Shown one piece after another: positions 1-64,000 of a DNA stretch of 64,000 nucleotides. The stretch's first letter is position 1. Each line of letters starts with the position of its first letter. A program made the translations under genes and the position numbers. The stretch is from Haloarcula rubra (GTDB lineage: Archaea > Halobacteriota > Halobacteria > Halobacteriales > Haloarculaceae), in NCBI RefSeq assembly GCF_019599465.1, contig NZ_RKLR01000002.1, positions 558,001 through 622,000 of the forward strand. The letters are read 5' to 3'. Below the pieces are notes generated by a model. The model was not told where the DNA came from. It made no database searches and was given only the letters and a program-made list of their open reading frames with translations.

Positions 1-2
1 GT

Positions 3-641
3 GCCCTCCTCGCGAACCCCCGAACCGACCTGTTCGAGGCCAGCGACCCCGACCCGTACGACGCCGACGCCGTCAGGACGGCCGTCGAGCGTCGCGGGAC
101 GACGCCGGTGGCGTTGCGGTTCGACGCCCCGGACGTCGTCGAGGACCAACTCTGGCCACAGTTACGGAAGTCGCTGGGCGGCCTCACCGACGAACTCGAC
201 CGGCGGGGGTTCGACGTGCTCCGCTCGGCGACGTTCACGACGGACACCAGAGGTGCGAATGAGGAGACCGAGTCGGACGGCGCGGGCGAGGCGGTGCTGC
301 TGGCGGAACTCGCCGTCGCCGAACGCCCGGCCGTCGAGCGCCACGACGGGCCGCCGGTCCACGTCCGCGAACACGCCACGGGGTTCTACGAGGCGTACGC
401 CGACGACCCCGACGTGGCGGGCCCGTTCGTCGACGGCGAGCGATACGTCGTCGAACGACCGCGCGAGGTGACGACCGCGGAGGCGTTCGTCACGAGTGAC
501 GCGCTGTTCGACGTGCGACTCGGGCCGCACGTCGAGTCGGCGCTCGAAGCGGGGTACGACGTGCTCGTCGGCGAGGAGATAGCGGCACTGGCCGACTCGT
601 TCGGCGTGGCACTGGCCGACTACTTCGATCCGAAGCCCTGA
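3..641 (+). CDS. cca: CCA-adding enzyme (tRNA nucleotidyltransferase), C-terminal part
   Basis: The open frame enters from the left edge and ends at TGA 639-641, so only the C-terminal ~212 residues are present. The archaeal class I CCA-adding enzyme adds or repairs the 3' CCA of tRNAs in the cytoplasm. The visible part is the body/tail region: the segment LWPQLRKSLGGLTDEL followed by FDVLRSATF and an ERHDGPPVHVREHA stretch is characteristic of the archaeal family; the catalytic head lies outside the window. The gene converges with the deacetylase gene on the other strand and the two overlap by 22 bases. Start codon and promoter are not visible. Family identification is from recalled conserved segments, not from a search. 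Confidence 0.85.
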   Translation, partial: ALLANPRTDLFEASDPDPYDADAVRTAVERRGTTPVALRFDAPDVVEDQLWPQLRKSLGGLTDELDRRGFDVLRSATFTTDTRGANEETESDGAGEAVLLAELAVAERPAVERHDGPPVHVREHATGFYEAYADDPDVAGPFVDGERYVVERPREVTTAEAFVTSDALFDVRLGPHVESALEAGYDVLVGEEIAALADSFGVALADYFDPKP

Positions 642-1627
642 GCGGCGACCCGGTCGAGGACGTCGCGGGCGTCCTCGCTCACGCCGTCGTCGGGTTCCAT
701 CGGTTCGTAGCCGTCGAACACCTCGTGGACGGTCGTCACCGAGTCCGAGAGGGTATCGAGGCCGTAGCCGCCTTCGAGGACGAAGGACAGGTCGGCGCCA
801 CAGTCGTCGGCGAGCGTGCGCACCCGCTGGGTCATGGCGCCGTACCCCTCCGTGGTCACGCGCATCCGCGAGATGGGGTCGTGCTCGTGGGCGTCGAAGC
901 CGGCGCTGACGACGAGCAGGTCCGGGTCGTAGTCGGCGATGGCCGGACCGATGGCCTCGTCGATGGCCGCGAGGTAGTCGGCGGTGTCCGCGCCGGGTTG
1001 GTACTTCACGTTGAGGTTCGTGCCGTCGGCGTCGTTCTCGCCCGTCTCGTCGATGGCACCGGTACCGGGATAGAGGCCGTCCTCGTGGATGGACGCGTAG
1101 AACACGTCCTCGCGGTCGTAGAAGATGTCCTGCGTGCCGTTGCCGTGGTGGACGTCCCAGTCGAAGATGGCGACCCGCTCTGCATCCGCTTCGAGGGCGG
1201 CCTGTGCGGCGACGGCGGCGTTGTTGATGAAACAGAACCCCATCGCGTCGTCGTAGACGGCGTGGTGGCCCGGCGGGCGGCCGAGTGCGAAGGGTGTGTC
1301 GCGGGCCGAGACGCCGTCCATCGCCGTCTCGGCGGCCCAGACGGCCAGCCCGGCCGAGGCTACCGCGGCGTCCCACGTCGCCTCGACGGCGACGGTGTCG
1401 GCGTCCCAGTTGCCCCCGCCGTCGTCGCAGAACTCGCGGAACTCCTCGACGTAGTCGGCGTCGTGGACGCCGTGGACCAACTCCATGTCGACGTCGTTGG
1501 GGGCGACGTACTCGACGCCGTGGCGGTCCTTGAGTGCGCGTCTGACCGCCCGGAGTCGGTCGGGACTCTCGGGGTGGCGCGGGCCGGTGTCGTGGTCCAG
1601 ACAGACCTCGCGGTAGCCGAAGTTCAT
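620..1627 (-). CDS. Histone deacetylase-family (HDAC/AcuC-like) deacetylase
   Basis: A 335-residue arginase-fold, zinc-dependent deacetylase of the class I/II HDAC superfamily. Visible signature motifs are GRPPGHHA (about 125-132), the zinc-binding DWDVHHGNGTQD, and LVVSAGFDAHEHDP carrying a second zinc Asp; the C-terminal FVLEGGY is also typical. Length is normal for the family. The start ATG at 1625-1627 follows directly after the histone stop codon (TGAATG), so the gene is probably co-transcribed with the upstream histone gene. The natural substrate in archaea is not settled: acetyl-lysine, acetylpolyamine and acetoin-type substrates have been discussed for relatives. Being next to a histone gene suggests chromatin, but the haloarchaeal histone here has no obvious basic tail, so this is only contextual. 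Confidence 0.9.
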   Translation of the reverse strand: MNFGYREVCLDHDTGPRHPESPDRLRAVRRALKDRHGVEYVAPNDVDMELVHGVHDADYVEEFREFCDDGGGNWDADTVAVEATWDAAVASAGLAVWAAETAMDGVSARDTPFALGRPPGHHAVYDDAMGFCFINNAAVAAQAALEADAERVAIFDWDVHHGNGTQDIFYDREDVFYASIHEDGLYPGTGAIDETGENDADGTNLNVKYQPGADTADYLAAIDEAIGPAIADYDPDLLVVSAGFDAHEHDPISRMRVTTEGYGAMTQRVRTLADDCGADLSFVLEGGYGLDTLSDSVTTVHEVFDGYEPMEPDDGVSEDARDVLDRVAAQGFGSK

Positions 1628-2065
1628 TCAGTAGTACTGGCCGAGTTGGAAGTAGGTCTCGATGTCTGCCGCTTTGACTGTTCGGCGGTCGGCGTGACGG
1701 GCCAGCGTCGCCGCGGCGGCGGCCACGTCGTCGGCGAACGCTTCGAGGATGTTCGCGAGGGCGACGCGAGCGTCCATCGCCACGCGGTAGTCGTCGTCGA
1801 TGTCGAGGCGCGCGATGCGGTCGACCGGCGCCACCGGGAGTTCCAGACTGTCCTTGTCCGGGACGTGTCCGACGCCGAAGTCCGACGGCATCAGCGTCTT
1901 TCGGCCGTCCGCGGTCGCTTCCTCGGCGGCGGTGACCGCGAGCGACGCTCCCCGTCGTTGAATCCGACGAGCCAGTTCCTCTGCCGCGTCGGCACTGACC
2001 CGTAACCCGTCCGCGTTCCGTCGGATGACGGCGTCCACCGGCGCGAACGGTAGCTCGACGCTCAT
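1628..2065 (-). CDS. hstA: Haloarchaeal doublet histone
   Basis: A 145-residue protein made of two histone folds in tandem, the haloarchaeal arrangement (HstA/HpyA type). Fold one starts MSVELPFAPVDAVIRR and contains a conserved LMPSDF-type loop; fold two starts ELPVAPVDRIARL and ends KAADIETYF. It binds DNA as an intramolecular dimer; in Halobacterium and Haloferax the homologue behaves more like a regulator than a bulk packaging protein (literature knowledge). I chose the ATG at 2065 rather than a GTG six bases upstream because an A/T-rich box (CTTAAG on this strand, about 2091-2096) sits 27 bases before it, as expected for a leaderless haloarchaeal mRNA. The HDAC-like gene follows without a gap, and the RPA gene lies upstream on the same strand. 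Confidence 0.9.
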   Translation of the reverse strand: MSVELPFAPVDAVIRRNADGLRVSADAAEELARRIQRRGASLAVTAAEEATADGRKTLMPSDFGVGHVPDKDSLELPVAPVDRIARLDIDDDYRVAMDARVALANILEAFADDVAAAAATLARHADRRTVKAADIETYFQLGQYY

Positions 2066-2088
2066 ACCCACAAGCGGGAGTGTTGCGG

Positions 2089-2098
2089 CCTTAAGAGT
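2089..2098 (-). promoter_or_regulatory. TATA-like box for the histone gene
   Basis: On the minus strand the sequence reads CTCTTAAGGC; the TTAAG core is centred about 27 bases before the histone ATG at 2065. This matches the haloarchaeal TATA box spacing for a leaderless transcript and decides the start codon choice. Confidence 0.55.
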
Positions 2099-2120
2099 TT
2101 CCGTAGCGGCGCTCTCCCGC

Positions 2121-3545
2121 TCAGAACACGTCGTCGGCGTCCAGACGGTCGCCGTCCACGACCCCGCGGACCGTGATTTCCTGTCCCAACTGGACGCGCT
2201 CGCTCGTCTCGACGCTCATCGTCTCCTCGCCGTCGTCCAGTACGACCGGGTCGCCGGTCTGGACGACGGTCCCGGTGAACTCGACCTGTTCGGCGGCCTG
2301 CGCGCCGCCGCCGTCGTCGGTCCGGCCGGAACTGCCGCCGGCCTCGCTCGACGCGCCGTCGCTGTCGCCGTCGGCGAACGAGGAGAGGCCGGCGTGTTCG
2401 TCGTCGCCCGAGGGGGCTGGTGCACTGCCGACGTCCGTCCCGTCGTCCAAAACGACCACCGTCGACGCCCAGTTCGCGGAGGCCTCCTTGTCGTCCTGCC
2501 AGCCGTCCTGTATCTCCACGTCGGCGGCCAGTACCTCGTCGCCGGGCGCGATGTCCTTCTCGGCCTTGTCGCCCCACAGCGCCACCCGGATATCGCCCGT
2601 GGCGTCCTGAATCCGGACGTTCCGGACCTGTCCCTCGCTGCCGTCGTCGCGGTCGAAGGTGCGGACGGGGTCGGCCGAGCGGACGACGCCGGCGATGTCG
2701 ACGGTGTCGCCGATCTCGACGGTCTCGATGGGGTCGGCGTCGGGTTCGAAGTCGACCGCCTCGTCTATCTCGTCGACGGCCCCCTCGTCGCCGACGTGCA
2801 GTTCGAGCGACCCGTCGCGCTCGCGGACGTAGCCGTCGACGACTTCGACGGCGGTGCCGGGGGCCAGTTCCTCGGCGCGGTCGGCGCGGTCGTCCCACAT
2901 CGTCACTCGCACACGTCCGGTCTCGTCGCCCAGCGTGAGGTTCGACACTCTGCCTTCGCTCCCGTCGTCGCGGTCGAAGGTGCGGATGCTGTCGGTGTCC
3001 AGGACGAGGCCCCGCAGTGTCACGTCGGACTGCCCCATCGTCAGCGACTCGACGGTGGATCCGTCGCCGGGTTCGACGTCGATGGTGGCGTCCTCGTCGG
3101 GTTCGGCCTTGTCGACGGAGACTTCGAGGCCGTTGTACCCTTCCTTCGGTCGGCCCTTCACCCGCAGGACGTCGCCGACGTCGAGTGCGCCGTCGTCGAT
3201 GTCGGCGGCTTGCTGGTCCCAGAACGCCAGCCGAATCGAGGCCGTCTCGTCGGCCGCCTCGACGTTGATGACCCGGCCGTCCTCGTCCTCGCCGTCCCGT
3301 TCGAACGTCTTCAGGTCGCCGATGGCCATCACCTTCGCGAGGAACTTCACCTCGTCCATCCCCGGTTCCACGTCCGCGACGGTCTCGACTTCGCCCTCGT
3401 TGAGTTCGTGGGCGAGCAACATCGCGGCCGTCTCCTCGTCGGCGAGGCCGCCCATCTGTTCGACCTTCTCCTCGACGGCCTCGCGGAACTCCTCCTCCGA
3501 GACGTCCGTCTCTAAATCCGCGTAAATGTCCTCTATCGCACCCAT
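2121..3545 (-). CDS. rpaC: Replication protein A-type single-stranded DNA-binding protein (RPA, multiple OB folds)
   Basis: A 474-residue ssDNA-binding protein used in replication and repair. After an N-terminal helical segment (about 1-55) there are three evident OB-fold repeats at roughly 65-160, 170-265 and 275-370. Each carries a variant of FDRDDGSEGRVxNLxxxDETGxIRVxxWDD, the haloarchaeal RPA signature. A Gly/Ser/Asp-rich linker (about 375-425) leads to a fourth short OB-like strand set at the C-terminus (EFTGTVVQTGDPV to the end). I see no Cys zinc finger. The start ATG at 3543-3545 has a CTTAAG box about 32 bases upstream. In Haloferax the equivalent gene sits with the histone and the HDAC homologue, supporting the rpaC assignment. 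Confidence 0.88.
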   Translation of the reverse strand: MGAIEDIYADLETDVSEEEFREAVEEKVEQMGGLADEETAAMLLAHELNEGEVETVADVEPGMDEVKFLAKVMAIGDLKTFERDGEDEDGRVINVEAADETASIRLAFWDQQAADIDDGALDVGDVLRVKGRPKEGYNGLEVSVDKAEPDEDATIDVEPGDGSTVESLTMGQSDVTLRGLVLDTDSIRTFDRDDGSEGRVSNLTLGDETGRVRVTMWDDRADRAEELAPGTAVEVVDGYVRERDGSLELHVGDEGAVDEIDEAVDFEPDADPIETVEIGDTVDIAGVVRSADPVRTFDRDDGSEGQVRNVRIQDATGDIRVALWGDKAEKDIAPGDEVLAADVEIQDGWQDDKEASANWASTVVVLDDGTDVGSAPAPSGDDEHAGLSSFADGDSDGASSEAGGSSGRTDDGGGAQAAEQVEFTGTVVQTGDPVVLDDGEETMSVETSERVQLGQEITVRGVVDGDRLDADDVF

Positions 3546-3691
3546 CTATCTATGGGACGCAGGGATGGGCCGCGCTTAAGCGTTGTCGTTGGCCGAGCGA
3601 GGCGCTGCAGTCCGTCGATTCCGTCGTCGTTCCCATGCTCGACGTTGGCCTCGTCACCCGATATAAACCTCCGCCCGACGGGAACTCCGCC

Positions 3692-4171
3692 TCACCGTTC
3701 GGCCGTCGTCACTTCAGTCGGGCCGTCACCGTGGTCGTGGGTGACGACGACGCGTCCGGGGAGACCGGCCGCGAACTGCACGGTCGCCTCGTAGTCGATT
3801 TCGACGATGGCCTGCGTACACGCGTCGCCGGCGTCGTCGCGGTCGACCGTCTCGACGGCGACGGTCAGTTCGTCGGCCGTGGCGTCGTAGTCGGCACTCG
3901 ACAGTGCGGCGGTCTTACAGCCGTTGGCGCCCCAGATGGTCCCTTCGACGGTCACCGCGTCCGTCCCGAAGGTGACGCTGGCCTCGCTGGCTTGCGTCCC
4001 GGACCCGCGTCCAGTGACGGTGAACTCGCTGTCGGTCACGCGTGGGCCTTCGCCCCCCGTGCCGTTGTCTGTTCCGCCGTCACCCGTTCCGGGGTCACCA
4101 CGCGACGCGCAACCGGCCAGACCGACCGTACCGACCGCGCCGAGTCGTCGAAGAAGGGTTCTGCGTTGCAC
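3692..4171 (-). CDS. Small Tat-exported lipoprotein of unknown function
   Basis: A 159-residue protein with an N-terminal twin-arginine signal: MQRRTLLRRLGAVGTVGLAGC has two RR pairs, a short hydrophobic stretch and a lipobox ending LAGC, so it is predicted to be exported folded by Tat and anchored by a lipid on Cys21. A Gly/Asp/Thr-rich linker (about 25-45) is followed by a compact beta-type domain with two further Cys residues (GANGCKTAAL and GDACTQAI) that could form a disulfide. I do not recognise the domain; many haloarchaea have comparable small lipoproteins. It lies alone between the RPA gene and tRNA-Arg. The function is unknown. Confidence 0.75.
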   Translation of the reverse strand: MQRRTLLRRLGAVGTVGLAGCASRGDPGTGDGGTDNGTGGEGPRVTDSEFTVTGRGSGTQASEASVTFGTDAVTVEGTIWGANGCKTAALSSADYDATADELTVAVETVDRDDAGDACTQAIVEIDYEATVQFAAGLPGRVVVTHDHGDGPTEVTTAER

Positions 4172-4305
4172 ACCCTGACAACCGTCCGGAGATACGAAGG
4201 CCCTTGTGATGGTTCAAATCCGGCTTTGACCGTGGTGTGCTCTCCCGTCGCGCGCGGCCGTCGAACCGTCACCCTTTTCATACCGACCACCCTCCGTCAA
4301 GATGA

Positions 4306-4378
4306 GTCCGGATAGGGTAGTGGACTATCCTCTTGGCTTGCGGAGCCAGGGACCGGAGTTCAAATCTCCGTCCGGACG
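4306..4378 (+). tRNA. tRNA-Arg (anticodon GCG)
   Basis: A 73-base cloverleaf: the acceptor GTCCGGA pairs with TCCGGAC (4371-4377) and the discriminator is G4378. The anticodon stem TTGGC/GCCAG encloses TTGCGGA, giving anticodon GCG at 4340-4342. The T arm is CGGAG-TTCAAAT-CTCCG. CCA is not encoded. A 13-base copy of the 3' tail lies 66 bases downstream. Confidence 0.93.
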
Positions 4379-4431
4379 TCATTCTCTCGAAGCAAACCGG
4401 CGAGCGCCACGCTCGCTCCGCTCGCGTGGAA

Positions 4432-4444
4432 CTCCGTCCGGACG
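4432..4444 (+). repeat. Duplicated 3' tail of tRNA-Arg
   Basis: CTCCGTCCGGACG here repeats the last 13 bases of tRNA-Arg (4366-4378). A partial tRNA end just after the tRNA gene is the usual scar of integrase-mediated insertion, but 13 bases could also arise otherwise. Confidence 0.5.
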
Positions 4445-4521
4445 CTACATTCCCGCGCACCAACTCTGCGAGCGACGGCGTCGTCACGCCACTTTTGCCG
4501 ACCCCCCACGTATCGCCGTGC

Positions 4522-5133
4522 ATGGACGCCCACCTCCGGGCCGGTATCGCCGTCTACGACGCCGGGCGGTTCCACGCCGCCCACGACGCGTGGGAGGACT
4601 ACTGGCTCGAACTCGACGAGGGCCGCGACGAGCGCTTCCTCCACGGCCTCATCCAGTTCACCGCCGTCGTCCACCACGGCCGCGGGGAGAACTGGTCGGG
4701 TGCGCAGGGACTCGCGGAGAGCGCCGGCGAGTACCTCGCGGACCTGCCGGCCGACTACCGCGGCGTGAACCTCGGCGACGTGCGGCCGTTCCTCGCACGG
4801 GTGGCCGCCGACCCGGCGGCCGTCGACTGGGGCGCGCCGCCGAAACTGACCCACGAGGGTGCGGTGCTCGACTACGAGGCGCTGGACTTCGACGCGACGG
4901 CCGTCGCCGCTGAGGTGTTGGCAGAGGCCGACGGCTACGACGAGTCCGTGGTCGACGACGCCGTCGACTACGCCCGCGACGAACTCGGCGAGCGGGGCGA
5001 GGGGCGGTTCGTCGGCCTCCTGTTCTCGTTCGTCCGCGACGGCGATAATCGGCCGGTCGTCTACCACCGACTGCGCGACCACGTCCAGCGCGAACGGCAG
5101 AAGGACGACGACGTACGGGGACTGTTCGACTGA
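4522..5133 (+). CDS. DUF309 family protein
   Basis: A 203-residue protein starting MDAHLRAGIAVYDAGRFHAA. The N-terminal half has the DUF309 signature: a helix pair with F-H-A-A-H-D-A-W-E-D-Y-W followed by FLHGLIQFTAVVHHG. These all-helical proteins of bacteria and archaea have no assigned biochemical role. The haloarchaeal version has an extra ~100-residue C-terminal extension, acidic and predicted helical. I chose ATG 4522 because upstream in-frame sequence overlaps the tRNA region and reads as non-coding. It stands between tRNA-Arg and the convergent azf gene. Confidence 0.85.
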   Translation: MDAHLRAGIAVYDAGRFHAAHDAWEDYWLELDEGRDERFLHGLIQFTAVVHHGRGENWSGAQGLAESAGEYLADLPADYRGVNLGDVRPFLARVAADPAAVDWGAPPKLTHEGAVLDYEALDFDATAVAAEVLAEADGYDESVVDDAVDYARDELGERGEGRFVGLLFSFVRDGDNRPVVYHRLRDHVQRERQKDDDVRGLFD

Positions 5134-5164
5134 GCCGACGCGTCGGAACCCGGTTGTTCCGGAC

Positions 5165-5938
5165 TCAAGCGTCCGGCTCGACGACTCGGTCTTCGCCCTC
5201 GAAGTGGGCGGAGTTGTCCTGCGGGCGGTAGCCCAGCACCTCGCGGGCGCGGTCGAGGGAGTAGTACTTCCGGTCGTTGTCGGAGATGCCGTAGACGATC
5301 TCGAACTCGTAGTCGGCTTCGAGCGCGCACTCGTGGATGTGGGCGCAGTCGGGGTAGGAGAGCCACATCGCCTGTCCGCGCTCGTAGTCGATGGGCGGGT
5401 GCCCGCGGGTGAGGTTCCCGATGCGGATGTTACACACCTTGATGCCGTGTTCGTCGTGGTAGTAGCGGCCGAGAACCTCGCCGGTGGCCTTCGAGACGCC
5501 GTAGAGGTTGCCGGGGCGGGGGAACTCCGACCCGTCGAGCAGGAAGTCGTCTTCCTCGCGGTACATCTCGGGGGTGCGGCGGTCGGTCTCGAACGCGCCG
5601 ACGGCGTGGTTCGACGAGGCGTAGACGAACCTCTCGACGCCCTCGTCGACGGCGGCCTCGTACATCTTCTGGGTGCCGTCGATGTTGTTCGCCAGCACGG
5701 AGTCCCACGGAGCCTCGGGACGTGGGTCGCCGGCGAGGTGGATGACGGCGCCGACGCCCTCGACGGCGGCCGCGACGTCCTCGTCGTCGGCGACGTCGCC
5801 GACGAGGTACTCGTGGGATGGCTCCTCGGCCGGCGGACTGTGGAACATGAGTTTCCACTCGTAGGCGTCGCCGATGCCTTCGAGGATGGCCTCCCCGACC
5901 GCGCCGCCCGCGCCTGTGAGTAGAACCGGGTCGTCCAT
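5165..5938 (-). CDS. azf: NAD-dependent glucose-6-phosphate dehydrogenase (short-chain, Azf family)
   Basis: A 257-residue extended short-chain dehydrogenase. It shows the Rossmann motif TGAGGAVG near residues 8-15, the conserved IHLAGDPRPEAPWDSVLANN region, and the catalytic Tyr/Lys pair in NLYGVSKATGE. The C-terminal IVYGISDNDRKYYSLDRAREVLGY closely resembles Haloferax volcanii Azf, which oxidises glucose-6-phosphate with NAD+ in the haloarchaeal oxidative pentose phosphate pathway. The related uronate dehydrogenases share the fold, so substrate assignment rests on recalled similarity. The ATG at 5936-5938 has an A/T-rich CTATTG box about 27 bases upstream, consistent with a leaderless mRNA. 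It is divergent from the dihydroneopterin aldolase-like gene. Confidence 0.85.
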   Translation of the reverse strand: MDDPVLLTGAGGAVGEAILEGIGDAYEWKLMFHSPPAEEPSHEYLVGDVADDEDVAAAVEGVGAVIHLAGDPRPEAPWDSVLANNIDGTQKMYEAAVDEGVERFVYASSNHAVGAFETDRRTPEMYREEDDFLLDGSEFPRPGNLYGVSKATGEVLGRYYHDEHGIKVCNIRIGNLTRGHPPIDYERGQAMWLSYPDCAHIHECALEADYEFEIVYGISDNDRKYYSLDRAREVLGYRPQDNSAHFEGEDRVVEPDA

Positions 5939-6013
5939 TCGTATACGGTGGATAGACAGCGCACAATAGGTAGCTTGCGGTTCCGTTATGTGCCGGCAGA
6001 CCGACCATTCGGT

Positions 6014-6361
6014 ATGGACCCGACGACGCCGCAGGTCGCCTGTTTCGAGGCCGGCATCAAGTTCGGCTCGCTGTATCACCAGTTCGCCGGGACGCCGGTG
6101 AGTCCCGACAGCGCGGACTCCTTGGCGGCCGCGATGGAGGACGCCATAGAGAACCAACCACACTGCGAGTCGGTCACCGTCGAGGTTCGCGAGGCTCCCC
6201 TTCGCGAGGCTATCGCGGCGGCCGGGGCCGACTACACGGAACTGACCGGCCGCTTCCTCGACGTGTCGATGACAATCGACTACGAGGGCTGTGTCGTCGA
6301 GACGAGCATGGCGATGGCGGACGGCTACCCGCTGATGCAGGTCGACTCGGTCGGGGAGTGA
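6014..6361 (+). CDS. mptD: Archaeal dihydroneopterin aldolase (MptD/DUF372 family)
   Basis: A 115-residue cytosolic protein of the DUF372 family. In methanogens its member MptD (MJ1585) cleaves dihydroneopterin to 6-hydroxymethyldihydropterin in pterin cofactor synthesis. Supporting segments are CFEAGIKFGSLYHQFAGTPV near the N-terminus and SVTVEVREAPLREAI in the middle; the length agrees with the family. ATG 6014 was chosen because GTTATGTG is centred about 27 bases upstream, typical for leaderless initiation. It is divergent from azf with a 75-base shared promoter region. Activity in this organism is inferred from family membership only. Confidence 0.72.
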   Translation: MDPTTPQVACFEAGIKFGSLYHQFAGTPVSPDSADSLAAAMEDAIENQPHCESVTVEVREAPLREAIAAAGADYTELTGRFLDVSMTIDYEGCVVETSMAMADGYPLMQVDSVGE

Positions 6362-6432
6362 CGCGTCGCTCGGTTGGTATCGCCACGCTACCCTCCGAAA
6401 ATTTTACCCTCGCTGGTCGTGCAACTCCGGTG

Positions 6433-7536
6433 ATGACCCTCCACGCGATAGACAACATCGACGACGCTATCGACGCCACGCAGGCGTTCCTGTTCCCGTT
6501 CGACCTCCGGAAGTGGCTCAAACTGGCGTTCGTCGTCTTCTTCGTCGGCGGCGGTGGTAGCGGCCTGAACTTCGCTCGCAGTCTGAACAGTTTCGACGAC
6601 TTCGGTCAGGGGCCGACCGGACCGAACGGTTCCGGGAGCGAGTTCGCGCTCACCGGCACGCTGGACGTACTGCCGTCGATTGCGGACGGCACGCTGTCAC
6701 AGTTCACGCCGCCCGGTCCGGAGCTTCCGCCGGGTGCCGCCGAGGCGTTGGCCGGTGCTGGCATCGTGCTGCTCGTCGCGCTTCTCGCCGTGGCCCTCTT
6801 CGTGTTGGTCGTCGGCCTGCTGAGCAACTTCATGGAGTTCGTCTTCGTCCAGTCCCTCGTCGAACGGGAGGTCCACGTCCGGCGATACTTCGGCGAGAAC
6901 GTCGGGAACGGCGTCCGTCTGCTCGTGTTCCGCCTCGTCTTCGGCCTCGTGACGCTGTTGCTCGCCGGTGGTGCCTTCCTCGTTCTCTTCCTCGTCGTCG
7001 CCGGCGGGGAACTCGCCAACCTCGGGCCGGAAGCCCTCGTCGCGTCGTCCACGCTACTGATTCTCGGGTTCGCCGTGTTCGCCGTCGTCAGCGGCGTCGT
7101 CAACGGGTTCACGACGGTGTTCGTCGTGCCGCTGATGTTGCAGGGCGACCACGGCGTCGTGCAGGGGTGGCGACGGCTCCTCGCCTCTATCGGCGAGCAC
7201 CCGAAGCAGTATCTCGCGTACCTCGCCCTCTCGGTCGTCCTCGGCATCGGGGTCGGCATCGTCGGCGCAGTCGCCGGCGTCGTCGCGTTCGTCGTCCTGC
7301 TGATTCCGTTCGGCCTCGCCGCCGCCGCCCTCTGGTTCGCGCTGGGACAGGGACTCGTCGCCGGCGTGCTGGCGGGCCTCGTCCTCGCCCTGTTCGCGCT
7401 GGCGATGCTCGTCGTCGCGAACCTCGTCAAAGTGCCGCTACAGGCGTTCCTGCGGTACTACGCCATGCTGGTGTTGGGTGCCATCGACGCCGAGATGGAC
7501 CCGGTCCCCGAGGTCAGAGCCGACGTGGCCGACTGA
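6433..7536 (+). CDS. Haloarchaeal multi-pass membrane protein
   Basis: A 367-residue integral membrane protein. The N-terminus MTLHAIDNIDDAIDATQAF is amphipathic, followed by FDLRKWLKLAFVVFFVGGGGSG entering the first membrane segment. A Gly/Pro/Ser-rich exposed loop (about 55-105) is followed by at least six hydrophobic segments. These include a long block (about 240-330) of Val/Leu/Ala-rich helices and a final segment before FLRYYAMLVLGAIDAE. This resembles a conserved haloarchaeal family recorded only as a domain of unknown function. ATG 6433 gives a start just after a TTTTAC-containing A/T box near 6401-6406. No function can be assigned. Confidence 0.8.
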   Translation: MTLHAIDNIDDAIDATQAFLFPFDLRKWLKLAFVVFFVGGGGSGLNFARSLNSFDDFGQGPTGPNGSGSEFALTGTLDVLPSIADGTLSQFTPPGPELPPGAAEALAGAGIVLLVALLAVALFVLVVGLLSNFMEFVFVQSLVEREVHVRRYFGENVGNGVRLLVFRLVFGLVTLLLAGGAFLVLFLVVAGGELANLGPEALVASSTLLILGFAVFAVVSGVVNGFTTVFVVPLMLQGDHGVVQGWRRLLASIGEHPKQYLAYLALSVVLGIGVGIVGAVAGVVAFVVLLIPFGLAAAALWFALGQGLVAGVLAGLVLALFALAMLVVANLVKVPLQAFLRYYAMLVLGAIDAEMDPVPEVRADVAD

Positions 7537-7637
7537 GAGAGCTTTTCGGTTTTCGCGCCGTCCGCCCGCTCACGTCCGTCGGTTTCACTTTCACTTTCAG
7601 GCGGGCTTTTAACCCCTCACCACGTCAACTGGTAGCC

Positions 7638-8093
7638 ATGAGTCAGACCAGTCTGGACGACGACGAACTGTTCGGCGAGGCCGCGAACGAGATGCGAAGC
7701 GACGTCGAGGCCTCGTTGGCCGAGGCCCGCGACGCCCTCCCCGAGGCCGACGCGGTGTGGGACGTCGATGCCGACAACACGCTGGGCGTGCTCAACGCGC
7801 TGAAGGGCGCACTCGACGTGGGCGACGCCGAGGACCACCTGCGGGACGCCAAGAAGTGGTACACGATGGGGGAACGCGCCGACGCCTTCGAGGACGCCGA
7901 CGACCTCGCCGAGGAGATAGAGACGGTCGAGGAACTCGTCGCGGACGTGGAGGCGGCCCGCGAACAGGTCGGGGACCTCACCGCGACGATTCCGCAACTC
8001 CGGAGCACGCTCGAAGAGTTCGAGGCCGACGAGGACGCGGACGCGGACACCGACGCGGACGCCGACGCCGACGCCGAGGAAGCCGAGGCCTGA
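7638..8093 (+). CDS. Conserved haloarchaeal acidic protein (DUF5790-like)
   Basis: A 151-residue, strongly acidic soluble protein. The core (about 5-125) is predicted helical and includes DDELFGEAANEMRSDVEASL, a WDVDADNTLGVLNALK segment and DAKKWYTMGERADAF. The end is a low-complexity Asp/Ala tail of about 20 residues. I recall it as a conserved haloarchaeal family of unknown function (DUF5790-like). ATG 7638 has a TTTTAAC box at about 7607-7613, about 27 bases upstream, so the mRNA is probably leaderless. The previous gene ends 101 bases before, so it has its own promoter. Confidence 0.75.
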   Translation: MSQTSLDDDELFGEAANEMRSDVEASLAEARDALPEADAVWDVDADNTLGVLNALKGALDVGDAEDHLRDAKKWYTMGERADAFEDADDLAEEIETVEELVADVEAAREQVGDLTATIPQLRSTLEEFEADEDADADTDADADADAEEAEA

Positions 8094-8291
8094 CGCCGCA
8101 CGACCCGTCGATTCGTCCGGTATCTCGTCCGAGAAGCGCCTCGCTCGTCCCGTCCAGCGGTCGGTCACCGGTCCCTCGCTCTCCTCGATTCGGTGTCGCT
8201 CGTCTGACTTTCCTGCCTCCGCCGTCGACGTGGTGCCGCTAGCTGGTCCTGTGAGTCGCTGGGCCACACCGGGACACGCGAGCGGTCGGAC

Positions 8292-8813
8292 TCAGACGAT
8301 GGAGTCCGGTCGCGTCGCGAAGTAGTTGAACACCGCGCCCAGACCGATGCCGTAGACGACGTGGGCCGCCAGCGTCAGCACGGCGTACAGCACCAGCGCC
8401 AGTCCGGACTGGCCGGTGTAGAACGCGAGGACGAACCCCGTCCACATCGCCGCACCGAAGAAGGCCCCCGAGATGGGGTCGGACTGTCCCGGGAGGTACT
8501 CTTTCAGCGACGCGAACAGGAGCGGCCACGGGAACATCCCGCCGCCGAGGAACATGACGTACCCGAACAGTACTTCGGGAACGTAGCCGGTCAGCCCCAC
8601 GAGTTCGGTGAGGATAGCGAAATCGGAGAGGCTGAACGCGCCCAGCGACTGCGCGATGAGGAAGACGACGCTCATCATCGCCGTGCCGACCAGTCCACCG
8701 GCCGCACCGACGACGCCGTCGGCGAGGATGCCTCGCAGATTGTCGAACTCCTCGCTCTCCGCGACCGAGTCGTCGTTCATCGGGTCTTCGACCCCCGGTG
8801 ACGTGTCTGCCAT
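8292..8813 (-). CDS. Membrane protein divergent from the cox operon (DUF6789-like)
   Basis: A 173-residue protein with four to five hydrophobic segments after an acidic N-terminal cytoplasmic tail: VVGAAGGLVGTAMMSVVF, the VGLTGYVPEVLFGYVMFLGGGMFP region, ISGAFFGAAMWTGFVLAF and ALVLYAVLTLAAHVVYG. Proteins of this type often lie beside cytochrome oxidase genes in haloarchaea, suggesting a role in oxidase assembly or respiratory membrane function, but no activity is known. I chose ATG 8813 (MADTSPG) over the ATG at 8828 because an A/T box (8836-8844) is centred 27 bases before 8813. It is divergent from coxB with a 120-base shared promoter region. Confidence 0.72.
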   Translation of the reverse strand: MADTSPGVEDPMNDDSVAESEEFDNLRGILADGVVGAAGGLVGTAMMSVVFLIAQSLGAFSLSDFAILTELVGLTGYVPEVLFGYVMFLGGGMFPWPLLFASLKEYLPGQSDPISGAFFGAAMWTGFVLAFYTGQSGLALVLYAVLTLAAHVVYGIGLGAVFNYFATRPDSIV

Positions 8814-8835
8814 GTTGTGTTGTACCATACCAATG

Positions 8836-8844
8836 AATAAAAAA
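8836..8844 (-). promoter_or_regulatory. TATA-like box for the cox-adjacent membrane gene
   Basis: The run AATAAAAAA (plus-strand reading) is centred about 27 bases before the ATG at 8813 on the minus strand. A second A/T box, TAATATG at 8902-8908, is about 27-30 bases before the coxB ATG on the plus strand, so the 120-base gap holds two divergent promoters. Confidence 0.5.
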
Positions 8845-8933
8845 GTTCGCGCACACGTTCGGGTAACGCACTGCATATGTAAGCGAACTGTCCACAATAC
8901 CTAATATGAGGTGCAAAAAATCATGAGGAAACG

Positions 8934-9689
8934 ATGGGCCACTTGGTACCACACGCCGTGGTCGGCGTCCCACTCCACGGGGGCGACGTCAGGGCACCGG
9001 CGGACGTGTTCAACAGTATCTTCGAGGTGTTTCTCGTCCTCGGGACGGCCGTCGGCGTCCTCGTGGTGACGTACACGCTGTATCACGCCATCAAGTATCG
9101 CGAGACGGCGGGCGAGGACCCCTACGCCGACAAGGTCGAACGCCCGTCGATGGGTGAGATGCCCACCGGCGGGTCGGGGGGGCGGAAGGTGTTCTACTCG
9201 TTCGGCATCAGCGCCATCATCGTCGTCTCGCTCATCGCGTGGACGTACAGTTCGCTGGCCTACGTCGAGGACGGTCCCACGATAGAGGGCGAGGAGGACA
9301 TCACCGTTCAGGTCGAGGGGTTCCGCTTCGGGTGGGCGTTCATCTACCCGAACGGCCACGAGACGTCGACTCTGAAGGTGCCTCGGAACCGGGTGGTCAG
9401 ATTAGAGGTGACCTCGCGGGACGTGTTCCACAACTTCGGTATCCCCGAGTTGCGGGTCAAGACCGACGCCATCCCGGGCCAGACCACCGACGCGTGGTTC
9501 ACCACGAGCGAGACGGGGACGTATCAGGCGAAGTGCTACGAACTCTGTGGGAGCGGTCACTCCGTGATGGTCTCCCCCGTCGAAGTGCTGCCACAGGACG
9601 AGTACCAGTCGTGGTACGCCGGGACTAACGGGACCGAGAACGGGTCGTCGAACCAGACTGCCGCCAGCGTGGGAGGTGCCCCGGCATGA
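8934..9689 (+). CDS. coxB: Cytochrome c oxidase subunit II (CuA subunit)
   Basis: A 251-residue membrane-anchored subunit that takes electrons from a blue-copper or cytochrome donor and passes them to heme a. There are two N-terminal membrane segments (about 25-50 and 85-105), then an extracellular cupredoxin domain. The CuA ligands are all visible: a His in RDVFHNFGIPELRVK, and CYELCGSGHSVM giving C-x3-C-x3-H-x2-M. The Asn/Thr/Ser-rich tail is exposed. It overlaps the coxA-C fusion by four bases (ATGA), so it is the first gene of a cox operon. ATG 8934 was chosen for its distance from the TAATATG box. Confidence 0.93.
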   Translation: MGHLVPHAVVGVPLHGGDVRAPADVFNSIFEVFLVLGTAVGVLVVTYTLYHAIKYRETAGEDPYADKVERPSMGEMPTGGSGGRKVFYSFGISAIIVVSLIAWTYSSLAYVEDGPTIEGEEDITVQVEGFRFGWAFIYPNGHETSTLKVPRNRVVRLEVTSRDVFHNFGIPELRVKTDAIPGQTTDAWFTTSETGTYQAKCYELCGSGHSVMVSPVEVLPQDEYQSWYAGTNGTENGSSNQTAASVGGAPA

Positions 9690-12244
9690 GCGACGCCCAC
9701 GACCACGGCCTGCCGCCCAAATCCTCGGTCAGTAGGTGGTTCCTCACGACCAACCACAAGGACATCGGCGTCCTGTATCTCATCACCGCCCTCTTCTTCC
9801 TCGTGTTCGGCGGCCTGCTGGCACTGCTCTTCCGTCTGGAACTCATCACGCCCGGCGCGGACCTGCTTGGGTCACTGGGGTACAATCAGGCCGTCTCGAC
9901 GCACGGTCTGTTGATGGTGTTCTGGTTCATCTCGCCCTTTGCCTTCGGGTTCGCCAACTACGTCGTCCCCCTGCAGATCGGGGCCGACGACCTCGCGTTC
10001 CCGCGCCTGAACGCGCTGTCGTACTGGCTGTACCTCTTCTCGGGGGTCCTGATGGGCGTCTCCTTCTTCCAGGGGACCACCTTCGCGGGCGGGTGGACGA
10101 TGTACGCGCCGCTCAATACCCCGGCGTACATCCCGGGTGAGGGACTCGGTGCGACGTCGGTCGTGCTGGCGCTCATCATGTTCACCGCCGCCGTCACGCT
10201 GGGGTCGGTGAACTTCCTGACGACGATGTACCGGATGCGCGCCGAGGGCCTCCGGATGCGGGACATCCCCATCTTCTCGCTGTCTATCAACCTCACCGTC
10301 TGGATGATGCTGTTCGCGTTCGCGGCGCTACTGGCCGCGCTGATGATACTGGCCTCGGACCACATCCTCGGGACGACGTACTTCCAGTTCGCCAACGACG
10401 GGTCGACGCTGGCCACCGACGCCGACAACCCGGGTGCCTCCCTCTTGTGGGCGCACCTGTTCTGGTTCTTCGGCCATCCGGAGGTGTACATCGTCTTCTT
10501 CCCGGCGCTGGGCGTGATGGCCGAGTGCTTCCAGACGTTCACCGGGCGACGGCTGGTGGGTCGCAAGTGGTTCATCATCTCGATGGTGCTGGTCGCCATC
10601 CAGAGCTTCGTCGTCTGGATGCACCACATGTTCCTCACGGGCATCAACCTCCCAATCAAGACCATCTTCATGGCGACGACCATCGGCATCTCCCTGCCGT
10701 TCGACCTGATGGTCTTCTCGCTCATCTACACGATGGCGAAAGGGCGGGTCCGGTTCACGACGCCGTTCCTGTTCTCGCTGGGCGCGCTGATACTGTTCAT
10801 CGTCGGCGGCATCACCGGCGTCTTCCTCGGCGCTATCGTCCTCGACTACCAGTTCCGCGGTACCTACTGGGTGGTCGCGCACTTCCACTACGTGATGGTC
10901 TCCGGGGCGACAGCCCTGTTTGGCGGCCTCTACTACTGGTACCCGAAGATAACCGGGAAGATGTACGACGAGACACTCGGGAAGATACACTTCGCGGTGT
11001 ACTTCGTCGGGTTCAACCTGCTGTACTTCCCGATGTTCGTCGCGTGGGAGACGCCGCGCCGGGTGTTCGAGTACTCCCGCGACCTCCAGATCTGGCACTC
11101 GATGGCCACCGTCGGCGGGTTCATCCTCGGCGCGAGCATGCTCATCATGTTCTACAACCTGTTCGTCTCACTGTGGCGCGGCGAGGACGCGGGCGACAAC
11201 CCGTGGGACTACGCGACGACGGCGGAGTGGGCCGTCTCCTCGCCGCCGCCGCTGGAGAACTTCCCCGGCGTCCCGACGTACGCCGACGGGTCGCTGTCGT
11301 TCATGGACGACGCGGAAGTCGCCCGGCGGACGAGCGGGTCTGGCGGCAGCGGCGTGGCCGCGGACGGCGGGACGGCGGCCGACGGCGGCACCGCTTCCGT
11401 GACGACGGCGGCCACCGCGACGCCGGCGTCGCCCGCCCACGAGACGGCCGGCGAGGAACACGCGAGCCACGCCAGTTTCTGGCCGTTCCTCGTCAGCCTC
11501 GGCGGGTTCGTCGCGTTCCTCGGTCTCTCGGGCGTGCGCACGGGGAGCGTCGTCTACGTCTCGATGGCGGCCGTCGGCGGCCTCGCGACGTTCGGGGCGC
11601 TGTTCGGGATGACCCGGGAACCGTTCCACGCGCCGGAGATGCCTATCGCCGAGCGGTGGCCCTTCGACAGCGTCGAGAAGATGAAACTCGGGATGTGGAC
11701 GTTCCTCGCCAGCGACATCGTCCTGTTCGGCGCGTTCATCGGGTCGTACGCCTTCGTCCGGGTCGCCTACGGGTGGTCCGAGTGGCACCACGACCTCATC
11801 CCGGCCGAACACGTCACGATGCCGGGCCTCATCAACACCTATCTCCTGCTCACGTCGAGTTTCCTCGTCGTGCTGGCGATGGTCGCCGCCGAACGCGAGA
11901 GCAAGAAGGGGACGACGGCGGCACTCGCGGGGACGTTCGCGCTCGGCGTCGGGTTCCTCGTCAACAAGGGACTGGAGTGGCAACACCTGTTCCACATCCA
12001 CACCGAGATGTTCCCTAACGGGTGGAACCTCTCGACGAACATCGCCTCGTCGACGTTCTACCTCACGACCGGTCTCCACGGCGCCCACGTCACTATCGGC
12101 CTCGTCATCTGTGCGTACATGACCTATCGGGCGTGGAACGGGGCGTATCAGGGCGACGACAGGGCCATCGAGTACTTCGGGTTGTACTGGCACTTCGTGG
12201 ACATCGTCTGGCTGTTCCTGTTCCCGCTGTTCTACATCCTCTGA
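9686..12244 (+). CDS. coxAC: Cytochrome c oxidase subunit I-III fusion
   Basis: An 852-residue fusion. Residues 1 to about 540 are the heme-copper oxidase subunit I with 12 membrane segments. Visible ligands are STHGLLMVFW (low-spin heme His), FGHPEVYIVFFP (CuB His with the cross-linked Tyr), WMHHMF (two CuB His) and HFHYVMVSG (heme His pair), so it is an A-type, proton-pumping catalytic subunit. A Ser/Thr/Gly/Ala-rich linker (about 545-600) joins a subunit III domain (about 600-852) with EMPIAERWPF, LNKGLEWQHL-type helices and FYLTTGLHGAHV. The fusion is seen in several archaea and bacteria. It is followed after nine bases by a subunit IV gene. Confidence 0.93.
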   Translation: MSDAHDHGLPPKSSVSRWFLTTNHKDIGVLYLITALFFLVFGGLLALLFRLELITPGADLLGSLGYNQAVSTHGLLMVFWFISPFAFGFANYVVPLQIGADDLAFPRLNALSYWLYLFSGVLMGVSFFQGTTFAGGWTMYAPLNTPAYIPGEGLGATSVVLALIMFTAAVTLGSVNFLTTMYRMRAEGLRMRDIPIFSLSINLTVWMMLFAFAALLAALMILASDHILGTTYFQFANDGSTLATDADNPGASLLWAHLFWFFGHPEVYIVFFPALGVMAECFQTFTGRRLVGRKWFIISMVLVAIQSFVVWMHHMFLTGINLPIKTIFMATTIGISLPFDLMVFSLIYTMAKGRVRFTTPFLFSLGALILFIVGGITGVFLGAIVLDYQFRGTYWVVAHFHYVMVSGATALFGGLYYWYPKITGKMYDETLGKIHFAVYFVGFNLLYFPMFVAWETPRRVFEYSRDLQIWHSMATVGGFILGASMLIMFYNLFVSLWRGEDAGDNPWDYATTAEWAVSSPPPLENFPGVPTYADGSLSFMDDAEVARRTSGSGGSGVAADGGTAADGGTASVTTAATATPASPAHETAGEEHASHASFWPFLVSLGGFVAFLGLSGVRTGSVVYVSMAAVGGLATFGALFGMTREPFHAPEMPIAERWPFDSVEKMKLGMWTFLASDIVLFGAFIGSYAFVRVAYGWSEWHHDLIPAEHVTMPGLINTYLLLTSSFLVVLAMVAAERESKKGTTAALAGTFALGVGFLVNKGLEWQHLFHIHTEMFPNGWNLSTNIASSTFYLTTGLHGAHVTIGLVICAYMTYRAWNGAYQGDDRAIEYFGLYWHFVDIVWLFLFPLFYIL

Positions 12245-12253
12245 GGTGACATC

Positions 12254-12520
12254 ATGGACTGGAAAGGATACACCGTCATATACGTCGTGTTGTTCGTCTT
12301 CGCAACCGCACAGGCCGTCGTCGAGTTCGCCGGCCTCGTCGACAGCGCCTACTGGGTGGCCTTTGGGGTCATCATGGTGCTGTCGGTCGTCAAGGCCGTC
12401 GGCGTCGCCGCCTACTACCAGCACCTGCGCTGGGAACCCCGGTCGGTGACGTACCTCGTGCTGGGCGGGACCGTCGCCGCCCTCGCGCTGACCGCCGCCG
12501 CCGCGTACTCCATCGTCTGA
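12254..12520 (+). CDS. coxD: Cytochrome c oxidase subunit IV-like small membrane protein
   Basis: An 88-residue protein with three hydrophobic segments: YTVIYVVLFVFATAQAVVEF, VAFGVIMVLSVVKAVGVAAYY and TYLVLGGTVAALALTAAAAY. The second ends YYQHLRWEPR, matching the prokaryotic subunit IV (COX4_pro) pattern of a short membrane protein with a conserved K-A/Y-x-H-L motif. It stabilises the oxidase complex and is not catalytic. Location directly after the I-III fusion supports the call. Confidence 0.85.
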   Translation: MDWKGYTVIYVVLFVFATAQAVVEFAGLVDSAYWVAFGVIMVLSVVKAVGVAAYYQHLRWEPRSVTYLVLGGTVAALALTAAAAYSIV

Positions 12521-12553
12521 CCGGGGGAGGCCGTCCCGCTCCGGTCGTCTGGG

Positions 12554-13420
12554 TCACCAGACGAGCACCGCCGCCAGCAAGGCGAGGCCGACGGCCCCGA
12601 AAGCGAGGCCCGTCAGGATGACACCGGTCCCGCCGCCTCCAGCGTCTAGCGGTTCTGCAGAGAGCCGGAGCGGGGTCTCGTCGCCGCCGGTGAGGACCAT
12701 CTCGTCGGGGTGGCCGGCGGCGGTGTCGGCGTCGGCCCGCCGGGTGACCGTCCCGAGGACGCTCACCTCGTCGCCCGGCCGGAGCCACCCTTCCCGATAG
12801 CGCCGCCGACTCTCGTCGACGGTCGGCGTCGACGCCATCGGGTCGGTGGAGAGGCCGTCGGTCGCGTCGAGGAACCGCGCCAGTCGCGGCGGTGGCGCCT
12901 CTCCGTAGTCGGTCTCGAGGTGCGTGTCGAAGCGTTCGAATCGGCACCTGACCTCGGGCGTCGAGACGCCCGCCGACACCAGCACGCTCTCGGGTGTGAA
13001 CACGTCCTCGGTCGCGTTCCCGACCACGTGGTCCCCGACGTCGACCAGTAGTCGGCCGCCGTCGACGTCGACGGCGAACGGGACGCTCGTGACGCCCCAC
13101 GCGGCCTGCTCCCACGTGGTGTCGGCCGGTGTGTCGTACTGCTCCTCGATCTCGTAGCCGGCCAACACGCACTCGCGGTCGGCGACTGGCGAGGCGAGCG
13201 TCCCGTCGGCCGTCGCCGTGACCGTCCCACGGACCCGTGCGAGGGTTCCCGGCTCTGCCTCCTCCGGCGAGACGGGGTCGGCGTCGGCGAGCAACGCCGC
13301 CGTCCGGCGCTGGTCCCACCCGAAGTAACACAGGAGGCCGCCACAGACGAGTAGCAGGGCCCCGCCACCGAGCGCCACTTCCTCGAGAACGGCGACGAGC
13401 CAATCGGGCAGCACCACCAT
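12554..13420 (-). CDS. GIDE-domain-like membrane protein
   Basis: A 288-residue protein with an N-terminal membrane segment (about 12-35) and a C-terminal one (about 268-288). Between them is a domain resembling GIDE/MULAN: GTVTATADGTLASPVADRECVLAGYEIEEQ near 65-100, then a second half ending RPGDEVSVLGTV. In eukaryotes this domain precedes a RING finger; archaeal and bacterial forms lack RING and have no known function. I chose the ATG at 13420 rather than a GTG six bases upstream because an AATACG box lies about 27 bases before it. It is convergent with coxD. Confidence 0.65.
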   Translation of the reverse strand: MVVLPDWLVAVLEEVALGGGALLLVCGGLLCYFGWDQRRTAALLADADPVSPEEAEPGTLARVRGTVTATADGTLASPVADRECVLAGYEIEEQYDTPADTTWEQAAWGVTSVPFAVDVDGGRLLVDVGDHVVGNATEDVFTPESVLVSAGVSTPEVRCRFERFDTHLETDYGEAPPPRLARFLDATDGLSTDPMASTPTVDESRRRYREGWLRPGDEVSVLGTVTRRADADTAAGHPDEMVLTGGDETPLRLSAEPLDAGGGGTGVILTGLAFGAVGLALLAAVLVW

Positions 13421-13501
13421 CGTCACGACAGATTGTGCGACAAATGCGTATTTGAACGTTGGGGCTCGGGCTGTCAGCGGGCCACCGTCGACGCCGAGGG
13501 C

Positions 13502-13945
13502 TCACCCCATCAACAACTGGGCGGTCACGGCGACCAGAAAGAGGACGCCGGCCACCGTCGCGGACTCGGCGACGGCCAGCGACCGTGGGTGGCCCCGTCG
13601 CGTGGCGGAGAGGTAGACGCCGAGCAGGAGGTAGCCCACGAGGACGAGCCCGCCGGCCACGGCGACGGCCAGACCCGCCGCGGCCTGCATCTCGACCGGG
13701 CCCGAGACGACGAGGACGACACCGCCGACGAACCCGACGACGAGCAGCGTGAACGCCACGGCGAGCACTCGCGGGTCGTCGGACAGCGTTCCGAGTTGCG
13801 TCTCCCCCTCGCCGCCGTGTGCCCAGCCGATGGACTCGGCGCTCGGCGAGTAGTGATACCAGCCGCGACTCCGTGCCACCCAGCCCAGTACCGCGACCAC
13901 GAACAGCCCCATGACCGCCGTGCTCACGAGAAACGCGGTCGTCAT
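13502..13945 (-). CDS. Haloarchaeal small membrane protein, function unknown
   Basis: A 147-residue protein with four predicted membrane segments: the N-terminal FLVSTAVMGLFVVAVLGWV, VLAVAFTLLVVGFVGGVVLVVSG, AAAGLAVAVAGGLVLVGYLLLGV and ATVAGVLFLVAVTAQLL. A soluble loop GWYHYSPSAESIGWAHGGEGETQ separates the first two. ATG 13945 is supported by a TTATCA box centred about 27 bases upstream; the longer version would start at 13960, too close to that box. No recognised family. It lies 81 bases before the GIDE-like gene on the same strand. Confidence 0.65.
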   Translation of the reverse strand: MTTAFLVSTAVMGLFVVAVLGWVARSRGWYHYSPSAESIGWAHGGEGETQLGTLSDDPRVLAVAFTLLVVGFVGGVVLVVSGPVEMQAAAGLAVAVAGGLVLVGYLLLGVYLSATRRGHPRSLAVAESATVAGVLFLVAVTAQLLMG

Positions 13946-13981
13946 GGTATGGCAGTACATGACACTCCATGATAACTGTTT

Positions 13982-14128
13982 GTGCCGTTTCGTGGGTCGT
14001 GGCGGGGTCCGGGCCCGGTTAGAAGTGTCGGGGAACCGTACGCACCGTCGACGGGTATCGAGGGTGACGCCTCGAACCCGGCCGTCCTCGAACGGGCCGA
14101 CGACGTGGCGGACCTGCTGCGCGGTTAG
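13982..14128 (+). pseudogene. Possible 3' remnant of a protein gene
   Basis: A short open frame, too small for a confident gene, reads GIEGDASNPAVLERADDVAD near its end with good GC-rich codon use. It stops at TAG 14126-14128, overlapping the stop of the convergent reductase gene. Typical convergent stop spacing suggests it is the 3' end of a formerly longer gene cut off upstream by the divergent membrane-protein promoter. No full-length start or upstream coding region is present. Parent family not recognised. Confidence 0.3.
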
Positions 14129-15036
14129 GCCTCGACGGGTCGTTCCGCGACGGTCTCGGACTCACTCAGCGCCCGACGGACGCTCTCTTCGAAGGGGGTC
14201 AGGTCCACGTCGACTATCGACCTGATGCTGTCGTCGGTGACGACCACGCGGTTGCGCAGGCCGTCGACCAGCGGTTTGGCGACGCTGACCGGCACGTCCG
14301 TCACGAGGCCGAGCCAGCGGGCCGACAGCCCCGGCGAGAGCACCGGAACCGGGACGATGATCGGCGGGCGCCCGAGCAGGAGTTTCGCCGTCGTCGTCAG
14401 TATCTCCTGATACGTCAGCACGTCGGGCCCACCGACTTCGTACGTCTGGCCGGCCGTCTCCGGGGTCTCTAGCACCCCGACGAGGTAGGCCACCACGTCG
14501 TCGACGTGGATGGGCTGACACTCCGTGCGGACCCACGACGGCGTCACCATCACCGGCAGGCGGGCCGCTAGCTGGCGGATTATCTGGAAGCTCGCGGACC
14601 CCTCGCCGATGACGATGGCCGCCCGGAGCGCGGTCAGCGCCGCCTCGCCGTCCCCGAGGACGTGTTCGACCTCGCGCCGGGACTGGAGGTGCTCCGAGAG
14701 GTCCTCGTCCTCCTCGTTGCCGAGGCCTCCGAGGTAGACGATACGGTCGATGTCCGCCGCGTCGACGGCGTCACGGAAGGTCCGGGCGGCCCGCCGGTCC
14801 CGTTCCTCGAAGTCCTCGCCGGCCTGCATCGAGTGGACGAGGTAGTAGGCGGCGTCGACGGACGGCAGCGTCAGGTCCGGGTCCAGCACGTCTCCCTCGA
14901 CGACGGAGACGCCGGCCGGCGCGTCGTAGCTGTCGGCGTCGCGGGTCATGGCGACCACCTCGTGACCCCGCGCGAGCAGTTCTGGCACGAGATGGCCACC
15001 GACGAAGCCGGTGGCTCCGGTGACGAGGACGCGCAT
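14125..15036 (-). CDS. NAD(P)-binding NmrA/NDUFA9-like reductase family protein
   Basis: A 303-residue atypical short-chain dehydrogenase. The N-terminus MRVLVTGATGFVGGHLVPEL holds the Rossmann glycine motif TGATGFVG. Then YYLVHSMQAGEDFEERDRRAA and RIVYLGGLG are typical of the complex-I NDUFA9/NmrA-like group (DUF2867-type relatives). The C-terminal YEVGGPDVLTYQEIL is the usual substrate-domain start. The family binds NAD(P)H; some members are regulators or quinone/isoprenoid-related reductases, so the substrate is open. The upstream neighbour is an ABC exporter on the same strand with a 71-base gap. Confidence 0.8.
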   Translation of the reverse strand: MRVLVTGATGFVGGHLVPELLARGHEVVAMTRDADSYDAPAGVSVVEGDVLDPDLTLPSVDAAYYLVHSMQAGEDFEERDRRAARTFRDAVDAADIDRIVYLGGLGNEEDEDLSEHLQSRREVEHVLGDGEAALTALRAAIVIGEGSASFQIIRQLAARLPVMVTPSWVRTECQPIHVDDVVAYLVGVLETPETAGQTYEVGGPDVLTYQEILTTTAKLLLGRPPIIVPVPVLSPGLSARWLGLVTDVPVSVAKPLVDGLRNRVVVTDDSIRSIVDVDLTPFEESVRRALSESETVAERPVEA

Positions 15037-15107
15037 ACCCCTAGATGTCGCTCCAGTGGCTTAATGGCGACCCACGAAACGGAGCGACGTGACGGCCCTC
15101 TCGCGGT

Positions 15108-17024
<1,917 letters not shown>

Positions 17025-17064
17025 GGTCCGTTCTCACGGGGTCGACGCGCAAAAGGCCGTCGGG

Positions 17065-17649
17065 CTACGCGACGCCCGCGGGCAGTTCCACCCGGTCGCC
17101 GACGCCGACGCCGGTCCGGTTGGCCCACCCGCGGTTCACCTCGAGGACGTACTTCCCGCGCCCCTCGTAGCGCTTCAGGTCGGACTCGCTGGTCCCTTCG
17201 GGCGGGAGCGGCGCGTGGTGAACGGTCGTGATGGTCCCGTTCGCGTCGACGAAGATGATGTCCAGTGGGAAGGACATGTTCCGCATCACGTAGGCGTACT
17301 CGCCTTCCTCATCGTGGACGAACAGCATCCCCTCGTTTGGCCCCATAGAGTCGGTCTTGCTCAGGCCCACGTACCGTTGTTCGAAGGTGTCGGCGATGCG
17401 AACCTCGACCGTCGCCAACCGCTCTGCGTCGTCGCGGACGGCGACGGTGGTGGCGTTCGCCGACCGGGTGGCCGTCTCGGTGGCCGTCCCGTTCGCCGTG
17501 CCGGTCGTCCCCTCGCGGACCGTCACCGTCCCCTCGTCGTACTCGCCGACGCCGAGGACGCCGACCCACGCGCCGCTCTGAAGCACGAGAACGCCGACGA
17601 CGAGGAGGCCGACGAGGCCGAGGACGGCGGCCAGCGGACGGCGGTTCAT
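17065..17649 (-). CDS. Membrane-anchored DUF192 protein
   Basis: A 194-residue protein with an N-terminal signal anchor (RRPLAAVLGLVGLLVVGVLVL) and a Thr/Ala-rich exposed linker (about 40-75). A DUF192 domain (about 80-190) shows VRIADTFEQRYVGLSKTDSM, GMLFVHDEEGEYAYVMRNM and FPLDIIFVDANGTI. The family is widespread in bacteria and archaea and small; the function is not established. The visible domain is complete. It probably shares a transcript with the ABC exporter downstream. Confidence 0.85.
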   Translation of the reverse strand: MNRRPLAAVLGLVGLLVVGVLVLQSGAWVGVLGVGEYDEGTVTVREGTTGTANGTATETATRSANATTVAVRDDAERLATVEVRIADTFEQRYVGLSKTDSMGPNEGMLFVHDEEGEYAYVMRNMSFPLDIIFVDANGTITTVHHAPLPPEGTSESDLKRYEGRGKYVLEVNRGWANRTGVGVGDRVELPAGVA

Positions 17650-17734
17650 ACCCGCTACTGAGGGACAGGGCGACGGTAAGGGTTCCGACCGAGAGAGAAA
17701 GCGTTATTCCTGCCGGTGGAAAATTTGGGGATGC

Positions 17735-17808
17735 GGGTCCGTGGTCTAGTTGGTTATGACGTGGCCTTTACAAGGCCGAGGCCGGTGGTTCGAATCCGCC
17801 CGGACCCA
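17735..17808 (+). tRNA. tRNA-Val (anticodon TAC)
   Basis: A 74-base cloverleaf: the acceptor GGGTCCG pairs with CGGACCC (17801-17807) and the discriminator is A. The anticodon stem GGCCT/AGGCC encloses TTTACAA, giving TAC. The T loop is TTCGAAT. No CCA encoded. Two further copies of its 3' end follow within 242 bases. Confidence 0.95.
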
Positions 17809-18050
17809 TACATTCTGCCGCGAACGAACCGTGAGCGGTGAATGTCTCTTCCGGGCGGTTCGAACTTCGGGAGTCGCGCGCAACGGAGTGAGCACGTCTC
17901 CCCCCAGTTCGAATCCGCCCGGACCCACTTCTGACGGCGACTGCGACGAACGGAGGTGAGGAGCCAGCGGCGTCTGTGTGGGATAGCGGATTCGCGCCCC
18001 GAAAGACGAGCGACGCGAGTCTTTCTCTGGTTCGAATCCGCCCGGACCCA
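17786..18050 (+). repeat. Three tandem copies of the tRNA-Val 3' tail
   Basis: The T-loop-to-end sequence TTCGAATCCGCCCGGACCCA occurs in the tRNA (17789-17808) and again, identical over 20 bases, at 17918-17937 and 18031-18050. The third copy matches over 23 bases including the preceding TGG. Copies are spaced 129 and 113 bases apart, with unrelated GC-rich filler between them and no gene. These are best explained as integration scars (att sites) of successive elements at tRNA-Val. Confidence 0.75.
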
Positions 18051-18158
18051 CTGAGTTCTCGCGGCGCTCACGCCGAGCGCTCTCCGTCGACGTCCCAGCC
18101 TGTTGCCCTGTCGACACCTGCCGAAAGTCACTTATTACGACCTGTGGTACCGCAAACC

Positions 18159-18278
18159 ATGATAGACGGCTCGACGTGTCCGAAGTGTAGCGGGCGCGTC
18201 TCGACGGACAACGGCACGGAGTACACCTGTGACGACTGTGGCGCGGAGTTCGACAGCGCCGACCTCTTCCTCCCGTAG
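18159..18278 (+). CDS. Very small zinc-finger protein (two CPxCG-type knuckles)
   Basis: A 39-residue protein, MIDGSTCPKCSGRV at the start and YTCDDCGAEFDSADLFLP at the end, so C-x2-C and C-x2-C form one four-Cys zinc site. It belongs to the group of haloarchaeal micro-proteins with CPxCG-related knuckles, several of which affect growth or stress traits in Haloferax; this one is not assigned to a characterised member. ATG 18159 is 27 bases after an A/T box CTTATTA (18131-18137), supporting a leaderless mRNA. It lies between tRNA-Val and tRNA-Phe. Confidence 0.8.
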   Translation: MIDGSTCPKCSGRVSTDNGTEYTCDDCGAEFDSADLFLP

Positions 18279-18366
18279 GTGGTGTGGTGACGCGCCTCGC
18301 GATTCGGCCGATGGCGGCGGGGTATCGAAATCCTTTTTTCTACCCTCGTCCTCGCACAGAGTGCGC

Positions 18367-18440
18367 GCCGCCTTAGCTCAGACTGGGAGAGCACTCGACT
18401 GAAGATCGAGCTGTCCCCGGTTCAAATCCGGGAGGCGGCA
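18367..18440 (+). tRNA. tRNA-Phe (anticodon GAA), host gene of the integrated element
   Basis: A 74-base cloverleaf: the acceptor GCCGCCT pairs with AGGCGGC (18433-18439), then discriminator A. The anticodon stem CTCGA/TCGAG has loop CTGAAGA, anticodon GAA. The T arm is CCCGG-TTCAAAT-CCGGG. The 3' end TCCGGGAGGCGGCA plus the next T is repeated at 47575-47589, so this gene is the attachment site of the element to its right and remains intact. Confidence 0.95.
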
Positions 18441-18441
18441 T
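18427..18441 (+). other. attL, left attachment site inside tRNA-Phe
   Basis: TCCGGGAGGCGGCAT, the end of the T arm and acceptor stem plus one following base, identical to 47575-47589. The crossover is expected within it. Confidence 0.75.
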
Positions 18442-18509
18442 ACCCTTCTCGGTTCACATGCCCGAACGACAATCCCCCTTAGCCAGGGGTCTGTCAGGGG
18501 GTGGTCGGC

Positions 18510-19079
18510 GTGACCGATTCGAACCCCGACAGCGAGGGGAGTTCTCCCGACGCAAACCCTGGGGATGAGGGCCTCGAAACTACCGTGCAAGCGTTGGAAG
18601 CGCGGCTCGACGCCCTCTCGACACAAGTCTCCGGGCTCCGTGAGGAGCTTCACGATGAGCGCGACGTACGCGAGGAGCTAGAGGAGGAGCTGGCCGCGCG
18701 TGACGAGCGCGTCGACGAACTGGAAGCGGAGGTTGCGCGCCTCGATGCGCGTACCGACATCCTGGAAGTCGTCGAGAACGCCGACAAGATGTCCGGCAAG
18801 CAGCGCGCGGTGACGCTGGTCCAGCACCTTCACAGAGCTGCGAAGGCGCGTGAACGCCGCGACGAGCCGCCTGCAGCGACCGTCGACCGGGATGAAGCCG
18901 AGGAAGCGCTCCACTACCCGAACATCGACCGGACGACGATCTACCGGGACATGGAGCGCGCGGCTCGGTTGATCAACGGCCGCGCGCTCCAGTACGAGAA
19001 CGGAGAGCTACGTCTTGATCTCGACGCCGGGAGCCTTCCCCGGAAGTACACGGCTGACCAGGAGGGTGAGAATCTGTGA
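18510..19079 (+). CDS. Coiled-coil protein with C-terminal winged-helix-like domain, next to MCM helicase
   Basis: A 189-residue protein. Residues about 25-95 form a strong Glu/Leu/Arg-rich coiled coil (ALEARLDALSTQVSGLREEL onwards). The remainder contains DKMSGKQRAVTLVQHLHRAA and YPNIDRTTIYRDMERAARL, which reads as a helix-turn-helix DNA-binding region. The protein family is not named here, but similar proteins sit beside MCM or replication genes in haloarchaeal plasmids and viruses, so a replication or copy-control role is plausible. GTG 18510 is preferred over GTG 18501 because a GGGG-rich ribosome-binding stretch precedes it; this is uncertain. Its stop codon lies within a palindrome (19075-19089). 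Confidence 0.65.
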   Translation: MTDSNPDSEGSSPDANPGDEGLETTVQALEARLDALSTQVSGLREELHDERDVREELEEELAARDERVDELEAEVARLDARTDILEVVENADKMSGKQRAVTLVQHLHRAAKARERRDEPPAATVDRDEAEEALHYPNIDRTTIYRDMERAARLINGRALQYENGELRLDLDAGSLPRKYTADQEGENL

Positions 19080-19089
19080 AGTCCTCACA
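19075..19089. promoter_or_regulatory. Operator-like palindrome 1
   Basis: TGTGAAGTCCTCACA, an imperfect 7-1-7 inverted repeat (13 of 15 positions symmetric) overlapping the stop codon of the coiled-coil gene. A perfect version lies at 19266-19280. Confidence 0.45.
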
Positions 19090-19206
19090 ACAGATGCGAT
19101 GGGGGAAGCCCCCACCGGATAGGTCCAGTCTGAGCGATACCGTCTGAAACCTTAGAGTTTGCAGGGTAGGACGGTTATGTAAACAACTGTTCGTTAGCTG
19201 TTAGTA

Positions 19207-19234
19207 CGCTCGCAAACCGCTCGCACCGCTCGCA
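19207..19234 (+). repeat. Three short direct repeats (iteron-like)
   Basis: CGCTCGCA occurs three times, at 19207, 19218 and 19227, in the 208-base gap before the MCM gene. Such short repeats next to a replication helicase could mark a replication origin or replication-protein binding sites, but the unit is short and GC-rich, so chance is possible. Confidence 0.3.
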
Positions 19235-19265
19235 GTCGATACGAATCAACAGCCTCCGTGGCTGT

Positions 19266-19280
19266 TGTGAAGACTTCACA
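19266..19280. promoter_or_regulatory. Operator-like palindrome 2, just before the MCM start
   Basis: TGTGAAGACTTCACA is a perfect inverted repeat, TGTGAAG around a central A, ending eight bases before the MCM ATG at 19288. With the copy at 19075 it brackets the MCM promoter region, as expected for an autoregulated replication operon. Confidence 0.5.
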
Positions 19281-19287
19281 GAATCAC

Positions 19288-21336
19288 ATGATGCCCGAAA
19301 ACCACGAACTCACTGAAGAACTGATACAATTCTTCCGGGACTACTACTCGGAAGAGATCGCACAGCTCGCACAACGCTACCCCCAAGAGCAGAAATCGAT
19401 CCACGTCGACTACGACGACCTGTACCGATTCGATCCGAACGTAGCCGACGACGTGCGGAACCATCCAAAGGAACTGCAGGAACACCTAGAGGAAGCGCTC
19501 CGTCTCTACGACCTGCCGGTAGCGGTCGAACTTGACGACGCCCACGTACGTATCTACAACCTCCCGGAGACACACGTATTTGACCCCTCTGGTGTGTCCC
19601 GTCACGAGAACGTCGGCCAGTTGCTCGACATCCGGGGACAGGTCCAGAAGGTCTCCGACGTGAAGCCGCGCCTCACAGAAGCCGTGTGGGAGTGCCAACG
19701 CTGTGGGATCCAGACTGAGATTCCACAATACGGCGAGAGCCTGCAGGAACCGCACGAGTGCCAGGGGTGTGAGCGACAGGGTCCGTTCTCACTCGATGCG
19801 AGCGCCAGTAGCTGGACCGACCACCAGTACGCCCGTATCCAGCAACCGCCCGAGAAAACGAACGGCGGAGAAGCACAGAGTGTCGACGCGCACCTCGAAG
19901 ACGACCTGATCGAAGGCTTCGATGCCGGTAACAGGGTGATTCTGACCGGGATTCTCGACATCGAAGAGCCCGGAGCCGACCAGGGGCTTGACTTCGACAC
20001 GAACCTCGACGCGCGTTCAGTCGTCAAAGAGGAGAGCGACTACGACGATGTCGACGTAGAGGAGCACCTCGACGAGATCGAAGCCATCGCAAACGGGGAA
20101 CGTGGCGACCCGTACCGGCTACTTATCGACTCGATCAACCCGAAACACCGAGGCGATGAACACGTCAAGCTGGCCGTCGCGCTGCAGCTCTTCGGCGGCT
20201 GGGTACACGAGTACCCGGACGGCAGCCGCGACCGTGGCGACTGGCACATGCTCCTCCTTGGAGACCCCGGCTGTGGGAAATCCACGTTCCTCCGCTACGT
20301 CGACCAAATTGCGCCGCGGTCGACATATGCCTCGGGAAAGGGTGCGACGGCGGCGGGAATGACGGCAGCCGCTGTATCGGATGACTTCGGGGATACGGAG
20401 TGGGGACTGGAAGCCGGTGCGCTGGTACTGGCCGACGGCGGGATTGCCTGCGTCGACGAGATCGACAAGATGCAGTCCGACGCGGTATCCTCGATGCACG
20501 ACGCCCTAGAGAGTCAGCAGGTCCACATCAACAAAGCCGGCATCAACGCCACGCTGAACGCCCGGACTTCGTTACTTGCAGCGGGGAATCCGAAGGACGG
20601 CCGCTTCGAGCGCTACCGTCCGAAAGGGGAGCAGATCGATATGGGACCGACACTGCTCTCCCGGTTCGACCTGATGTTCATGGTGTCCGACGAGCCCGAC
20701 AGGGAGGACGATGCAGATGTCGTCGAGCACATGGTCCAGAGCCGGCAGGCTGCAGGCCGCTACACCCGGGGTGAGGAGCTGAGTGAGGAGGAACAGCAGC
20801 GGGTCGAACCCGCGATAGACCGGTCGGTGATGCGGGCTTACGTCGCTCACGCCAAACAGACTTGTCGTCCGATCATCGAGAGCGACGAAGTAGCGGAGCG
20901 ACTGAAGCAGTTCTTCGTCGAGTTCCGAGCTGGGGCTGGTGAACAAGACGACGACTCACCGATTCCGGTGACATTCCGCAAGGTCGAAGCGATACAGCGG
21001 CTCGCAGAGTCGAGCGCTCGGGTTCGTCTTTCCGATACTGTGGAGGTCGAAGATGTAGAGCGGGCGATTAAGCTCGTGACGAAGTCGATGAAGCAGGTAG
21101 GGTACGATCCGGAGAGCGGTGAGTTCGATGCTGATATTATTGAAACTGGGCAGTCGAAGAGTCAGCGAGAGCGAAGACAAGCGATTCTTGACGCTGTTGC
21201 TGAACTGGATGGAGCATCTACAAAAGAGATAGCTGAAAATTTAGCCTTCAAAAAAAGCACCATTGAGAATGATATTAACCATTTAAAACAGAAGGGGATG
21301 CTCTTCCTCATAAACGAGGAACTCAGAAAAGCGTAG
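19288..21336 (+). CDS. mcm: MCM-family replicative helicase encoded by the element
   Basis: A 682-residue MCM helicase (from ATG 19288). It has an N-terminal MCM domain (about 5-230) with a four-Cys zinc site (WECQRCG and HECQGCERQG), then the AAA+ core (about 270-520). Core motifs are Walker A GDPGCGKST, Walker B IACVDEIDKM, sensor 1 AAGNPKDGRF and the arginine finger LLSRFDLMF. A C-terminal winged helix follows (KEIAENLAFKKSTIENDINHL). It unwinds DNA at forks; an extra copy on an element normally serves that element's own replication. The start is uncertain between 19258 (GTG), 19288 and 19291; ATG 19288 leaves the palindrome outside the gene. The 3' third is more A/T-rich than the rest. 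Confidence 0.88.
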   Translation: MMPENHELTEELIQFFRDYYSEEIAQLAQRYPQEQKSIHVDYDDLYRFDPNVADDVRNHPKELQEHLEEALRLYDLPVAVELDDAHVRIYNLPETHVFDPSGVSRHENVGQLLDIRGQVQKVSDVKPRLTEAVWECQRCGIQTEIPQYGESLQEPHECQGCERQGPFSLDASASSWTDHQYARIQQPPEKTNGGEAQSVDAHLEDDLIEGFDAGNRVILTGILDIEEPGADQGLDFDTNLDARSVVKEESDYDDVDVEEHLDEIEAIANGERGDPYRLLIDSINPKHRGDEHVKLAVALQLFGGWVHEYPDGSRDRGDWHMLLLGDPGCGKSTFLRYVDQIAPRSTYASGKGATAAGMTAAAVSDDFGDTEWGLEAGALVLADGGIACVDEIDKMQSDAVSSMHDALESQQVHINKAGINATLNARTSLLAAGNPKDGRFERYRPKGEQIDMGPTLLSRFDLMFMVSDEPDREDDADVVEHMVQSRQAAGRYTRGEELSEEEQQRVEPAIDRSVMRAYVAHAKQTCRPIIESDEVAERLKQFFVEFRAGAGEQDDDSPIPVTFRKVEAIQRLAESSARVRLSDTVEVEDVERAIKLVTKSMKQVGYDPESGEFDADIIETGQSKSQRERRQAILDAVAELDGASTKEIAENLAFKKSTIENDINHLKQKGMLFLINEELRKA

Positions 21337-21634
21337 AAATGTTATAGAGAGCCTTTCTAACAATAATCCAGGGTGCGGTGTACCGTGGTGTGGAGGAAAC
21401 AATGACGTCTGTAATCAAATTTTTATGTCTCCTGACAGAACACTCTCGCAACCGGTTCACTTAGGAGGCCGCAATGGGGTGTTCCGGACCTTTGGACTAA
21501 TCTGGAACACTTTCTCGAAGAGCCTTGAATTGGAATTTCATTTCCATTATGACGTAGTGACATTTATGTAGTAGCCTGCAAATTGTCATTTGCTATGTCA
21601 TTACTGGCCAAGAGGAGACAGAGGTGATGTCTTC
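21337..21634 (+). promoter_or_regulatory. Leader region upstream of the cas operon with small leader ORFs and a hairpin
   Basis: About 300 bases with no large gene. Two mini-ORFs each follow a strong ribosome-binding site. The first is 21402-21464 (20 codons, GGAGG at 21392-21396); the second is 21474-21500 (8 codons, AGGAGG at 21463-21468 overlapping the first stop). A hairpin (arms 21479-21488 GTGTTCCGGA and 21501-21510 TCTGGAACAC, one mismatch, 12-base loop) overlaps the second mini-ORF. A/T-rich promoter-like stretches lie near 21539-21575. The region must hold the cas promoter; the leader ORFs suggest possible translational or attenuation control, which is inference. Confidence 0.45.
21402..21464 (+). 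CDS. Possible 20-codon leader ORF upstream of cas6
   Basis: It begins ATG with GGAGG five bases upstream and reads MTSVIKFLCLLTEHSRNRFT before TAG. The stop overlaps the AGGAGG of a second eight-codon ORF at 21474-21500, so the two would be translationally coupled. No family is recognisable. It may be a regulatory leader peptide or chance; the matched ribosome-binding sites are the only support. Confidence 0.3.
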   Translation: MTSVIKFLCLLTEHSRNRFT

Positions 21635-21637
21635 TTG
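21621..21637 (+). promoter_or_regulatory. Ribosome-binding site deciding the cas6 TTG start
   Basis: GAGGTGAT at 21621-21628, a full match to the anti-Shine-Dalgarno region, lies six bases before TTG 21635. The protein from there (MRILARINARAD) matches the usual Cas6 N-terminus. This is unusual in a haloarchaeon, where most leading genes are leaderless and ATG is preferred. Confidence 0.6.
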
Positions 21638-22447
21638 CGTATATTAGCGCGTATCAACGCACGCGCCGATACTGCCTACGACAACACGTACCACCACAAG
21701 CTTCGAGGGCGTATCTGGAACGCGCTCGACGGGACGGAGTACGATTCGATCCACGACGAGAATCGCCCGAAAGGGTTCACGTACTCGAACCCGTTCCCTC
21801 CGGGAGATATGCGGGAGGGGGACGAACGAACCCTGCTCGTAGCCTCTCCCAACGAGGAATTACTCGCCCACGTTGCTGCCGACCTCAAAGACGACCGGGA
21901 GCTGAACATCGGTGAGATGCCTTTCCACGTCGATTCTGTCAACGGGTTGGCGACCGACGTGGGCGAACCGGGCACATCGGGAACGATCGAGACGGGGACG
22001 GGCGTGCTGGTTCGGATCCCGCCATGGCGCTTCGAGGAATACGACATTGACGTTGACCACGACGAGGCGGAGTTCTGGCGACCCCAGCACACGATGGAGC
22101 CGTTCCGCAATCAAATCGAGAACAATCTCGACAAGAAACACGATCTGTTTTGTCCCGACTACCTTCCCGGGCCGTCCGAGGCTGACGGCGATCTGTTCGA
22201 CGGCGCGGACCTGATCAAGACGTTCTCGATCCCGGTGACCGTGACACAGGGCCAGCGTGAGACGTGGGTGTTGAGTAAATGGCGGTTCGACTACACCGTC
22301 CGCGACGACCACCACCGTCGCCATCTGAATCTCGCTCTCGACACCGGTATCGGCGAGCGCAACTCGCTCGGGTTCGGATTCGTCAACATCACCGAGAAAG
22401 ACAGTCAGGACGCTCGTACGGGAGGTCGAATCGGTGCTCGAACCTGA
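21635..22447 (+). CDS. cas6: Cas6, CRISPR RNA-processing endoribonuclease (type I-B)
   Basis: A 270-residue RAMP protein that cuts the long CRISPR transcript within each repeat to release crRNAs. The N-terminal ferredoxin-like fold begins RILARINARADTAYDNTYHHKLRGRIW; the Tyr/His region there is the expected catalytic area. The C-terminal glycine-rich loop is GERNSLGFGFVN, the family hallmark. TTG 21635 is taken as the start because of the ribosome-binding site before it and because earlier in-frame codons give a non-family N-terminus. It is the first gene of the cas operon and overlaps cas8b by 14 bases. Partner repeat: the 30-base unit of the array at 30880. Confidence 0.88.
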   Translation: MRILARINARADTAYDNTYHHKLRGRIWNALDGTEYDSIHDENRPKGFTYSNPFPPGDMREGDERTLLVASPNEELLAHVAADLKDDRELNIGEMPFHVDSVNGLATDVGEPGTSGTIETGTGVLVRIPPWRFEEYDIDVDHDEAEFWRPQHTMEPFRNQIENNLDKKHDLFCPDYLPGPSEADGDLFDGADLIKTFSIPVTVTQGQRETWVLSKWRFDYTVRDDHHRRHLNLALDTGIGERNSLGFGFVNITEKDSQDARTGGRIGART

Positions 22448-24551
22448 TGCGTTCTACGAGGAGTATCCACCAGAGAAACTGGAAGACGAACTCCCGGAGC
22501 GGCCGATCTCCTCGCTTCGAGACATCCAGCATCTATATGGTCGTCTCTACACGCTGGCGACAGCAGGCGGCGGCGAGTATGCCGCGTATCTGACACCTGA
22601 CCAGGCCAACGACTTGGTCGGCGCAGAAGAGAGCCTGATCGTTGTCAGAGTAGATCTATCGGGCGAGCAGCCAGAATTGGCCGACCCTCCGATTAGGATA
22701 GCTCAGTATACTGATGATCACGTCGATAAGATCTGCCACTGTTACTATTTCAACAGAGGATCAGGAATCGATCACAGTATAACTCACCGATCTGGGAAAA
22801 ATAAAGAACCAGAACGACTCGGCAAATATGCAGCGGACCGTCTCACTCGGTGGCCAACCGAGGATGCCGTTACTAAGGTTGCACAACAACATGACGAGGG
22901 TTGTATAATTGACTCATTGGCCCAGATCGGCGAGCGAGACGACGTTCTCGATACCCTAAGAAACAGGATCGAGGACGATCTCGGCGGCAAACGTACCTCT
23001 CTAATCACGGTGAAAATAAAAGAGGACGAGGAATCGGATTACAAATGGCCGGGTGAAGTACCGGTTCTCAACGATGCAATGCGGGCTCAAAAGCTCCATA
23101 AACTTGTCTCAAAAGGTGAGGCAACGAACTCGGTCGGACAAGCAACTGATCTGATTACCGGAGAGGTCTGTCGTACAGTTGGTACCGCTCAAGATCCACT
23201 CAACTATTTCTTGGGCAAGCAGATGGAGAAGTTCCCGGGACTGGATCCCGACGAAGCCTGGCGGAGCCACCCCATCTCCGAGGACGGGGCGGTCACGCTG
23301 ATGAACGCCGAGGAGTTCGTCGACGCCTGCTCTTACCGGACGTTCAACGCGGACGTGTACTACCTCCCGTACTTCCTCGGTCGACCGAAGCCCAAGGAGA
23401 CGTACAAACTGTATTCGGCACTTCACGGCGTAGCACAGGCGGACGACATGGATCCGGTCCAGCAGTTTTACGACCGCTTCGGGGAGCACGAAGACGAGTT
23501 CGAGGGGCGGCTGCGATTTTACGTCGCCGCAGTGATGAAACACCAGATGTCTCGCTTCGACGTGTACGGCGAGACGCTGAACGGTCGACTCCACTATCCG
23601 ACGGAGGTCGGTAAGCGACACGAACAGGTCTCCGGCAGTTGGGTGTTTGACGACGATGACGCGAGGAATGAGGAGCGAACATCACCGATGCCTTCTCACG
23701 AGGAGTGGCCACTGACGAACGGGGGGAACCCACGGGGGAGGGTTGCAGATGGTCGTTATCTCTACGCGACGTTCCCTTTTACCGACGAGGACACCGACGC
23801 GACAGTGGACGACGAGCGCATTGATGTTCACGTCTCGATCCTCGCCGGCGACCCAGTGCCGAGGGGCCAACTCGTCAGCGCCTACGTTGAGCGACTGCTT
23901 GACTGGGACGGCGACGATGTCCCCGAGTTCCAGATCGCTTCACAGTTCGCACAGCTGTGCGCTCTCGAAAACGCCAATCTCGTGACGACAGACGCTGGCG
24001 ATACTGAATCACACCTGATCGACGGACCAGACTACGACACTATGCAATCAGATGCTGCACGAACCGACGGGGGCACTGTCGCCCTCGATCGCACCGAGAA
24101 ACTCGAATCGTTCATCGACCAGACGGATGGCCTCGACAATCCCGAACGGCGAGGTGCGTTCCTGATCGGCGCACTCGTCGGCCAGGTCGGCACCTACCAA
24201 CAGGCCTACCACGACCGATCGACGACCGTCATCGATCAGTACCCAATCAAGTCGATGACCAAGACAAAGGTCAAGCGCATTACGCAGGAGGTGATCGACA
24301 AGGACGTCGTCTATTCTCGGGAGAGCGCCAAGAAAGGCTCGAACATCAACTCGACGATGTACAAGGAGGTCACCAACGGGATCGTCGAGACGATGGCCGA
24401 GAAGGATCCCGACGTATGGGAGATCAGCACCGACGATCTCCGCTTCTACTACGCACTGGGTGTGACCTACGGAATGAACGACCGTTCGACGAACCAGGAC
24501 GCAGAGAACAGCGACGCAGACACCGACGACACTATCGATACCAATGAGTGA
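22434..24551 (+). CDS. cas8b: Cas8b, large subunit of the type I-B Cascade
   Basis: A 705-residue large subunit of the haloarchaeal I-B (Cas8b/Csh1-like) type, expected to recognise the PAM in target DNA and hold the crRNA 5' end. Sequence in this family diverges strongly, so the call rests on the position between cas6 and cas7, the size, and recognisable segments such as GAFLIGALVGQVGTYQQ and the C-terminal DLRFYYALGVTYGMN. The GTG start at 22434 lies inside cas6. The central part (about 22600-23200) is visibly more A/T-rich than the rest, with codon use unlike its ends, suggesting a mosaic or recombinant gene. An acidic tail ends the protein. Confidence 0.85.
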   Translation: MLEPDAFYEEYPPEKLEDELPERPISSLRDIQHLYGRLYTLATAGGGEYAAYLTPDQANDLVGAEESLIVVRVDLSGEQPELADPPIRIAQYTDDHVDKICHCYYFNRGSGIDHSITHRSGKNKEPERLGKYAADRLTRWPTEDAVTKVAQQHDEGCIIDSLAQIGERDDVLDTLRNRIEDDLGGKRTSLITVKIKEDEESDYKWPGEVPVLNDAMRAQKLHKLVSKGEATNSVGQATDLITGEVCRTVGTAQDPLNYFLGKQMEKFPGLDPDEAWRSHPISEDGAVTLMNAEEFVDACSYRTFNADVYYLPYFLGRPKPKETYKLYSALHGVAQADDMDPVQQFYDRFGEHEDEFEGRLRFYVAAVMKHQMSRFDVYGETLNGRLHYPTEVGKRHEQVSGSWVFDDDDARNEERTSPMPSHEEWPLTNGGNPRGRVADGRYLYATFPFTDEDTDATVDDERIDVHVSILAGDPVPRGQLVSAYVERLLDWDGDDVPEFQIASQFAQLCALENANLVTTDAGDTESHLIDGPDYDTMQSDAARTDGGTVALDRTEKLESFIDQTDGLDNPERRGAFLIGALVGQVGTYQQAYHDRSTTVIDQYPIKSMTKTKVKRITQEVIDKDVVYSRESAKKGSNINSTMYKEVTNGIVETMAEKDPDVWEISTDDLRFYYALGVTYGMNDRSTNQDAENSDADTDDTIDTNE

Positions 24552-25608
24552 ACACTATCCCACCGCCTCGAACCGATCAGAGATCGTCTTCGCCTATGAT
24601 GCAGTCGACGCGAACCCCAACGGCAATCCGCTCAGCGGTGCGAACCGACCACGAATCGACCCGCAGACAGACCAAGCGATCGTCACAGACGTTCGTCTCA
24701 AGCGGTACCTCCGCGACCAGCTACAGGACGACGGGCACGGCGTCTATATTCGCAATGTCAAGGAGGAAGGCGATCAGGCGACGCGCGAAGATCTTCTCGA
24801 AGATCGACTGAAGGATGTCGAACTCGACGATGTGGATGGTGACGAGATCGAAGACGCAGTCTTCCAGCAGTTCCTCGAAAACAGCGCCGACGTACGCTAC
24901 TTCGGCGCGACGATGAGCGTCGATATGGACGAGGAGAAGTACGAGGATATCGCCGACGAACTCCCTAGCCACTTCACCGGTCCGGTCCAGTTCTCGCCCG
25001 GTAAGTCGCTCCATCCGGTCACCGAGAACGAGGAGTACAACAGCCTCACGAGCGTCATCGCGACTGGAAAGGGCAAAGAGCAGGGCGGCTTCGACCTCGA
25101 CGACCACCGCATCCAATACGCGTTCATCGGGTTCCACGGTCTCGTGGACGAACATGGGGCCGAGGACACGCTGCTGAAGAATGAGGATGTTCGGCGGCTG
25201 GACACGTTGTGCTGGCGTGCGCTGAAGAACCAGACGATCAGCCGGAGCAAGGTCGGCCAGGAGCCGCGGCTCTACCTCCGGGTCGAGTACGAGGGCGAGA
25301 GTTTCCACCTCGGTGGTCTCGATCAGGACCTCGCACTCGATGAGGAGGCGTCCGAACCGGCCGAACAACTCCGGACGGTTCGGGACGTGTGTCTCGACGT
25401 GACAAGCCTCGTCGACCGACTCGACAAAGCGTCCGACCGGATTGACACTGTCCACGTCGTCGCCAGCGATGTCCTCGACGTTTCCGTCGACGGGGAGATA
25501 GGCGGTCACGAGTTCCTCTACGGCGCACTTGAAGATGCCATCGGTGCCGATTCCGTCCGGGTGATCGACGTGTACGAAGACGCCAAAGCGACGATGCCGG
25601 AGGAGTGA
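24544..25608 (+). CDS. cas7: Cas7, Cascade backbone subunit (Csh2 type)
   Basis: A 354-residue RAMP protein that polymerises along the crRNA to form the Cascade backbone. It shows the family start SEIVFAYDAVDANPNGNPLSG, then NRPRIDPQTDQAIVTDVRLKR. The mid part YFGATMSVDMDEE and FTGPVQFSPGKSLHPV are typical of haloarchaeal Csh2. It overlaps cas8b by eight bases, indicating coupled translation. Length agrees with Haloferax and Haloarcula Cas7. Confidence 0.93.
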   Translation: MSEHYPTASNRSEIVFAYDAVDANPNGNPLSGANRPRIDPQTDQAIVTDVRLKRYLRDQLQDDGHGVYIRNVKEEGDQATREDLLEDRLKDVELDDVDGDEIEDAVFQQFLENSADVRYFGATMSVDMDEEKYEDIADELPSHFTGPVQFSPGKSLHPVTENEEYNSLTSVIATGKGKEQGGFDLDDHRIQYAFIGFHGLVDEHGAEDTLLKNEDVRRLDTLCWRALKNQTISRSKVGQEPRLYLRVEYEGESFHLGGLDQDLALDEEASEPAEQLRTVRDVCLDVTSLVDRLDKASDRIDTVHVVASDVLDVSVDGEIGGHEFLYGALEDAIGADSVRVIDVYEDAKATMPEE

Positions 25609-25611
25609 GCC

Positions 25612-26400
25612 GTGACCTTGCACGCCTCGACCGCGTCGAATCTCCCCGACGACGCGGAGACGTGTCTGTCGTTCACGATCAGCGGTCCGTGGGGGCACTT
25701 CCGACGTATCGAGGGCAACATCGTGAAACAGACCTACCGGGTCATCCCGCGGACAACCGTCGCGGGGCTGATCGCGGCGATGCTAGGGATCGAGCGTGAC
25801 GGCTACTACGACCTGTTCGCGCCAGGGGAGTCCCTCGTCGCCATCGAACCGGCGACCGAACTCCGCACGATGAAGCTCCCCATGAACACGCTTTCGACGG
25901 CCGACGAGCACTTGGCCTCGCTGAACCCTCGTGGGAAGCTCTCGATCAAGCTCCCCGATCCGTCCAAGCCCCGCCAGCAACACAACTATGAGGTCCTCGT
26001 GGACCCAGCCTATCGGGTTGACGTGTGGCTCTCAGACGACAAGCGGTACGAACAACTGCGCTCGCTGCTCGAATCTGGGGAGTCGTACTATGTCCCGAGT
26101 CTCGGTCTCTCCGAGTACCTCGCGACGGTCGAATACCACGGGGAGTTTCCGATCGAAACGGGACCGAACGGTGAGACGGTGACTATCGACTCAACCGTTC
26201 CGGAAGCCGTCGATTCGATCGTCCCACAACCGGACACCCGCTACCAGATCGAACAGACGCCCGCGTTCATGGAACGCGACGAGGGCGGTCGGACGACCAG
26301 CGCGTTCGTCTCCTATGCCTACAACCCTGACGGGGGGTCGCTACGGCTGACGGACTTGTCACCACAGACGGTCGACGGCAGAGTCGTGGTGTTTACCTGA
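25612..26400 (+). CDS. cas5: Cas5, Cascade subunit (Cas5h type)
   Basis: A 262-residue RAMP subunit that caps the 5' handle of crRNA. The N-terminal CLSFTISGPWGHFRRIEGNIVKQTYRVIPRTTVAGLIAAMLG is the Cas5 signature (GPWGHFR, then PRTTVAGLI), followed by the thumb and C-terminal domain. The start is GTG 25612, three bases after the cas7 stop. An ATG does not occur in-frame before the conserved region. It overlaps cas3 by one base (TGATG). Confidence 0.92.
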   Translation: MTLHASTASNLPDDAETCLSFTISGPWGHFRRIEGNIVKQTYRVIPRTTVAGLIAAMLGIERDGYYDLFAPGESLVAIEPATELRTMKLPMNTLSTADEHLASLNPRGKLSIKLPDPSKPRQQHNYEVLVDPAYRVDVWLSDDKRYEQLRSLLESGESYYVPSLGLSEYLATVEYHGEFPIETGPNGETVTIDSTVPEAVDSIVPQPDTRYQIEQTPAFMERDEGGRTTSAFVSYAYNPDGGSLRLTDLSPQTVDGRVVVFT

Positions 26401-28952
26401 TGACCAACGCCCCGATATCTCACCCTCCCGAGGGGGACCACGAGGCGACACTGCTCCGCCATCATCTCGACGCGGTGGCCGGTCGAACACGCGACACGAT
26501 CCCGGCAGACGCCACGACGATCGGTGGCGACCCGCTCGATGAGGTTGCGGCGGTCGTGGCCCAGTGTCACGATGTCGGCAAGGCGACGACGTGGTTTCAG
26601 GAGTACGTAACAGGCCAGCGAGAGTCCAGCAAACGGACGAACCACTCCCTGTTCGGTGCCTATCTCGGGTACTACGTCCTTGATCGATCGGGCTATGACG
26701 GCGAAGACTGTCTGGCGGCTTTCGTCGCGATCGCCAAACATCACGGTCGCCTCCCGGATGTCAAAGAGTACGTCGACTGCGTCTCGCGGTTCGAGAACCA
26801 AAGCGAGGCGAACAACGAGCGCCAACGCGTCGTGATCGAGCAGGTCCGGAACGTCGACGACCATCACCGAACGTTCGCACAGTCGTTCGTCGCCGACGTA
26901 ACAGAGGGTGCTGGATCGTGGGACGAGTTCGGGACGAAAATCACGGACAAAACGTTCTTCGAGACGGTCCACGAACACGTCGACAGGTTTGATTTTGGAA
27001 GCAAGCGGGCAGCACCATCCGACGAGTTCTACGGTCTGCTCATCCAGCTCTGGAGCGGGCTGATCCTCGCTGACAAGACCACAGCCGCCGGGATTGAAGA
27101 CGAAGATCTCGACGCCTCCGAACCGAACGCCGCTGTCCTCTCGGAATACATCGATGGCCTCGGTGGAGAAAGTGACGAGGACAGTCAGGCCGATGTCCTC
27201 GATTGCTTCCGTGACGAGGCGAGACATGATGTCATCGCCGGCGTTGAGGAGTTTCGCGATGCCGAGTCGTCGATCGCGACGCTCACCCTCCCGACCGGGA
27301 TGGGCAAGACCCTGACCGGGCTGAGCGCCGCCCTCGCGCTTCGTGGGGAGAATGGGCGCGTCGTCTATGCGCTTCCCTTCACCTCGGTCATCGATCAAGT
27401 CGCTGACGAACTCACAGACGTGTTCGACACCGACGGCTGTGACGACTTGCTCACGATTCACCACCACCTTGCCGAGACGCGCACCGAACTGGGCGACAGC
27501 GCGGAAAGGGAGGAGGACACAGACGAGAACGCCCGACGTGAGGAGATGGTCGCCGAGAGTTGGCGCTCCGGGCTGACGCTCACGACGTTTGTCCAGCTCT
27601 TCGAGAGTCTCGTCGGTCCCGGCAACACGCAGTCGATGAAACTGCCGGCGCTGTACGATTCTGTGATCGTGCTGGACGAACCACAGGCACTGCCCATGAA
27701 GTGGTGGAAGGTCGTTCGCCGGATTGCGGAGATCCTCACGGAAGAGTACGACGCGACGGTCGTCGCCATGACGGCGACGCAGCCGGCGCTGTTCAGTGAT
27801 GCGTTCGAACTGGTCAACGACGTGGATCGATACTTCAACCGCTTTGAGCGCGTCGAGTACGAGGTCCACGACTCCGCTCTGGCGTTTGACGACACCGACG
27901 CTACGATGGGCTACGAGAACGCCGGCCGGGTCATCCTCAACGAGACGGGGGAGACCGACTCGGTACTCGCGATCTGCAACACCATCGATAGTGCCATCGC
28001 GCTCACTGACGCGGTTGAGGACCGCGAGGCGGTCGTCGATGTTGGCCGGTGTCTAAGGACCGAACTCGATGATGAAGGGATCGATCTCGATGCCCTCGTC
28101 GACAAGGTCACGACGACTGTCGGACCGAATGAGCGGGCACTCGTCCACCTCTCGACTCGTCTTCGGCCGCGCGACCGTCTTGCACTCGTTGAGGCGACGA
28201 AGCGCCTCACTGAGCGGTCGATCCCGCTCGTCGCAGTGTCGACACAACTCATCGAAGCCGGCGTCGACATCAGCTTCGATCGGGTATACCGCGACGTCGC
28301 ACCCATCGACAGCGTCGTCCAGGCAGCAGGCCGGTGTAACCGGTCGTTCGAACGCGACTACGGTACGGTGACCCTCTGGTGGCTCGCACCGCCCGAAGGA
28401 ACGACCAAGACGCCCTCACAGGCCGTGTACGACTCCCAAGGCGTAAGCACGATCTCGTTGACTTCGAAGACGCTCGATGCAGTCGGGGCAAACGAAGGAA
28501 CCATCCCGGAAAGCACGATGACTCGGGAGGCCGTCCAGCACTACTACAGACTCGTGTCAGACCGAAATCCGGGGTCCCCCGAGTACGTCGACTGGGTGGA
28601 CGAGGCGAACGCGGACAAACTTGGATCTCTCTCCTTGATCGGTCGGCGTGACAGTGTCGACGTCATCGTCTGTCGGACCGACGCCGACAGTCAAATGGCT
28701 GAATCGATGAAGACGGCCATTAGAGAGTTCGACTACGAGGCGTTCGAGACTCTCAGAGATGAGAGTAAGGATATCACGGTTTCTCTGCCGATCTACAGCC
28801 AGGACTCGCGTGAGGCCGAGACGGTCCGGAACCTCGAAGAGCTCGGTGATACCGGTCTCCACGTTCTCAGGCGATCCCGGAGTAAAGACTACTTCGACGA
28901 GACGAAGGGTCTGGCCGTGGACAACCCGAGCGTCGACGATCGGTTCCTATGA
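26400..28952 (+). CDS. cas3: Cas3, HD nuclease-helicase of type I interference
   Basis: An 850-residue effector that Cascade recruits to degrade target DNA. The N-terminal HD nuclease has His21/22, the HD pair 57-58 (CHDVGKAT), His82 (NHSLFGA) and KHHGRLPD at 113-120. The SF2 helicase part shows motif I PTGMGKT (298-304), motif II DEPQ (426-429, the variant common in haloarchaeal Cas3), motif III MTATQPA (457-463) and motif VI QAAGRCNR (641-648). All parts look intact, so interference should be functional. It overlaps cas5 by one base and cas4 by four (ATGA). Confidence 0.94.
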   Translation: MTNAPISHPPEGDHEATLLRHHLDAVAGRTRDTIPADATTIGGDPLDEVAAVVAQCHDVGKATTWFQEYVTGQRESSKRTNHSLFGAYLGYYVLDRSGYDGEDCLAAFVAIAKHHGRLPDVKEYVDCVSRFENQSEANNERQRVVIEQVRNVDDHHRTFAQSFVADVTEGAGSWDEFGTKITDKTFFETVHEHVDRFDFGSKRAAPSDEFYGLLIQLWSGLILADKTTAAGIEDEDLDASEPNAAVLSEYIDGLGGESDEDSQADVLDCFRDEARHDVIAGVEEFRDAESSIATLTLPTGMGKTLTGLSAALALRGENGRVVYALPFTSVIDQVADELTDVFDTDGCDDLLTIHHHLAETRTELGDSAEREEDTDENARREEMVAESWRSGLTLTTFVQLFESLVGPGNTQSMKLPALYDSVIVLDEPQALPMKWWKVVRRIAEILTEEYDATVVAMTATQPALFSDAFELVNDVDRYFNRFERVEYEVHDSALAFDDTDATMGYENAGRVILNETGETDSVLAICNTIDSAIALTDAVEDREAVVDVGRCLRTELDDEGIDLDALVDKVTTTVGPNERALVHLSTRLRPRDRLALVEATKRLTERSIPLVAVSTQLIEAGVDISFDRVYRDVAPIDSVVQAAGRCNRSFERDYGTVTLWWLAPPEGTTKTPSQAVYDSQGVSTISLTSKTLDAVGANEGTIPESTMTREAVQHYYRLVSDRNPGSPEYVDWVDEANADKLGSLSLIGRRDSVDVIVCRTDADSQMAESMKTAIREFDYEAFETLRDESKDITVSLPIYSQDSREAETVRNLEELGDTGLHVLRRSRSKDYFDETKGLAVDNPSVDDRFL

Positions 28953-29509
28953 CCGACCCGTCGGCCGACCCCGTCGACCGGTTTCTCGCCGCCGCTAGAG
29001 ATGAGACCGAGGAACTTCCGTTCCGGCTCACCGGCGTCATGTTTCAGTACTACGTCGTCTGTGAGCGCGAACTCTGGTTCCTCAGCCGCGATATCGAGAT
29101 CGACCGCGACACGCCGACGATCGTCCGCGGGAGCGACGTGGACGACTCGGCGTACTCGGACAAACGTCGAGACGTACGCGTCGACGGGATCATCGCCATC
29201 GACGTGCTGGACAGCGGCGAGATCTTGGAGGTCAAACCCTCCTCGTCGATGACCGAACCGGCGCGGTTGCAGTTGCTGTTCTACCTCTGGTATCTCGACC
29301 GCGTCACCGGCGTCAAGAAGACCGGCGTTCTCGCACATCCGACTGAGAAACGGCGCGAGACGATCAAACTCACTACCGAGACTAGCGGCGAGGTCGAATC
29401 GGCCATTCAGGGGATTCGCGAAGTCGTCACCGCCAAGTCCCCACCGACGGCGGAAGAAAAGCCGGTCTGTGACTCATGTGCGTATCACGACTTCTGCTGG
29501 AGCTGTTGA
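28949..29509 (+). CDS. cas4: Cas4, adaptation nuclease with Fe-S cluster
   Basis: A 186-residue RecB-family nuclease that trims prespacers and helps select those next to a PAM. The Fe-S ligands are visible: one Cys early (YVVCERELWF) and a C-terminal cluster CDSCAYHDFCWSC. Nuclease residues lie in RVDGIIAI and EILEVKPSS (D...E-x-K), and the RecB-like QLLFYLWYL motif follows. There is one more terminal Cys than the usual cluster needs. It starts in the ATGA overlap with cas3; cas1 follows after two bases. Confidence 0.92.
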   Translation: MTDPSADPVDRFLAAARDETEELPFRLTGVMFQYYVVCERELWFLSRDIEIDRDTPTIVRGSDVDDSAYSDKRRDVRVDGIIAIDVLDSGEILEVKPSSSMTEPARLQLLFYLWYLDRVTGVKKTGVLAHPTEKRRETIKLTTETSGEVESAIQGIREVVTAKSPPTAEEKPVCDSCAYHDFCWSC

Positions 29510-29511
29510 TC

Positions 29512-30504
29512 ATGAACGACAACTACCACGTGTTTTCCAACGGACGGATCGAACGCCATGACGACACGGTGCGGGTCGTCACCGACGACGGCGAGAAGAA
29601 GTACCTCCCGGTCGAGAACGCCGAGGCGATCTTCCTCCACGGCCAGATCGAGTACAATACTCGCTTCGTCTCCTTCCTCAATCAGGAAGGCGTTGCAGTC
29701 CACGTCTTCGGCTGGCATGACCACTACGCCGGCTCGATCATGCCAAAGCGAGGTCAGACCTCTGGCCAGACGATCGTCGATCAAGTCCGGGCCTACGACG
29801 ACCCGGACCACCGGCTCAAACTGGCGAAGGCGTTCGTCGACGGGAGCATCCACAACATGCGTTCGAATGTCACCTACTACAACGGGCGTGGACACGACTT
29901 CGAGCACGTGCTGGAGGAATTGGAGGATGCCCGAGCGTCGCTTGACGGAATGGGGACGATCGACGAGACGATGGGCGTCGAAGCGCGTGGCCGGAAGGCC
30001 TACTATTCGACCTTCGACGAGATCCTTCCCGAGGGATTCGTCTTCGGCGGCCGCCAGTACAATCCACCGAACAACGAGGTCAACAGCCTGATCTCCTTTG
30101 GCAACTCGCTGGTCTATGCAAACGTCGTCTCGGCAATCCGAGCGACGGCACTCGACCCAACGGTCAGCTTCCTTCACGAACCGGGTGAACGACGCTATTC
30201 GCTGGCACTCGACATCGCCGACCTGTTCAAGCCGTTGCTCGCTGATCGGATCATCTTCAGGCTCGTCAACCGTGGTCAGCTGACTACTGACGATTTCGAG
30301 GACGACATGAACTCGTGTCTCCTGAACGAACGCGGTCGAAAGACCTACTCGAAAGCCTACGAGGAGACCCTCGAAGAGACAATCGATCACCCGAATCTGG
30401 GTAAGAAAGTGAGCTACCAGTATCTCCTCCGAGTCGAAGCATACAAACTGAAAAAACACCTCCTGACAGATGAGGAGTACGTTCCGTTCCGACGGTGGTG
30501 GTGA
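29512..30504 (+). CDS. cas1: Cas1, spacer integrase
   Basis: A 330-residue metal-dependent integrase that inserts spacers with Cas2. The N-terminal beta domain begins MNDNYHVFSNGRIERHDDT. The alpha domain carries the catalytic His in SFLHEPGERRYSLALDIADLFKP and the following acidic residue, with a Glu in the VEARGRKAYYSTFD region. Length and motifs fit type I-B Cas1. ATG 29512 was chosen because it gives the family N-terminus; upstream in-frame codons overlap the Cas4 Cys cluster. Confidence 0.94.
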   Translation: MNDNYHVFSNGRIERHDDTVRVVTDDGEKKYLPVENAEAIFLHGQIEYNTRFVSFLNQEGVAVHVFGWHDHYAGSIMPKRGQTSGQTIVDQVRAYDDPDHRLKLAKAFVDGSIHNMRSNVTYYNGRGHDFEHVLEELEDARASLDGMGTIDETMGVEARGRKAYYSTFDEILPEGFVFGGRQYNPPNNEVNSLISFGNSLVYANVVSAIRATALDPTVSFLHEPGERRYSLALDIADLFKPLLADRIIFRLVNRGQLTTDDFEDDMNSCLLNERGRKTYSKAYEETLEETIDHPNLGKKVSYQYLLRVEAYKLKKHLLTDEEYVPFRRWW

Positions 30505-30506
30505 CT

Positions 30507-30770
30507 GTGGTCTACGTCGTCGTGGTCTACGACATGGAAGCAGATCGGACCCACAAGATGCTGAAATTCCTCCGTCGGTATCTCACACACGTGCAAAACT
30601 CCGTGCTTGAAGGGGATGTGACCGAGGGAGACCTAGAAAAGATCCGATCCGGTGTCGACGACCTGCTCAAACCCGGAGAATCAACGATCATCTACCGCAT
30701 CTCCTCCGAGAAGATGGTTGATCGAACTGTGTTCGGTGATGATCCCGCCGCTGACGACCAATTTCTATAG
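30507..30770 (+). CDS. cas2: Cas2, adaptation complex subunit
   Basis: An 87-residue ferredoxin-fold protein. The N-terminal VYVVVVYDMEADR contains the beta-1 strand and conserved Asp, followed by MLKFLRRYLTHVQNSVLEG, typical for Cas2. It bridges two Cas1 dimers in the integration complex. The start is taken as GTG 30507 (MVYVVVVYD); three GTG codons at 30495-30503 overlap the cas1 stop and would give a longer odd N-terminus. The array leader begins right after its stop. Confidence 0.9.
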   Translation: MVYVVVVYDMEADRTHKMLKFLRRYLTHVQNSVLEGDVTEGDLEKIRSGVDDLLKPGESTIIYRISSEKMVDRTVFGDDPAADDQFL

Positions 30771-30879
30771 TTCTCCCCTCTTCCATCGACCCCCGGGGGT
30801 CCAGGGATTATCGCGGGTCGACGGAAACGATGAAGTGTGAACGGGCAGTAAAGACGAATACGTGGCCAAATCGGCCATG
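30771..30879 (+). promoter_or_regulatory. CRISPR leader
   Basis: A 109-base gap between the cas2 stop and the first repeat. It holds a perfect 14-base palindrome GACCCCCGGGGGTC (30788-30801), like the C/G block seen in other haloarchaeal leaders. A smaller inverted repeat, TGGCC around AAATC (30863-30877), ends two bases before the first repeat. It should contain the array promoter and the signals for spacer insertion; the degenerate repeat at the far end of the array confirms this is the leader side. Confidence 0.75.
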
Positions 30880-33800
30880 GTTACAGACGGACCCTTGTGG
30901 GGTCGAAGCAAACCCCAACAGGGGTATCTCGTACAGCAAACAGGAGTTACAGACGGACCCTTGTGGGGTCGAAGCGCCGAGAGGGCGACGATGCCGATGA
31001 CCACCTCGCGCGTTACAGACGGACCCTTGTGGGGTCGAAGCGTCGGCCGGCGCCGTCGACGGGTCGCCGCCGCCCGGCGCGTTACAGACGGACCCTTGTG
31101 GGGTCGAAGCACCGTCCAGGTGTGCGTGCCGGCAGTTTTCGCGCTGGTTACAGACGGACCCTTGTGGGGTCGAAGCTGCAACTCGGCCGACGTCCCCCAG
31201 CCCTTGCTCGGTTACAGACGGACCCTTGTGGGGTCGAAGCGGCCAGCGTGACGCCGCCGGTCGGGCTGCTGTTGTTGTTACAGACGGACCCTTGTGGGGT
31301 CGAAGCCCGTTGCTCGTCAGGTTCGGCCACCGAGGGGCGAGTTACAGACGGACCCTTGTGGGGTCGAAGCGACACGGCGTTGTTCGTCTTCGGTGAGGAA
31401 CCCGTCGTTACAGACGGACCCTTGTGGGGTCGAAGCTACACATGGATTCTGGGGTAGGAGATACCGACCGCAGTTACAGACGGACCCTTGTGGGGTCGAA
31501 GCGCCCTCGTCGGGGCCTTCGCCGCGGTGTGGCTGCTGGTTACAGACGGACCCTTGTGGGGTCGAAGCCCCTACCTCGTCAATCGATACTTCTCTCTCGG
31601 TGTTACAGACGGACCCTTGTGGGGTCGAAGCAAGTCCCGCACCATCCGTATGTCTATATTTAATTATGTTACAGACGGACCCTTGTGGGGTCGAAGCTTG
31701 CTCGTATCCGACCACAGTTGATGTGTACAGTGGTTACAGACGGACCCTTGTGGGGTCGAAGCGACGCTGGCCGACTGGTGCGAGCACGTCCGCAACAAGT
31801 TACAGACGGACCCTTGTGGGGTCGAAGCTCGGGGAAAGCCGGCGACGAGACCGACGCTCTCGTTACAGACGGACCCTTGTGGGGTCGAAGCTAGGATTAC
31901 TGTCCCCGGTGTCGATGTCCACCGACTGTTACAGACGGACCCTTGTGGGGTCGAAGCGGCCCTGCGTGGATTGAGTGAGGATTTGCCGAAAATGTTACAG
32001 ACGGACCCTTGTGGGGTCGAAGCTCGCCGTCCGTCACCCCGCAGGAGGGCGTACAGCAGTTACAGACGGACCCTTGTGGGGTCGAAGCGACGTTGACTTC
32101 GTCGGCCGGCGCGATGCCGAACTTGTTACAGACGGACCCTTGTGGGGTCGAAGCGAGGAACTCCAGCGGCATCCGGGTGGGGAACTCCGGTTACAGACGG
32201 ACCCTTGTGGGGTCGAAGCTCTTTCGCTTCGGCGGCCATCTCACGAACCTCTTGTTACAGACGGACCCTTGTGGGGTCGAAGCGACCTGTACACGTACAA
32301 GATGCACCCGTACCTGCCGTTACAGACGGACCCTTGTGGGGTCGAAGCTGGTCCCCGGCGGGGTAATCGTCACGACGCCGTGTTACAGACGGACCCTTGT
32401 GGGGTCGAAGCCCAATTTCGGCGTTGACAATCTGACAGGAGCATGAGTTACAGACGGACCCTTGTGGGGTCGAAGCGCGGTCACGACCCCCGGCTGGCTG
32501 ACGCTGGTTCTCGTTACAGACGGACCCTTGTGGGGTCGAAGCGCCAACTCGGTGTTTCGGGACATCCGGGTCGAGCAGGGTTACAGACGGACCCTTGTGG
32601 GGTCGAAGCTCGGCGAGGTCCTGTCTGGCGTCGTCGCCACCCACGTTACAGACGGACCCTTGTGGGGTCGAAGCGCGTCCGGACAGGTGGCGAACATGCT
32701 GAAGGGCCGAGTTACAGACGGACCCTTGTGGGGTCGAAGCACGGCGCCAGTACCAGTGGCGATGATACAGGAACAGGTTACAGACGGACCCTTGTGGGGT
32801 CGAAGCTCGGTGCCGTCGGTCGCCACCTCGTACAGCGGACTGGTTACAGACGGACCCTTGTGGGGTCGAAGCGACGGGTCGGAGGGGACGACAGCGGGGG
32901 CAGAGGACGTTACAGACGGACCCTTGTGGGGTCGAAGCCGGGCGTTTTCGTTTGTAGAGTCCGCCGCCGGGACGTTACAGACGGACCCTTGTGGGGTCGA
33001 AGCGCCCGGAACATGTACCTCCACGCCCCCGGCGGGACGCGTTACAGACGGACCCTTGTGGGGTCGAAGCAGGTCGCGGAGTTCGCCCGGCGTCATGTTC
33101 GTTGCGGTTACAGACGGACCCTTGTGGGGTCGAAGCCGGTTTTGTCGACGTAGTCCGAGCTCGAGACGTTCGTTACAGACGGACCCTTGTGGGGTCGAAG
33201 CTGCCATACGTAGATAGTACCGCCGATGAATCCGAAGGTTACAGACGGACCCTTGTGGGGTCGAAGCACACCCGATGCACTCTCGACGAAAGAACAGGTT
33301 GACCGTTACAGACGGACCCTTGTGGGGTCGAAGCGGGTGATACAGCGGGTGGTCCGGGTCGTGTGCCTGTTACAGACGGACCCTTGTGGGGTCGAAGCCG
33401 AACGGGTCGCCGCCGAGTACGTCGCCAGTATCAGTTACAGACGGACCCTTGTGGGGTCGAAGCGAGTAGCGAGGTCGTCGTAATAGGCGGCCAACTGCTG
33501 TTACAGACGGACCCTTGTGGGGTCGAAGCAGGGCATAGATTTGGAGGGAACCGGCGGATGCGGAGTTACAGACGGACCCTTGTGGGGTCGAAGCGTGGAT
33601 ACTCCGCCGTCGGTCTGGTTGGCTTTGTTAGTTACAGACGGACCCTTGTGGGGTCGAAGCCCGAAGGTGGCGGGGATGGGGCTAACGGCGAATATGTGTT
33701 ACAGACGGACCCTTGTGGGGTCGAAGCGCCGACCAGTACGACGTCGAACCCGTGATAGAGAGGTTACAGACGGACCCTTGTGGGGTCGAAGCCCGTCGAC

Positions 33801-36427
33801 GGCGCTGTTCGCGATGGCGATCGAGACGAGTTACAGACGGACCCTTGTGGGGTCGAAGCAACCCCCGTCAGAAGGGTCGACAGTACCTTCACCCGGTTAC
33901 AGACGGACCCTTGTGGGGTCGAAGCACTTTCACTCCGGGTCTGGCCGACCTTCTTTAGCACGGTTACAGACGGACCCTTGTGGGGTCGAAGCGCGTGCGG
34001 TCGGCGTCGGGCATCACGCAGGTTATCGTTACAGACGGACCCTTGTGGGGTCGAAGCGAGAATGCGTTCCTGCTGACGACGGATCTCGGCGGGTTACAGA
34101 CGGACCCTTGTGGGGTCGAAGCCAGTCCCGTCGCGGAATAGATACCCATCAATGGGGTTGTTACAGACGGACCCTTGTGGGGTCGAAGCGGTGCCCATGT
34201 ATATTTGGCGGTCGATGAGGTCCTCGTTACAGACGGACCCTTGTGGGGTCGAAGCGAGCTGGCCGCGCCGGGTTCGAGCGTCTCCGTGCCGTTACAGACG
34301 GACCCTTGTGGGGTCGAAGCTCGTAGCTGAGGTACGAGTCGTTGACGGCCTGCTGGTTACAGACGGACCCTTGTGGGGTCGAAGCAGGTCGATGATGTCC
34401 GCTGTCCCTCTGTTGGGATGGTTACAGACGGACCCTTGTGGGGTCGAAGCCGTACCGAGTCTATCGCGTAGTAGGGCTTGAGGCCGTGTTACAGACGGAC
34501 CCTTGTGGGGTCGAAGCTAAGAACTCGTCCAGTGCCTCTCGGCCGTTGAGGTTGGTTACAGACGGACCCTTGTGGGGTCGAAGCCCGCGCTTCGGGCGCA
34601 CGTACCGGGCGAGGTCCTGTTACAGACGGACCCTTGTGGGGTCGAAGCCCGCTTTTGAAGTGCGGAGCGGACGTCGTCGAGTTCGCGTTACAGACGGACC
34701 CTTGTGGGGTCGAAGCGAGGATACTCCCGAGGTCCGTGCCGCCGAGTGTGTTACAGACGGACCCTTGTGGGGTCGAAGCCCGCACCATCGTCGTAGACGA
34801 GTCCGCACGGAATGTCTGTTACAGACGGACCCTTGTGGGGTCGAAGCGAGGAGCGCGTTAAGAACGAGCCATGATGTGCGCAGTTACAGACGGACCCTTG
34901 TGGGGTCGAAGCTCCTCGATCAGGTAGGTCTCGTCGCCTCCGTCGGTGTTACAGACGGACCCTTGTGGGGTCGAAGCTACCTCCGGGAGCCCGCCCGAGT
35001 CGTCGCTAGCGCTGTTACAGACGGACCCTTGTGGGGTCGAAGCCTCGAAAGAGTAACCCGCCGCCCTTTTCGCATTAACGTTACAGACGGACCCTTGTGG
35101 GGTCGAAGCTGGATTATCAGGACTCAGGCCTTGACCCGTGGGAATCGGTTACAGACGGACCCTTGTGGGGTCGAAGCCAGCCATGTTCCCGCCGACCCAC
35201 TCGATCGGACGCGTTACAGACGGACCCTTGTGGGGTCGAAGCCCGCCATGCACGGACCTCGCTGTCAGCGGGGCGCGCGTTACAGACGGACCCTTGTGGG
35301 GTCGAAGCGTCGTCCGCAACATCTTCGACACGGTGCCGTCGTCGTTACAGACGGACCCTTGTGGGGTCGAAGCATGGCTTGCACCCGTCGTCGGCGCGGG
35401 ACTGGTGAGCGTTACAGACGGACCCTTGTGGGGTCGAAGCGACAGGTGGGCCAACGTGGCGTTGTACTGCCGACCGTTACAGACGGACCCTTGTGGGGTC
35501 GAAGCACACAACACCAGCGCGGCGAGGACGTACCGCTAGTTACAGACGGACCCTTGTGGGGTCGAAGCCAGGACAATGCTGACGAGGACCTACCGGGCGT
35601 GACTGGTTACAGACGGACCCTTGTGGGGTCGAAGCCGGCGGCCGACGCCGACGACGGCTGTCCGTGGTGCGGGTTACAGACGGACCCTTGTGGGGTCGAA
35701 GCCTCACCCATCCCATCACACTCGACACGACAGCGTGTTACAGACGGACCCTTGTGGGGTCGAAGCGTTGCTCAGCGCCGTCCACATGTCGTCGGTCGGC
35801 GGTTACAGACGGACCCTTGTGGGGTCGAAGCTCGGCCCAGCTATCCTTAGGCGGGACTATAACGCCGTTACAGACGGACCCTTGTGGGGTCGAAGCATCA
35901 CCGACGACATCCTCGGCAACCTGTTCGCGCTGGTTACAGACGGACCCTTGTGGGGTCGAAGCGAGGTGAAGATAGACGCCTCGCAGGAGGGCAAGGTCGT
36001 TACAGACGGACCCTTGTGGGGTCGAAGCACGGGCAGACATTCGGTGCCTCCTTCGTGGCTCTGGTTACAGACGGACCCTTGTGGGGTCGAAGCGCGTAGT
36101 GTGTGCGTTTCATCTGTTTGTCCTCCACTGCGTTACAGACGGACCCTTGTGGGGTCGAAGCAAACAACAGCTCTCGCCGGACGTCTCCGGGCTCTTGTTA
36201 CAGACGGACCCTTGTGGGGTCGAAGCTTTGAGCGCGTTGAAGTGCCCTTTGTACGCAAGTTGTTACAGACGGACCCTTGTGGGGTCGAAGCCAGCCTCGC
36301 TCGTCGGGGTCGCCGCCGTCGGCTTCGAGGTCGTTACAGACGGACCCTTGTGGGGTCGAAGCTATCGCTTCCACGACCTCACCATCGACGACGCCGAGTT
36401 ACAGACGGACCCTTGTGGGATCAAAGC
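30880..36427 (+). CRISPR. CRISPR array, type I-B, 85 repeats and 84 spacers
   Basis: A 30-base repeat beginning GTTACAGACGG and ending GGGGTCGAAGC recurs from 30880 to 36427. By hand I counted 85 repeats and 84 spacers, mostly 33-38 bases, one of 41 (36292-36332). Every repeat I read is identical except the last (36398-36427), which has two changes near its 3' end, marking the oldest, leader-distal end. The repeat matches the haloarchaeal I-B type (GTTTCAGAC...GTTGAAGC family). Spacers differ from one another. Open frames running through the array are artefacts of the repeat. Confidence 0.98.
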
Positions 36428-36606
36428 TCTTCCTACCGTCACCACCGCCCAAACGTCTTCGGACGCGGGAGAAACCCACCGCGGGATTGGAACTCAAGCG
36501 ACAAATCCACAGTGCCGTTCTTTGACGCCCTACGTTCGAGAAACCGGGGTTACACGAACAGATAGATTAGGACTAAGTATAGGACTAACATAAGGCCTAT
36601 ACAGAG
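36428..36606 (+). promoter_or_regulatory. Array trailer and promoter region of the AbrB/recombinase pair
   Basis: No gene. Bases 36471-36493 resemble the 3' half of a different CRISPR repeat type (ending GCGGGATTGGAAC). At 36568-36591 TAGGACTAA occurs twice with a 12-base period, followed by A/T-rich CATAAGGCCTATA before the ATG at 36607; this is probably promoter plus operator. Confidence 0.4.
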
Positions 36607-36759
36607 ATGCCGAAGACACGCGTCAGTCAGGGATCGAACGGGCAGTACAAGGTCACGGTGCCGAAGGGTGTCGCCGAAGCGATGCAACTGGACGGGAAGC
36701 GCCTCGACTGGAAGGTGAAGTCGGGGAGCACCCTAGAGGTGACCATCGTCGATGAGTAG
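36607..36759 (+). CDS. Small AbrB/SpoVT-like DNA-binding protein
   Basis: A 50-residue protein, MPKTRVSQGSNGQYKVTVPK at the start and LEVTIVDE at the end. The pattern QYKVTVPKGVAEAMQL is that of swapped-hairpin AbrB-type transcription factors and antitoxins. It is too small to do more than bind DNA, probably its own promoter. Its stop overlaps the start of the serine recombinase (ATGAGTAG), so the two are co-translated. It may control element genes or recombinase dosage; this is inference. Confidence 0.65.
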   Translation: MPKTRVSQGSNGQYKVTVPKGVAEAMQLDGKRLDWKVKSGSTLEVTIVDE

Positions 36760-37420
36760 CGCCGTCGGCTACACCCGAATCTCCCAGGAGTCGGACACGT
36801 CCATCGACCGCCAGAAGCACCACATCCGCACGTACGCCGACGAGAACGGCCTCAAGCTCGAAGCCATCTACGACGACGGAGAACACTCCTCGGGCTTCGA
36901 CGAGAGCCGAGAGGAGTACCAGCGCGTCCGGGAGCGCGTGCAGTCTGGAGGGATCGCAGCGGTCATCGTCAACGACAAGCGTCGCCTCGCCCGGGACTTC
37001 GACGAGACGATGCGCCTCGTCCTCGATCTCCGCGAACACGACGTTGAGGCGCACACCTTCCAGGAGGGACGACTGGACCTGTCGGACCCGGTGCAGGCCG
37101 CCGTCGAAGTCCTCCAAGCCGCCAGCGAACACGAGGCGAAAAAGAAGGAGATTGAGCGCGCCCGCGAGGCCGTCCAGGAGCGCATTGAGAATGGGTACGA
37201 CCACGGCCGCCCGCCTATCGGCTTCCAGTTCGATGACGCTGGCGAACGGTGGGTGCCGGACCGAGAGGGCCGTTTTGAGCACGTCGTCGAGGCCATCCGC
37301 ATGGTGGAGGACGGAGCGACTTACCGCGACGTCCAAGAAGAGCTGGACATCGCACCCTCAACGATGTCGGGCGTGATGGACCGCCGCGACCGCTACCTCC
37401 AGGAGACTGAGAGCCCATAA
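36752..37420 (+). CDS. Small serine recombinase (resolvase family)
   Basis: A 222-residue recombinase. The catalytic domain begins AVGYTRISQESDTSIDRQKH, with the nucleophile Ser in TRIS, then VIVNDKRRLARDFDETMRL, which supplies the conserved Arg region. The C-terminal part has a helix-turn-helix-like stretch ATYRDVQEELDIAPSTMSGV. It has no large-serine-integrase extension, so it is resolvase/invertase-like. It would act on a res or inversion site, perhaps resolving dimers of a circular form of the element. It overlaps the AbrB-like gene by eight bases. Confidence 0.85.
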   Translation: MSSAVGYTRISQESDTSIDRQKHHIRTYADENGLKLEAIYDDGEHSSGFDESREEYQRVRERVQSGGIAAVIVNDKRRLARDFDETMRLVLDLREHDVEAHTFQEGRLDLSDPVQAAVEVLQAASEHEAKKKEIERAREAVQERIENGYDHGRPPIGFQFDDAGERWVPDREGRFEHVVEAIRMVEDGATYRDVQEELDIAPSTMSGVMDRRDRYLQETESP

Positions 37421-37822
37421 GCAACGACGTCGATCCCGAGGATCTTATCCTCTGAACTCGCCAATTTGTATCTTCCGTTTTAGGGTGTCATTGAAGAGTT
37501 CACAATATGGGTAATTTCAATGTTATCGGAGGAGAATCGTGTGCTCAACTACATGCGAGCTGACCGCTGGCCCCCTGTCAGAACTAAGTGATGTTCAGTG
37601 TATCGTGCTGAATACAGCGCGCGAGTCGGTTATCGCTCGGTCTCCATCACCGGTTTTGCTGAGTGTTAGACAAAGCTGACGTCCTTAATGACGTCAAAGA
37701 GCGAGTGTCTCATTCTTTCATATGCTCTATGGAAAACTGGGTGGCCAGACCAACAGTAGCTTCTTCTGTCGGGGCGTCAGATCTCGCTGAACGTGCGAAT
37801 CTACGATTGTCACCGGTGGCGC
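37421..37822. other. Intergenic region with inverted repeats
   Basis: About 400 bases with no credible gene, visibly A/T-rich. It contains a 7-6-7 palindrome at 37678-37697 (TGACGTC/GACGTCA arms) and one member of a 13-base inverted pair (37605-37617). It separates the recombinase from the McrC-like gene, which converges on it from the right. Confidence 0.5.
37605..37617 (+). repeat. Left member of a 13-base inverted repeat flanking the McrBC-like operon
   Basis: GTGCTGAATACAG here and its exact reverse complement at 43194-43206 enclose both restriction genes. It could be a cassette boundary or a terminal repeat relic; no transposase is present. Confidence 0.4.
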
Positions 37823-39157
37823 TCAGTTGAAGACGAAGAGGTCGTCAATAGAGAGCTCTCCGAGCCACGAATATACCAAATGCTGAAGTGCGACCTCAGA
37901 GACTTCAGGTTCGAACGCGACGCCGTCTGACACGATGAATCCGGAGAGACTGATATCGTCTCGTCCCAACAGGTACGATGAGCTATCCCAACCACCGTGC
38001 CCCGGGTCTGGCTTAGCGAATTCAAAATACCGCATGAGTTCGTAGATTCCGTCGGAGAGAGTGGACCGACTTTCGGTATGTTTGATCTCTCCCAGAATCA
38101 CATGATTTGGTTGGCCATCTGCTTGGTCCATCGGATAGCGCTCTATCACGATGTCGGGCCGGCCTGAATAGAGGGACCGCCTGGTATCGTGATCCATGAT
38201 ATCCCGGTGTCGGTCAAGTGCCCGCCGTGACTGGCGAATATATTGTACGGAATTGTTCTCCGGCACCGGTTCGTGAAAGCGTAGCCGTCCAGTGTTGTCG
38301 TGATAGATTCGATACTCCCAGTTACTGTCAGCCATGACTGCAATCGCGTCGCTGCCACGCTCGATCGATCGTAACGTTACCTCCGCCTGCTCCGAGAAAG
38401 CGTTGAGAAGCTCAAAGATAACGGCCAGTTCAAATAGGGTTGCCGTTTCGGGGACAGATAGGGATTCCAACAGCACCCGCCCAGCGTCATCGTCATCGAA
38501 GTCTCGGGCCAGAAGCCGTTCGTACAGTCGATAGAGGTCGTAGGCTTCATAGTAGAGCGGTTGACGAGATTGCCGGGCCTGATCTAGAGCCTTTGGCGTG
38601 ACCCTGGTATCGCTATCGGCGTTGATCCGGTTCAGGTGGACGTTTCGGTTGTAATGGCGCAGGAAGGACTGGATATTGCCATCGTCCCATCGGTCGCGTC
38701 GCCACTGGTAATCAATCTCCAGCAGCTCACTCCTGGCTGTCTCGGCAATAATCGACAATAAGGCCTTCATCAAGACGTTTTGTGGTAGTTGATACTCAGT
38801 TGTTGCCGACCGTGTCACGAACCTGGATGTATCACCTGGGTGCTCCGAATAGCGTTGTCGGATGGTCTGGCCCCAGTCAATCGCCCCCCGTATTTCCCCA
38901 CGAGTCTCCTCGCTCTCGACTGTGCTGTCGGTTTTTACCCGCCGGAGCCGATCGTGAAGCTCCGACAGGTAGTCCTGAACTGGCTCCGAGAGGGCAAACC
39001 GGATCCTGAGCAACCGATCAAGGTCCTGAATCTGGAGGCCCGTTTTGTCGAGAGCATGTACCAACTGCTCCTGGCCAATCGGCCGCCCCGATTTTAGATA
39101 GGCTATGAGCTCTGTCTGAACCCTCTCAGTGAGGGTTTCACGCGTCGTCTTTGTCAT
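37823..39157 (-). CDS. McrC-like restriction nuclease subunit (PD-(D/E)XK)
   Basis: A 444-residue partner of the McrB-like gene. An N-terminal domain ending EIRGAIDWGQTIRQR then PQNVLMKALLSII is typical for the McrC/DUF2357-like family. The C-terminal nuclease has SGRPDIVIERYP (Asp335), NHVILGEIKHT (Glu357, Lys359) and YELMRYFEF, a complete PD-(D/E)XK site. It would be the DNA-cleaving subunit driven by McrB-type NTP hydrolysis, cutting modified DNA. Its start overlaps the upstream gene by 20 bases. Codon use is visibly more A/T-rich than the chromosome, suggesting transfer. Confidence 0.8.
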   Translation of the reverse strand: MTKTTRETLTERVQTELIAYLKSGRPIGQEQLVHALDKTGLQIQDLDRLLRIRFALSEPVQDYLSELHDRLRRVKTDSTVESEETRGEIRGAIDWGQTIRQRYSEHPGDTSRFVTRSATTEYQLPQNVLMKALLSIIAETARSELLEIDYQWRRDRWDDGNIQSFLRHYNRNVHLNRINADSDTRVTPKALDQARQSRQPLYYEAYDLYRLYERLLARDFDDDDAGRVLLESLSVPETATLFELAVIFELLNAFSEQAEVTLRSIERGSDAIAVMADSNWEYRIYHDNTGRLRFHEPVPENNSVQYIRQSRRALDRHRDIMDHDTRRSLYSGRPDIVIERYPMDQADGQPNHVILGEIKHTESRSTLSDGIYELMRYFEFAKPDPGHGGWDSSSYLLGRDDISLSGFIVSDGVAFEPEVSEVALQHLVYSWLGELSIDDLFVFN

Positions 39158-42100
39158 CGAAGTCGATAGCGAACATATCTTCGGCAGTGGCTTTCAGGGC
39201 CCCTATATCGACACCAGGGGTCACCTCGCGGTCATTGTCGACCTGGCCTTCATCCTCGACACCAGCCTCCGTGTCTTCGGGCTCATGATCTGAGTGGACC
39301 CACTGAATGGTCGTGCTATCGTTTAGCGAATTAATCAGATCTTTCTGCTCATCAGGCCGCAAGCCCTCCAGTTGAGGGTAGACTAGTGATATCACCGCAC
39401 TAGTTAGTGCACTTCCTGCCGCCTCGCTATCATAAGCTGCCGTGTAAGAGACAAGGTCCTCAATAAGGGCGGGACCGATTTCATGGCCGGCGTTGATATT
39501 CGCCCAAAGGACTGCGATTCGATCCCCAATATTGTCGAGAGTTCTAGCCAGTCCGACTGAGTCGTCATCTACATCCTCTTCGATATCCAACTCGGTGGTT
39601 GGGTCGATCGCTAGCCAGGAGGTGGCGTAGTTATCCTTACCAGCTGCCGGATTCAACAGCCAGGCCTGAACGTCACCGTCTTCGATCAGCTCGGGGATGC
39701 CGACATGGATGAACGCGAAGCGCCGCATGAAAGCATAGGACATTTCATAGAGTGAGGCTTTATCTGCCGTGTTCATAGTCCCCAATAGCCGCCATTGCGG
39801 TGTCACAGGATAGCGATCTGGGTTGGTTGCGATCGCTTCCCGCTGTTCCTGGAGGGTCCCGTCATCGACCCAGTCAATCTTCACTGTGTCATCGCGTTCG
39901 TAGGGGAGCTCGACGGAGTCACCGGACAGGACCGAGAACAACTGGCCAAACGCTTTGTCGATATTCGAGCGGTTGAGTTCGTCGATCACCAGCCACCTGG
40001 TCCGGATGTCTCCTTCATCTGTCCGGAAGCACCGTAGGAACTGCCCGGGTGAGAACTTTAGGCTCCCATCTTTTTCATTCTGGCTGGGCATGTAGCCGCC
40101 GACGGTATCGTATGCTGTCCACTCGGCTGTTGCTGTCGTGAACACTGAGCCGTCGATGACCCCTGCCTCAGTCAGCTGGGCACAGACTGCTGTTGCCAGT
40201 TTCGATTTTCCCGTTCCTGGCGGGCCAGTGAACACGATGTGTTTACCGCCGTTCAGCGCTGCTCTGATTTGATTTCGGATCGAAACGGCCTGCTCACTCG
40301 GATAGTAGAGTCCTTCCGGGAGGTCTGGTTCGACCGGTGGTAACGAGAGCCGGTCTTCCAGTCGATCTATATTCTGTTGGGCAGTCCCCAACTGCATGAG
40401 TTTCTCACCAGCCGATTCGGAGACACAATAGAGGTATTCCTGGTTTGGGCCCGAGGGCCCCATCGGATTATACTTCTCCAGGCGATATTTGTCTTGGATG
40501 AAAATCGGATAGAGATCGGTCAACCCGATCGGCTCTTTAAATTGCGTAAAAGTGACATCGATTTGCTGTTTGTATGCTCCATCGACCTCTGTCACGTAAG
40601 CTTCCGACGCAACGACTGAATAGCCGAGTAGCTCCCCGTCGTGATAATTGAAGACGGTGTCACCTACCTCCAGTTTCCCAAGGTTGTGTGACCAGCGCTC
40701 ATCAAGACCCGCCTGCAGGTACTTGTCAGCGACTGGTGCTTTTCCCTCACTCTGGTTCACCCAATAATAGGGGGCGGTTGCAGGGTTGTCGATATCCGGT
40801 AGCGATGGGAGCCGTCGTTGGCCAGATTTGGTTTTCTTCTCGGTCGTTTTAGTCTCCCCATCGCTTAGCCCCAAAGTCGTGTGGAGAGCATCAGCAATCT
40901 CCTGATACGTACGGTCCGTGTCGACAAACGAGCGCTTCCGACACGTTGCGGCGCCGATCTGCTGGTAGGCCTCCTCTGAGAGGGTTTCTAAGGTCCACTG
41001 ATTGAAGACCTCTTGATTGTAGGTGATCGTGATCGGTAGTCCTTGCTCTGCGACCGGGAACCAATCGACTTGGATGAAGCGGTCATGAGGCATTTCAATG
41101 TCGCCATTGTATTCATCGAGGACAGCATCTTGATCGGTCGAATCAAAACCAGCCGTCACGACCCCAAAACCATATACACGGCTCAAGTTGTCTTTCTGTG
41201 AGCCTGCTACGATGAGGTCCCCGTCCTCGATGTTTGTGACGAAATCATAGAGCTGCTGTTCGCTCTGATTCTTCTGCCAGTTTTCACGGACGTCCTGCGA
41301 GGCAGATTGGACATCTGCCAGCTCATGTCCCCCGAACCCAACGGAGGCAATCCCACACTCTGACCATACCTCCCATAGTCCTCCGCCCGAGCCTGGCCCG
41401 ATACGCCACATCTGGCCGGCTGGCATTGTCATCGTCGGTGTAGAGCCGACAGTCTTCAACAACTGTTGATAGGTGCTGATAATGTTTTGTAGATCTTCTC
41501 CGGTAGTATCCTCTGAGGACTGTTTGAATGCAGTCTCACCGTATTCACGATAACAGATCGCCCCACGCCCATACTTTCGGGCCTTTGAAGTATCATTAGT
41601 CAACTCAGGCGACTGTGCGGTGAATCGGTCAGGGACCGTTGCAAGCGCCTCTCTGTAGGATTCGGCAGCTCGGTCTAACAGGTCGTAGGTATTTGCACCC
41701 GACTCTGCGCAATGACTTGCTTTGGTTGCTTCTTGGGCGCCTTGATTCAGGGTTAAAAAGACACTATCTGCAGCCGGGTCAAAAAGAAACACAACATAAA
41801 TTCCGTTTTGGGTACTCGTAGTGTGATTTTTATCGAAGACAGCCACATAAGGGTCATATGCCATTGTCCCCTGGCCCATTCCAGCACGGATTTTGTAATC
41901 GAGGTCTGTCTCGGCGACAAACTCCTTGATTGCAGCCGTCGCTTCACTTTTTAACCAGCCCTGCAGGCGGGGATAGTTCGAAACGCTTCGCTCAGCCTCA
42001 CTTCCGGAGATCTCCTCTTTCGCAGGATACCTCGATGCTATTTCTCCTAATACGTATTTGAGCCCAAGCTCCCTGGGCTTGGGGCCGATCATCGCTGGCG

Positions 42101-43019
42101 TGGCCATGCGCCGTTGGTCCGTGATCGACTCCAGAAGTAATTCGACTTGAGCGGGACCCTCAAACTCCTCTAAACCGTCTTTGTCAACTTCGGTGATCAC
42201 TCGGAGTAGCTGGCCGATCTCAATATTCAGTGACACTTCATGGTCAGTCTCTTCGGTGGCGTGACCACAGAACTCCAGATAGTCAAGCTTGAAATCCTCG
42301 TAATGAACATGAGCCTCGTTGTAATCATCCGTCGAGGGATAACCAAACAGTTCCAAACCAGCTAGCGTCTGGCTGTTTATTGGGGGCGCCTCATCGATGT
42401 GAAACCGGCCGTAGAGCTCCCGAACCATCCACTTCGCATCTAGCTCATCTTCCCATCCAGTGTCATAACTGCTCGCATCCTGGATCTCTCCGATCAAGGT
42501 CGCTAATTCTTCGGGTTCTCGCCCCTTTGTCTCAGTCCACTTCTCGTAGATGTTGCTTCCCGAATCCGTACTGACACCGCTGTTGAGGTGATCCCGGACA
42601 GCCTTGAATGTCTCCAGATCAGGGCTTGAGATAAACGCTTCAACATTAGTCTGAAACCCATCAAAGTCATAGGGGTCCACAAAGTCGAAATGCTCTCCTT
42701 GTGGCTGTTCTTCAGCTACTGCCTGCCACTGCTCAAGCAGTGATTCGCCCTCTTTTGAGACTGACTGAAGTGCCAGGCCATCCGTCTCAAGATCAACGAT
42801 TCTGTAGTCACCTGGGCGAAGGCGTTCGATCGCGCCAATGGATGTCAGGTCCTGAAGGGCCCTCCGCATCGACTGGCGGTGTGTACTAGAAGTAGGAAAT
42901 TGCGACTGTAGCCGAGGCTTTGCCTGGGTAAACAATGCCTCAACACAGAATTCATCCCGCGACGACCACTGCTGAAACCGTTCTATCTCCCGGCAAACGG
43001 CTTCTCCCCAATCTGTCAT
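39138..43019 (-). CDS. McrB-like restriction motor with DUF3578 and two EVE/PUA-like domains
   Basis: A 1293-residue protein. In order: an N-terminal winged-helix-like region (about 15-75); an unassigned helical part; a DUF3578 (MrcB_N) domain (about 365-495) with GQGTMAYDPYVAVFDKNHTT; a first EVE/PUA-like domain (about 535-690) starting QMWRIGPGSGGGLWEVW; a second (about 745-860) starting PYYWVNQSEGK; and a McrB AAA+ domain (about 900-1130). The AAA+ has Walker A GPPGTGKS, Walker B WLVIDELNR and GTMNTADKAS, the McrB form of sensor/nucleotide motif. It should recognise modified cytosines or similar and drive the nuclease subunit. ATG 43019 is supported by an ACAATAAG box centred 27 bases upstream. 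DUF3578 and AAA+ are secure; EVE calls are by pattern. Confidence 0.8.
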   Translation of the reverse strand: MTDWGEAVCREIERFQQWSSRDEFCVEALFTQAKPRLQSQFPTSSTHRQSMRRALQDLTSIGAIERLRPGDYRIVDLETDGLALQSVSKEGESLLEQWQAVAEEQPQGEHFDFVDPYDFDGFQTNVEAFISSPDLETFKAVRDHLNSGVSTDSGSNIYEKWTETKGREPEELATLIGEIQDASSYDTGWEDELDAKWMVRELYGRFHIDEAPPINSQTLAGLELFGYPSTDDYNEAHVHYEDFKLDYLEFCGHATEETDHEVSLNIEIGQLLRVITEVDKDGLEEFEGPAQVELLLESITDQRRMATPAMIGPKPRELGLKYVLGEIASRYPAKEEISGSEAERSVSNYPRLQGWLKSEATAAIKEFVAETDLDYKIRAGMGQGTMAYDPYVAVFDKNHTTSTQNGIYVVFLFDPAADSVFLTLNQGAQEATKASHCAESGANTYDLLDRAAESYREALATVPDRFTAQSPELTNDTSKARKYGRGAICYREYGETAFKQSSEDTTGEDLQNIISTYQQLLKTVGSTPTMTMPAGQMWRIGPGSGGGLWEVWSECGIASVGFGGHELADVQSASQDVRENWQKNQSEQQLYDFVTNIEDGDLIVAGSQKDNLSRVYGFGVVTAGFDSTDQDAVLDEYNGDIEMPHDRFIQVDWFPVAEQGLPITITYNQEVFNQWTLETLSEEAYQQIGAATCRKRSFVDTDRTYQEIADALHTTLGLSDGETKTTEKKTKSGQRRLPSLPDIDNPATAPYYWVNQSEGKAPVADKYLQAGLDERWSHNLGKLEVGDTVFNYHDGELLGYSVVASEAYVTEVDGAYKQQIDVTFTQFKEPIGLTDLYPIFIQDKYRLEKYNPMGPSGPNQEYLYCVSESAGEKLMQLGTAQQNIDRLEDRLSLPPVEPDLPEGLYYPSEQAVSIRNQIRAALNGGKHIVFTGPPGTGKSKLATAVCAQLTEAGVIDGSVFTTATAEWTAYDTVGGYMPSQNEKDGSLKFSPGQFLRCFRTDEGDIRTRWLVIDELNRSNIDKAFGQLFSVLSGDSVELPYERDDTVKIDWVDDGTLQEQREAIATNPDRYPVTPQWRLLGTMNTADKASLYEMSYAFMRRFAFIHVGIPELIEDGDVQAWLLNPAAGKDNYATSWLAIDPTTELDIEEDVDDDSVGLARTLDNIGDRIAVLWANINAGHEIGPALIEDLVSYTAAYDSEAAGSALTSAVISLVYPQLEGLRPDEQKDLINSLNDSTTIQWVHSDHEPEDTEAGVEDEGQVDNDREVTPGVDIGALKATAEDMFAIDFDDKDDA

Positions 43020-43193
43020 AGGAATCAGTTCCTTAGCCAGCACTTATTGTTTTTCCGACAACGCTCGATCATAACATTCAAGCGTTATTCTAACGGAAAA
43101 TTTCGACTTTTCTTGTACATGTATGCCATGCTGGATTAGGAAATGTCAGTCAAAAACCGCAGTGTCACACGGGCATTTCGCCGTATCTATCCT

Positions 43194-43206
43194 CTGTATT
43201 CAGCAC
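43194..43206 (-). repeat. Right member of the 13-base inverted repeat
   Basis: CTGTATTCAGCAC, exact reverse complement of 37605-37617. Confidence 0.4.
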
Positions 43207-43362
43207 ACGACTCGTGGCAGCTTTCGGGCAGATCTCCGAGTGACATGTTCGAGCACTCGTCTGTATTGAACGAGTAGAGGGCGAGAAGAACGAGTGTGAG
43301 ATCCGTTGTATGACACCCTCTCTTCCGTTTGCCTATTTTTACCGACACCTAATTCCTATTTG

Positions 43363-43694
43363 GGCCGCCGGAGCGTGGCCTATAGGCTAACACTGCAGCT
43401 GGCCCTCCGGAGTGGACCCGTTCTTGGCCGGCAGGCACCGCTATCACCCTTCCGAGTGACCCACTTCAAAAAGGCCAACCCATCCACAGAATAGGGCGAA
43501 TATGCTGGCCCCTGAGGCGAATCAGATGGGATCCAGAGTCGATGTTCGCCCGGCTCCTTGACCATCTTCCCCGATATCGCCCAACTCTCGGCCGGTGAAG
43601 CGTGACCTGTGAGCTGGCTGTGCTGCAGCCGGTTTTCCGGGATAGACCCATTCCTGACCGGCAAAAACCGTTTTCGGCCGCCTCAAGTGACACC
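43363..43694 (+). repeat. Diverged direct duplication of about 100 bases
   Basis: 43363-43464 and 43590-43694 align along their length: each starts GGCCG, has AGCGTG(G/A)CC, a CTGCAG block, GACCC(G/A)TTC(T/C)TG(G/A)CCGGCA, and ends in AGTGAC. Many substitutions and small gaps separate them. A weaker third similarity may lie near 43789-43840. Function unknown. Confidence 0.5.
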
Positions 43695-44729
43695 GAAAGT
43701 CCACTCCCGGCAAAGCAAGAGGTGGGATAGGCCGGGCCACGAGCAAACCCCGGTTGACAAGGCCGACCAGACAGGAAGTGGACCGACTAGCTCCCCGATG
43801 TCCACCAATTCTCCCGGCAATCATGCTCTGCTGGCCGACAATTCTGCGCCCGACTGATCATCCTTACCCACTCACGCCATTCATCCTCGATGGACAGTCC
43901 AATTTATCGGCCATCACGGACAGGGCGAGATACTATTGTCCGGGTCTACACACGGTTCTGGTCGTCCAAAGGCGCCGAACCGACTTTGGGACCCGGAACC
44001 GGTGTGACTAGCGCGAGTGTCACCGACTGAACTGGGGATAGCTGGCATCGAACACGATACCAGTCCGCGTAAACCCCGACTTCTCCATCGTTGACGGAGA
44101 CAAATGGGCAGATTGCTCTTACATCGCCACCATCACAGATCGAGGTCGGCCTGGCGCGCAGACACGAACGAACCACTGATTCTGGCAGTCCTCCATATCT
44201 ATGAGCACCGTTGACGGCTTCGCCAATCCAACCGAGAGATATCCGTTCTATCCCGTGAGACGCCGTCTGTGAAAACGGGCCTGTAGGGATGGATGTACTG
44301 GCAGGCGGCGCCCACTGAGACCGCACCAGCGACAGGCACAGTGGGCCGTTCTATTCGCACGACGGGCGCCATTATAATGGCGGGAGCGATAGGCGCTGGC
44401 CTTGTTCGCCTGTCCCTCGCGGGATGCTCCCGATTCGTTGGTTCCCGCTCTATCTCTCTGAGGCACGCCTGTTCCGGTACTCGTTGAGGTGGGCAAGATG
44501 GATCCGACCATTACCGCCACGCCTGGGTCCTTTTTTATTCTTCTCCGCTCTCTCAGTGTGGGTTATCGCCGGCAATTGGGCGGCGAATTGCCTATCCATA
44601 TCGGGCAAGCGGACACGTGGCCGGATCGAATAAGGTGACCGTGACTGCATGCCCGTATTTCCGGCCTTGAGACTCGCAACAGAACCAAATTATCAATTCC
44701 GGCCCGTGAGAAGCGTTCTGATCGGTGGG

Positions 44730-45386
44730 TTATTCTTTGTCAGTGGCCGTGTCGCTGTCCAATATGTCGTCTTCTCGCAGACGTTCCAAATCCTCGTTAT
44801 CGAGATCACCGTGCCTTACCAGAGCACCAATCTCCTTATCGGTGAGCCACTCACCGTCTCGAAGCTTCTCCATCGCGCGCTCGGGGTCGACGAATCGGAC
44901 ACGCCAATCTACCTCGATGTTCACCGACGCAATAGCCGCCTTCTGATGCTCTCCTTCCGTCGCCTTCCGGCTCCGGTTACTCCCTATCTCGATGGCTTCC
45001 TCTAGGAGTCGTTCGAAGTTCACATGAGTGTGCTCAGTGATGCCATAATAGCTGAATGCGAGAGCCCACCGAATACCGTCGTACACCTCGCTGATCTCTG
45101 AACCCTCTGGCGGCTCAGTGATGTCGCTAAATATAGTCTGCAAATCACGGTCATCCAGGTAGTGGAAGAGCAGTTCGAAGTCTACGAGACCGTTCCGTAT
45201 CCGGTCACGCATCCGCTGGCGTAGCTGCGTCTCCGATGCGTCACTGATGTCTTTTTCTCCCAGCAGGTATTCTCGGTCATCGTAGGTGAGAAGTCCCTGG
45301 GGTCGATCATGCGGATCTTTGTTATGCCTGAGCCAGCTCTCCCTTTCGTCCTCGGGGTCATCGTCTAATTCGTCGGTGGTACACAT
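44730..45386 (-). CDS. Haloarchaeal accessory protein of unknown function
   Basis: A 218-residue, charged, soluble protein. The N-terminal DERESWLRHNKDPHDRPQGLLTYDDREYLLGEK is a pattern I associate with hypothetical proteins scattered through haloarchaeal accessory regions. The middle is helical (QRMRDRIRNGLVDFELLFHYL) and the end acidic. A DNA-associated regulatory role is possible but nothing visible proves it. It is divergent from the small gene at 45453 across a 66-base promoter region, a common layout of regulator and target or toxin and antitoxin. Confidence 0.7.
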   Translation of the reverse strand: MCTTDELDDDPEDERESWLRHNKDPHDRPQGLLTYDDREYLLGEKDISDASETQLRQRMRDRIRNGLVDFELLFHYLDDRDLQTIFSDITEPPEGSEISEVYDGIRWALAFSYYGITEHTHVNFERLLEEAIEIGSNRSRKATEGEHQKAAIASVNIEVDWRVRFVDPERAMEKLRDGEWLTDKEIGALVRHGDLDNEDLERLREDDILDSDTATDKE

Positions 45387-45452
45387 GATTAACAGTATGT
45401 ACTAACCATGGGTACACAAAAGCCTAATTACCCGGGATTCATTGAGGGGTGT

Positions 45453-45614
45453 ATGTCGGTGAACTCCGATGAAGGATGGACGTCGATCCCCGTCCGTCCC
45501 AGTACTCGAGACAAAGTGAGCGATGTCAAGGACACCGGAGAATCTTGGAGTGACACCCTGGAACGCCTACTTGAGGAGGGCAACACACAGGAACCACTAA
45601 GATCTCCGAATTAA
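45453..45614 (+). CDS. Small antitoxin-like (VapB/DUF7557-like) protein
   Basis: A 53-residue protein, MSVNSDEGWTSIPVRPSTRD then SWSDTLERLLEEGN. The pattern of a beta strand with IPVRPSTRDKV, followed by a W-S-D-T-L-E-R-L-L helix, is that of short ribbon-helix-helix/VapB-type antitoxins in haloarchaea. No PIN toxin follows it, so it is an orphan or a plain regulator. ATG 45453 follows a purine-rich GAGGGGT. It is divergent from the 44730-45386 gene. Confidence 0.55.
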   Translation: MSVNSDEGWTSIPVRPSTRDKVSDVKDTGESWSDTLERLLEEGNTQEPLRSPN

Positions 45615-45938
45615 AGATATCGCTCAACGCGTCTGAATCGTCCAACGACAGGCACCACCCGTAGAACGGGAGGCCGCTCGGGTGTCCTACCACCCGTCAC
45701 CGTGGCCCGTCGTTGAAACAACCGATATGGGAGCCGTCCTATACGCACGTACAACAGGACGACCGTGTTAACACATTAGCAATCGTTGCTAATGAGAGTT
45801 CGGGTTCGTTCTGTTTTCGGCGGCTCCGGTCTCGCCGGCCTAACCGGCCCATCACCGGACTATGGAAAGCAAAAACGATGGACTGATCATAGCGGATCGC
45901 CCCGAAGAAACGACTCTCACCGAGCGAGGTGCCGGCCG
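45615..45938 (+). promoter_or_regulatory. Intergenic region with two strong palindromes
   Basis: About 320 bases without a convincing gene. GTGTTAACAC (45765-45774) abuts a perfect inverted repeat with nine-base arms CATTAGCAA / TTGCTAATG and a TCG centre (45774-45794). Together they make a 30-base symmetric block, a good operator candidate for the small genes downstream. Another GC-rich inverted repeat may lie near 45656-45720. Confidence 0.5.
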
Positions 45939-46085
45939 ATGATAGAGCGGTTCGGCCACGACAAGATTCGACTCGTCAAGTGTCCCGCTTGTGGGGTCGA
46001 CCTACGTGACAAGAAAGCCTCCTTCCACGTCGAGAGCCACACGCCGAACGACTTCGGACTGTCACCGCAGGGGGTGATTCAATGA
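45939..46085 (+). CDS. C2H2-type zinc-finger micro-protein
   Basis: A 48-residue protein with one finger, CPACGVDLRDKKASFHVESH, spacing C-x2-C-x11-H-x3-H, close to a classical C2H2 finger. Small C2H2 proteins of this kind occur in haloarchaeal viruses and integrated elements, usually as presumed DNA-binding regulators. GAGGTG eight bases before ATG 45939 supports the start. It overlaps the next gene by four bases (ATGA). Confidence 0.7.
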   Translation: MIERFGHDKIRLVKCPACGVDLRDKKASFHVESHTPNDFGLSPQGVIQ

Positions 46086-46270
46086 CGGCGAAGAGAGCAG
46101 ACGGGGACCAGTTCGTTCAGGAGAACAAGGAGACGCTCGTTCGTATCCTCAAGCACGGAAACGACGAGTTCGTCCGCGCACTTGCACTGAGTGCGCTGGT
46201 CCGGTACGGAAACGAACCGCTCCTCCACGACGTTGAAGCGGAGATCGAGCGCGCCAAGGAGGAGGTGTAG
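46082..46270 (+). CDS. Small helical protein of unknown function
   Basis: A 62-residue protein, predicted all-helical, with ETLVRILKHGNDEFVRALAL resembling a single HEAT-like helical hairpin. It is co-translated with the C2H2 micro-protein through an ATGA overlap and converges on the integrase gene 11 bases further on. No family assignment; position suggests an element-regulation role such as excision control, which is only inference. Confidence 0.55.
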   Translation: MTAKRADGDQFVQENKETLVRILKHGNDEFVRALALSALVRYGNEPLLHDVEAEIERAKEEV

Positions 46271-46281
46271 CCGTGTCTGTT

Positions 46282-47529
46282 TCAGTTGCCGCCGGCACTC
46301 GCGAACTCCCGTGCTTCACGGAGGAGTTCGGGGTTCTCGTCGCCGAGTTCGATGAACCGCTCGACGTTTTCGAGATTGCCGAGAAGCTCGGGATCGTCGC
46401 GAGCGATTCGGAGCAGCTCGGCACGGGTCTCTCGTTGGTCCGCTTCCAGCTCTTCGACCGCTGCGGTGTCCATCGCCTGACTACACCAGACACAGGTGGG
46501 TTCGTCACGAGGGGTTTCGTTCCGGCATCGTGGGCACGTCACCGGCGCAATTGGGTCGGACTCGTCTTCCTCGACGTCGACGCCGTGGGCCTGCGCGATA
46601 GCGCGGTCGTTAGCGTCACCGAAGACAGCGACATAGCGAGAGGCGACCTTCGAGCCGCGGTCCCAGCCGTGATGGTCCTCGATGTGGGCCTGATTCACGC
46701 CGTCGGAAGCGAGGTAGGACGCCGACGACTTCCGCATCCGGGTGAACGTCACGTCGGCGTGCGTGATGCCAGCCTTCCGGGCGTGCTTCTTGAGAATCTT
46801 GAGCTTCATCTGGTAGCTGATGTCCTCGGGCTTGCTCAGTTTGGACCAGAGCGGGGCCTCTGGCTGGTTCTTGCCCGGATGGACGCTCAGCCACTGCTGG
46901 AGGAAAGGGACGGCGGTCGTGAGGATGACCGACCGCTCGCCCTTCTTCCCGTCGACGGAGATACGCAGGCCGTATTTGTGGTCAGAAACGTCTCCGACGG
47001 AGAGGTTCCGGATTTCCCCGCTACGGGCTCCAGAGTCCCAGGCGACGGCGATGAGCGCCTTGTCTCGGGCGTGGCGGCACTCTTCGAGCATGGGCTTGAT
47101 ATGTTCGTCCCACCAGAGCATCTTCGCCGGGTTCGGCATGGGGTTGTAGTCCTTCGACGTGGTCGCGGAGACCCACGCGATACTGTCGGGAATCTCGTCG
47201 CCGTCGCTGACGTGCTTCCCGAACATTCGCAGCGCGACTCGGTAATCCCGGTTGGACTCTTCGTTGTCGTAGGTGTCGTGAATCCAGCGGACGATGTCCT
47301 CGGCCGCCCGCTTGTCGTCGAGGGCGTCAGCCAGTCCACCGACTTCCTCGGCGATGCGTACACAATGCCTGAGGAGCTTCTCACGGCGCTCCTTGCCGTA
47401 CTGACTCCCGAGCAGGGCCAGTCGGTTGTCGAAGGCCTGCAGTACGTCTCGGTTGTCTCCACTCATCTCCTCGGCGCGCTCAATGCGGCCCTGCAGATTC
47501 TCGATGCGACGATCTGCGTTTCTCGTCAT
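46282..47529 (-). CDS. int: Tyrosine integrase of the tRNA-Phe element
   Basis: A 415-residue tyrosine recombinase. A SAM-like core-binding domain lies at about 40-130. The catalytic domain (about 135-305) has Arg169 in SGARSGEIR, an Arg in FTRMRKSSAS (about 264-266), a His in HHGWD (about 286-289) and the nucleophile Tyr299 in SRYVAVF. A C-terminal tail holds a zinc knuckle pair (CPRC and CVWC, about 335-352) and a helical end. The gene starts 45 bases inside attR, the usual place for an integrase. It should insert the element into tRNA-Phe and, with a helper, excise it. Confidence 0.9.
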   Translation of the reverse strand: MTRNADRRIENLQGRIERAEEMSGDNRDVLQAFDNRLALLGSQYGKERREKLLRHCVRIAEEVGGLADALDDKRAAEDIVRWIHDTYDNEESNRDYRVALRMFGKHVSDGDEIPDSIAWVSATTSKDYNPMPNPAKMLWWDEHIKPMLEECRHARDKALIAVAWDSGARSGEIRNLSVGDVSDHKYGLRISVDGKKGERSVILTTAVPFLQQWLSVHPGKNQPEAPLWSKLSKPEDISYQMKLKILKKHARKAGITHADVTFTRMRKSSASYLASDGVNQAHIEDHHGWDRGSKVASRYVAVFGDANDRAIAQAHGVDVEEDESDPIAPVTCPRCRNETPRDEPTCVWCSQAMDTAAVEELEADQRETRAELLRIARDDPELLGNLENVERFIELGDENPELLREAREFASAGGN

Positions 47530-47574
47530 CTACATGGGGGGATGTCATACCGGCATGTAAACCACCAGTTGAGG

Positions 47575-47589
47575 TCCGGGAGGCGGCAT
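47575..47589 (+). other. attR, right attachment site (tRNA-Phe tail copy)
   Basis: TCCGGGAGGCGGCAT, identical to the tRNA-Phe end at 18427-18441. Upstream of it the match fades (GTTGAGG against GTTCAAA), so only the 3' part of the T arm is duplicated. Confidence 0.75.
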
Positions 47590-47792
47590 TTTCCTGCAGT
47601 TCGTTCCGTATCGACCGGACAGCGACCGCGTTCGACTGAAGTCGTCTCATCCGCCCTGAGATTACGTCGTCCTCCAACTCGCGCGCCGTCGTAATCTGGC
47701 GATTCACTCGCATTCGAGCCCGGCGCGCCCACGAGAGTACGGGCGACGTGAGGACGCGGGATTGAACAGGCCGGCTGGCAAACGACGTGGCG

Positions 47793-48686
47793 ATGTCAAC
47801 GTCCTCGTCACGGCGCGACGACGCCGCCGGGTTTCTCTCGTATCACGACATCTTGGAGCGAGAGATGGTCGACGCGCTCCGAGAGATCGACCGCCCACAG
47901 TCGGCGGTGTTCGTCTCCGGACTGGCCGCTGGCCTGAATGTGAGCTTCGGCGCACTGTTCATCGGAATGGTCCTGTCCTTCTCCGGCGGGTTCGAGTCGG
48001 CACTGGTCCAACAGGTCGCGCTCGCCGGCGCGTCGACCATCGGGTTCCTGTTCGTCATCCTCGGGCAGACGGAACTGTTCACCGCCCACACCACGATGGC
48101 GATACTGCCGGTGCTGGACGGACGGGCGTCGCTCGGGGAGATGGGACAGCTCTGGACGACGGTCTACGTCGCGAACCTGCTGGGCTGTGGCGGGTTCGCG
48201 CTGCTCATCGCGACCCTGGGGCCGTCGCTGCAAATCGTGGACCCGTCGGCCTACGGGGCGCTCGCGGCGAACCTCCTCCCATTCTCGGGGCCGACCATCA
48301 TGTTCAGCGGCGTCGTCGCGGGCTGGTTGATGGGGCTGGTCACGTGGCTGGTCGCCGCCACGGAGGACACCGTCAGTCGCTTCTTCATCGTCGTGTTCGT
48401 CACGGGCGGCATCGGGTTCGCACCGTTCCACCACGCGCTGCTCGGGACGACGGAGGTGCTGACGGCGGCGCTCCTCGGCCAGGGCGTGACGGTCGGGGGC
48501 TTCCTCCGCTTCCTCGCGTGGACCACCGTCGGCAACATCGTCGGCGGGTCGGTGTTCGTCGGGCTGCTCAACTACGGGCACGTCGCGTTGACCGACCGCT
48601 CGGAGTACGACCTCTCGGATAGCGACGACGCCACGGAGGGGGAGGAGGCAGACCACGGGGAACCGTCCGGGACGACCGGCGACTGA
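47793..48686 (+). CDS. Formate/nitrite transporter (FNT) family channel
   Basis: A 297-residue membrane protein with six predicted helices. Segments VFVSGLAAGLNVSFGALFIG, GFLFVILGQTELFTAHTTMAIL and VVFVTGGIGFAPFHHALLGTTEVL follow the FNT pattern, including the conserved central filter region. The family conducts small anions such as formate, nitrite or hydrosulfide; haloarchaeal members are uncharacterised. The acidic tail (about 270-297) is cytoplasmic. ATG 47793 is two codons inside a GTG alternative. It is the first chromosomal gene after attR. Confidence 0.82.
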   Translation: MSTSSSRRDDAAGFLSYHDILEREMVDALREIDRPQSAVFVSGLAAGLNVSFGALFIGMVLSFSGGFESALVQQVALAGASTIGFLFVILGQTELFTAHTTMAILPVLDGRASLGEMGQLWTTVYVANLLGCGGFALLIATLGPSLQIVDPSAYGALAANLLPFSGPTIMFSGVVAGWLMGLVTWLVAATEDTVSRFFIVVFVTGGIGFAPFHHALLGTTEVLTAALLGQGVTVGGFLRFLAWTTVGNIVGGSVFVGLLNYGHVALTDRSEYDLSDSDDATEGEEADHGEPSGTTGD

Positions 48687-48689
48687 GGA

Positions 48690-48901
48690 GTGGCCACCGA
48701 GCGGTGAGTGCCTCCCACGAGACGCCTGCAGGCGCCGATAGGGACGCCGATGACCGTCAAACCGGCCCTGACAGCCGTGGCGGCGAACCACTCCGTGGCT
48801 GTGTCGGCAGTGTCGTCTCCTTGCGGGTCCGCGTCGTCTGGCCGACCCTGTTCTGTCGTTCGACGACCGCCGTCGTTCGGTCCGTTTCGGTTCCGGGGCA
48901 T
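48690..48901 (-). pseudogene. Possible remnant of a small membrane protein gene
   Basis: On the minus strand the frame from ATG 48901 reads acidic residues then TATEWFAATAVRAGLTVIGV, which looks like the entry to a membrane helix of small haloarchaeal proteins. It then turns into unrelated residues and runs out of frame into the transporter gene. This suggests a frameshifted remnant. Weak evidence. Confidence 0.25.
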
Positions 48902-48985
48902 TACGGTCCCCAAGTCATTGCAGTCGCCAGTACGCAATTCGCGGGCTGATGAGCGCCTGATTCGGCCAGACCGCGAGTACGTCGC

Positions 48986-49936
48986 TCACTCGGGGGCTGG
49001 CCGTTCGCCCGAGACGACGCCGTGCAGTCGGAGTACCTCCCACGTGACCGACGTCGTCCACTCGACGCGCGTCCGCCGGGTGGTGTTCCGTTTCGTCGTC
49101 TCGACGATGTAGGCCGTCTCGTTCAGGTCGCCGGCGACCTTCCGGGTGAGCGAGCGGCCGGACCGGCCCATCGCGTTGCCCCGGCGGAACGACCGGGGCC
49201 CGTCGAGGCGGTACTCGTCGTTCACTCGGGCGATAGCCGTCTCGGCGTGGGGCACGGCGTCGCCGGTCACGGTCGGGAAGACGGCCTGTCCGACGCCGCC
49301 GTCGACGCCGTAGATGCCGTCGGAACTGTGGAGGTCGACCACGACGTCGGCGTCGTGCCGGACGAGGACGCTCCAGATGGCGCGGGCCTGCCGACTGGTC
49401 GGCCGGTCGCCGACGGGGAACTGCGCGTTCAGGTCGCGGCCGTCGACCTCGCGGGTTCCGTTGTCCAGCGCACGCGGGTTCGCTTCGGGGACGACGACGA
49501 GCGTTCCGCGTTCGACTTCCCACGTCGCCACGTCTCTCGCGGCCACCGCGCCGGCCGGTTCGTTGCCGTGTTGCCCGCCGACGACCACGACGGTCGGTCC
49601 CGGACGACCGGAGTCGGAGACGTGGACGGTCGTCGCGTTCGCGCCCTCGCGGAGCGTGTACCGGTATCGGCGGTCGTCGGTCGCCGTCGTCGTGGTCGGC
49701 GTCCGTGTCGGTTCGGTCGTCGTGACGGTCGGAGTGGGCGTGGGTGTCGTCGTCTGAGTGGTCCCGGGTCGCTCGCCCGGCGTCGACGCCTCCGTGGCGG
49801 CGAACTCGGCGGGGGCGAACCTGCTCGCCAGTGACGTCCCGACCGCCAGCGGCCCGGTGACGACGACGGCCGTGACGAGAACCGTGACGGCGAGGACGAG
49901 GACCGTCGACGCCGACGGCTTCGATGAGGGTCCCAT
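48986..49936 (-). CDS. Exported succinylglutamate desuccinylase/aspartoacylase-like (M14) protein
   Basis: A 316-residue protein with an N-terminal membrane or signal segment (about 10-40), a Thr/Pro-rich linker (about 50-90) and a zinc carboxypeptidase-like domain. Zinc ligands are visible in VVGGQHGNEPAG (His and Glu) and VVVDLHSSDG (His); a later ETAYIVETTK region would carry the catalytic Glu. The family hydrolyses N-acyl or peptide bonds, but the substrate here is unknown. It would act outside the cell. It converges on the transporter side with a 300-base gap. Confidence 0.78.
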   Translation of the reverse strand: MGPSSKPSASTVLVLAVTVLVTAVVVTGPLAVGTSLASRFAPAEFAATEASTPGERPGTTQTTTPTPTPTVTTTEPTRTPTTTTATDDRRYRYTLREGANATTVHVSDSGRPGPTVVVVGGQHGNEPAGAVAARDVATWEVERGTLVVVPEANPRALDNGTREVDGRDLNAQFPVGDRPTSRQARAIWSVLVRHDADVVVDLHSSDGIYGVDGGVGQAVFPTVTGDAVPHAETAIARVNDEYRLDGPRSFRRGNAMGRSGRSLTRKVAGDLNETAYIVETTKRNTTRRTRVEWTTSVTWEVLRLHGVVSGERPAPE

Positions 49937-50057
49937 AGTGACGACTCGTTCGCAGTGACGGTCCGGGCACCCGTTACTATCGGGCGGCTAAGCCGACCGG
50001 TGGCGGGTGCCGATTAGCCGGCGAATAAGCATCCCGTACCCCGGACTAGGTGAGGAC

Positions 50058-50597
50058 ATGACTGATTCGAAGTCGGGGTCGGAGACGTCACGTAGAGCGA
50101 GTGCGACGGTGGTCGCGGTCGGACTCGTCGTCGGTGCGCTCCTCCTCGCGGCAGGTGGTATCGTCGCCCTCGGCGTCGGTCCGTTCGGCGCCGATAACGG
50201 CACGCAGACGACGCCGACGGGACCGACCGCGACGCCGAACGAGAACACGCCGGGCGAGAACCACGTCCGCCCGTTCACCATCGACATCCGGAGCATCGAG
50301 AAGTGCGGCGAGACGTGCCGAGACGTCACGGTCGCGATAACGAACAACGGCGGGAACGCACGCGAGAACGTCACGGTCACGACCAACATCTACGCCGGCA
50401 ACGACACGGTCTGGAACGCCGAGGAGTCCGTCGGCACCCTCGCCTCGGACGCGTCGCGGACCGAGACCAAACGCATCGATGTCGGCCTCGTCGGCGGGGC
50501 GAAGATAAAACAGAACGACGGCGAGATAACGATAGAGACGGTCGTCCGCTGGGAGGGTGGGTCGGCGACCTTCAGCGAGCGTCGCGACGTCACGTGA
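50058..50597 (+). CDS. Exported or membrane-anchored CARDB-like protein
   Basis: A 179-residue protein with a single N-terminal membrane segment (ATVVAVGLVVGALLLAAGGIVAL), a Thr/Pro/Asn linker (about 48-68) and a beta-sandwich domain. The domain has CGETCRDVTVAITNNGGN and ENVTVTTNIYAGNDTVW, resembling CARDB-type Ig-like folds. Two Cys in CGETC may pair. Asn-x-Thr/Ser sites suggest N-glycosylation. ATG 50058 is preceded by GGTGAGGA. No specific function is known. Confidence 0.7.
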   Translation: MTDSKSGSETSRRASATVVAVGLVVGALLLAAGGIVALGVGPFGADNGTQTTPTGPTATPNENTPGENHVRPFTIDIRSIEKCGETCRDVTVAITNNGGNARENVTVTTNIYAGNDTVWNAEESVGTLASDASRTETKRIDVGLVGGAKIKQNDGEITIETVVRWEGGSATFSERRDVT

Positions 50598-50698
50598 GGC
50601 CACTCGGCTCCCGGCCCCAGTCGCTTAAGACCGAGTTAACCGCGGGCGCGACGCGATAGCGACTGCATAGGGAATCGGGAGGCGGTACTGGACGCGGT

Positions 50699-52519
50699 AT
50701 GCGTACCCCTGATAGACGCACGGTCCTCGTTGCGGCGGGCCTCGCACTCGGCGGCGCGTTCGCGGGCGACGCCGCTACTGCGACCGACGGGTCGGCGTCG
50801 ACCACGCCGACGCAGTCCGCCCAACTCCAGTACGACGCGGCCAAGACAGGACAGACGGACGCGAGTGCCCCGTCGACGGCGCTCGGTCCGGCGTGGCGGT
50901 TCCAGCGACCGGGCGCGGACGGTTGTCCCTCCGCGCCCGCCGTCGCCGACGACACCCTGTACTTCCTCTCGGCCACGCGCGGCGACAATACCGTCCACGC
51001 CGTGGACGCGGACGGGACCGAACTGTGGCGGACGGAGACGGCCGTGACCCAGTGCTCACCGGCCGTAGCCGACGGACTGGTGTTCGTCGGGGGCCTCGGG
51101 GGACTGTTCGCACTCGACGCCGCGACCGGGGAGGGTCGGTGGCACGTCGACAGAGGCGGTCTCTTCGAACCGTCGCCGACCGTCGCCGACGGCGCCGTCT
51201 ACCTCCCCGGTGCCGGCGACGAGGGGCGAATCGCGGCGCGGAACACGACCGACGGGACCGAGCGGTGGGCCTTCCAGGCCGGGACGGAACTGCCCGGCAG
51301 TACCGCGTCGATGACGGCCGTGGCCGTCGCAGACGGCGTGGCGTACGCGGCCGTCGGCACGGACGCCGGCGTCGGCGAACTGTACGCCCTCGACGCCGCC
51401 ACCGGCGACCAGCGGTGGGGCGCTGGCTTCCCCAGAACGGGGGCGCGATACGTCGGGAACGTCGCGACGCCGACGGTGGCCGACGGGCGGGTCTTCTTCG
51501 CCACGGACAACGCGCTGTACGCGCTCTCGCTCGACGGCACCCAGCAGTGGCGGGTCGCCATCGACGGGTTCACGCCCGGGAACTACACCGAGCAGTCCCC
51601 CGCCGTCGCGGACGGGACGGTCTACTTCCCGGACGGCGACGGCCTCTCCGCGTTCGACGCGGCCACCGGCCGGCGCCGCTGGACGTTCGACGCGCCGGCG
51701 GCCACCGTCAGCAGTTCGCCGACCGTCGCCGGCGACGTCGTCTACGTCGGCACGGAGGAAGCGGGCGTCTACGCCCTCGACGCCGGCAGTGGCGACCCGG
51801 TCGGGCAGTACCGCTCTAGCCCGGACGTCCGGGTCGTCGTCCCGCCGGTGGCCGTCGACGGTCGGGTCTACGTCGGCGAGTTCGCCGAGGCCGACGACGC
51901 GGACCCGACGCTCGTCGCGCTGGAATCGGGCGATGAGTCGGTCGCCTCGGCCGAACCCGTCCCGGAGTTCACCGTTCCGGACGAGGTCGTACAGGGGACG
52001 CCCGTCGAGTTCGAGAACCGCTCGGACGCGTTCGGTGACCTCACGGCCGTCGGCGACGCGGCGTTCCGCTGGGACGTCGACGGCGACGGCGAGACGGACG
52101 TCCGTACCGACGCCGTGACCGACCCGGCCCGGTACACGTTCGAGGGGAGTGGCGAGCGGACGGTGACACTCACCGTCGAGAACGACTACGGGTGGGCCGC
52201 CTCGACGAGCAAGTCCGTCACGGTGTCAGAGCACACCGACGAGGGTCCTGTCGCCCGCATCGAGACGGAACCGCCGGACGCCGAAGCCCGGACCTTCGAG
52301 AGCGGCGCGACGGTGACCCTCGACGCCAGCGCCTCGACGGGCGGGACGAGCGACCTCGCTGCCTACGAGTGGACGGTCAACGGTCACGACGACCGCTCCG
52401 GCGTCGAGACGAGCGTCGAACTCGACGGCGTCTGTGGCGACTGGCACGTCACGCTCACCGTCACCGACGAGGACGGCGTCACCGACGAGACGACCGTCGT
52501 CCTGACCGTCGAGGACTGA
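50699..52519 (+). CDS. Exported PQQ-like beta-propeller protein with PKD domains
   Basis: A 606-residue protein. The N-terminus DRRTVLVAAGLALGGAFAG is a twin-arginine signal without a lipobox. Residues about 40-415 are repeated units of the type LFALDAATGEGRWHV and YALDAATGDQRWGAG, giving an eight-bladed PQQ/BamB-like propeller. Two PKD-type Ig domains follow (about 425-515 and 520-606), with FRWDVDGDGETDVRTD and YEWTVNGHDDRSG. It probably acts at the cell surface as a binding or scaffold protein; catalysis with PQQ is unlikely without further motifs. There is a 101-base gap to the previous gene. Confidence 0.83.
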   Translation: MRTPDRRTVLVAAGLALGGAFAGDAATATDGSASTTPTQSAQLQYDAAKTGQTDASAPSTALGPAWRFQRPGADGCPSAPAVADDTLYFLSATRGDNTVHAVDADGTELWRTETAVTQCSPAVADGLVFVGGLGGLFALDAATGEGRWHVDRGGLFEPSPTVADGAVYLPGAGDEGRIAARNTTDGTERWAFQAGTELPGSTASMTAVAVADGVAYAAVGTDAGVGELYALDAATGDQRWGAGFPRTGARYVGNVATPTVADGRVFFATDNALYALSLDGTQQWRVAIDGFTPGNYTEQSPAVADGTVYFPDGDGLSAFDAATGRRRWTFDAPAATVSSSPTVAGDVVYVGTEEAGVYALDAGSGDPVGQYRSSPDVRVVVPPVAVDGRVYVGEFAEADDADPTLVALESGDESVASAEPVPEFTVPDEVVQGTPVEFENRSDAFGDLTAVGDAAFRWDVDGDGETDVRTDAVTDPARYTFEGSGERTVTLTVENDYGWAASTSKSVTVSEHTDEGPVARIETEPPDAEARTFESGATVTLDASASTGGTSDLAAYEWTVNGHDDRSGVETSVELDGVCGDWHVTLTVTDEDGVTDETTVVLTVED

Positions 52520-52521
52520 CG

Positions 52522-53517
52522 CTACTCGGCCCGTTCTTCCGGCGGGATGAACGACCCGACGGAGACGGTGTACAGCGTCACCGTCGCCACGCGGAGGATG
52601 TAGGACACGAGGACGGCCAGCGGCGAGAAGACGACGGCAGTGGCGACGCTGGCGACCACCGGGAGCGACGCGACGGGGAGCGTCGGCGACCCGCCCGGCC
52701 CGGCGTACACCTGCGCGAGGTAGAAGGTGACGAGCAGGGCCGGGACGCCGGTGTAGATGAGTTGCCGGGAGAGGGCGGCGAGGTCCTGCTGGACGGCCAG
52801 CGTCTTGAAGAACTGCCGGATGGTGGCGATACCCTTGAGCAGTTCGAGGATGTCGTCGAGCGCCCCTGCGGCCGCCTCGGGGAGGCGCTCGCCCGCGCCG
52901 CGCTGGAGCGCCCGCACGTCGTCCATGAGGTCCGCGTACTCGGTGCCGAAGGTGAGCGCGAGCACCTCGAACGTGCTCTCGGAGTCCTCGCCGGACTCGA
53001 GATGGGCGGCGTAGCTCACGAGCTCCGTCGCGAGCGTCTGGGCGGTGTCGCGGTGGGCCTCGGGCACGTCCTCCGCGCGCTCGACCTGCCGTTCGAGTTC
53101 GGCCGCCCGCTCTTCGAGGGTGCGGGCGACCAGCGAGAGGAAGGAGCCGGGGTCGTTCGGACTCGCGTCGACGCCGGCGATGTCCTCGACGGAGCGACGG
53201 AAGTCGAGGTTCCCCTCCAGTCGGTCGGTGAGGTCGGCCGGCGCGCCGAACACCCGCGAGAGGATGAGTTGGTTGATAGAGAGCGTGACGGTGACGATGG
53301 TCGCCAGCGCGCCGAGCATCCCGCTCGACAGCACGGACGCGAACGTACTGCCCGGCCCGACGTAGACGACGCCGGCGGCTATCAGGCCGCCGGTCAGTCC
53401 GACCAGCGAGAGGAGCGCGACGGCCGACAACACCGTCCTGCTCCCGGTCAACAGTACCCAGCGCTTGGCCGGGAGGTCGGTCGGCCCCGACCACCCGGAC
53501 CGTTCGGTCTCGGACAT
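52522..53517 (-). CDS. Haloarchaeal membrane protein with four transmembrane segments
   Basis: A 331-residue protein. Two N-terminal membrane segments (about 25-55 and 60-85, TVLSAVALLSLVGLTGGLIAAG and MLGALATIVTVTLSINQLIL) are followed by a large helical cytoplasmic region (about 90-240) rich in Glu, Arg and Ala. Two further segments lie near the end (about 245-315). This two-plus-two layout recalls bestrophin-like or DUF4239-like proteins, but I cannot confirm homology. ATG 53517 agrees with the hydrophilic start MSETERSG. It is convergent with the PQQ gene, two bases apart. Confidence 0.65.
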   Translation of the reverse strand: MSETERSGWSGPTDLPAKRWVLLTGSRTVLSAVALLSLVGLTGGLIAAGVVYVGPGSTFASVLSSGMLGALATIVTVTLSINQLILSRVFGAPADLTDRLEGNLDFRRSVEDIAGVDASPNDPGSFLSLVARTLEERAAELERQVERAEDVPEAHRDTAQTLATELVSYAAHLESGEDSESTFEVLALTFGTEYADLMDDVRALQRGAGERLPEAAAGALDDILELLKGIATIRQFFKTLAVQQDLAALSRQLIYTGVPALLVTFYLAQVYAGPGGSPTLPVASLPVVASVATAVVFSPLAVLVSYILRVATVTLYTVSVGSFIPPEERAE

Positions 53518-53596
53518 GCAACTGCGTCGTCGGTTCAGATGCCAGCACAATAAGTGGCGGTTGCGGGGCGACGCGACGGCGGTCGCGGACGGGACG

Positions 53597-53938
53597 CTAC
53601 GTCGTGTCCTCGTCGCTCTCGACGTCTATGTGGTGGGCCTCCTGCTCGGAGCGCTCGTCGCCGCCCAGCAGTTTCGAGCGCACGTCGTCGGCCAGCGACT
53701 CCACCTGATTGCGGAGGGTGCCGACCTCCTGTTCGAACTCCTCGACCGACCGCTCGACGTAGTGGACTCGCTCTCGTGGGATCCGACGGACGACGTCGCG
53801 GTCGGCGTCCTCGTCGGTCTTGAGTATCCAGTGGTCCTGGAAGTAGGCGATGTGCTCGTTCTGGACGGTCCGTTCGACGGTGCCGTCGTCGGCTGTCTCG
53901 TACACTATCGTCGCCGTCCCGAGGTCGTCGTCGACCAT
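53597..53938 (-). CDS. Conserved haloarchaeal acidic coiled-coil protein
   Basis: A 113-residue soluble protein. The first half is a compact beta domain (TATIVYETADDGTVERTV, then HIAYFQDHWILKTDED), followed by ERVHYVERSVEEFEQEVGTL, which enters a coiled coil, and an acidic tail. It is a lone small gene with no known function. ATG 53938 is chosen since upstream in-frame sequence overlaps the promoter and the divergent oxidoreductase gene. Confidence 0.65.
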   Translation of the reverse strand: MVDDDLGTATIVYETADDGTVERTVQNEHIAYFQDHWILKTDEDADRDVVRRIPRERVHYVERSVEEFEQEVGTLRNQVESLADDVRSKLLGGDERSEQEAHHIDVESDEDTT

Positions 53939-54055
53939 GTGTGTGCCGTGGAGTCGGCGTCGGTTATGTCCTGTGGCTACCGACGAATAAACTTTCAACC
54001 GGTGGTTGTTTCTTCTTTCGAAGCCCCCTTCCTGCCGTCGGGTGTACAGCGTGCG

Positions 54056-55081
54056 ATGCCAGAGACGAACCGCGTCTATCGGCTGGCGCACCGCCCCGAG
54101 GGAACACCGACCCACGACGCCTTCGAACTCGCCGAGGAGCCCGTCCCGGACCCCGGCCCGGGCGAGGCGCTCGTCAGGACGCTGTATCTCTCCGTCGACC
54201 CGTACATGCGCGACCGGATGCGCGCCGGCGAGTCCTACGCCGAACCGTGGGCCGTCGGCGACGCGCTCCGCGGGGCCGTCGTCGGCGAAGTCGTCGCGTC
54301 CAACGGCGCGGGCGTCGACGCCGGCGACGTGGTCACGGGAGAACTCGAGTGGGCCGACTACGCCACCGCGCCGGGGACCGAACTGACACGCGTCGACCCC
54401 GACGTCGCCCCGCTCTCGACCCGGCTGGGCGTCCTCGGCATGCCCGGTCTGACCGCCTACTTCGGGACCCGCGAGGTGGCCCAGCCCTCGGCGGGCGAGA
54501 CGTTCGTCGTCACCGGCGCGGCGGGCGCCGTCGGGTCGGTCGCCGGCCAACTCGCGAAACTGCAGGGCGCTCGCGTCGTCGGTTTCGCTGGCTCCGACGA
54601 GAAAGTCGCGTTCGTCGAGGACGAACTGGGCTTCGACGCCTGCATCAACTACGAGACGACCGACGACTACGGCGCGGCGCTGGACGAGGCCGCCCCGGAC
54701 GGCGTCGACGCCTACTTCGACAACGTCGGTGGCGAGATAACCGACGCCGTGTTCACGCGGTTGAACGTCGACGCGTCCGTCGCCGTCTGCGGGCAGATTT
54801 CGATGTACAACGACGAGGAAGTGCCCGTCGGCCCCCGAAAACTCGGACATCTCATCCAGACGCGGGCCACCGTCGAGGGGTTCCTCGTGAGCGACTTCGA
54901 ACCGCGGTTCGAGCAGGCGGCCAAACGGCTCGGCCGATGGGTCGGCGCGGGCGACGTCGCCTATCGCGAGACCGTCACCGAGGGGCTGGAGAACGCCCCG
55001 GACGCCTTCCTCGGCCTGTTCGAGGGAGCGAATATCGGGAAGCAACTCGTCCAGGTCGCCGAGCGCGAGGGCGGTCAGTAG
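54056..55081 (+). CDS. Zinc-independent medium-chain NADP oxidoreductase (CurA/leukotriene-dehydrogenase type)
   Basis: A 341-residue MDR-superfamily protein. The N-terminus MPETNRVYRLAHRPEGTPTHD and LYLSVDPYMRDRM are typical of the leukotriene B4 dehydrogenase/CurA subgroup, which lacks zinc ligands. The Rossmann motif is VTGAAGAVGSVAGQLAK, and DAYFDNVGGEI is the conserved late segment. It probably reduces alpha,beta-unsaturated carbonyls with NADPH; the natural substrate is unknown. It overlaps the convergent membrane gene by seven bases. Confidence 0.87.
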   Translation: MPETNRVYRLAHRPEGTPTHDAFELAEEPVPDPGPGEALVRTLYLSVDPYMRDRMRAGESYAEPWAVGDALRGAVVGEVVASNGAGVDAGDVVTGELEWADYATAPGTELTRVDPDVAPLSTRLGVLGMPGLTAYFGTREVAQPSAGETFVVTGAAGAVGSVAGQLAKLQGARVVGFAGSDEKVAFVEDELGFDACINYETTDDYGAALDEAAPDGVDAYFDNVGGEITDAVFTRLNVDASVAVCGQISMYNDEEVPVGPRKLGHLIQTRATVEGFLVSDFEPRFEQAAKRLGRWVGAGDVAYRETVTEGLENAPDAFLGLFEGANIGKQLVQVAEREGGQ

Positions 55082-55584
55082 TCGGCGACGGCGGCGACGA
55101 TACCCGCCGTCTGGCCGACGTTCGTCAGCGTCAGTCCCGCGAGGACGAACGCGGAGAGGGGCGCGAGGACGCCGACGGTGTACGCGACAGCACCGCCGAC
55201 ACTCAGCGCCGCCCCGACGGTGTAGGCCCGCGGGTGCCGGTCGACGTGCAGGCCCGTGTACACGAGGCCGGCCGCGGGGACGAGCATCCACCCGACGACT
55301 GTCGCCGTGAGCACCGGTTCCAGCGGCGGGTCGGTCAACAGGCCGGCGGTTCCGGCGAGCGTGACCACCAGTCCGACGAGCAGCACGCGGCGCCACGCCA
55401 GCAGGACCCCGTCGGTCATCTCGCGCCACGAGAGGACGGCGAAGACGGCGATGACGGTGTCCATGACGAGATGCGCGACGAGGACGGTTCGAAGCGCCAG
55501 CAGGTCCAGATGGGCCGCAGTGGCGAAGGTCCACGCCAGCGGCACCAGCACGACCGGACCGTTCTCCCGCAGTCGGCGGAACAT
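55075..55584 (-). CDS. Small multi-pass membrane protein, function unknown
   Basis: A 169-residue protein with about five hydrophobic segments and little loop sequence, starting MFRRLRENGPVVLVPLAWTF. No family recognised by eye. It lies 38 bases downstream of the histidine kinase gene on the same strand, so it may share its transcript. Confidence 0.65.
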   Translation of the reverse strand: MFRRLRENGPVVLVPLAWTFATAAHLDLLALRTVLVAHLVMDTVIAVFAVLSWREMTDGVLLAWRRVLLVGLVVTLAGTAGLLTDPPLEPVLTATVVGWMLVPAAGLVYTGLHVDRHPRAYTVGAALSVGGAVAYTVGVLAPLSAFVLAGLTLTNVGQTAGIVAAVADY

Positions 55585-55622
55585 ACCCCGACTCTCGGTC
55601 GGGACCTACAAGAACGGTGTGT

Positions 55623-56684
55623 CTACGCAGGTCGGGGGAGTTCGACGACGAAGTGGGCGCCCTCGCCCTCGTCGGCTACCCAGATGTCGCCGTCGAACCG
55701 TTCGACGAGCGTCTCGACGAGGTGGAGGCCACCCCCGTGTGTGTCGCCCGCGCGCGGGGCGAAGATACTCTCGCGCTCGCCCTCGGGGATACCGGGGCCG
55801 TCGTCGACGACGTGGAGTCGGACCGTCTCGTCGCCCCGTTCGACGGTGACATCGACGGTGGGGTGGTCGTCGTTGTGTTCGACGGCGTTCTCCACGAGGT
55901 TCTTCACGACCGGCCGGATTGCCTCGTTCGCGCAGACGGTCGCACGGTCGGGCGTGTCGAGGGATATCGTCGCGTCGTAGGTGGTCCGGGTTCGCTCGAC
56001 GACGCCCTCGACGACGCCGACGAGGTCTCGCTGCTGGACGGTCGGCCCCGACGAGAGCGTCGCCGCGACGGCGCCGGCGTTGTCCACCAGTTGGCTCATC
56101 TCCTCGACCTGTTCGCGGATGGCCCGTGCGGCCGTTCGCCGAGACTCGTCCTCGGCATCCGCCGCCAGCATCGCCGCACGGCCGTCGACGACCGTCAGTC
56201 CGTTCGTGATGTCGTGGCGCAGGAGGTCGTTGACGAACGTCAACGTGTGCGTCGCCCGCGCCGCACGGTCGGCGTCCCGGCGCGCCCGCGCCGCGAAGTA
56301 GCCGGCGACGGCGCCCGCGACAGCGCCCGTGTCGGCGGCCAGCAGCATGATGAACACCGGTTCGGCGACGATGCGGCCCTCGGTCTGGCGGATGAAGATG
56401 CTCAGGCCGATGACGACCGAGAACAGCAGGCACCCCGCCAGACTCCAGAGGAACACCGTCCAGATGCGCTCCATCGGGAGGTCCGCCCGAACGAGGCGGT
56501 AACTGCCGTAGACGAGCGTCAGGGGGACGACCCCGTCCAGCGCGAACGAGACGACCGGGCCGCTCAGCGTCGCCAAATTAGTCGTCTCGACGGCGAGGTG
56601 CCACACTGCCGCGATGGCGTACAACGAGACGCCCAGGCCGGCGAGTAGCCACGGGGCCGCCCGGTACACCCCCCTCCGTTCCAT
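55623..56684 (-). CDS. Membrane histidine kinase
   Basis: A 353-residue sensor kinase. Four membrane segments (about 10-30, 38-62, 75-98 and 105-132) form the sensor part without a large extracellular domain. The H-box is LLRHDITNGL with the phosphoacceptor His157, the N-box NLVENAVEHNDDHP, the G1 box VVDDGPGIPEGE and G2 GGGLHLVE. The HxxTN form is typical of haloarchaeal kinases. No response regulator is next to it, so its partner is elsewhere. Signal unknown. Confidence 0.88.
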   Translation of the reverse strand: MERRGVYRAAPWLLAGLGVSLYAIAAVWHLAVETTNLATLSGPVVSFALDGVVPLTLVYGSYRLVRADLPMERIWTVFLWSLAGCLLFSVVIGLSIFIRQTEGRIVAEPVFIMLLAADTGAVAGAVAGYFAARARRDADRAARATHTLTFVNDLLRHDITNGLTVVDGRAAMLAADAEDESRRTAARAIREQVEEMSQLVDNAGAVAATLSSGPTVQQRDLVGVVEGVVERTRTTYDATISLDTPDRATVCANEAIRPVVKNLVENAVEHNDDHPTVDVTVERGDETVRLHVVDDGPGIPEGERESIFAPRAGDTHGGGLHLVETLVERFDGDIWVADEGEGAHFVVELPRPA

Positions 56685-56837
56685 ACCCGCTATAATTTCA
56701 GCATTCTTATAATTGTTGTGAAGAAGGACTACTGCTCACCACCGCTATCGGGCATTTCGGTGGCCAGAACGCTGTTTCGCGTCGTCGGTGGCCGTACCGG
56801 AACTGTTATCCGTGGTCCCGGTCACTCTCCGAGTGCA

Positions 56838-57032
56838 ATGGCGAAAGGAACGGTTGATTTCTTCAACGACACTGGCGGTTACGGTTTTATCGAAACTGAG
56901 GACGCGGACGAGGACGTTTTCTTCCACATGGAGGACGTTGGCGGTCCGGACCTCGAAGAGGGACAGGAACTCGAGTTCGACATCGAAGAGGCAGACAAGG
57001 GTCCGCGAGCGACCAACGTAACACGGCTCTAA
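56838..57032 (+). CDS. cspA: Cold-shock domain protein, copy 1 of 3
   Basis: A 64-residue single cold-shock domain. The RNP1-like GGYGFIE and RNP2-like DVFFHMEDV motifs bind single-stranded nucleic acid; it acts as an RNA chaperone in the cytoplasm. It differs from copies 2 and 3 at a few positions (T for K in MAKGTVDFF, IETEDAD, ELEFDIEEA). ATG 56838 has GTTATCC about 30 bases upstream. The next copy starts two bases after its stop. Confidence 0.93.
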   Translation: MAKGTVDFFNDTGGYGFIETEDADEDVFFHMEDVGGPDLEEGQELEFDIEEADKGPRATNVTRL

Positions 57033-57034
57033 CA

Positions 57035-57229
57035 ATGGCGAAAGGCAAAGTCGACTTCTTCAACGACACGGGCGGGTACGGTTTCATCGACACTGACGAC
57101 GCAGACGAGGACGTCTTCTTCCACATGGAAGACGTCGGCGGTCCTGACCTCGAGGAGGGGCAGGAAGTCGAGTTCGATATCGAGCAGGCGGACAAGGGTC
57201 CGCGAGCGACCAACGTCACGAGGCTCTAA
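57035..57229 (+). CDS. cspA: Cold-shock domain protein, copy 2 of 3
   Basis: A 64-residue cold-shock domain starting MAKGKVDFFNDTGGYGFIDT. It is nearly identical to copy 3 and lies two bases after copy 1 and two bases before copy 3, so the three are one transcript. Spacing is too short for separate promoters, and ribosomes would have to re-initiate. Confidence 0.93.
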   Translation: MAKGKVDFFNDTGGYGFIDTDDADEDVFFHMEDVGGPDLEEGQEVEFDIEQADKGPRATNVTRL

Positions 57230-57231
57230 CG

Positions 57232-57426
57232 ATGGCGAAAGGCAAAGTCGATTTCTTCAACGACACGGGCGGGTACGGCTTCATCGACACTGACGACGCG
57301 GACGAGGACGTCTTCTTCCACATGGAAGACGTCGGCGGCCCTGACCTCGAAGAGGGGCAGGAAGTCGAGTTCGACATCGAGCAGGCGGACAAGGGTCCGC
57401 GCGCGACGAACCTCGAACGACTGTAA
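57232..57426 (+). CDS. cspA: Cold-shock domain protein, copy 3 of 3
   Basis: A 64-residue cold-shock domain, identical to copy 2 except near the end (TNLERL instead of TNVTRL). Recent tandem duplication followed by codon-level drift is evident, with mostly synonymous differences in the DNA. Confidence 0.93.
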   Translation: MAKGKVDFFNDTGGYGFIDTDDADEDVFFHMEDVGGPDLEEGQEVEFDIEQADKGPRATNLERL

Positions 57427-57494
57427 GACGGTTTCTGTCTTCAGTCAGCACTACACTCGGCGACGAGCGACTGCTCTCGACGGGTGCGTCGGCG

Positions 57495-58238
57495 TCAGGA
57501 CTCCGTCAGCGGCGCCGCCGCCCGGTAGACGAGTCCCATCGGCAGCCCTGCACTGTCCGTCGGCGGGTTCTCCGGCAGGGTCCGTAGTCTCCCCTCGCCC
57601 GGCCGGGCGGTGTAGGCGAGCACCACGGCGTCGAGGACGTCGGCGACGGTCACGTCGTGGCCGGCGGTGGCCTCGGCGGCGTTCTGGACCAGCGGTGCGG
57701 CGTCGCGGTCGTAGTGGACCAGCGTCCGCATCCGCTCGGCGTACCCACCGGCGGTGTCCCGGTCGTACTCGAGCGGTTCGCCGGCGAACGCTCGGAAACA
57801 CACCTCCGGGTGACTCTCCCGGACGGCCGCGGCGGCCTCGGGCACCTCCCGGAGGAGTTCGTCACACATCGCGATGCCCTCGCTGGCCTCGAAGGCGGCC
57901 TCCGAGAGGGCCTCCCCGCTCTTTCGCTCGTTGACGCGGTTGGCGGTCGAGTACCGCCGCTTGCGGGTCGCCTCCCGCACCGGCGGGTCGAAGACGGCCT
58001 CGCTGCGCGGTCCGAGGACCGAGCGTGCGAGCGTGTCACACCGCCGGACGGGGTCGCCGGACTCCACGAGGCCGACGGGGACGTCGACCAGTATCTGACT
58101 GGCAGTGTCCTCGTAGCGGCCCCAGCAGTCCCCGATGCCCTCGAACACCGCGGTGTGGTCGTAGCCGTCGGGCCCGAACGCGACGGCCAGCCACGACCCG
58201 TCGCTCCAGTGGACGCCGACGTGCAGTTGCCCAGCCAT
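57495..58238 (-). CDS. DUF429 family protein
   Basis: A 247-residue soluble protein with an RNase H-like fold expected for DUF429. Visible features are HVGVHWSDGSWLAVAF at the N-terminus, QILVDVPVGL, and the family segment RRCDTLARSVLGPRSEAVFDPPVREA. Family function is not established, though nuclease activity has been proposed from the fold. It lies downstream of a zinc-ribbon gene on the same strand, 54 bases apart. Confidence 0.82.
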   Translation of the reverse strand: MAGQLHVGVHWSDGSWLAVAFGPDGYDHTAVFEGIGDCWGRYEDTASQILVDVPVGLVESGDPVRRCDTLARSVLGPRSEAVFDPPVREATRKRRYSTANRVNERKSGEALSEAAFEASEGIAMCDELLREVPEAAAAVRESHPEVCFRAFAGEPLEYDRDTAGGYAERMRTLVHYDRDAAPLVQNAAEATAGHDVTVADVLDAVVLAYTARPGEGRLRTLPENPPTDSAGLPMGLVYRAAAPLTES

Positions 58239-58292
58239 CGGTGGATATCGGTGACGGGGGCACAAAGGTCTGACCCGCCTGTGTCGGGTGGC

Positions 58293-58454
58293 TCACTCCT
58301 CCGAGCCGACGAACACCGTCCGGAGACGCGCCCCGCAGTGGGGACAGCACAGGGTCTGCCACCCCTCTAAATCGCCGAACGTCCCCGACACGTCGGCCTC
58401 GGCGCGGGCGACCGTTCGCCCGCAGGTGTCGCAGTCGAACCGTGCGTCGGTCAT
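58293..58454 (-). CDS. Small zinc-ribbon protein
   Basis: A 53-residue protein starting MTDARFDCDTCGRTVA with a second knuckle LCCPHCGARLR, giving C-x2-C and C-x2-C for one zinc ion, separated by about 28 residues. ATG 58454, stop at 58293. The small size and paired knuckles place it among the many haloarchaeal zinc micro-proteins; no partner can be named. Confidence 0.65.
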   Translation of the reverse strand: MTDARFDCDTCGRTVARAEADVSGTFGDLEGWQTLCCPHCGARLRTVFVGSEE

Positions 58455-58529
58455 CGGTCGGACTAGGTCGTCGCCGGTGAAAAGCGACCCGCCGGGACGC
58501 TTTTTCCCGTCGCACCCGAGTAGTCACCC

Positions 58530-59264
58530 ATGGACGGCGTGGTACTGGCCGCCGGCGAGGGGACGCGGATGCGCCCGCTGACGGCCGAACAGCCGAAGGG
58601 ACTCGTCGACGTCGCCGGGCGACCGCTCCTCGCACACGGATTCGACGCGCTCCGGTCGGTCGGCGTCGACCGAGTGGTCGTCGTCGTCGGCTACCGCGGC
58701 GCGGACGTCGTCGAGCACTTCGGCGACAGCTACCGGGGGACGCCGCTCGAGTACGTCCGACAGGACGACCGACTCGGCACCGCCCACGCGCTGGCACAGG
58801 CGCTCCCTGTCGTCGACCCGCCGCTCATCGTGCTGAACGGCGACAACGTCTGCCGAGCGAACCTCGACGCGGTGGTCCGGCACCACCGCGAGTCGGACGC
58901 GGCGGCGACGTTGCTGGTCGAACGAATGTCCCGCGAGACGGCCCGACAGACCGGCGTCGTCGAGACGGACGCCGAGGGTCGCGTCACCGGCCTCGTCGAG
59001 AAACCCGACGACCCGCCGTCGACGCTCGTCACCCGGGGGTTCTACGCCTTCGGCGGCGCCATCGGCCTGGCCATCGACGAGGTCACGCCGTCGGCCCGCG
59101 GCGAGTACGAACTGGCCGACGCCGTCGACCTGCTCGTGCAAGCCGACCAGCGTGTCGAGACCGTCGAACTCGAGGGCTGGTGTCACAACGTCAACGACCC
59201 CGGTGACCGGGCGGCGGTGACCGACCGGTTGCAGTCGCTCGACGGTACAGAGAACGGCGAGTGA
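58530..59264 (+). CDS. Sugar nucleotidyltransferase (RmlA/GlmU-N type)
   Basis: A 244-residue nucleotidyltransferase that joins a sugar-1-phosphate to an NTP. The signature GVVLAAGEGTRMRPLTAEQPKGLVDVAGRPLL is complete (G-x-G-T-R-M-x-P-L plus the PK Lys), with LGTAHALAQA and the metal Asp in VLNGDN. No C-terminal acyltransferase repeat is present, so it is the short form, like AglF or RmlA. Sugar and nucleotide specificity cannot be read. It probably supplies surface glycans or exopolysaccharide. It converges on the ABC permease operon. Confidence 0.85.
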   Translation: MDGVVLAAGEGTRMRPLTAEQPKGLVDVAGRPLLAHGFDALRSVGVDRVVVVVGYRGADVVEHFGDSYRGTPLEYVRQDDRLGTAHALAQALPVVDPPLIVLNGDNVCRANLDAVVRHHRESDAAATLLVERMSRETARQTGVVETDAEGRVTGLVEKPDDPPSTLVTRGFYAFGGAIGLAIDEVTPSARGEYELADAVDLLVQADQRVETVELEGWCHNVNDPGDRAAVTDRLQSLDGTENGE

Positions 59265-59282
59265 GGTAGTGGTGCGAGGGCC

Positions 59283-60365
59283 TCAGCCTTCCATCCCGCT
59301 GAAGGAGAGGCCACCCTCGATGTACCGCTGTGCGAAGAGGTACACGAGCATGATGGGCGTCGCGAAGGTGAGCGCGAAGGCGGAGAAACGCGCCCACGGG
59401 ATGGAGTACTCGCCGACCAGCGAGTAGAGACCGACCGGCAGGGTGTAGTTCTCCGTGCCCAGTAGCGTCTGGGCGACGACGAACTCGGTCCACCCGGTCA
59501 GGAAGATGAAGATGAACACCGTCGCCAGTCCGGCGGCGGACATCGGGAGGATGACCTCCGTGACCACGCGCCACGGCGGCGCGCCGTCGACGACGGCGGC
59601 CTCCTCGTAGGAGACGGGGATGCCGTCCATGTACGTCTTCAGCAGCCACGTGTTGAACGGCACGGCCGTCGCGGCGTAGTACACCGCGAGCGCCAGTTTG
59701 CTGTTGTTGATGCCGAACTGCACGTAGATGGCGTACATCCCGATGAGCAGGGCGACGCCGAGACCGCCGCCGACCTGCGTCATCAGCACGTAGAGGAACA
59801 GCACCTTCCGGCGGAGCAGGAACTCCTGCCGGGAGAGCGCGTACGACGCCGGGATGATGAGCGACATCGCGATGAGCACCGTCGGGATGGCGACGGTGAC
59901 GCTGTTCCAGAGGAACTTCTTGAACTCCGACGGGCGCTCGATGCCGTAGTTCGCGGCGTCGAGTATCGTCACCTGCGGCGTGTCGAACACGACCGCGAGG
60001 TCCGTCAGCGGGATACTGAGGGAGATGGCGTACCCCGGGACGATGAGGTCGCCGACGACCCAGATGAACGGTTGCAGCGTCGGGTCGGCCGGAATCAGCG
60101 TGAAGCTCTCGGAGGTGTACAGCGACGCGCCACTGCCCGACAGCGCGGCCATCAGGATCCAGTAGATGGGGAACAGGAGCGCGAGCACCATCAGTGTCGC
60201 GAGTACCGTCGAGACGGCGACTTTCACGACTTCGGAGGCCGGCACTTCGCCGCGTTGGACGGCCTCGGCGGTGTACTTCCAGTTCCGGAGCGTGTCGGCG
60301 GGCGTGGTCGCGACGTTCTTCGCGTCCTGCGAGAGCTTTCGCCCGATGTTGGCGAGCAGTCCCAT
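59283..60365 (-). CDS. Maltodextrin-type ABC transporter permease (MalG-like)
   Basis: A 360-residue permease. A cytoplasmic N-terminal part (about 1-45) is followed by six or more membrane segments. The EAA loop that contacts the ATPase is SYEEAAVVDGAPPWRVVTEVILPMS. It has a longer periplasm-side insertion (about 85-145) than MalG of bacteria. It overlaps malF-like by one base and belongs to a three-gene operon with a binding protein. No ATPase gene follows within the window, so the ATPase may be shared or encoded elsewhere. Confidence 0.87.
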   Translation of the reverse strand: MGLLANIGRKLSQDAKNVATTPADTLRNWKYTAEAVQRGEVPASEVVKVAVSTVLATLMVLALLFPIYWILMAALSGSGASLYTSESFTLIPADPTLQPFIWVVGDLIVPGYAISLSIPLTDLAVVFDTPQVTILDAANYGIERPSEFKKFLWNSVTVAIPTVLIAMSLIIPASYALSRQEFLLRRKVLFLYVLMTQVGGGLGVALLIGMYAIYVQFGINNSKLALAVYYAATAVPFNTWLLKTYMDGIPVSYEEAAVVDGAPPWRVVTEVILPMSAAGLATVFIFIFLTGWTEFVVAQTLLGTENYTLPVGLYSLVGEYSIPWARFSAFALTFATPIMLVYLFAQRYIEGGLSFSGMEG

Positions 60366-61327
60366 CAGTCGTTCACCCCGTCAGCCAGCCGTCCTTTCTT
60401 GACGTTGAGCCACATGAACGCACCGATGAAGACGAGTGCGACGATGCTGATGGCGGCCCCGCGACCGTACTCCTGGAACTGCAGCGCTTCCCGGTAGCCG
60501 TAGACGACTAGCAGTTCGTTCGCCCGCGCGGGTCCACCCTCGTTGAAGACGAAGGGGATGAGGAACTGCTGGAACGACGCGGCGGAGGTCAGGATGGTCG
60601 CGAACAGCACCGGTCGCTTGATAGAGGGGAGCGTGACGTGGAGGAACCGGGAGACGAAGCCCGCGCCGTCGACGACGGCGGCCTCGTGGAGTTCCTCGGA
60701 GACGTCCTGCAACGCGCTCACGGTGATGATGACCATGAACGGGTAGGCCAGCCACGCTTCCGTGATGTTGTACGCCATGAACGCGGTCCAGCGGCCCGAG
60801 AGCCACGCGACCGGTTCGAAGCCGAACCCGGTGAGGAACTGGTTCATCAACCCGAACTGCGCGGAACTGAAGATACCGCGCCACACCGTGATGGTGAAGA
60901 TGGCCGGCAGGCCCATCGGGAAGATGATGAACGAGCGCAGGAACCGCTTCCCGCGGACGAGGTCACTGGTGACCACCAGCGCGATAGAGATGCTGGTGAG
61001 AATCTTCAGTAGCACGCTCGTGGCGACGAACAGCCACGTGACCCCGAAGGAGTTCCAGAACTGCGGGTCCGTCAGCACGTCGGCGTAGTTCTGGAGGCCG
61101 ACGTAGGTGGCGTCACCGAAGGTGAGGATAGACACCACGCCCTCGCCGGCGAAGAGGTTCGCCGGTTCGGCGTTGGTGAACGATATCCCCACGAGGTAGA
61201 CGACCGGGAACAGCATGAACGCCGAGAAGATGAACAGGCCGGGGAGCACCAGCAGTAGCGATGCGTCTCCGCGGCTGAGGAAGGGCACCTTCTCGACGCG
61301 GTTCGCGACGCGTGTTGCCGTACTCAT
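60365..61327 (-). CDS. Maltodextrin-type ABC transporter permease (MalF-like)
   Basis: A 320-residue permease with six to seven membrane segments. The EAA loop is ELHEAAVVDGAGFVSRFLHVTLPSI. The N-terminus is a long amphipathic start followed by SLLLVLPGLFIFSAFMLFPVVY. It pairs with the MalG-like subunit downstream and is preceded by the binding-protein gene after 12 bases. Confidence 0.88.
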   Translation of the reverse strand: MSTATRVANRVEKVPFLSRGDASLLLVLPGLFIFSAFMLFPVVYLVGISFTNAEPANLFAGEGVVSILTFGDATYVGLQNYADVLTDPQFWNSFGVTWLFVATSVLLKILTSISIALVVTSDLVRGKRFLRSFIIFPMGLPAIFTITVWRGIFSSAQFGLMNQFLTGFGFEPVAWLSGRWTAFMAYNITEAWLAYPFMVIITVSALQDVSEELHEAAVVDGAGFVSRFLHVTLPSIKRPVLFATILTSAASFQQFLIPFVFNEGGPARANELLVVYGYREALQFQEYGRGAAISIVALVFIGAFMWLNVKKGRLADGVND

Positions 61328-61339
61328 GCTGGTCCGGGC

Positions 61340-62623
61340 TTACTCCCAGTTGCTGCGAATCTGCGCCGCGGCGTTGTCGAGCGCCTTCTGGGGCGTCTTG
61401 TCGCCGTTGAACGCCTGCGTGAGTGCGGTGCCGACCGGTCCCCAGACGTCGCTCATACGGGGGGCGCTGGGCATCGGGACGCCCTGCCCGGCGGACTCGG
61501 AGTACGCCTGCACTTCCGCGGGCAGGTCGCTGCTGCCGACGAGGCTGTCGAGGACGGGAATCGCGCCCTGTTCGTTGGCCAGACTGAGGAGGTGGTCCTC
61601 GTTGGTGACGAACCACTCGGTGAACTGTCGCCCGGCCTTCGCGGCGGCGCCGCCGTCGGCCATCGGCTTGGCGAAGTACCAGACGGAGATGCCCGTGTAG
61701 GGGCTCGGCGTCCCGTCGCTCATCTCGGGGAAGCTGAAGACCTCGTAGTTGATGTCGTTGCTGTTGAGGCCGGACAGCGACCACGGTCCGTTGATGGTGA
61801 ACGCGGCGTTGCCCTCGGCGAAGGCGGCGGCCTGCGGTTCGTAGCTCGGGTCGTTGGGCATGTACGGACGCAGGTTCTCCAGCGCGAACTCGAGGCCGCG
61901 AACCGTCTCGTCGTTGTTGACGCCGAGGGGTTCCTCGGCGCTCGGGTCGAAGTAGTAGCCGCCGAAGGCCTGGAGCCACGCGCTCGCGAAGTACGGGTCG
62001 AAGGGGTAGCCCAGTCCGTACTGGCCGTTGTCGGGGTCGTGGTGTTCCTCCATCATGGAGACCATCTCGTCGACGGACTCCGGAACGGAGTCGACGACGT
62101 CCATGTTGGCGATGGGCGTCACCGTCTCGGCACCGTACGGGAGGCCGACGAGGTTGCCCTTGTACTGGACGGCGCTACGGGCCGTCTCGGTGAACTGGTC
62201 GAGGCTGACCGACACCTGGTCGCTCTGGTCGACGACGAACCCCTGCTCGTAGGAGTTGCCGGCCCAGTCGTGTGCCCAGTCGAATATCTGCGGCCCCTCG
62301 CCGGCCGGGATGGCGCTGGACGTCTTCTTCTTCAGGTCGGAGATGTCCGCCCCTTCGACGGTGTGGCGGTTCTCGTCGTTGAACGCACTGATTATCTCCT
62401 CGCGGCTCGCCAGTTCGCTCTCGGACAGCGAGTACCAGGCCGTCGCCGTCCCGGCGGGGCCCTGACTCTCCGTCCCGCTGCTGCCGTCGGAGCTGCCGCC
62501 CGACTCGCCGTCGGACCCGGAGCTACCGTCGCCACTGTCTTCCTGCACGCTACATCCGGCGAGTGCCGCCGCGGCACCGACGCCACCGATGTGCTTGATC
62601 AGCGTTCTGCGGTCCATTGTCAT
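61340..62623 (-). CDS. Maltodextrin-type ABC transporter substrate-binding lipoprotein
   Basis: A 427-residue extracellular solute-binding protein. The signal MTMDRRTLIKHIGGVGAAAALAGC holds a twin-arginine-like RR and a lipobox ending LAGC, so it is lipid-anchored. A Ser/Gly/Asp-rich linker (about 25-60) precedes the two-lobe family 1 binding domain, with TATAWYSLSESEL, FAEGNAAFTINGPWSL (typical maltose/trehalose-binding pattern) and GRQFTEWFVTNEDHLL. ATG 62623 is used; an A/T box (CTTAAAT, 62656-62662) lies about 35 bases upstream. It is divergent from the amylase gene, which suggests uptake of maltodextrins released outside. Confidence 0.88.
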   Translation of the reverse strand: MTMDRRTLIKHIGGVGAAAALAGCSVQEDSGDGSSGSDGESGGSSDGSSGTESQGPAGTATAWYSLSESELASREEIISAFNDENRHTVEGADISDLKKKTSSAIPAGEGPQIFDWAHDWAGNSYEQGFVVDQSDQVSVSLDQFTETARSAVQYKGNLVGLPYGAETVTPIANMDVVDSVPESVDEMVSMMEEHHDPDNGQYGLGYPFDPYFASAWLQAFGGYYFDPSAEEPLGVNNDETVRGLEFALENLRPYMPNDPSYEPQAAAFAEGNAAFTINGPWSLSGLNSNDINYEVFSFPEMSDGTPSPYTGISVWYFAKPMADGGAAAKAGRQFTEWFVTNEDHLLSLANEQGAIPVLDSLVGSSDLPAEVQAYSESAGQGVPMPSAPRMSDVWGPVGTALTQAFNGDKTPQKALDNAAAQIRSNWE

Positions 62624-62918
62624 GGATGGATAATGGATGAAATAGTCTTTCACAACTTAAATCATTCGGATAGTCACAAACGATTATCACATATCTAGCG
62701 ATTGCAGTCGCTCGTCGAGGTGGTGAAAAACGAGGGCCGTGGCCGCCGACGCGCTCGCCGTGCTAGCCGTTCACATCTATGTCTACCCTCCATGCACAAA
62801 AATACTACGAAATTGTACCTCACGTCTGTAACGAGCGAGTTGAACGATTGGTCGACGACTCACCGAGACGTCGAAACCAAGGGGAACAGTCAAATACCGA
62901 GGTAGCAAGCCATGCCGT
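62624..62918. promoter_or_regulatory. Divergent promoter region between the sugar transporter and amylase
   Basis: About 295 bases, A/T-rich near both genes. The left part holds CTTAAAT for the transporter. Further right are A/T stretches (ACAAAAATACTACGAAATTG at about 62795-62814) that may serve an antisense or early transcript. I see no gene and no clear operator palindrome; shared regulation of the two sides is inferred from their divergent layout. Confidence 0.45.
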
Positions 62919-64000
62919 ATGCACCACCCCGGTCCGCCGCGGTTCTGTACGGTCGGTGAGGCAGTCGAACTGGCACCGCGCCGACCAGACCCCGAGGCCA
63001 CGTTCAGATGGCGACTCGCCGACGCGCCCGCCGACAGTTCCGTCTCGCTTGACGACGGGCCTGTCGTCCACCTCGAACCGGATGCGCCCGGCACGTATCG
63101 CGCCGAACTGGACGCGCCGGACGGCACGCACACGCAGACGGTCCGCGCGTTCCCGGCCACCGCACGCGAGACGGTCCGGTTCAGCGTCACGGCCGACGAC
63201 GTCGTCGAGGGCGACCCGGACGACGTCGCGGACGCCGAGGACTGCGTCGTCATGGGCCGGTTCAACGACTTCACGATGGGGACTCACTGGGCCACCGAGG
63301 AGAGCGAGGGCGAGTGGGTCTTCGAGACGGACCTTCCGCCGGGTGCCCACAGCGTCATCTTCGCGTTCGACGGCGAGTTCGACCCGTTCGCCGACGACGA
63401 GGTGACCGTCGCGGGCGCGGGCCGACCCCGCGTCGAACTACAGGGCAGACGCGAGGGCGACACCGTCGTCGTCACCGCCGACGCGCGCGCGGCCCCCGAC
63501 GGCAGCGACCCGGACGTGGAGTTCCACCTCGACGACCGGGACGCCCTCGCCGAGGCGGACGTCACCGTCGACGGCGACGAACTGCGCGTGCCGGTCGACT
63601 CGCTCCCGGTCCTCTCGCGGGTCCACGCCGTCGCCGTCGCCGAACAGCACAGCGTCGCCGACACGCTAACCCTCCGCGCGGACGAGGACGTCTCCTTCGA
63701 GCGACCCGCCGACGCCCCCGAGTGGGCCAGCGACGCCAGCATCTACGAGATATTCGTCCGGGAGTTCGTCGGGGACGTCGCCGAGACGTCCTTCGAGGAG
63801 ATAGAGCGTCGCGTACCCTACATCGAGTCGCTGGGCGTCGACGTGGTGTGGTTCACCCCCGTCGTCCAGAGTCCGACCCGACACGGCTACCACATCACCG
63901 ACCTGTTCGACACGGCGACGGACCTCGGCACGCGCGAGGAGTTCGCCTCGCTGGTCGAGACGCTCCACGACGCCGGCATCCGGGTCGTCTTCGATTTGGT
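62919..64000 (+). CDS. GH13 alpha-amylase/cyclomaltodextrinase-like glycosidase, N-terminal part
   Basis: The frame starts ATG 62919 (MHHPGPPRFCTVGEAVEL) and runs open to the right edge, so about 360 residues are visible. Two N-terminal beta domains (about 1-90 and 100-250) resemble the carbohydrate-binding extensions of cyclomaltodextrinase-type enzymes, with GRFNDFTMGTHW and LPPGAHSVIFAFDGEFDPF. The GH13 barrel begins with SIYEIFVREFVGDV and VDVVWFTPVVQSP, then HGYHITDLFD. Catalytic residues lie beyond the window. No secretion signal is visible, so it may be cytoplasmic and cut imported maltodextrins. It is divergent from the sugar transporter. Confidence 0.85.
   Translation, partial: MHHPGPPRFCTVGEAVELAPRRPDPEATFRWRLADAPADSSVSLDDGPVVHLEPDAPGTYRAELDAPDGTHTQTVRAFPATARETVRFSVTADDVVEGDPDDVADAEDCVVMGRFNDFTMGTHWATEESEGEWVFETDLPPGAHSVIFAFDGEFDPFADDEVTVAGAGRPRVELQGRREGDTVVVTADARAAPDGSDPDVEFHLDDRDALAEADVTVDGDELRVPVDSLPVLSRVHAVAVAEQHSVADTLTLRADEDVSFERPADAPEWASDASIYEIFVREFVGDVAETSFEEIERRVPYIESLGVDVVWFTPVVQSPTRHGYHITDLFDTATDLGTREEFASLVETLHDAGIRVVFDL

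Follow-up and report, generated by a model that had tools for sequence, protein, structure and literature searches.

We have found in Haloarcula rubra a motor protein in which a DUF3578 domain, a winged helix of the DpnI type and two EVE domains are joined to one McrB AAA+ core, an uncommon combination in a family that is already known and much shuffled. It is encoded beside a McrC-like partner within a window of 64,000 nucleotides (the whole stretch of DNA analyzed here). The pair is probably a two-gene type IV (modification-dependent) McrBC of the NxxD branch, located on an island, in which an exchangeable array of readers would pick the targets, with several readers in each hexamer. The coordinates of all features are given in Table 1.

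Table 1. Features of the mcrBC-like locus, with positions counted from the first letter of the window.
Feature	Positions	Strand	Residues	Description or basis
mcrB-like motor subunit	39138..43019	(-)		ATG start, 1293 aa; wH - helical N2 - MrcB_N/DUF3578 - EVE1 - EVE2 - McrB AAA+
mcrC-like nuclease subunit	37823..39157	(-)		444 aa; GRPD(332-335)...E357-I-K359
Frame overlap of the mcrB-like and mcrC-like genes	39138..39157	(-)		exactly 20 bases
Winged helix (wH), DpnI C-terminal (N6-methyladenine reader) type	42768..43019	(-)	1-84	DpnI profile, Pfam DpnI_C, model topology
N2, all-helical domain	42120..42737	(-)	~95-300	relatives and model
MrcB_N / DUF3578 ("ADAM")	41460..41966	(-)	352-520	Pfam PF12102, E 1.2e-29
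EVE1, EVE/YTH fold	40893..41447	(-)	525-709	AlphaFold2 and Foldseek
EVE2, relative of the VcaM4I EVE domain	40356..40802	(-)	740-888	family profile
McrB AAA+ GTPase core	39300..40322	(-)	~900-1240	Pfam, PDB McrB matches, motifs

The gene pair and its genomic setting

The first-pass annotation had described at this locus a 1293-residue subunit with DUF3578, two EVE/PUA-like modules (near residues 535-690 and 745-860) and a McrB AAA+ core with the sequence NTAD, overlapping by 20 bases the frame of a complete McrC-like subunit of the PD-(D/E)XK kind. Both reading frames are indeed present and open where it had placed them, free of internal stops or frameshifts, and all of these domain assignments stand. 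The modules of the motor protein are all complete in length and in frame; a second possible start of its gene is a GTG at 43043, which would give a protein of 1301 aa. Within the two-gene unit, no additional nuclease gene was found beside the mcrB-like and mcrC-like genes.

The motor core contains a Walker A motif (GPPGTGKS, 932), a Walker B motif (LVIDE, 1010), MNTAD at 1082 (of NxxD form) and RRF at 1099, and is matched by Pfam AAA_5 at residues 927-1101 (E 4.8e-13); among solved structures, the AAA part is matched best by chains of McrB (PDB 6hz4, E 2.8e-8). The McrB model of NCBIfam reaches E 3.3e-10 with the motor, yet under the curated cut-off of the model, and PADLOC did not call a McrBC at the locus, its AAA matches being weak. 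With the Walker A, Walker B and MNxxD motifs present, the system is, as judged from sequence, a McrBC of the NxxD branch.

The 444 aa partner has no direct match in Pfam, PDB, NCBIfam or PADLOC, and the profile of its family matched nothing in the PDB. Residues GRPD332-335, E357 and K359 are invariant across 31 McrC-like relatives, three of which are matched by the McrBC, DUF2357 or PDDEXK models of Pfam (none for the window copy). Comparison by hhalign of the family profile with haloarchaeal PF10117 proteins gave E 1e-5, versus 0.4-0.5 for control profiles, in a match that spans just part of the N-terminal region (the DUF2357 region). In most haloarchaeal cases a McrC-like gene adjoins the MrcB_N-bearing locus. 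Together, the relatives, the invariant GRPD/ExK motif, the PF10117 profile match and the operon layout support the identification of this protein as a McrC-like subunit with an intact PD-(D/E)XK site.

GC content is low around the locus (53-62%, versus 64-71% in the flanks). The same stretch encodes MCM, a resolvase and a tyrosine recombinase and has a type I-B CRISPR-Cas set with an 85-repeat array, and the McrBC gene pair probably sits on an integrated island. Viral contigs searched with the whole motor protein and with the N2 profile gave no relatives. As to methylation in the host, its genome has one C5 methyltransferase, one N6/N4 methyltransferase and several HsdM-like genes. A search of the host genome for the D12 (Dam-type) family found no such gene, and therefore, as far as this family is concerned, a reader of Gm6ATC would not obviously strike self DNA.

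Exchange of reader modules among haloarchaeal motors

Of 391 haloarchaeal genomes, 95 have the motor core at E <= 1e-60 and 127 have a McrC-like protein. MrcB_N is rare (18 genomes); six of these 18, Haloarcula rubra included, combine it with at least two EVE domains and the AAA+ core, architecture counts that are lower bounds because some loci are truncated at the 5' end. The same modules appear in other orders in many haloarchaea, with 27 domain orders among the 98 motor proteins from which a motor-domain tree was built. On this tree the MrcB_N label takes 10 changes, at least nine of them forced by well-supported branches, and the window motor is sister to that of Natrialba aegyptia and one other, both of which have arrays without MrcB_N and winged helix. 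From these 10 changes and 27 orders it is evident that reader modules have been exchanged on a common motor, on which they shuffle freely.

Candidate readers and their possible use

Three possible recognition surfaces had been counted in the first-pass annotation. This is too few, since two modules ahead of DUF3578 were absent from that reading, the helical N2 and a DpnI-type winged helix that is a fourth candidate. A profile of nine sequences of the latter matches the winged helix of DpnI (4esj/4kyw) with E 1.2e-6, the next PDB match having E 0.13, and eight of the nine family members match Pfam DpnI_C, the window copy with E 0.0027, under the curated cut-off. Residues 1-84 were modelled, with modest confidence, as helix-strand-helix-helix-strand-strand. 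Its relatives stand at the N-terminal end of HNH_2 nucleases from haloarchaea and of three further McrB-like proteins that bear MrcB_N. Once the residue numbering of DpnI is fixed via the K-x-R-x-x-x-Q pattern, the contact residues R231 and Q235 are kept in the window copy as R52 and Q56, K229 is replaced by S50, and the copy deviates from the LQELRD motif. In DpnI and HHPV4I the winged helix binds Gm6ATC (PMC4117772, PMC10101028), haloarchaeal and viral wH-HNH enzymes with a DpnI-type winged helix are N6-methyladenine dependent (PMC10101028, PMC11037411), and several of the haloarchaeal ones restrict Dam-methylated DNA (PMC11037411). The winged helix of the window motor is a candidate N6-methyladenine reader.

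The N2 domain (about 210 residues) is common to other haloarchaeal McrB-like proteins and to stand-alone proteins of about 470 aa, and its profile (24 sequences) found no match in Pfam or the PDB. A dead HhH-GPD glycosylase had been considered for it, prompted by the motif YPIIN...GL..FGY and weak Foldseek matches to MutY (E 0.3-1.6), but found no support, the hhalign E value of 0.3 being no better than those of the controls (0.1-0.6).

For DUF3578, the Pfam score with MrcB_N is 103.7 bits versus a cut-off of 25; the single sequence of the domain found no match in the PDB. Residues 365-495, a range that the first-pass annotation had set for profile search, are DUF3578 itself and not a third EVE domain. 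DUF3578/ADAM is the methylcytosine-binding domain of E. coli McrB, and, as a matter of family knowledge, DUF3578 is linked to modified cytosine and the DpnI-type winged helix to N6-methyladenine, while EVE domains flip the modified base.

EVE1 is predicted to have the EVE/YTH fold. Its AlphaFold2 model (12 aligned sequences) has a pLDDT of 78 and a pTM of 0.75, and the Foldseek PDB matches listed are EVE and YTH structures (PH1033, 4u8t, YTHDF2, VcaM4I and 2eve), the best match among those listed being 1wmm (E 3.5e-4). The EVE1 profile also matches EVE-type domains that stand in tandem in related McrB proteins (E 3e-6). Pfam EVE is matched by 17 of the 33 members of a wider EVE1 set and gives no match with the window EVE1 alone. 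The domain was modelled alone, a joint MAFFT alignment of EVE1 and EVE2 having been misaligned and set aside, and a plant allergen (7u1h) that came at the top of two PDB profile searches with EVE1 was judged a low-complexity match. The gap between the MrcB_N match and the EVE1 match is exactly 16 residues in seven of nine proteins, and this constancy suggests that MrcB_N and EVE1 may form a rigid two-domain unit.

For EVE2, the family profile has a single PDB match, the EVE-HNH endonuclease VcaM4I (6yex, E 3.2e-9), whose base pocket is made by E15, P24, W82, Q128 and Y130 (PMC7897488). In the window copy the equivalents of Q128 and Y130 are kept, P24 is replaced by Gly, and E15, a base contact in VcaM4I, by Pro, the Glu being kept in 17 of 20 EVE2 relatives; the position equivalent to W82 shows no conservation within the family. 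The pocket of EVE2 appears partly degenerate and does not point to a particular base.

By homology to the McrBC systems of E. coli and Thermococcus gammatolerans (PMC7680126), the AAA+ core would hexamerise, bind and hydrolyse GTP and translocate DNA, and the McrC-like subunit would stimulate the motor and cleave via its PD-(D/E)XK site. The choice of target would fall to the exchangeable N-terminal array, formed by the winged helix (candidate for N6-methyladenine), N2 (a helical spacer or a reader), DUF3578/ADAM held at fixed spacing ahead of EVE1, EVE1 itself and EVE2. As many as four modules of the motor are candidates for reading modified adenine or cytosine, and the most likely use of several of them in one hexamer would be the capture of foreign DNA with any of several modifications.

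A doubtful alternative is a McrBC with one live reader (most likely DUF3578 with EVE1), in which the winged helix, N2 and EVE2 would be leftovers of domain shuffling, acting as spacers, binding DNA in a general way or carried along as degenerate passengers. This would suit the partly lost pocket of EVE2, a winged helix without the K229 equivalent and off the LQELRD motif, the constant link that marks out the MrcB_N-EVE1 pair and the free gain and loss of modules; extra readers can be passengers, given that the SRA of HHPV4I, one of its two reader-type domains, seems inactive (PMC10101028). However, every module is full length and in frame, the equivalents of R231/Q235 of DpnI and of Y130/Q128 of VcaM4I are kept, and wH-HNH relatives of the same type do restrict Dam-methylated DNA (PMC11037411).

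Returning to the array with several working readers, we would propose only tentatively that a single hexamer carrying as many as 24 reader domains restricts any DNA with adenine or cytosine marks or needs a combination of them, and that haloarchaea tune this by module shuffling. The usual description of a known modification-dependent system gives it a single reader for a single class of base; if the proposal is true, one enzyme could watch for several modification types. A multi-reader McrB would make alternative versus combined-code action in the McrB ring directly testable, and the haloarchaeal domain orders found on related motors are a ready test panel.

Relation to known systems

The system belongs to kinds already known, namely McrBC, EVE-McrB (PMC7641849) and wH-NTPase/McrC (PMC11037411, which mentions NTD-wH-NTPase fusions, so far uncharacterised, that have McrC-like proteins as partners). 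It had been suggested beforehand that the domain order was unlike any described archaeal system. This holds for the exact order, wH-N2-MrcB_N-EVE1-EVE2-AAA, which was not found outside the window copy among the 391 haloarchaeal genomes, but not for the wider arrangement, a DUF3578-EVE-EVE2-McrB protein being present in Halorhabdus tiamatea and EVE-McrB and wH-NTPase/McrC fusions having been published. It is unlikely that we are dealing with an ordinary EVE-McrB already within the surveys and unusual in its length alone. In favor of this, no EVE architecture is commoner in defence than EVE-McrB, which occurs in nearly 300 genera and frequently has extra domains (PMC7641849), and roughly a dozen of the haloarchaeal genomes combine DUF3578 with one or more EVE-type domains. 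Against this, the available parts of two surveys contain no motor that unites a DpnI-type winged helix with DUF3578 and two EVE domains, and the exact order has the single occurrence just described.

A reading in which RNA, either modified or structured, is sensed by the array as by YTH/EVE-type domains, with RNA as the target or abortive infection as the outcome in the manner of a CoCoNuT, is very improbable: EVE1 is, among the Foldseek matches listed, as near to YTH readers of m6A RNA as to EVE proteins, and YTH-like domains are present in CoCoNuTs (PMC11090510), but the motor is NxxD and not NxD, its partner has an intact PD-(D/E)XK site and is the sole nuclease encoded by the gene pair, the DpnI-type winged helix and DUF3578 are DNA readers, and CoCoNuTs are almost absent from archaea (PMC11090510). 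CoCoNuTs do share with the window system the McrBC family and, in some, a YTH-like reader; they differ in their coiled coils, HEPN nucleases and predicted RNA target, and membership is excluded by the NTAD of the window motor, as opposed to the NxD GTPase of CoCoNuTs (PMC11090510).

The preferred reading, a modification-dependent McrBC with several readers, has a counterpart in E. coli K-12 McrBC, which has likewise a DUF3578 reader, an NxxD GTPase AAA+ and a PD-(D/E)XK McrC in the next gene, although with a single reader, a far shorter McrB and a McrC very distant in sequence. The McrBC of T. gammatolerans (YTH-McrB, a 6mA reader) is also an archaeal NxxD McrB with a reader of the EVE superfamily, in this case one YTH domain without DUF3578, winged helix or second EVE. 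DpnI and the haloarchaeal wH-HNH and HHPV4I enzymes have a winged helix of the same family as the window motor, but they are NTP-independent nucleases without an AAA+ motor.

Further relatives are found in haloarchaea. On the tree, the window motor groups most closely (98% SH-aLRT) with the McrB-like protein of N. aegyptia DSM 13077 (L002) and with L083/L084, which are 42% identical to the window protein over EVE1-EVE2-AAA and 51-53% in McrC, and lack MrcB_N and the DpnI-type winged helix, their N2-like region being diverged. A plasmid protein of Halalkalicoccus sp. CGA53 (WP_331232219.1, 1285 aa) shares MrcB_N, EVE1, N2, EVE2, AAA and an adjacent McrC with the window pair, in the order MrcB_N-EVE-N2-EVE2-EVE-AAA, that is, with a third EVE and without the winged helix. 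The nearest domain order of all is that of plasmid pHTIA of H. tiamatea SARL4B (WP_008528582.1 / WP_008528581.1), where the same MrcB_N-EVE1-EVE2-AAA series is followed directly by the McrC-like gene and the motor, annotated solely as "DUF3578 domain-containing protein", is collinear with window residues 318-1288 at 36%. It differs from the window motor in having neither winged helix nor N2 and a more diverged EVE1, and its locus has a Dam-type methyltransferase adjoining.

Genomic setting of the McrBC pair

The McrBC locus is flanked by a serine resolvase on one side and a tyrosine integrase on the other, which, together with its low GC, marks it as part of an integrated island. A search of 43000-48200 turned up no clear att repeat. 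The roughly 1.7 kb upstream of mcrB (43044-44729) lacks any convincing ORF and contains GC-rich diverged repeats, possibly representing decayed genes or a regulatory region. Immediately adjoining the McrBC pair is a CRISPR-Cas stretch with cas6, cas8b/TM1802, cas7, cas5, cas3, cas4, and cas1, and 85 near-identical repeats.

Features of the window and of the compared haloarchaeal loci
Feature	Location	Remark
MCM gene, then type I-B CRISPR-Cas genes and repeat array	window, 19258-36427	
Serine resolvase	window, 36752-37420	one flank of McrBC locus
Tyrosine integrase	window, 46282-47529	other flank of McrBC locus
Separate protein carrying an EVE1-type domain, 294 aa	Halorussus halobius (L075), 3673-4557	upstream of another McrB-like gene
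Related McrBC pair	Halorhabdus tiamatea pHTIA (L156), 3246-13227	after AAA ATPase and small gene

Domains of the McrB subunit and their relatives

Exactly 16 residues separate the MrcB_N match from the next EVE1 match in seven of nine proteins (the window McrB, L157 from a Halalkalicoccus sp. CGA53 plasmid, and the haloarchaeal L216, L219, L220, L221, and L223), a constancy hinting that both domains form a rigid composite reader. The helical N2-type domain also occurs in stand-alone haloarchaeal proteins of ~470 aa (L136, L141-L147, L151, and L155), whose C-terminal half carries a motif similar to that of the N2-type domain; a tandem of two similar halves is possible, and no Pfam family matched in those scanned.

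The related pHTIA system

In Halorhabdus tiamatea the AAA ATPase, the small gene, and the McrBC pair show operon-like spacing, with a Dam-type methyltransferase near the pair. Its McrB is devoid of the DpnI-type winged helix, whereas the window McrB has one.
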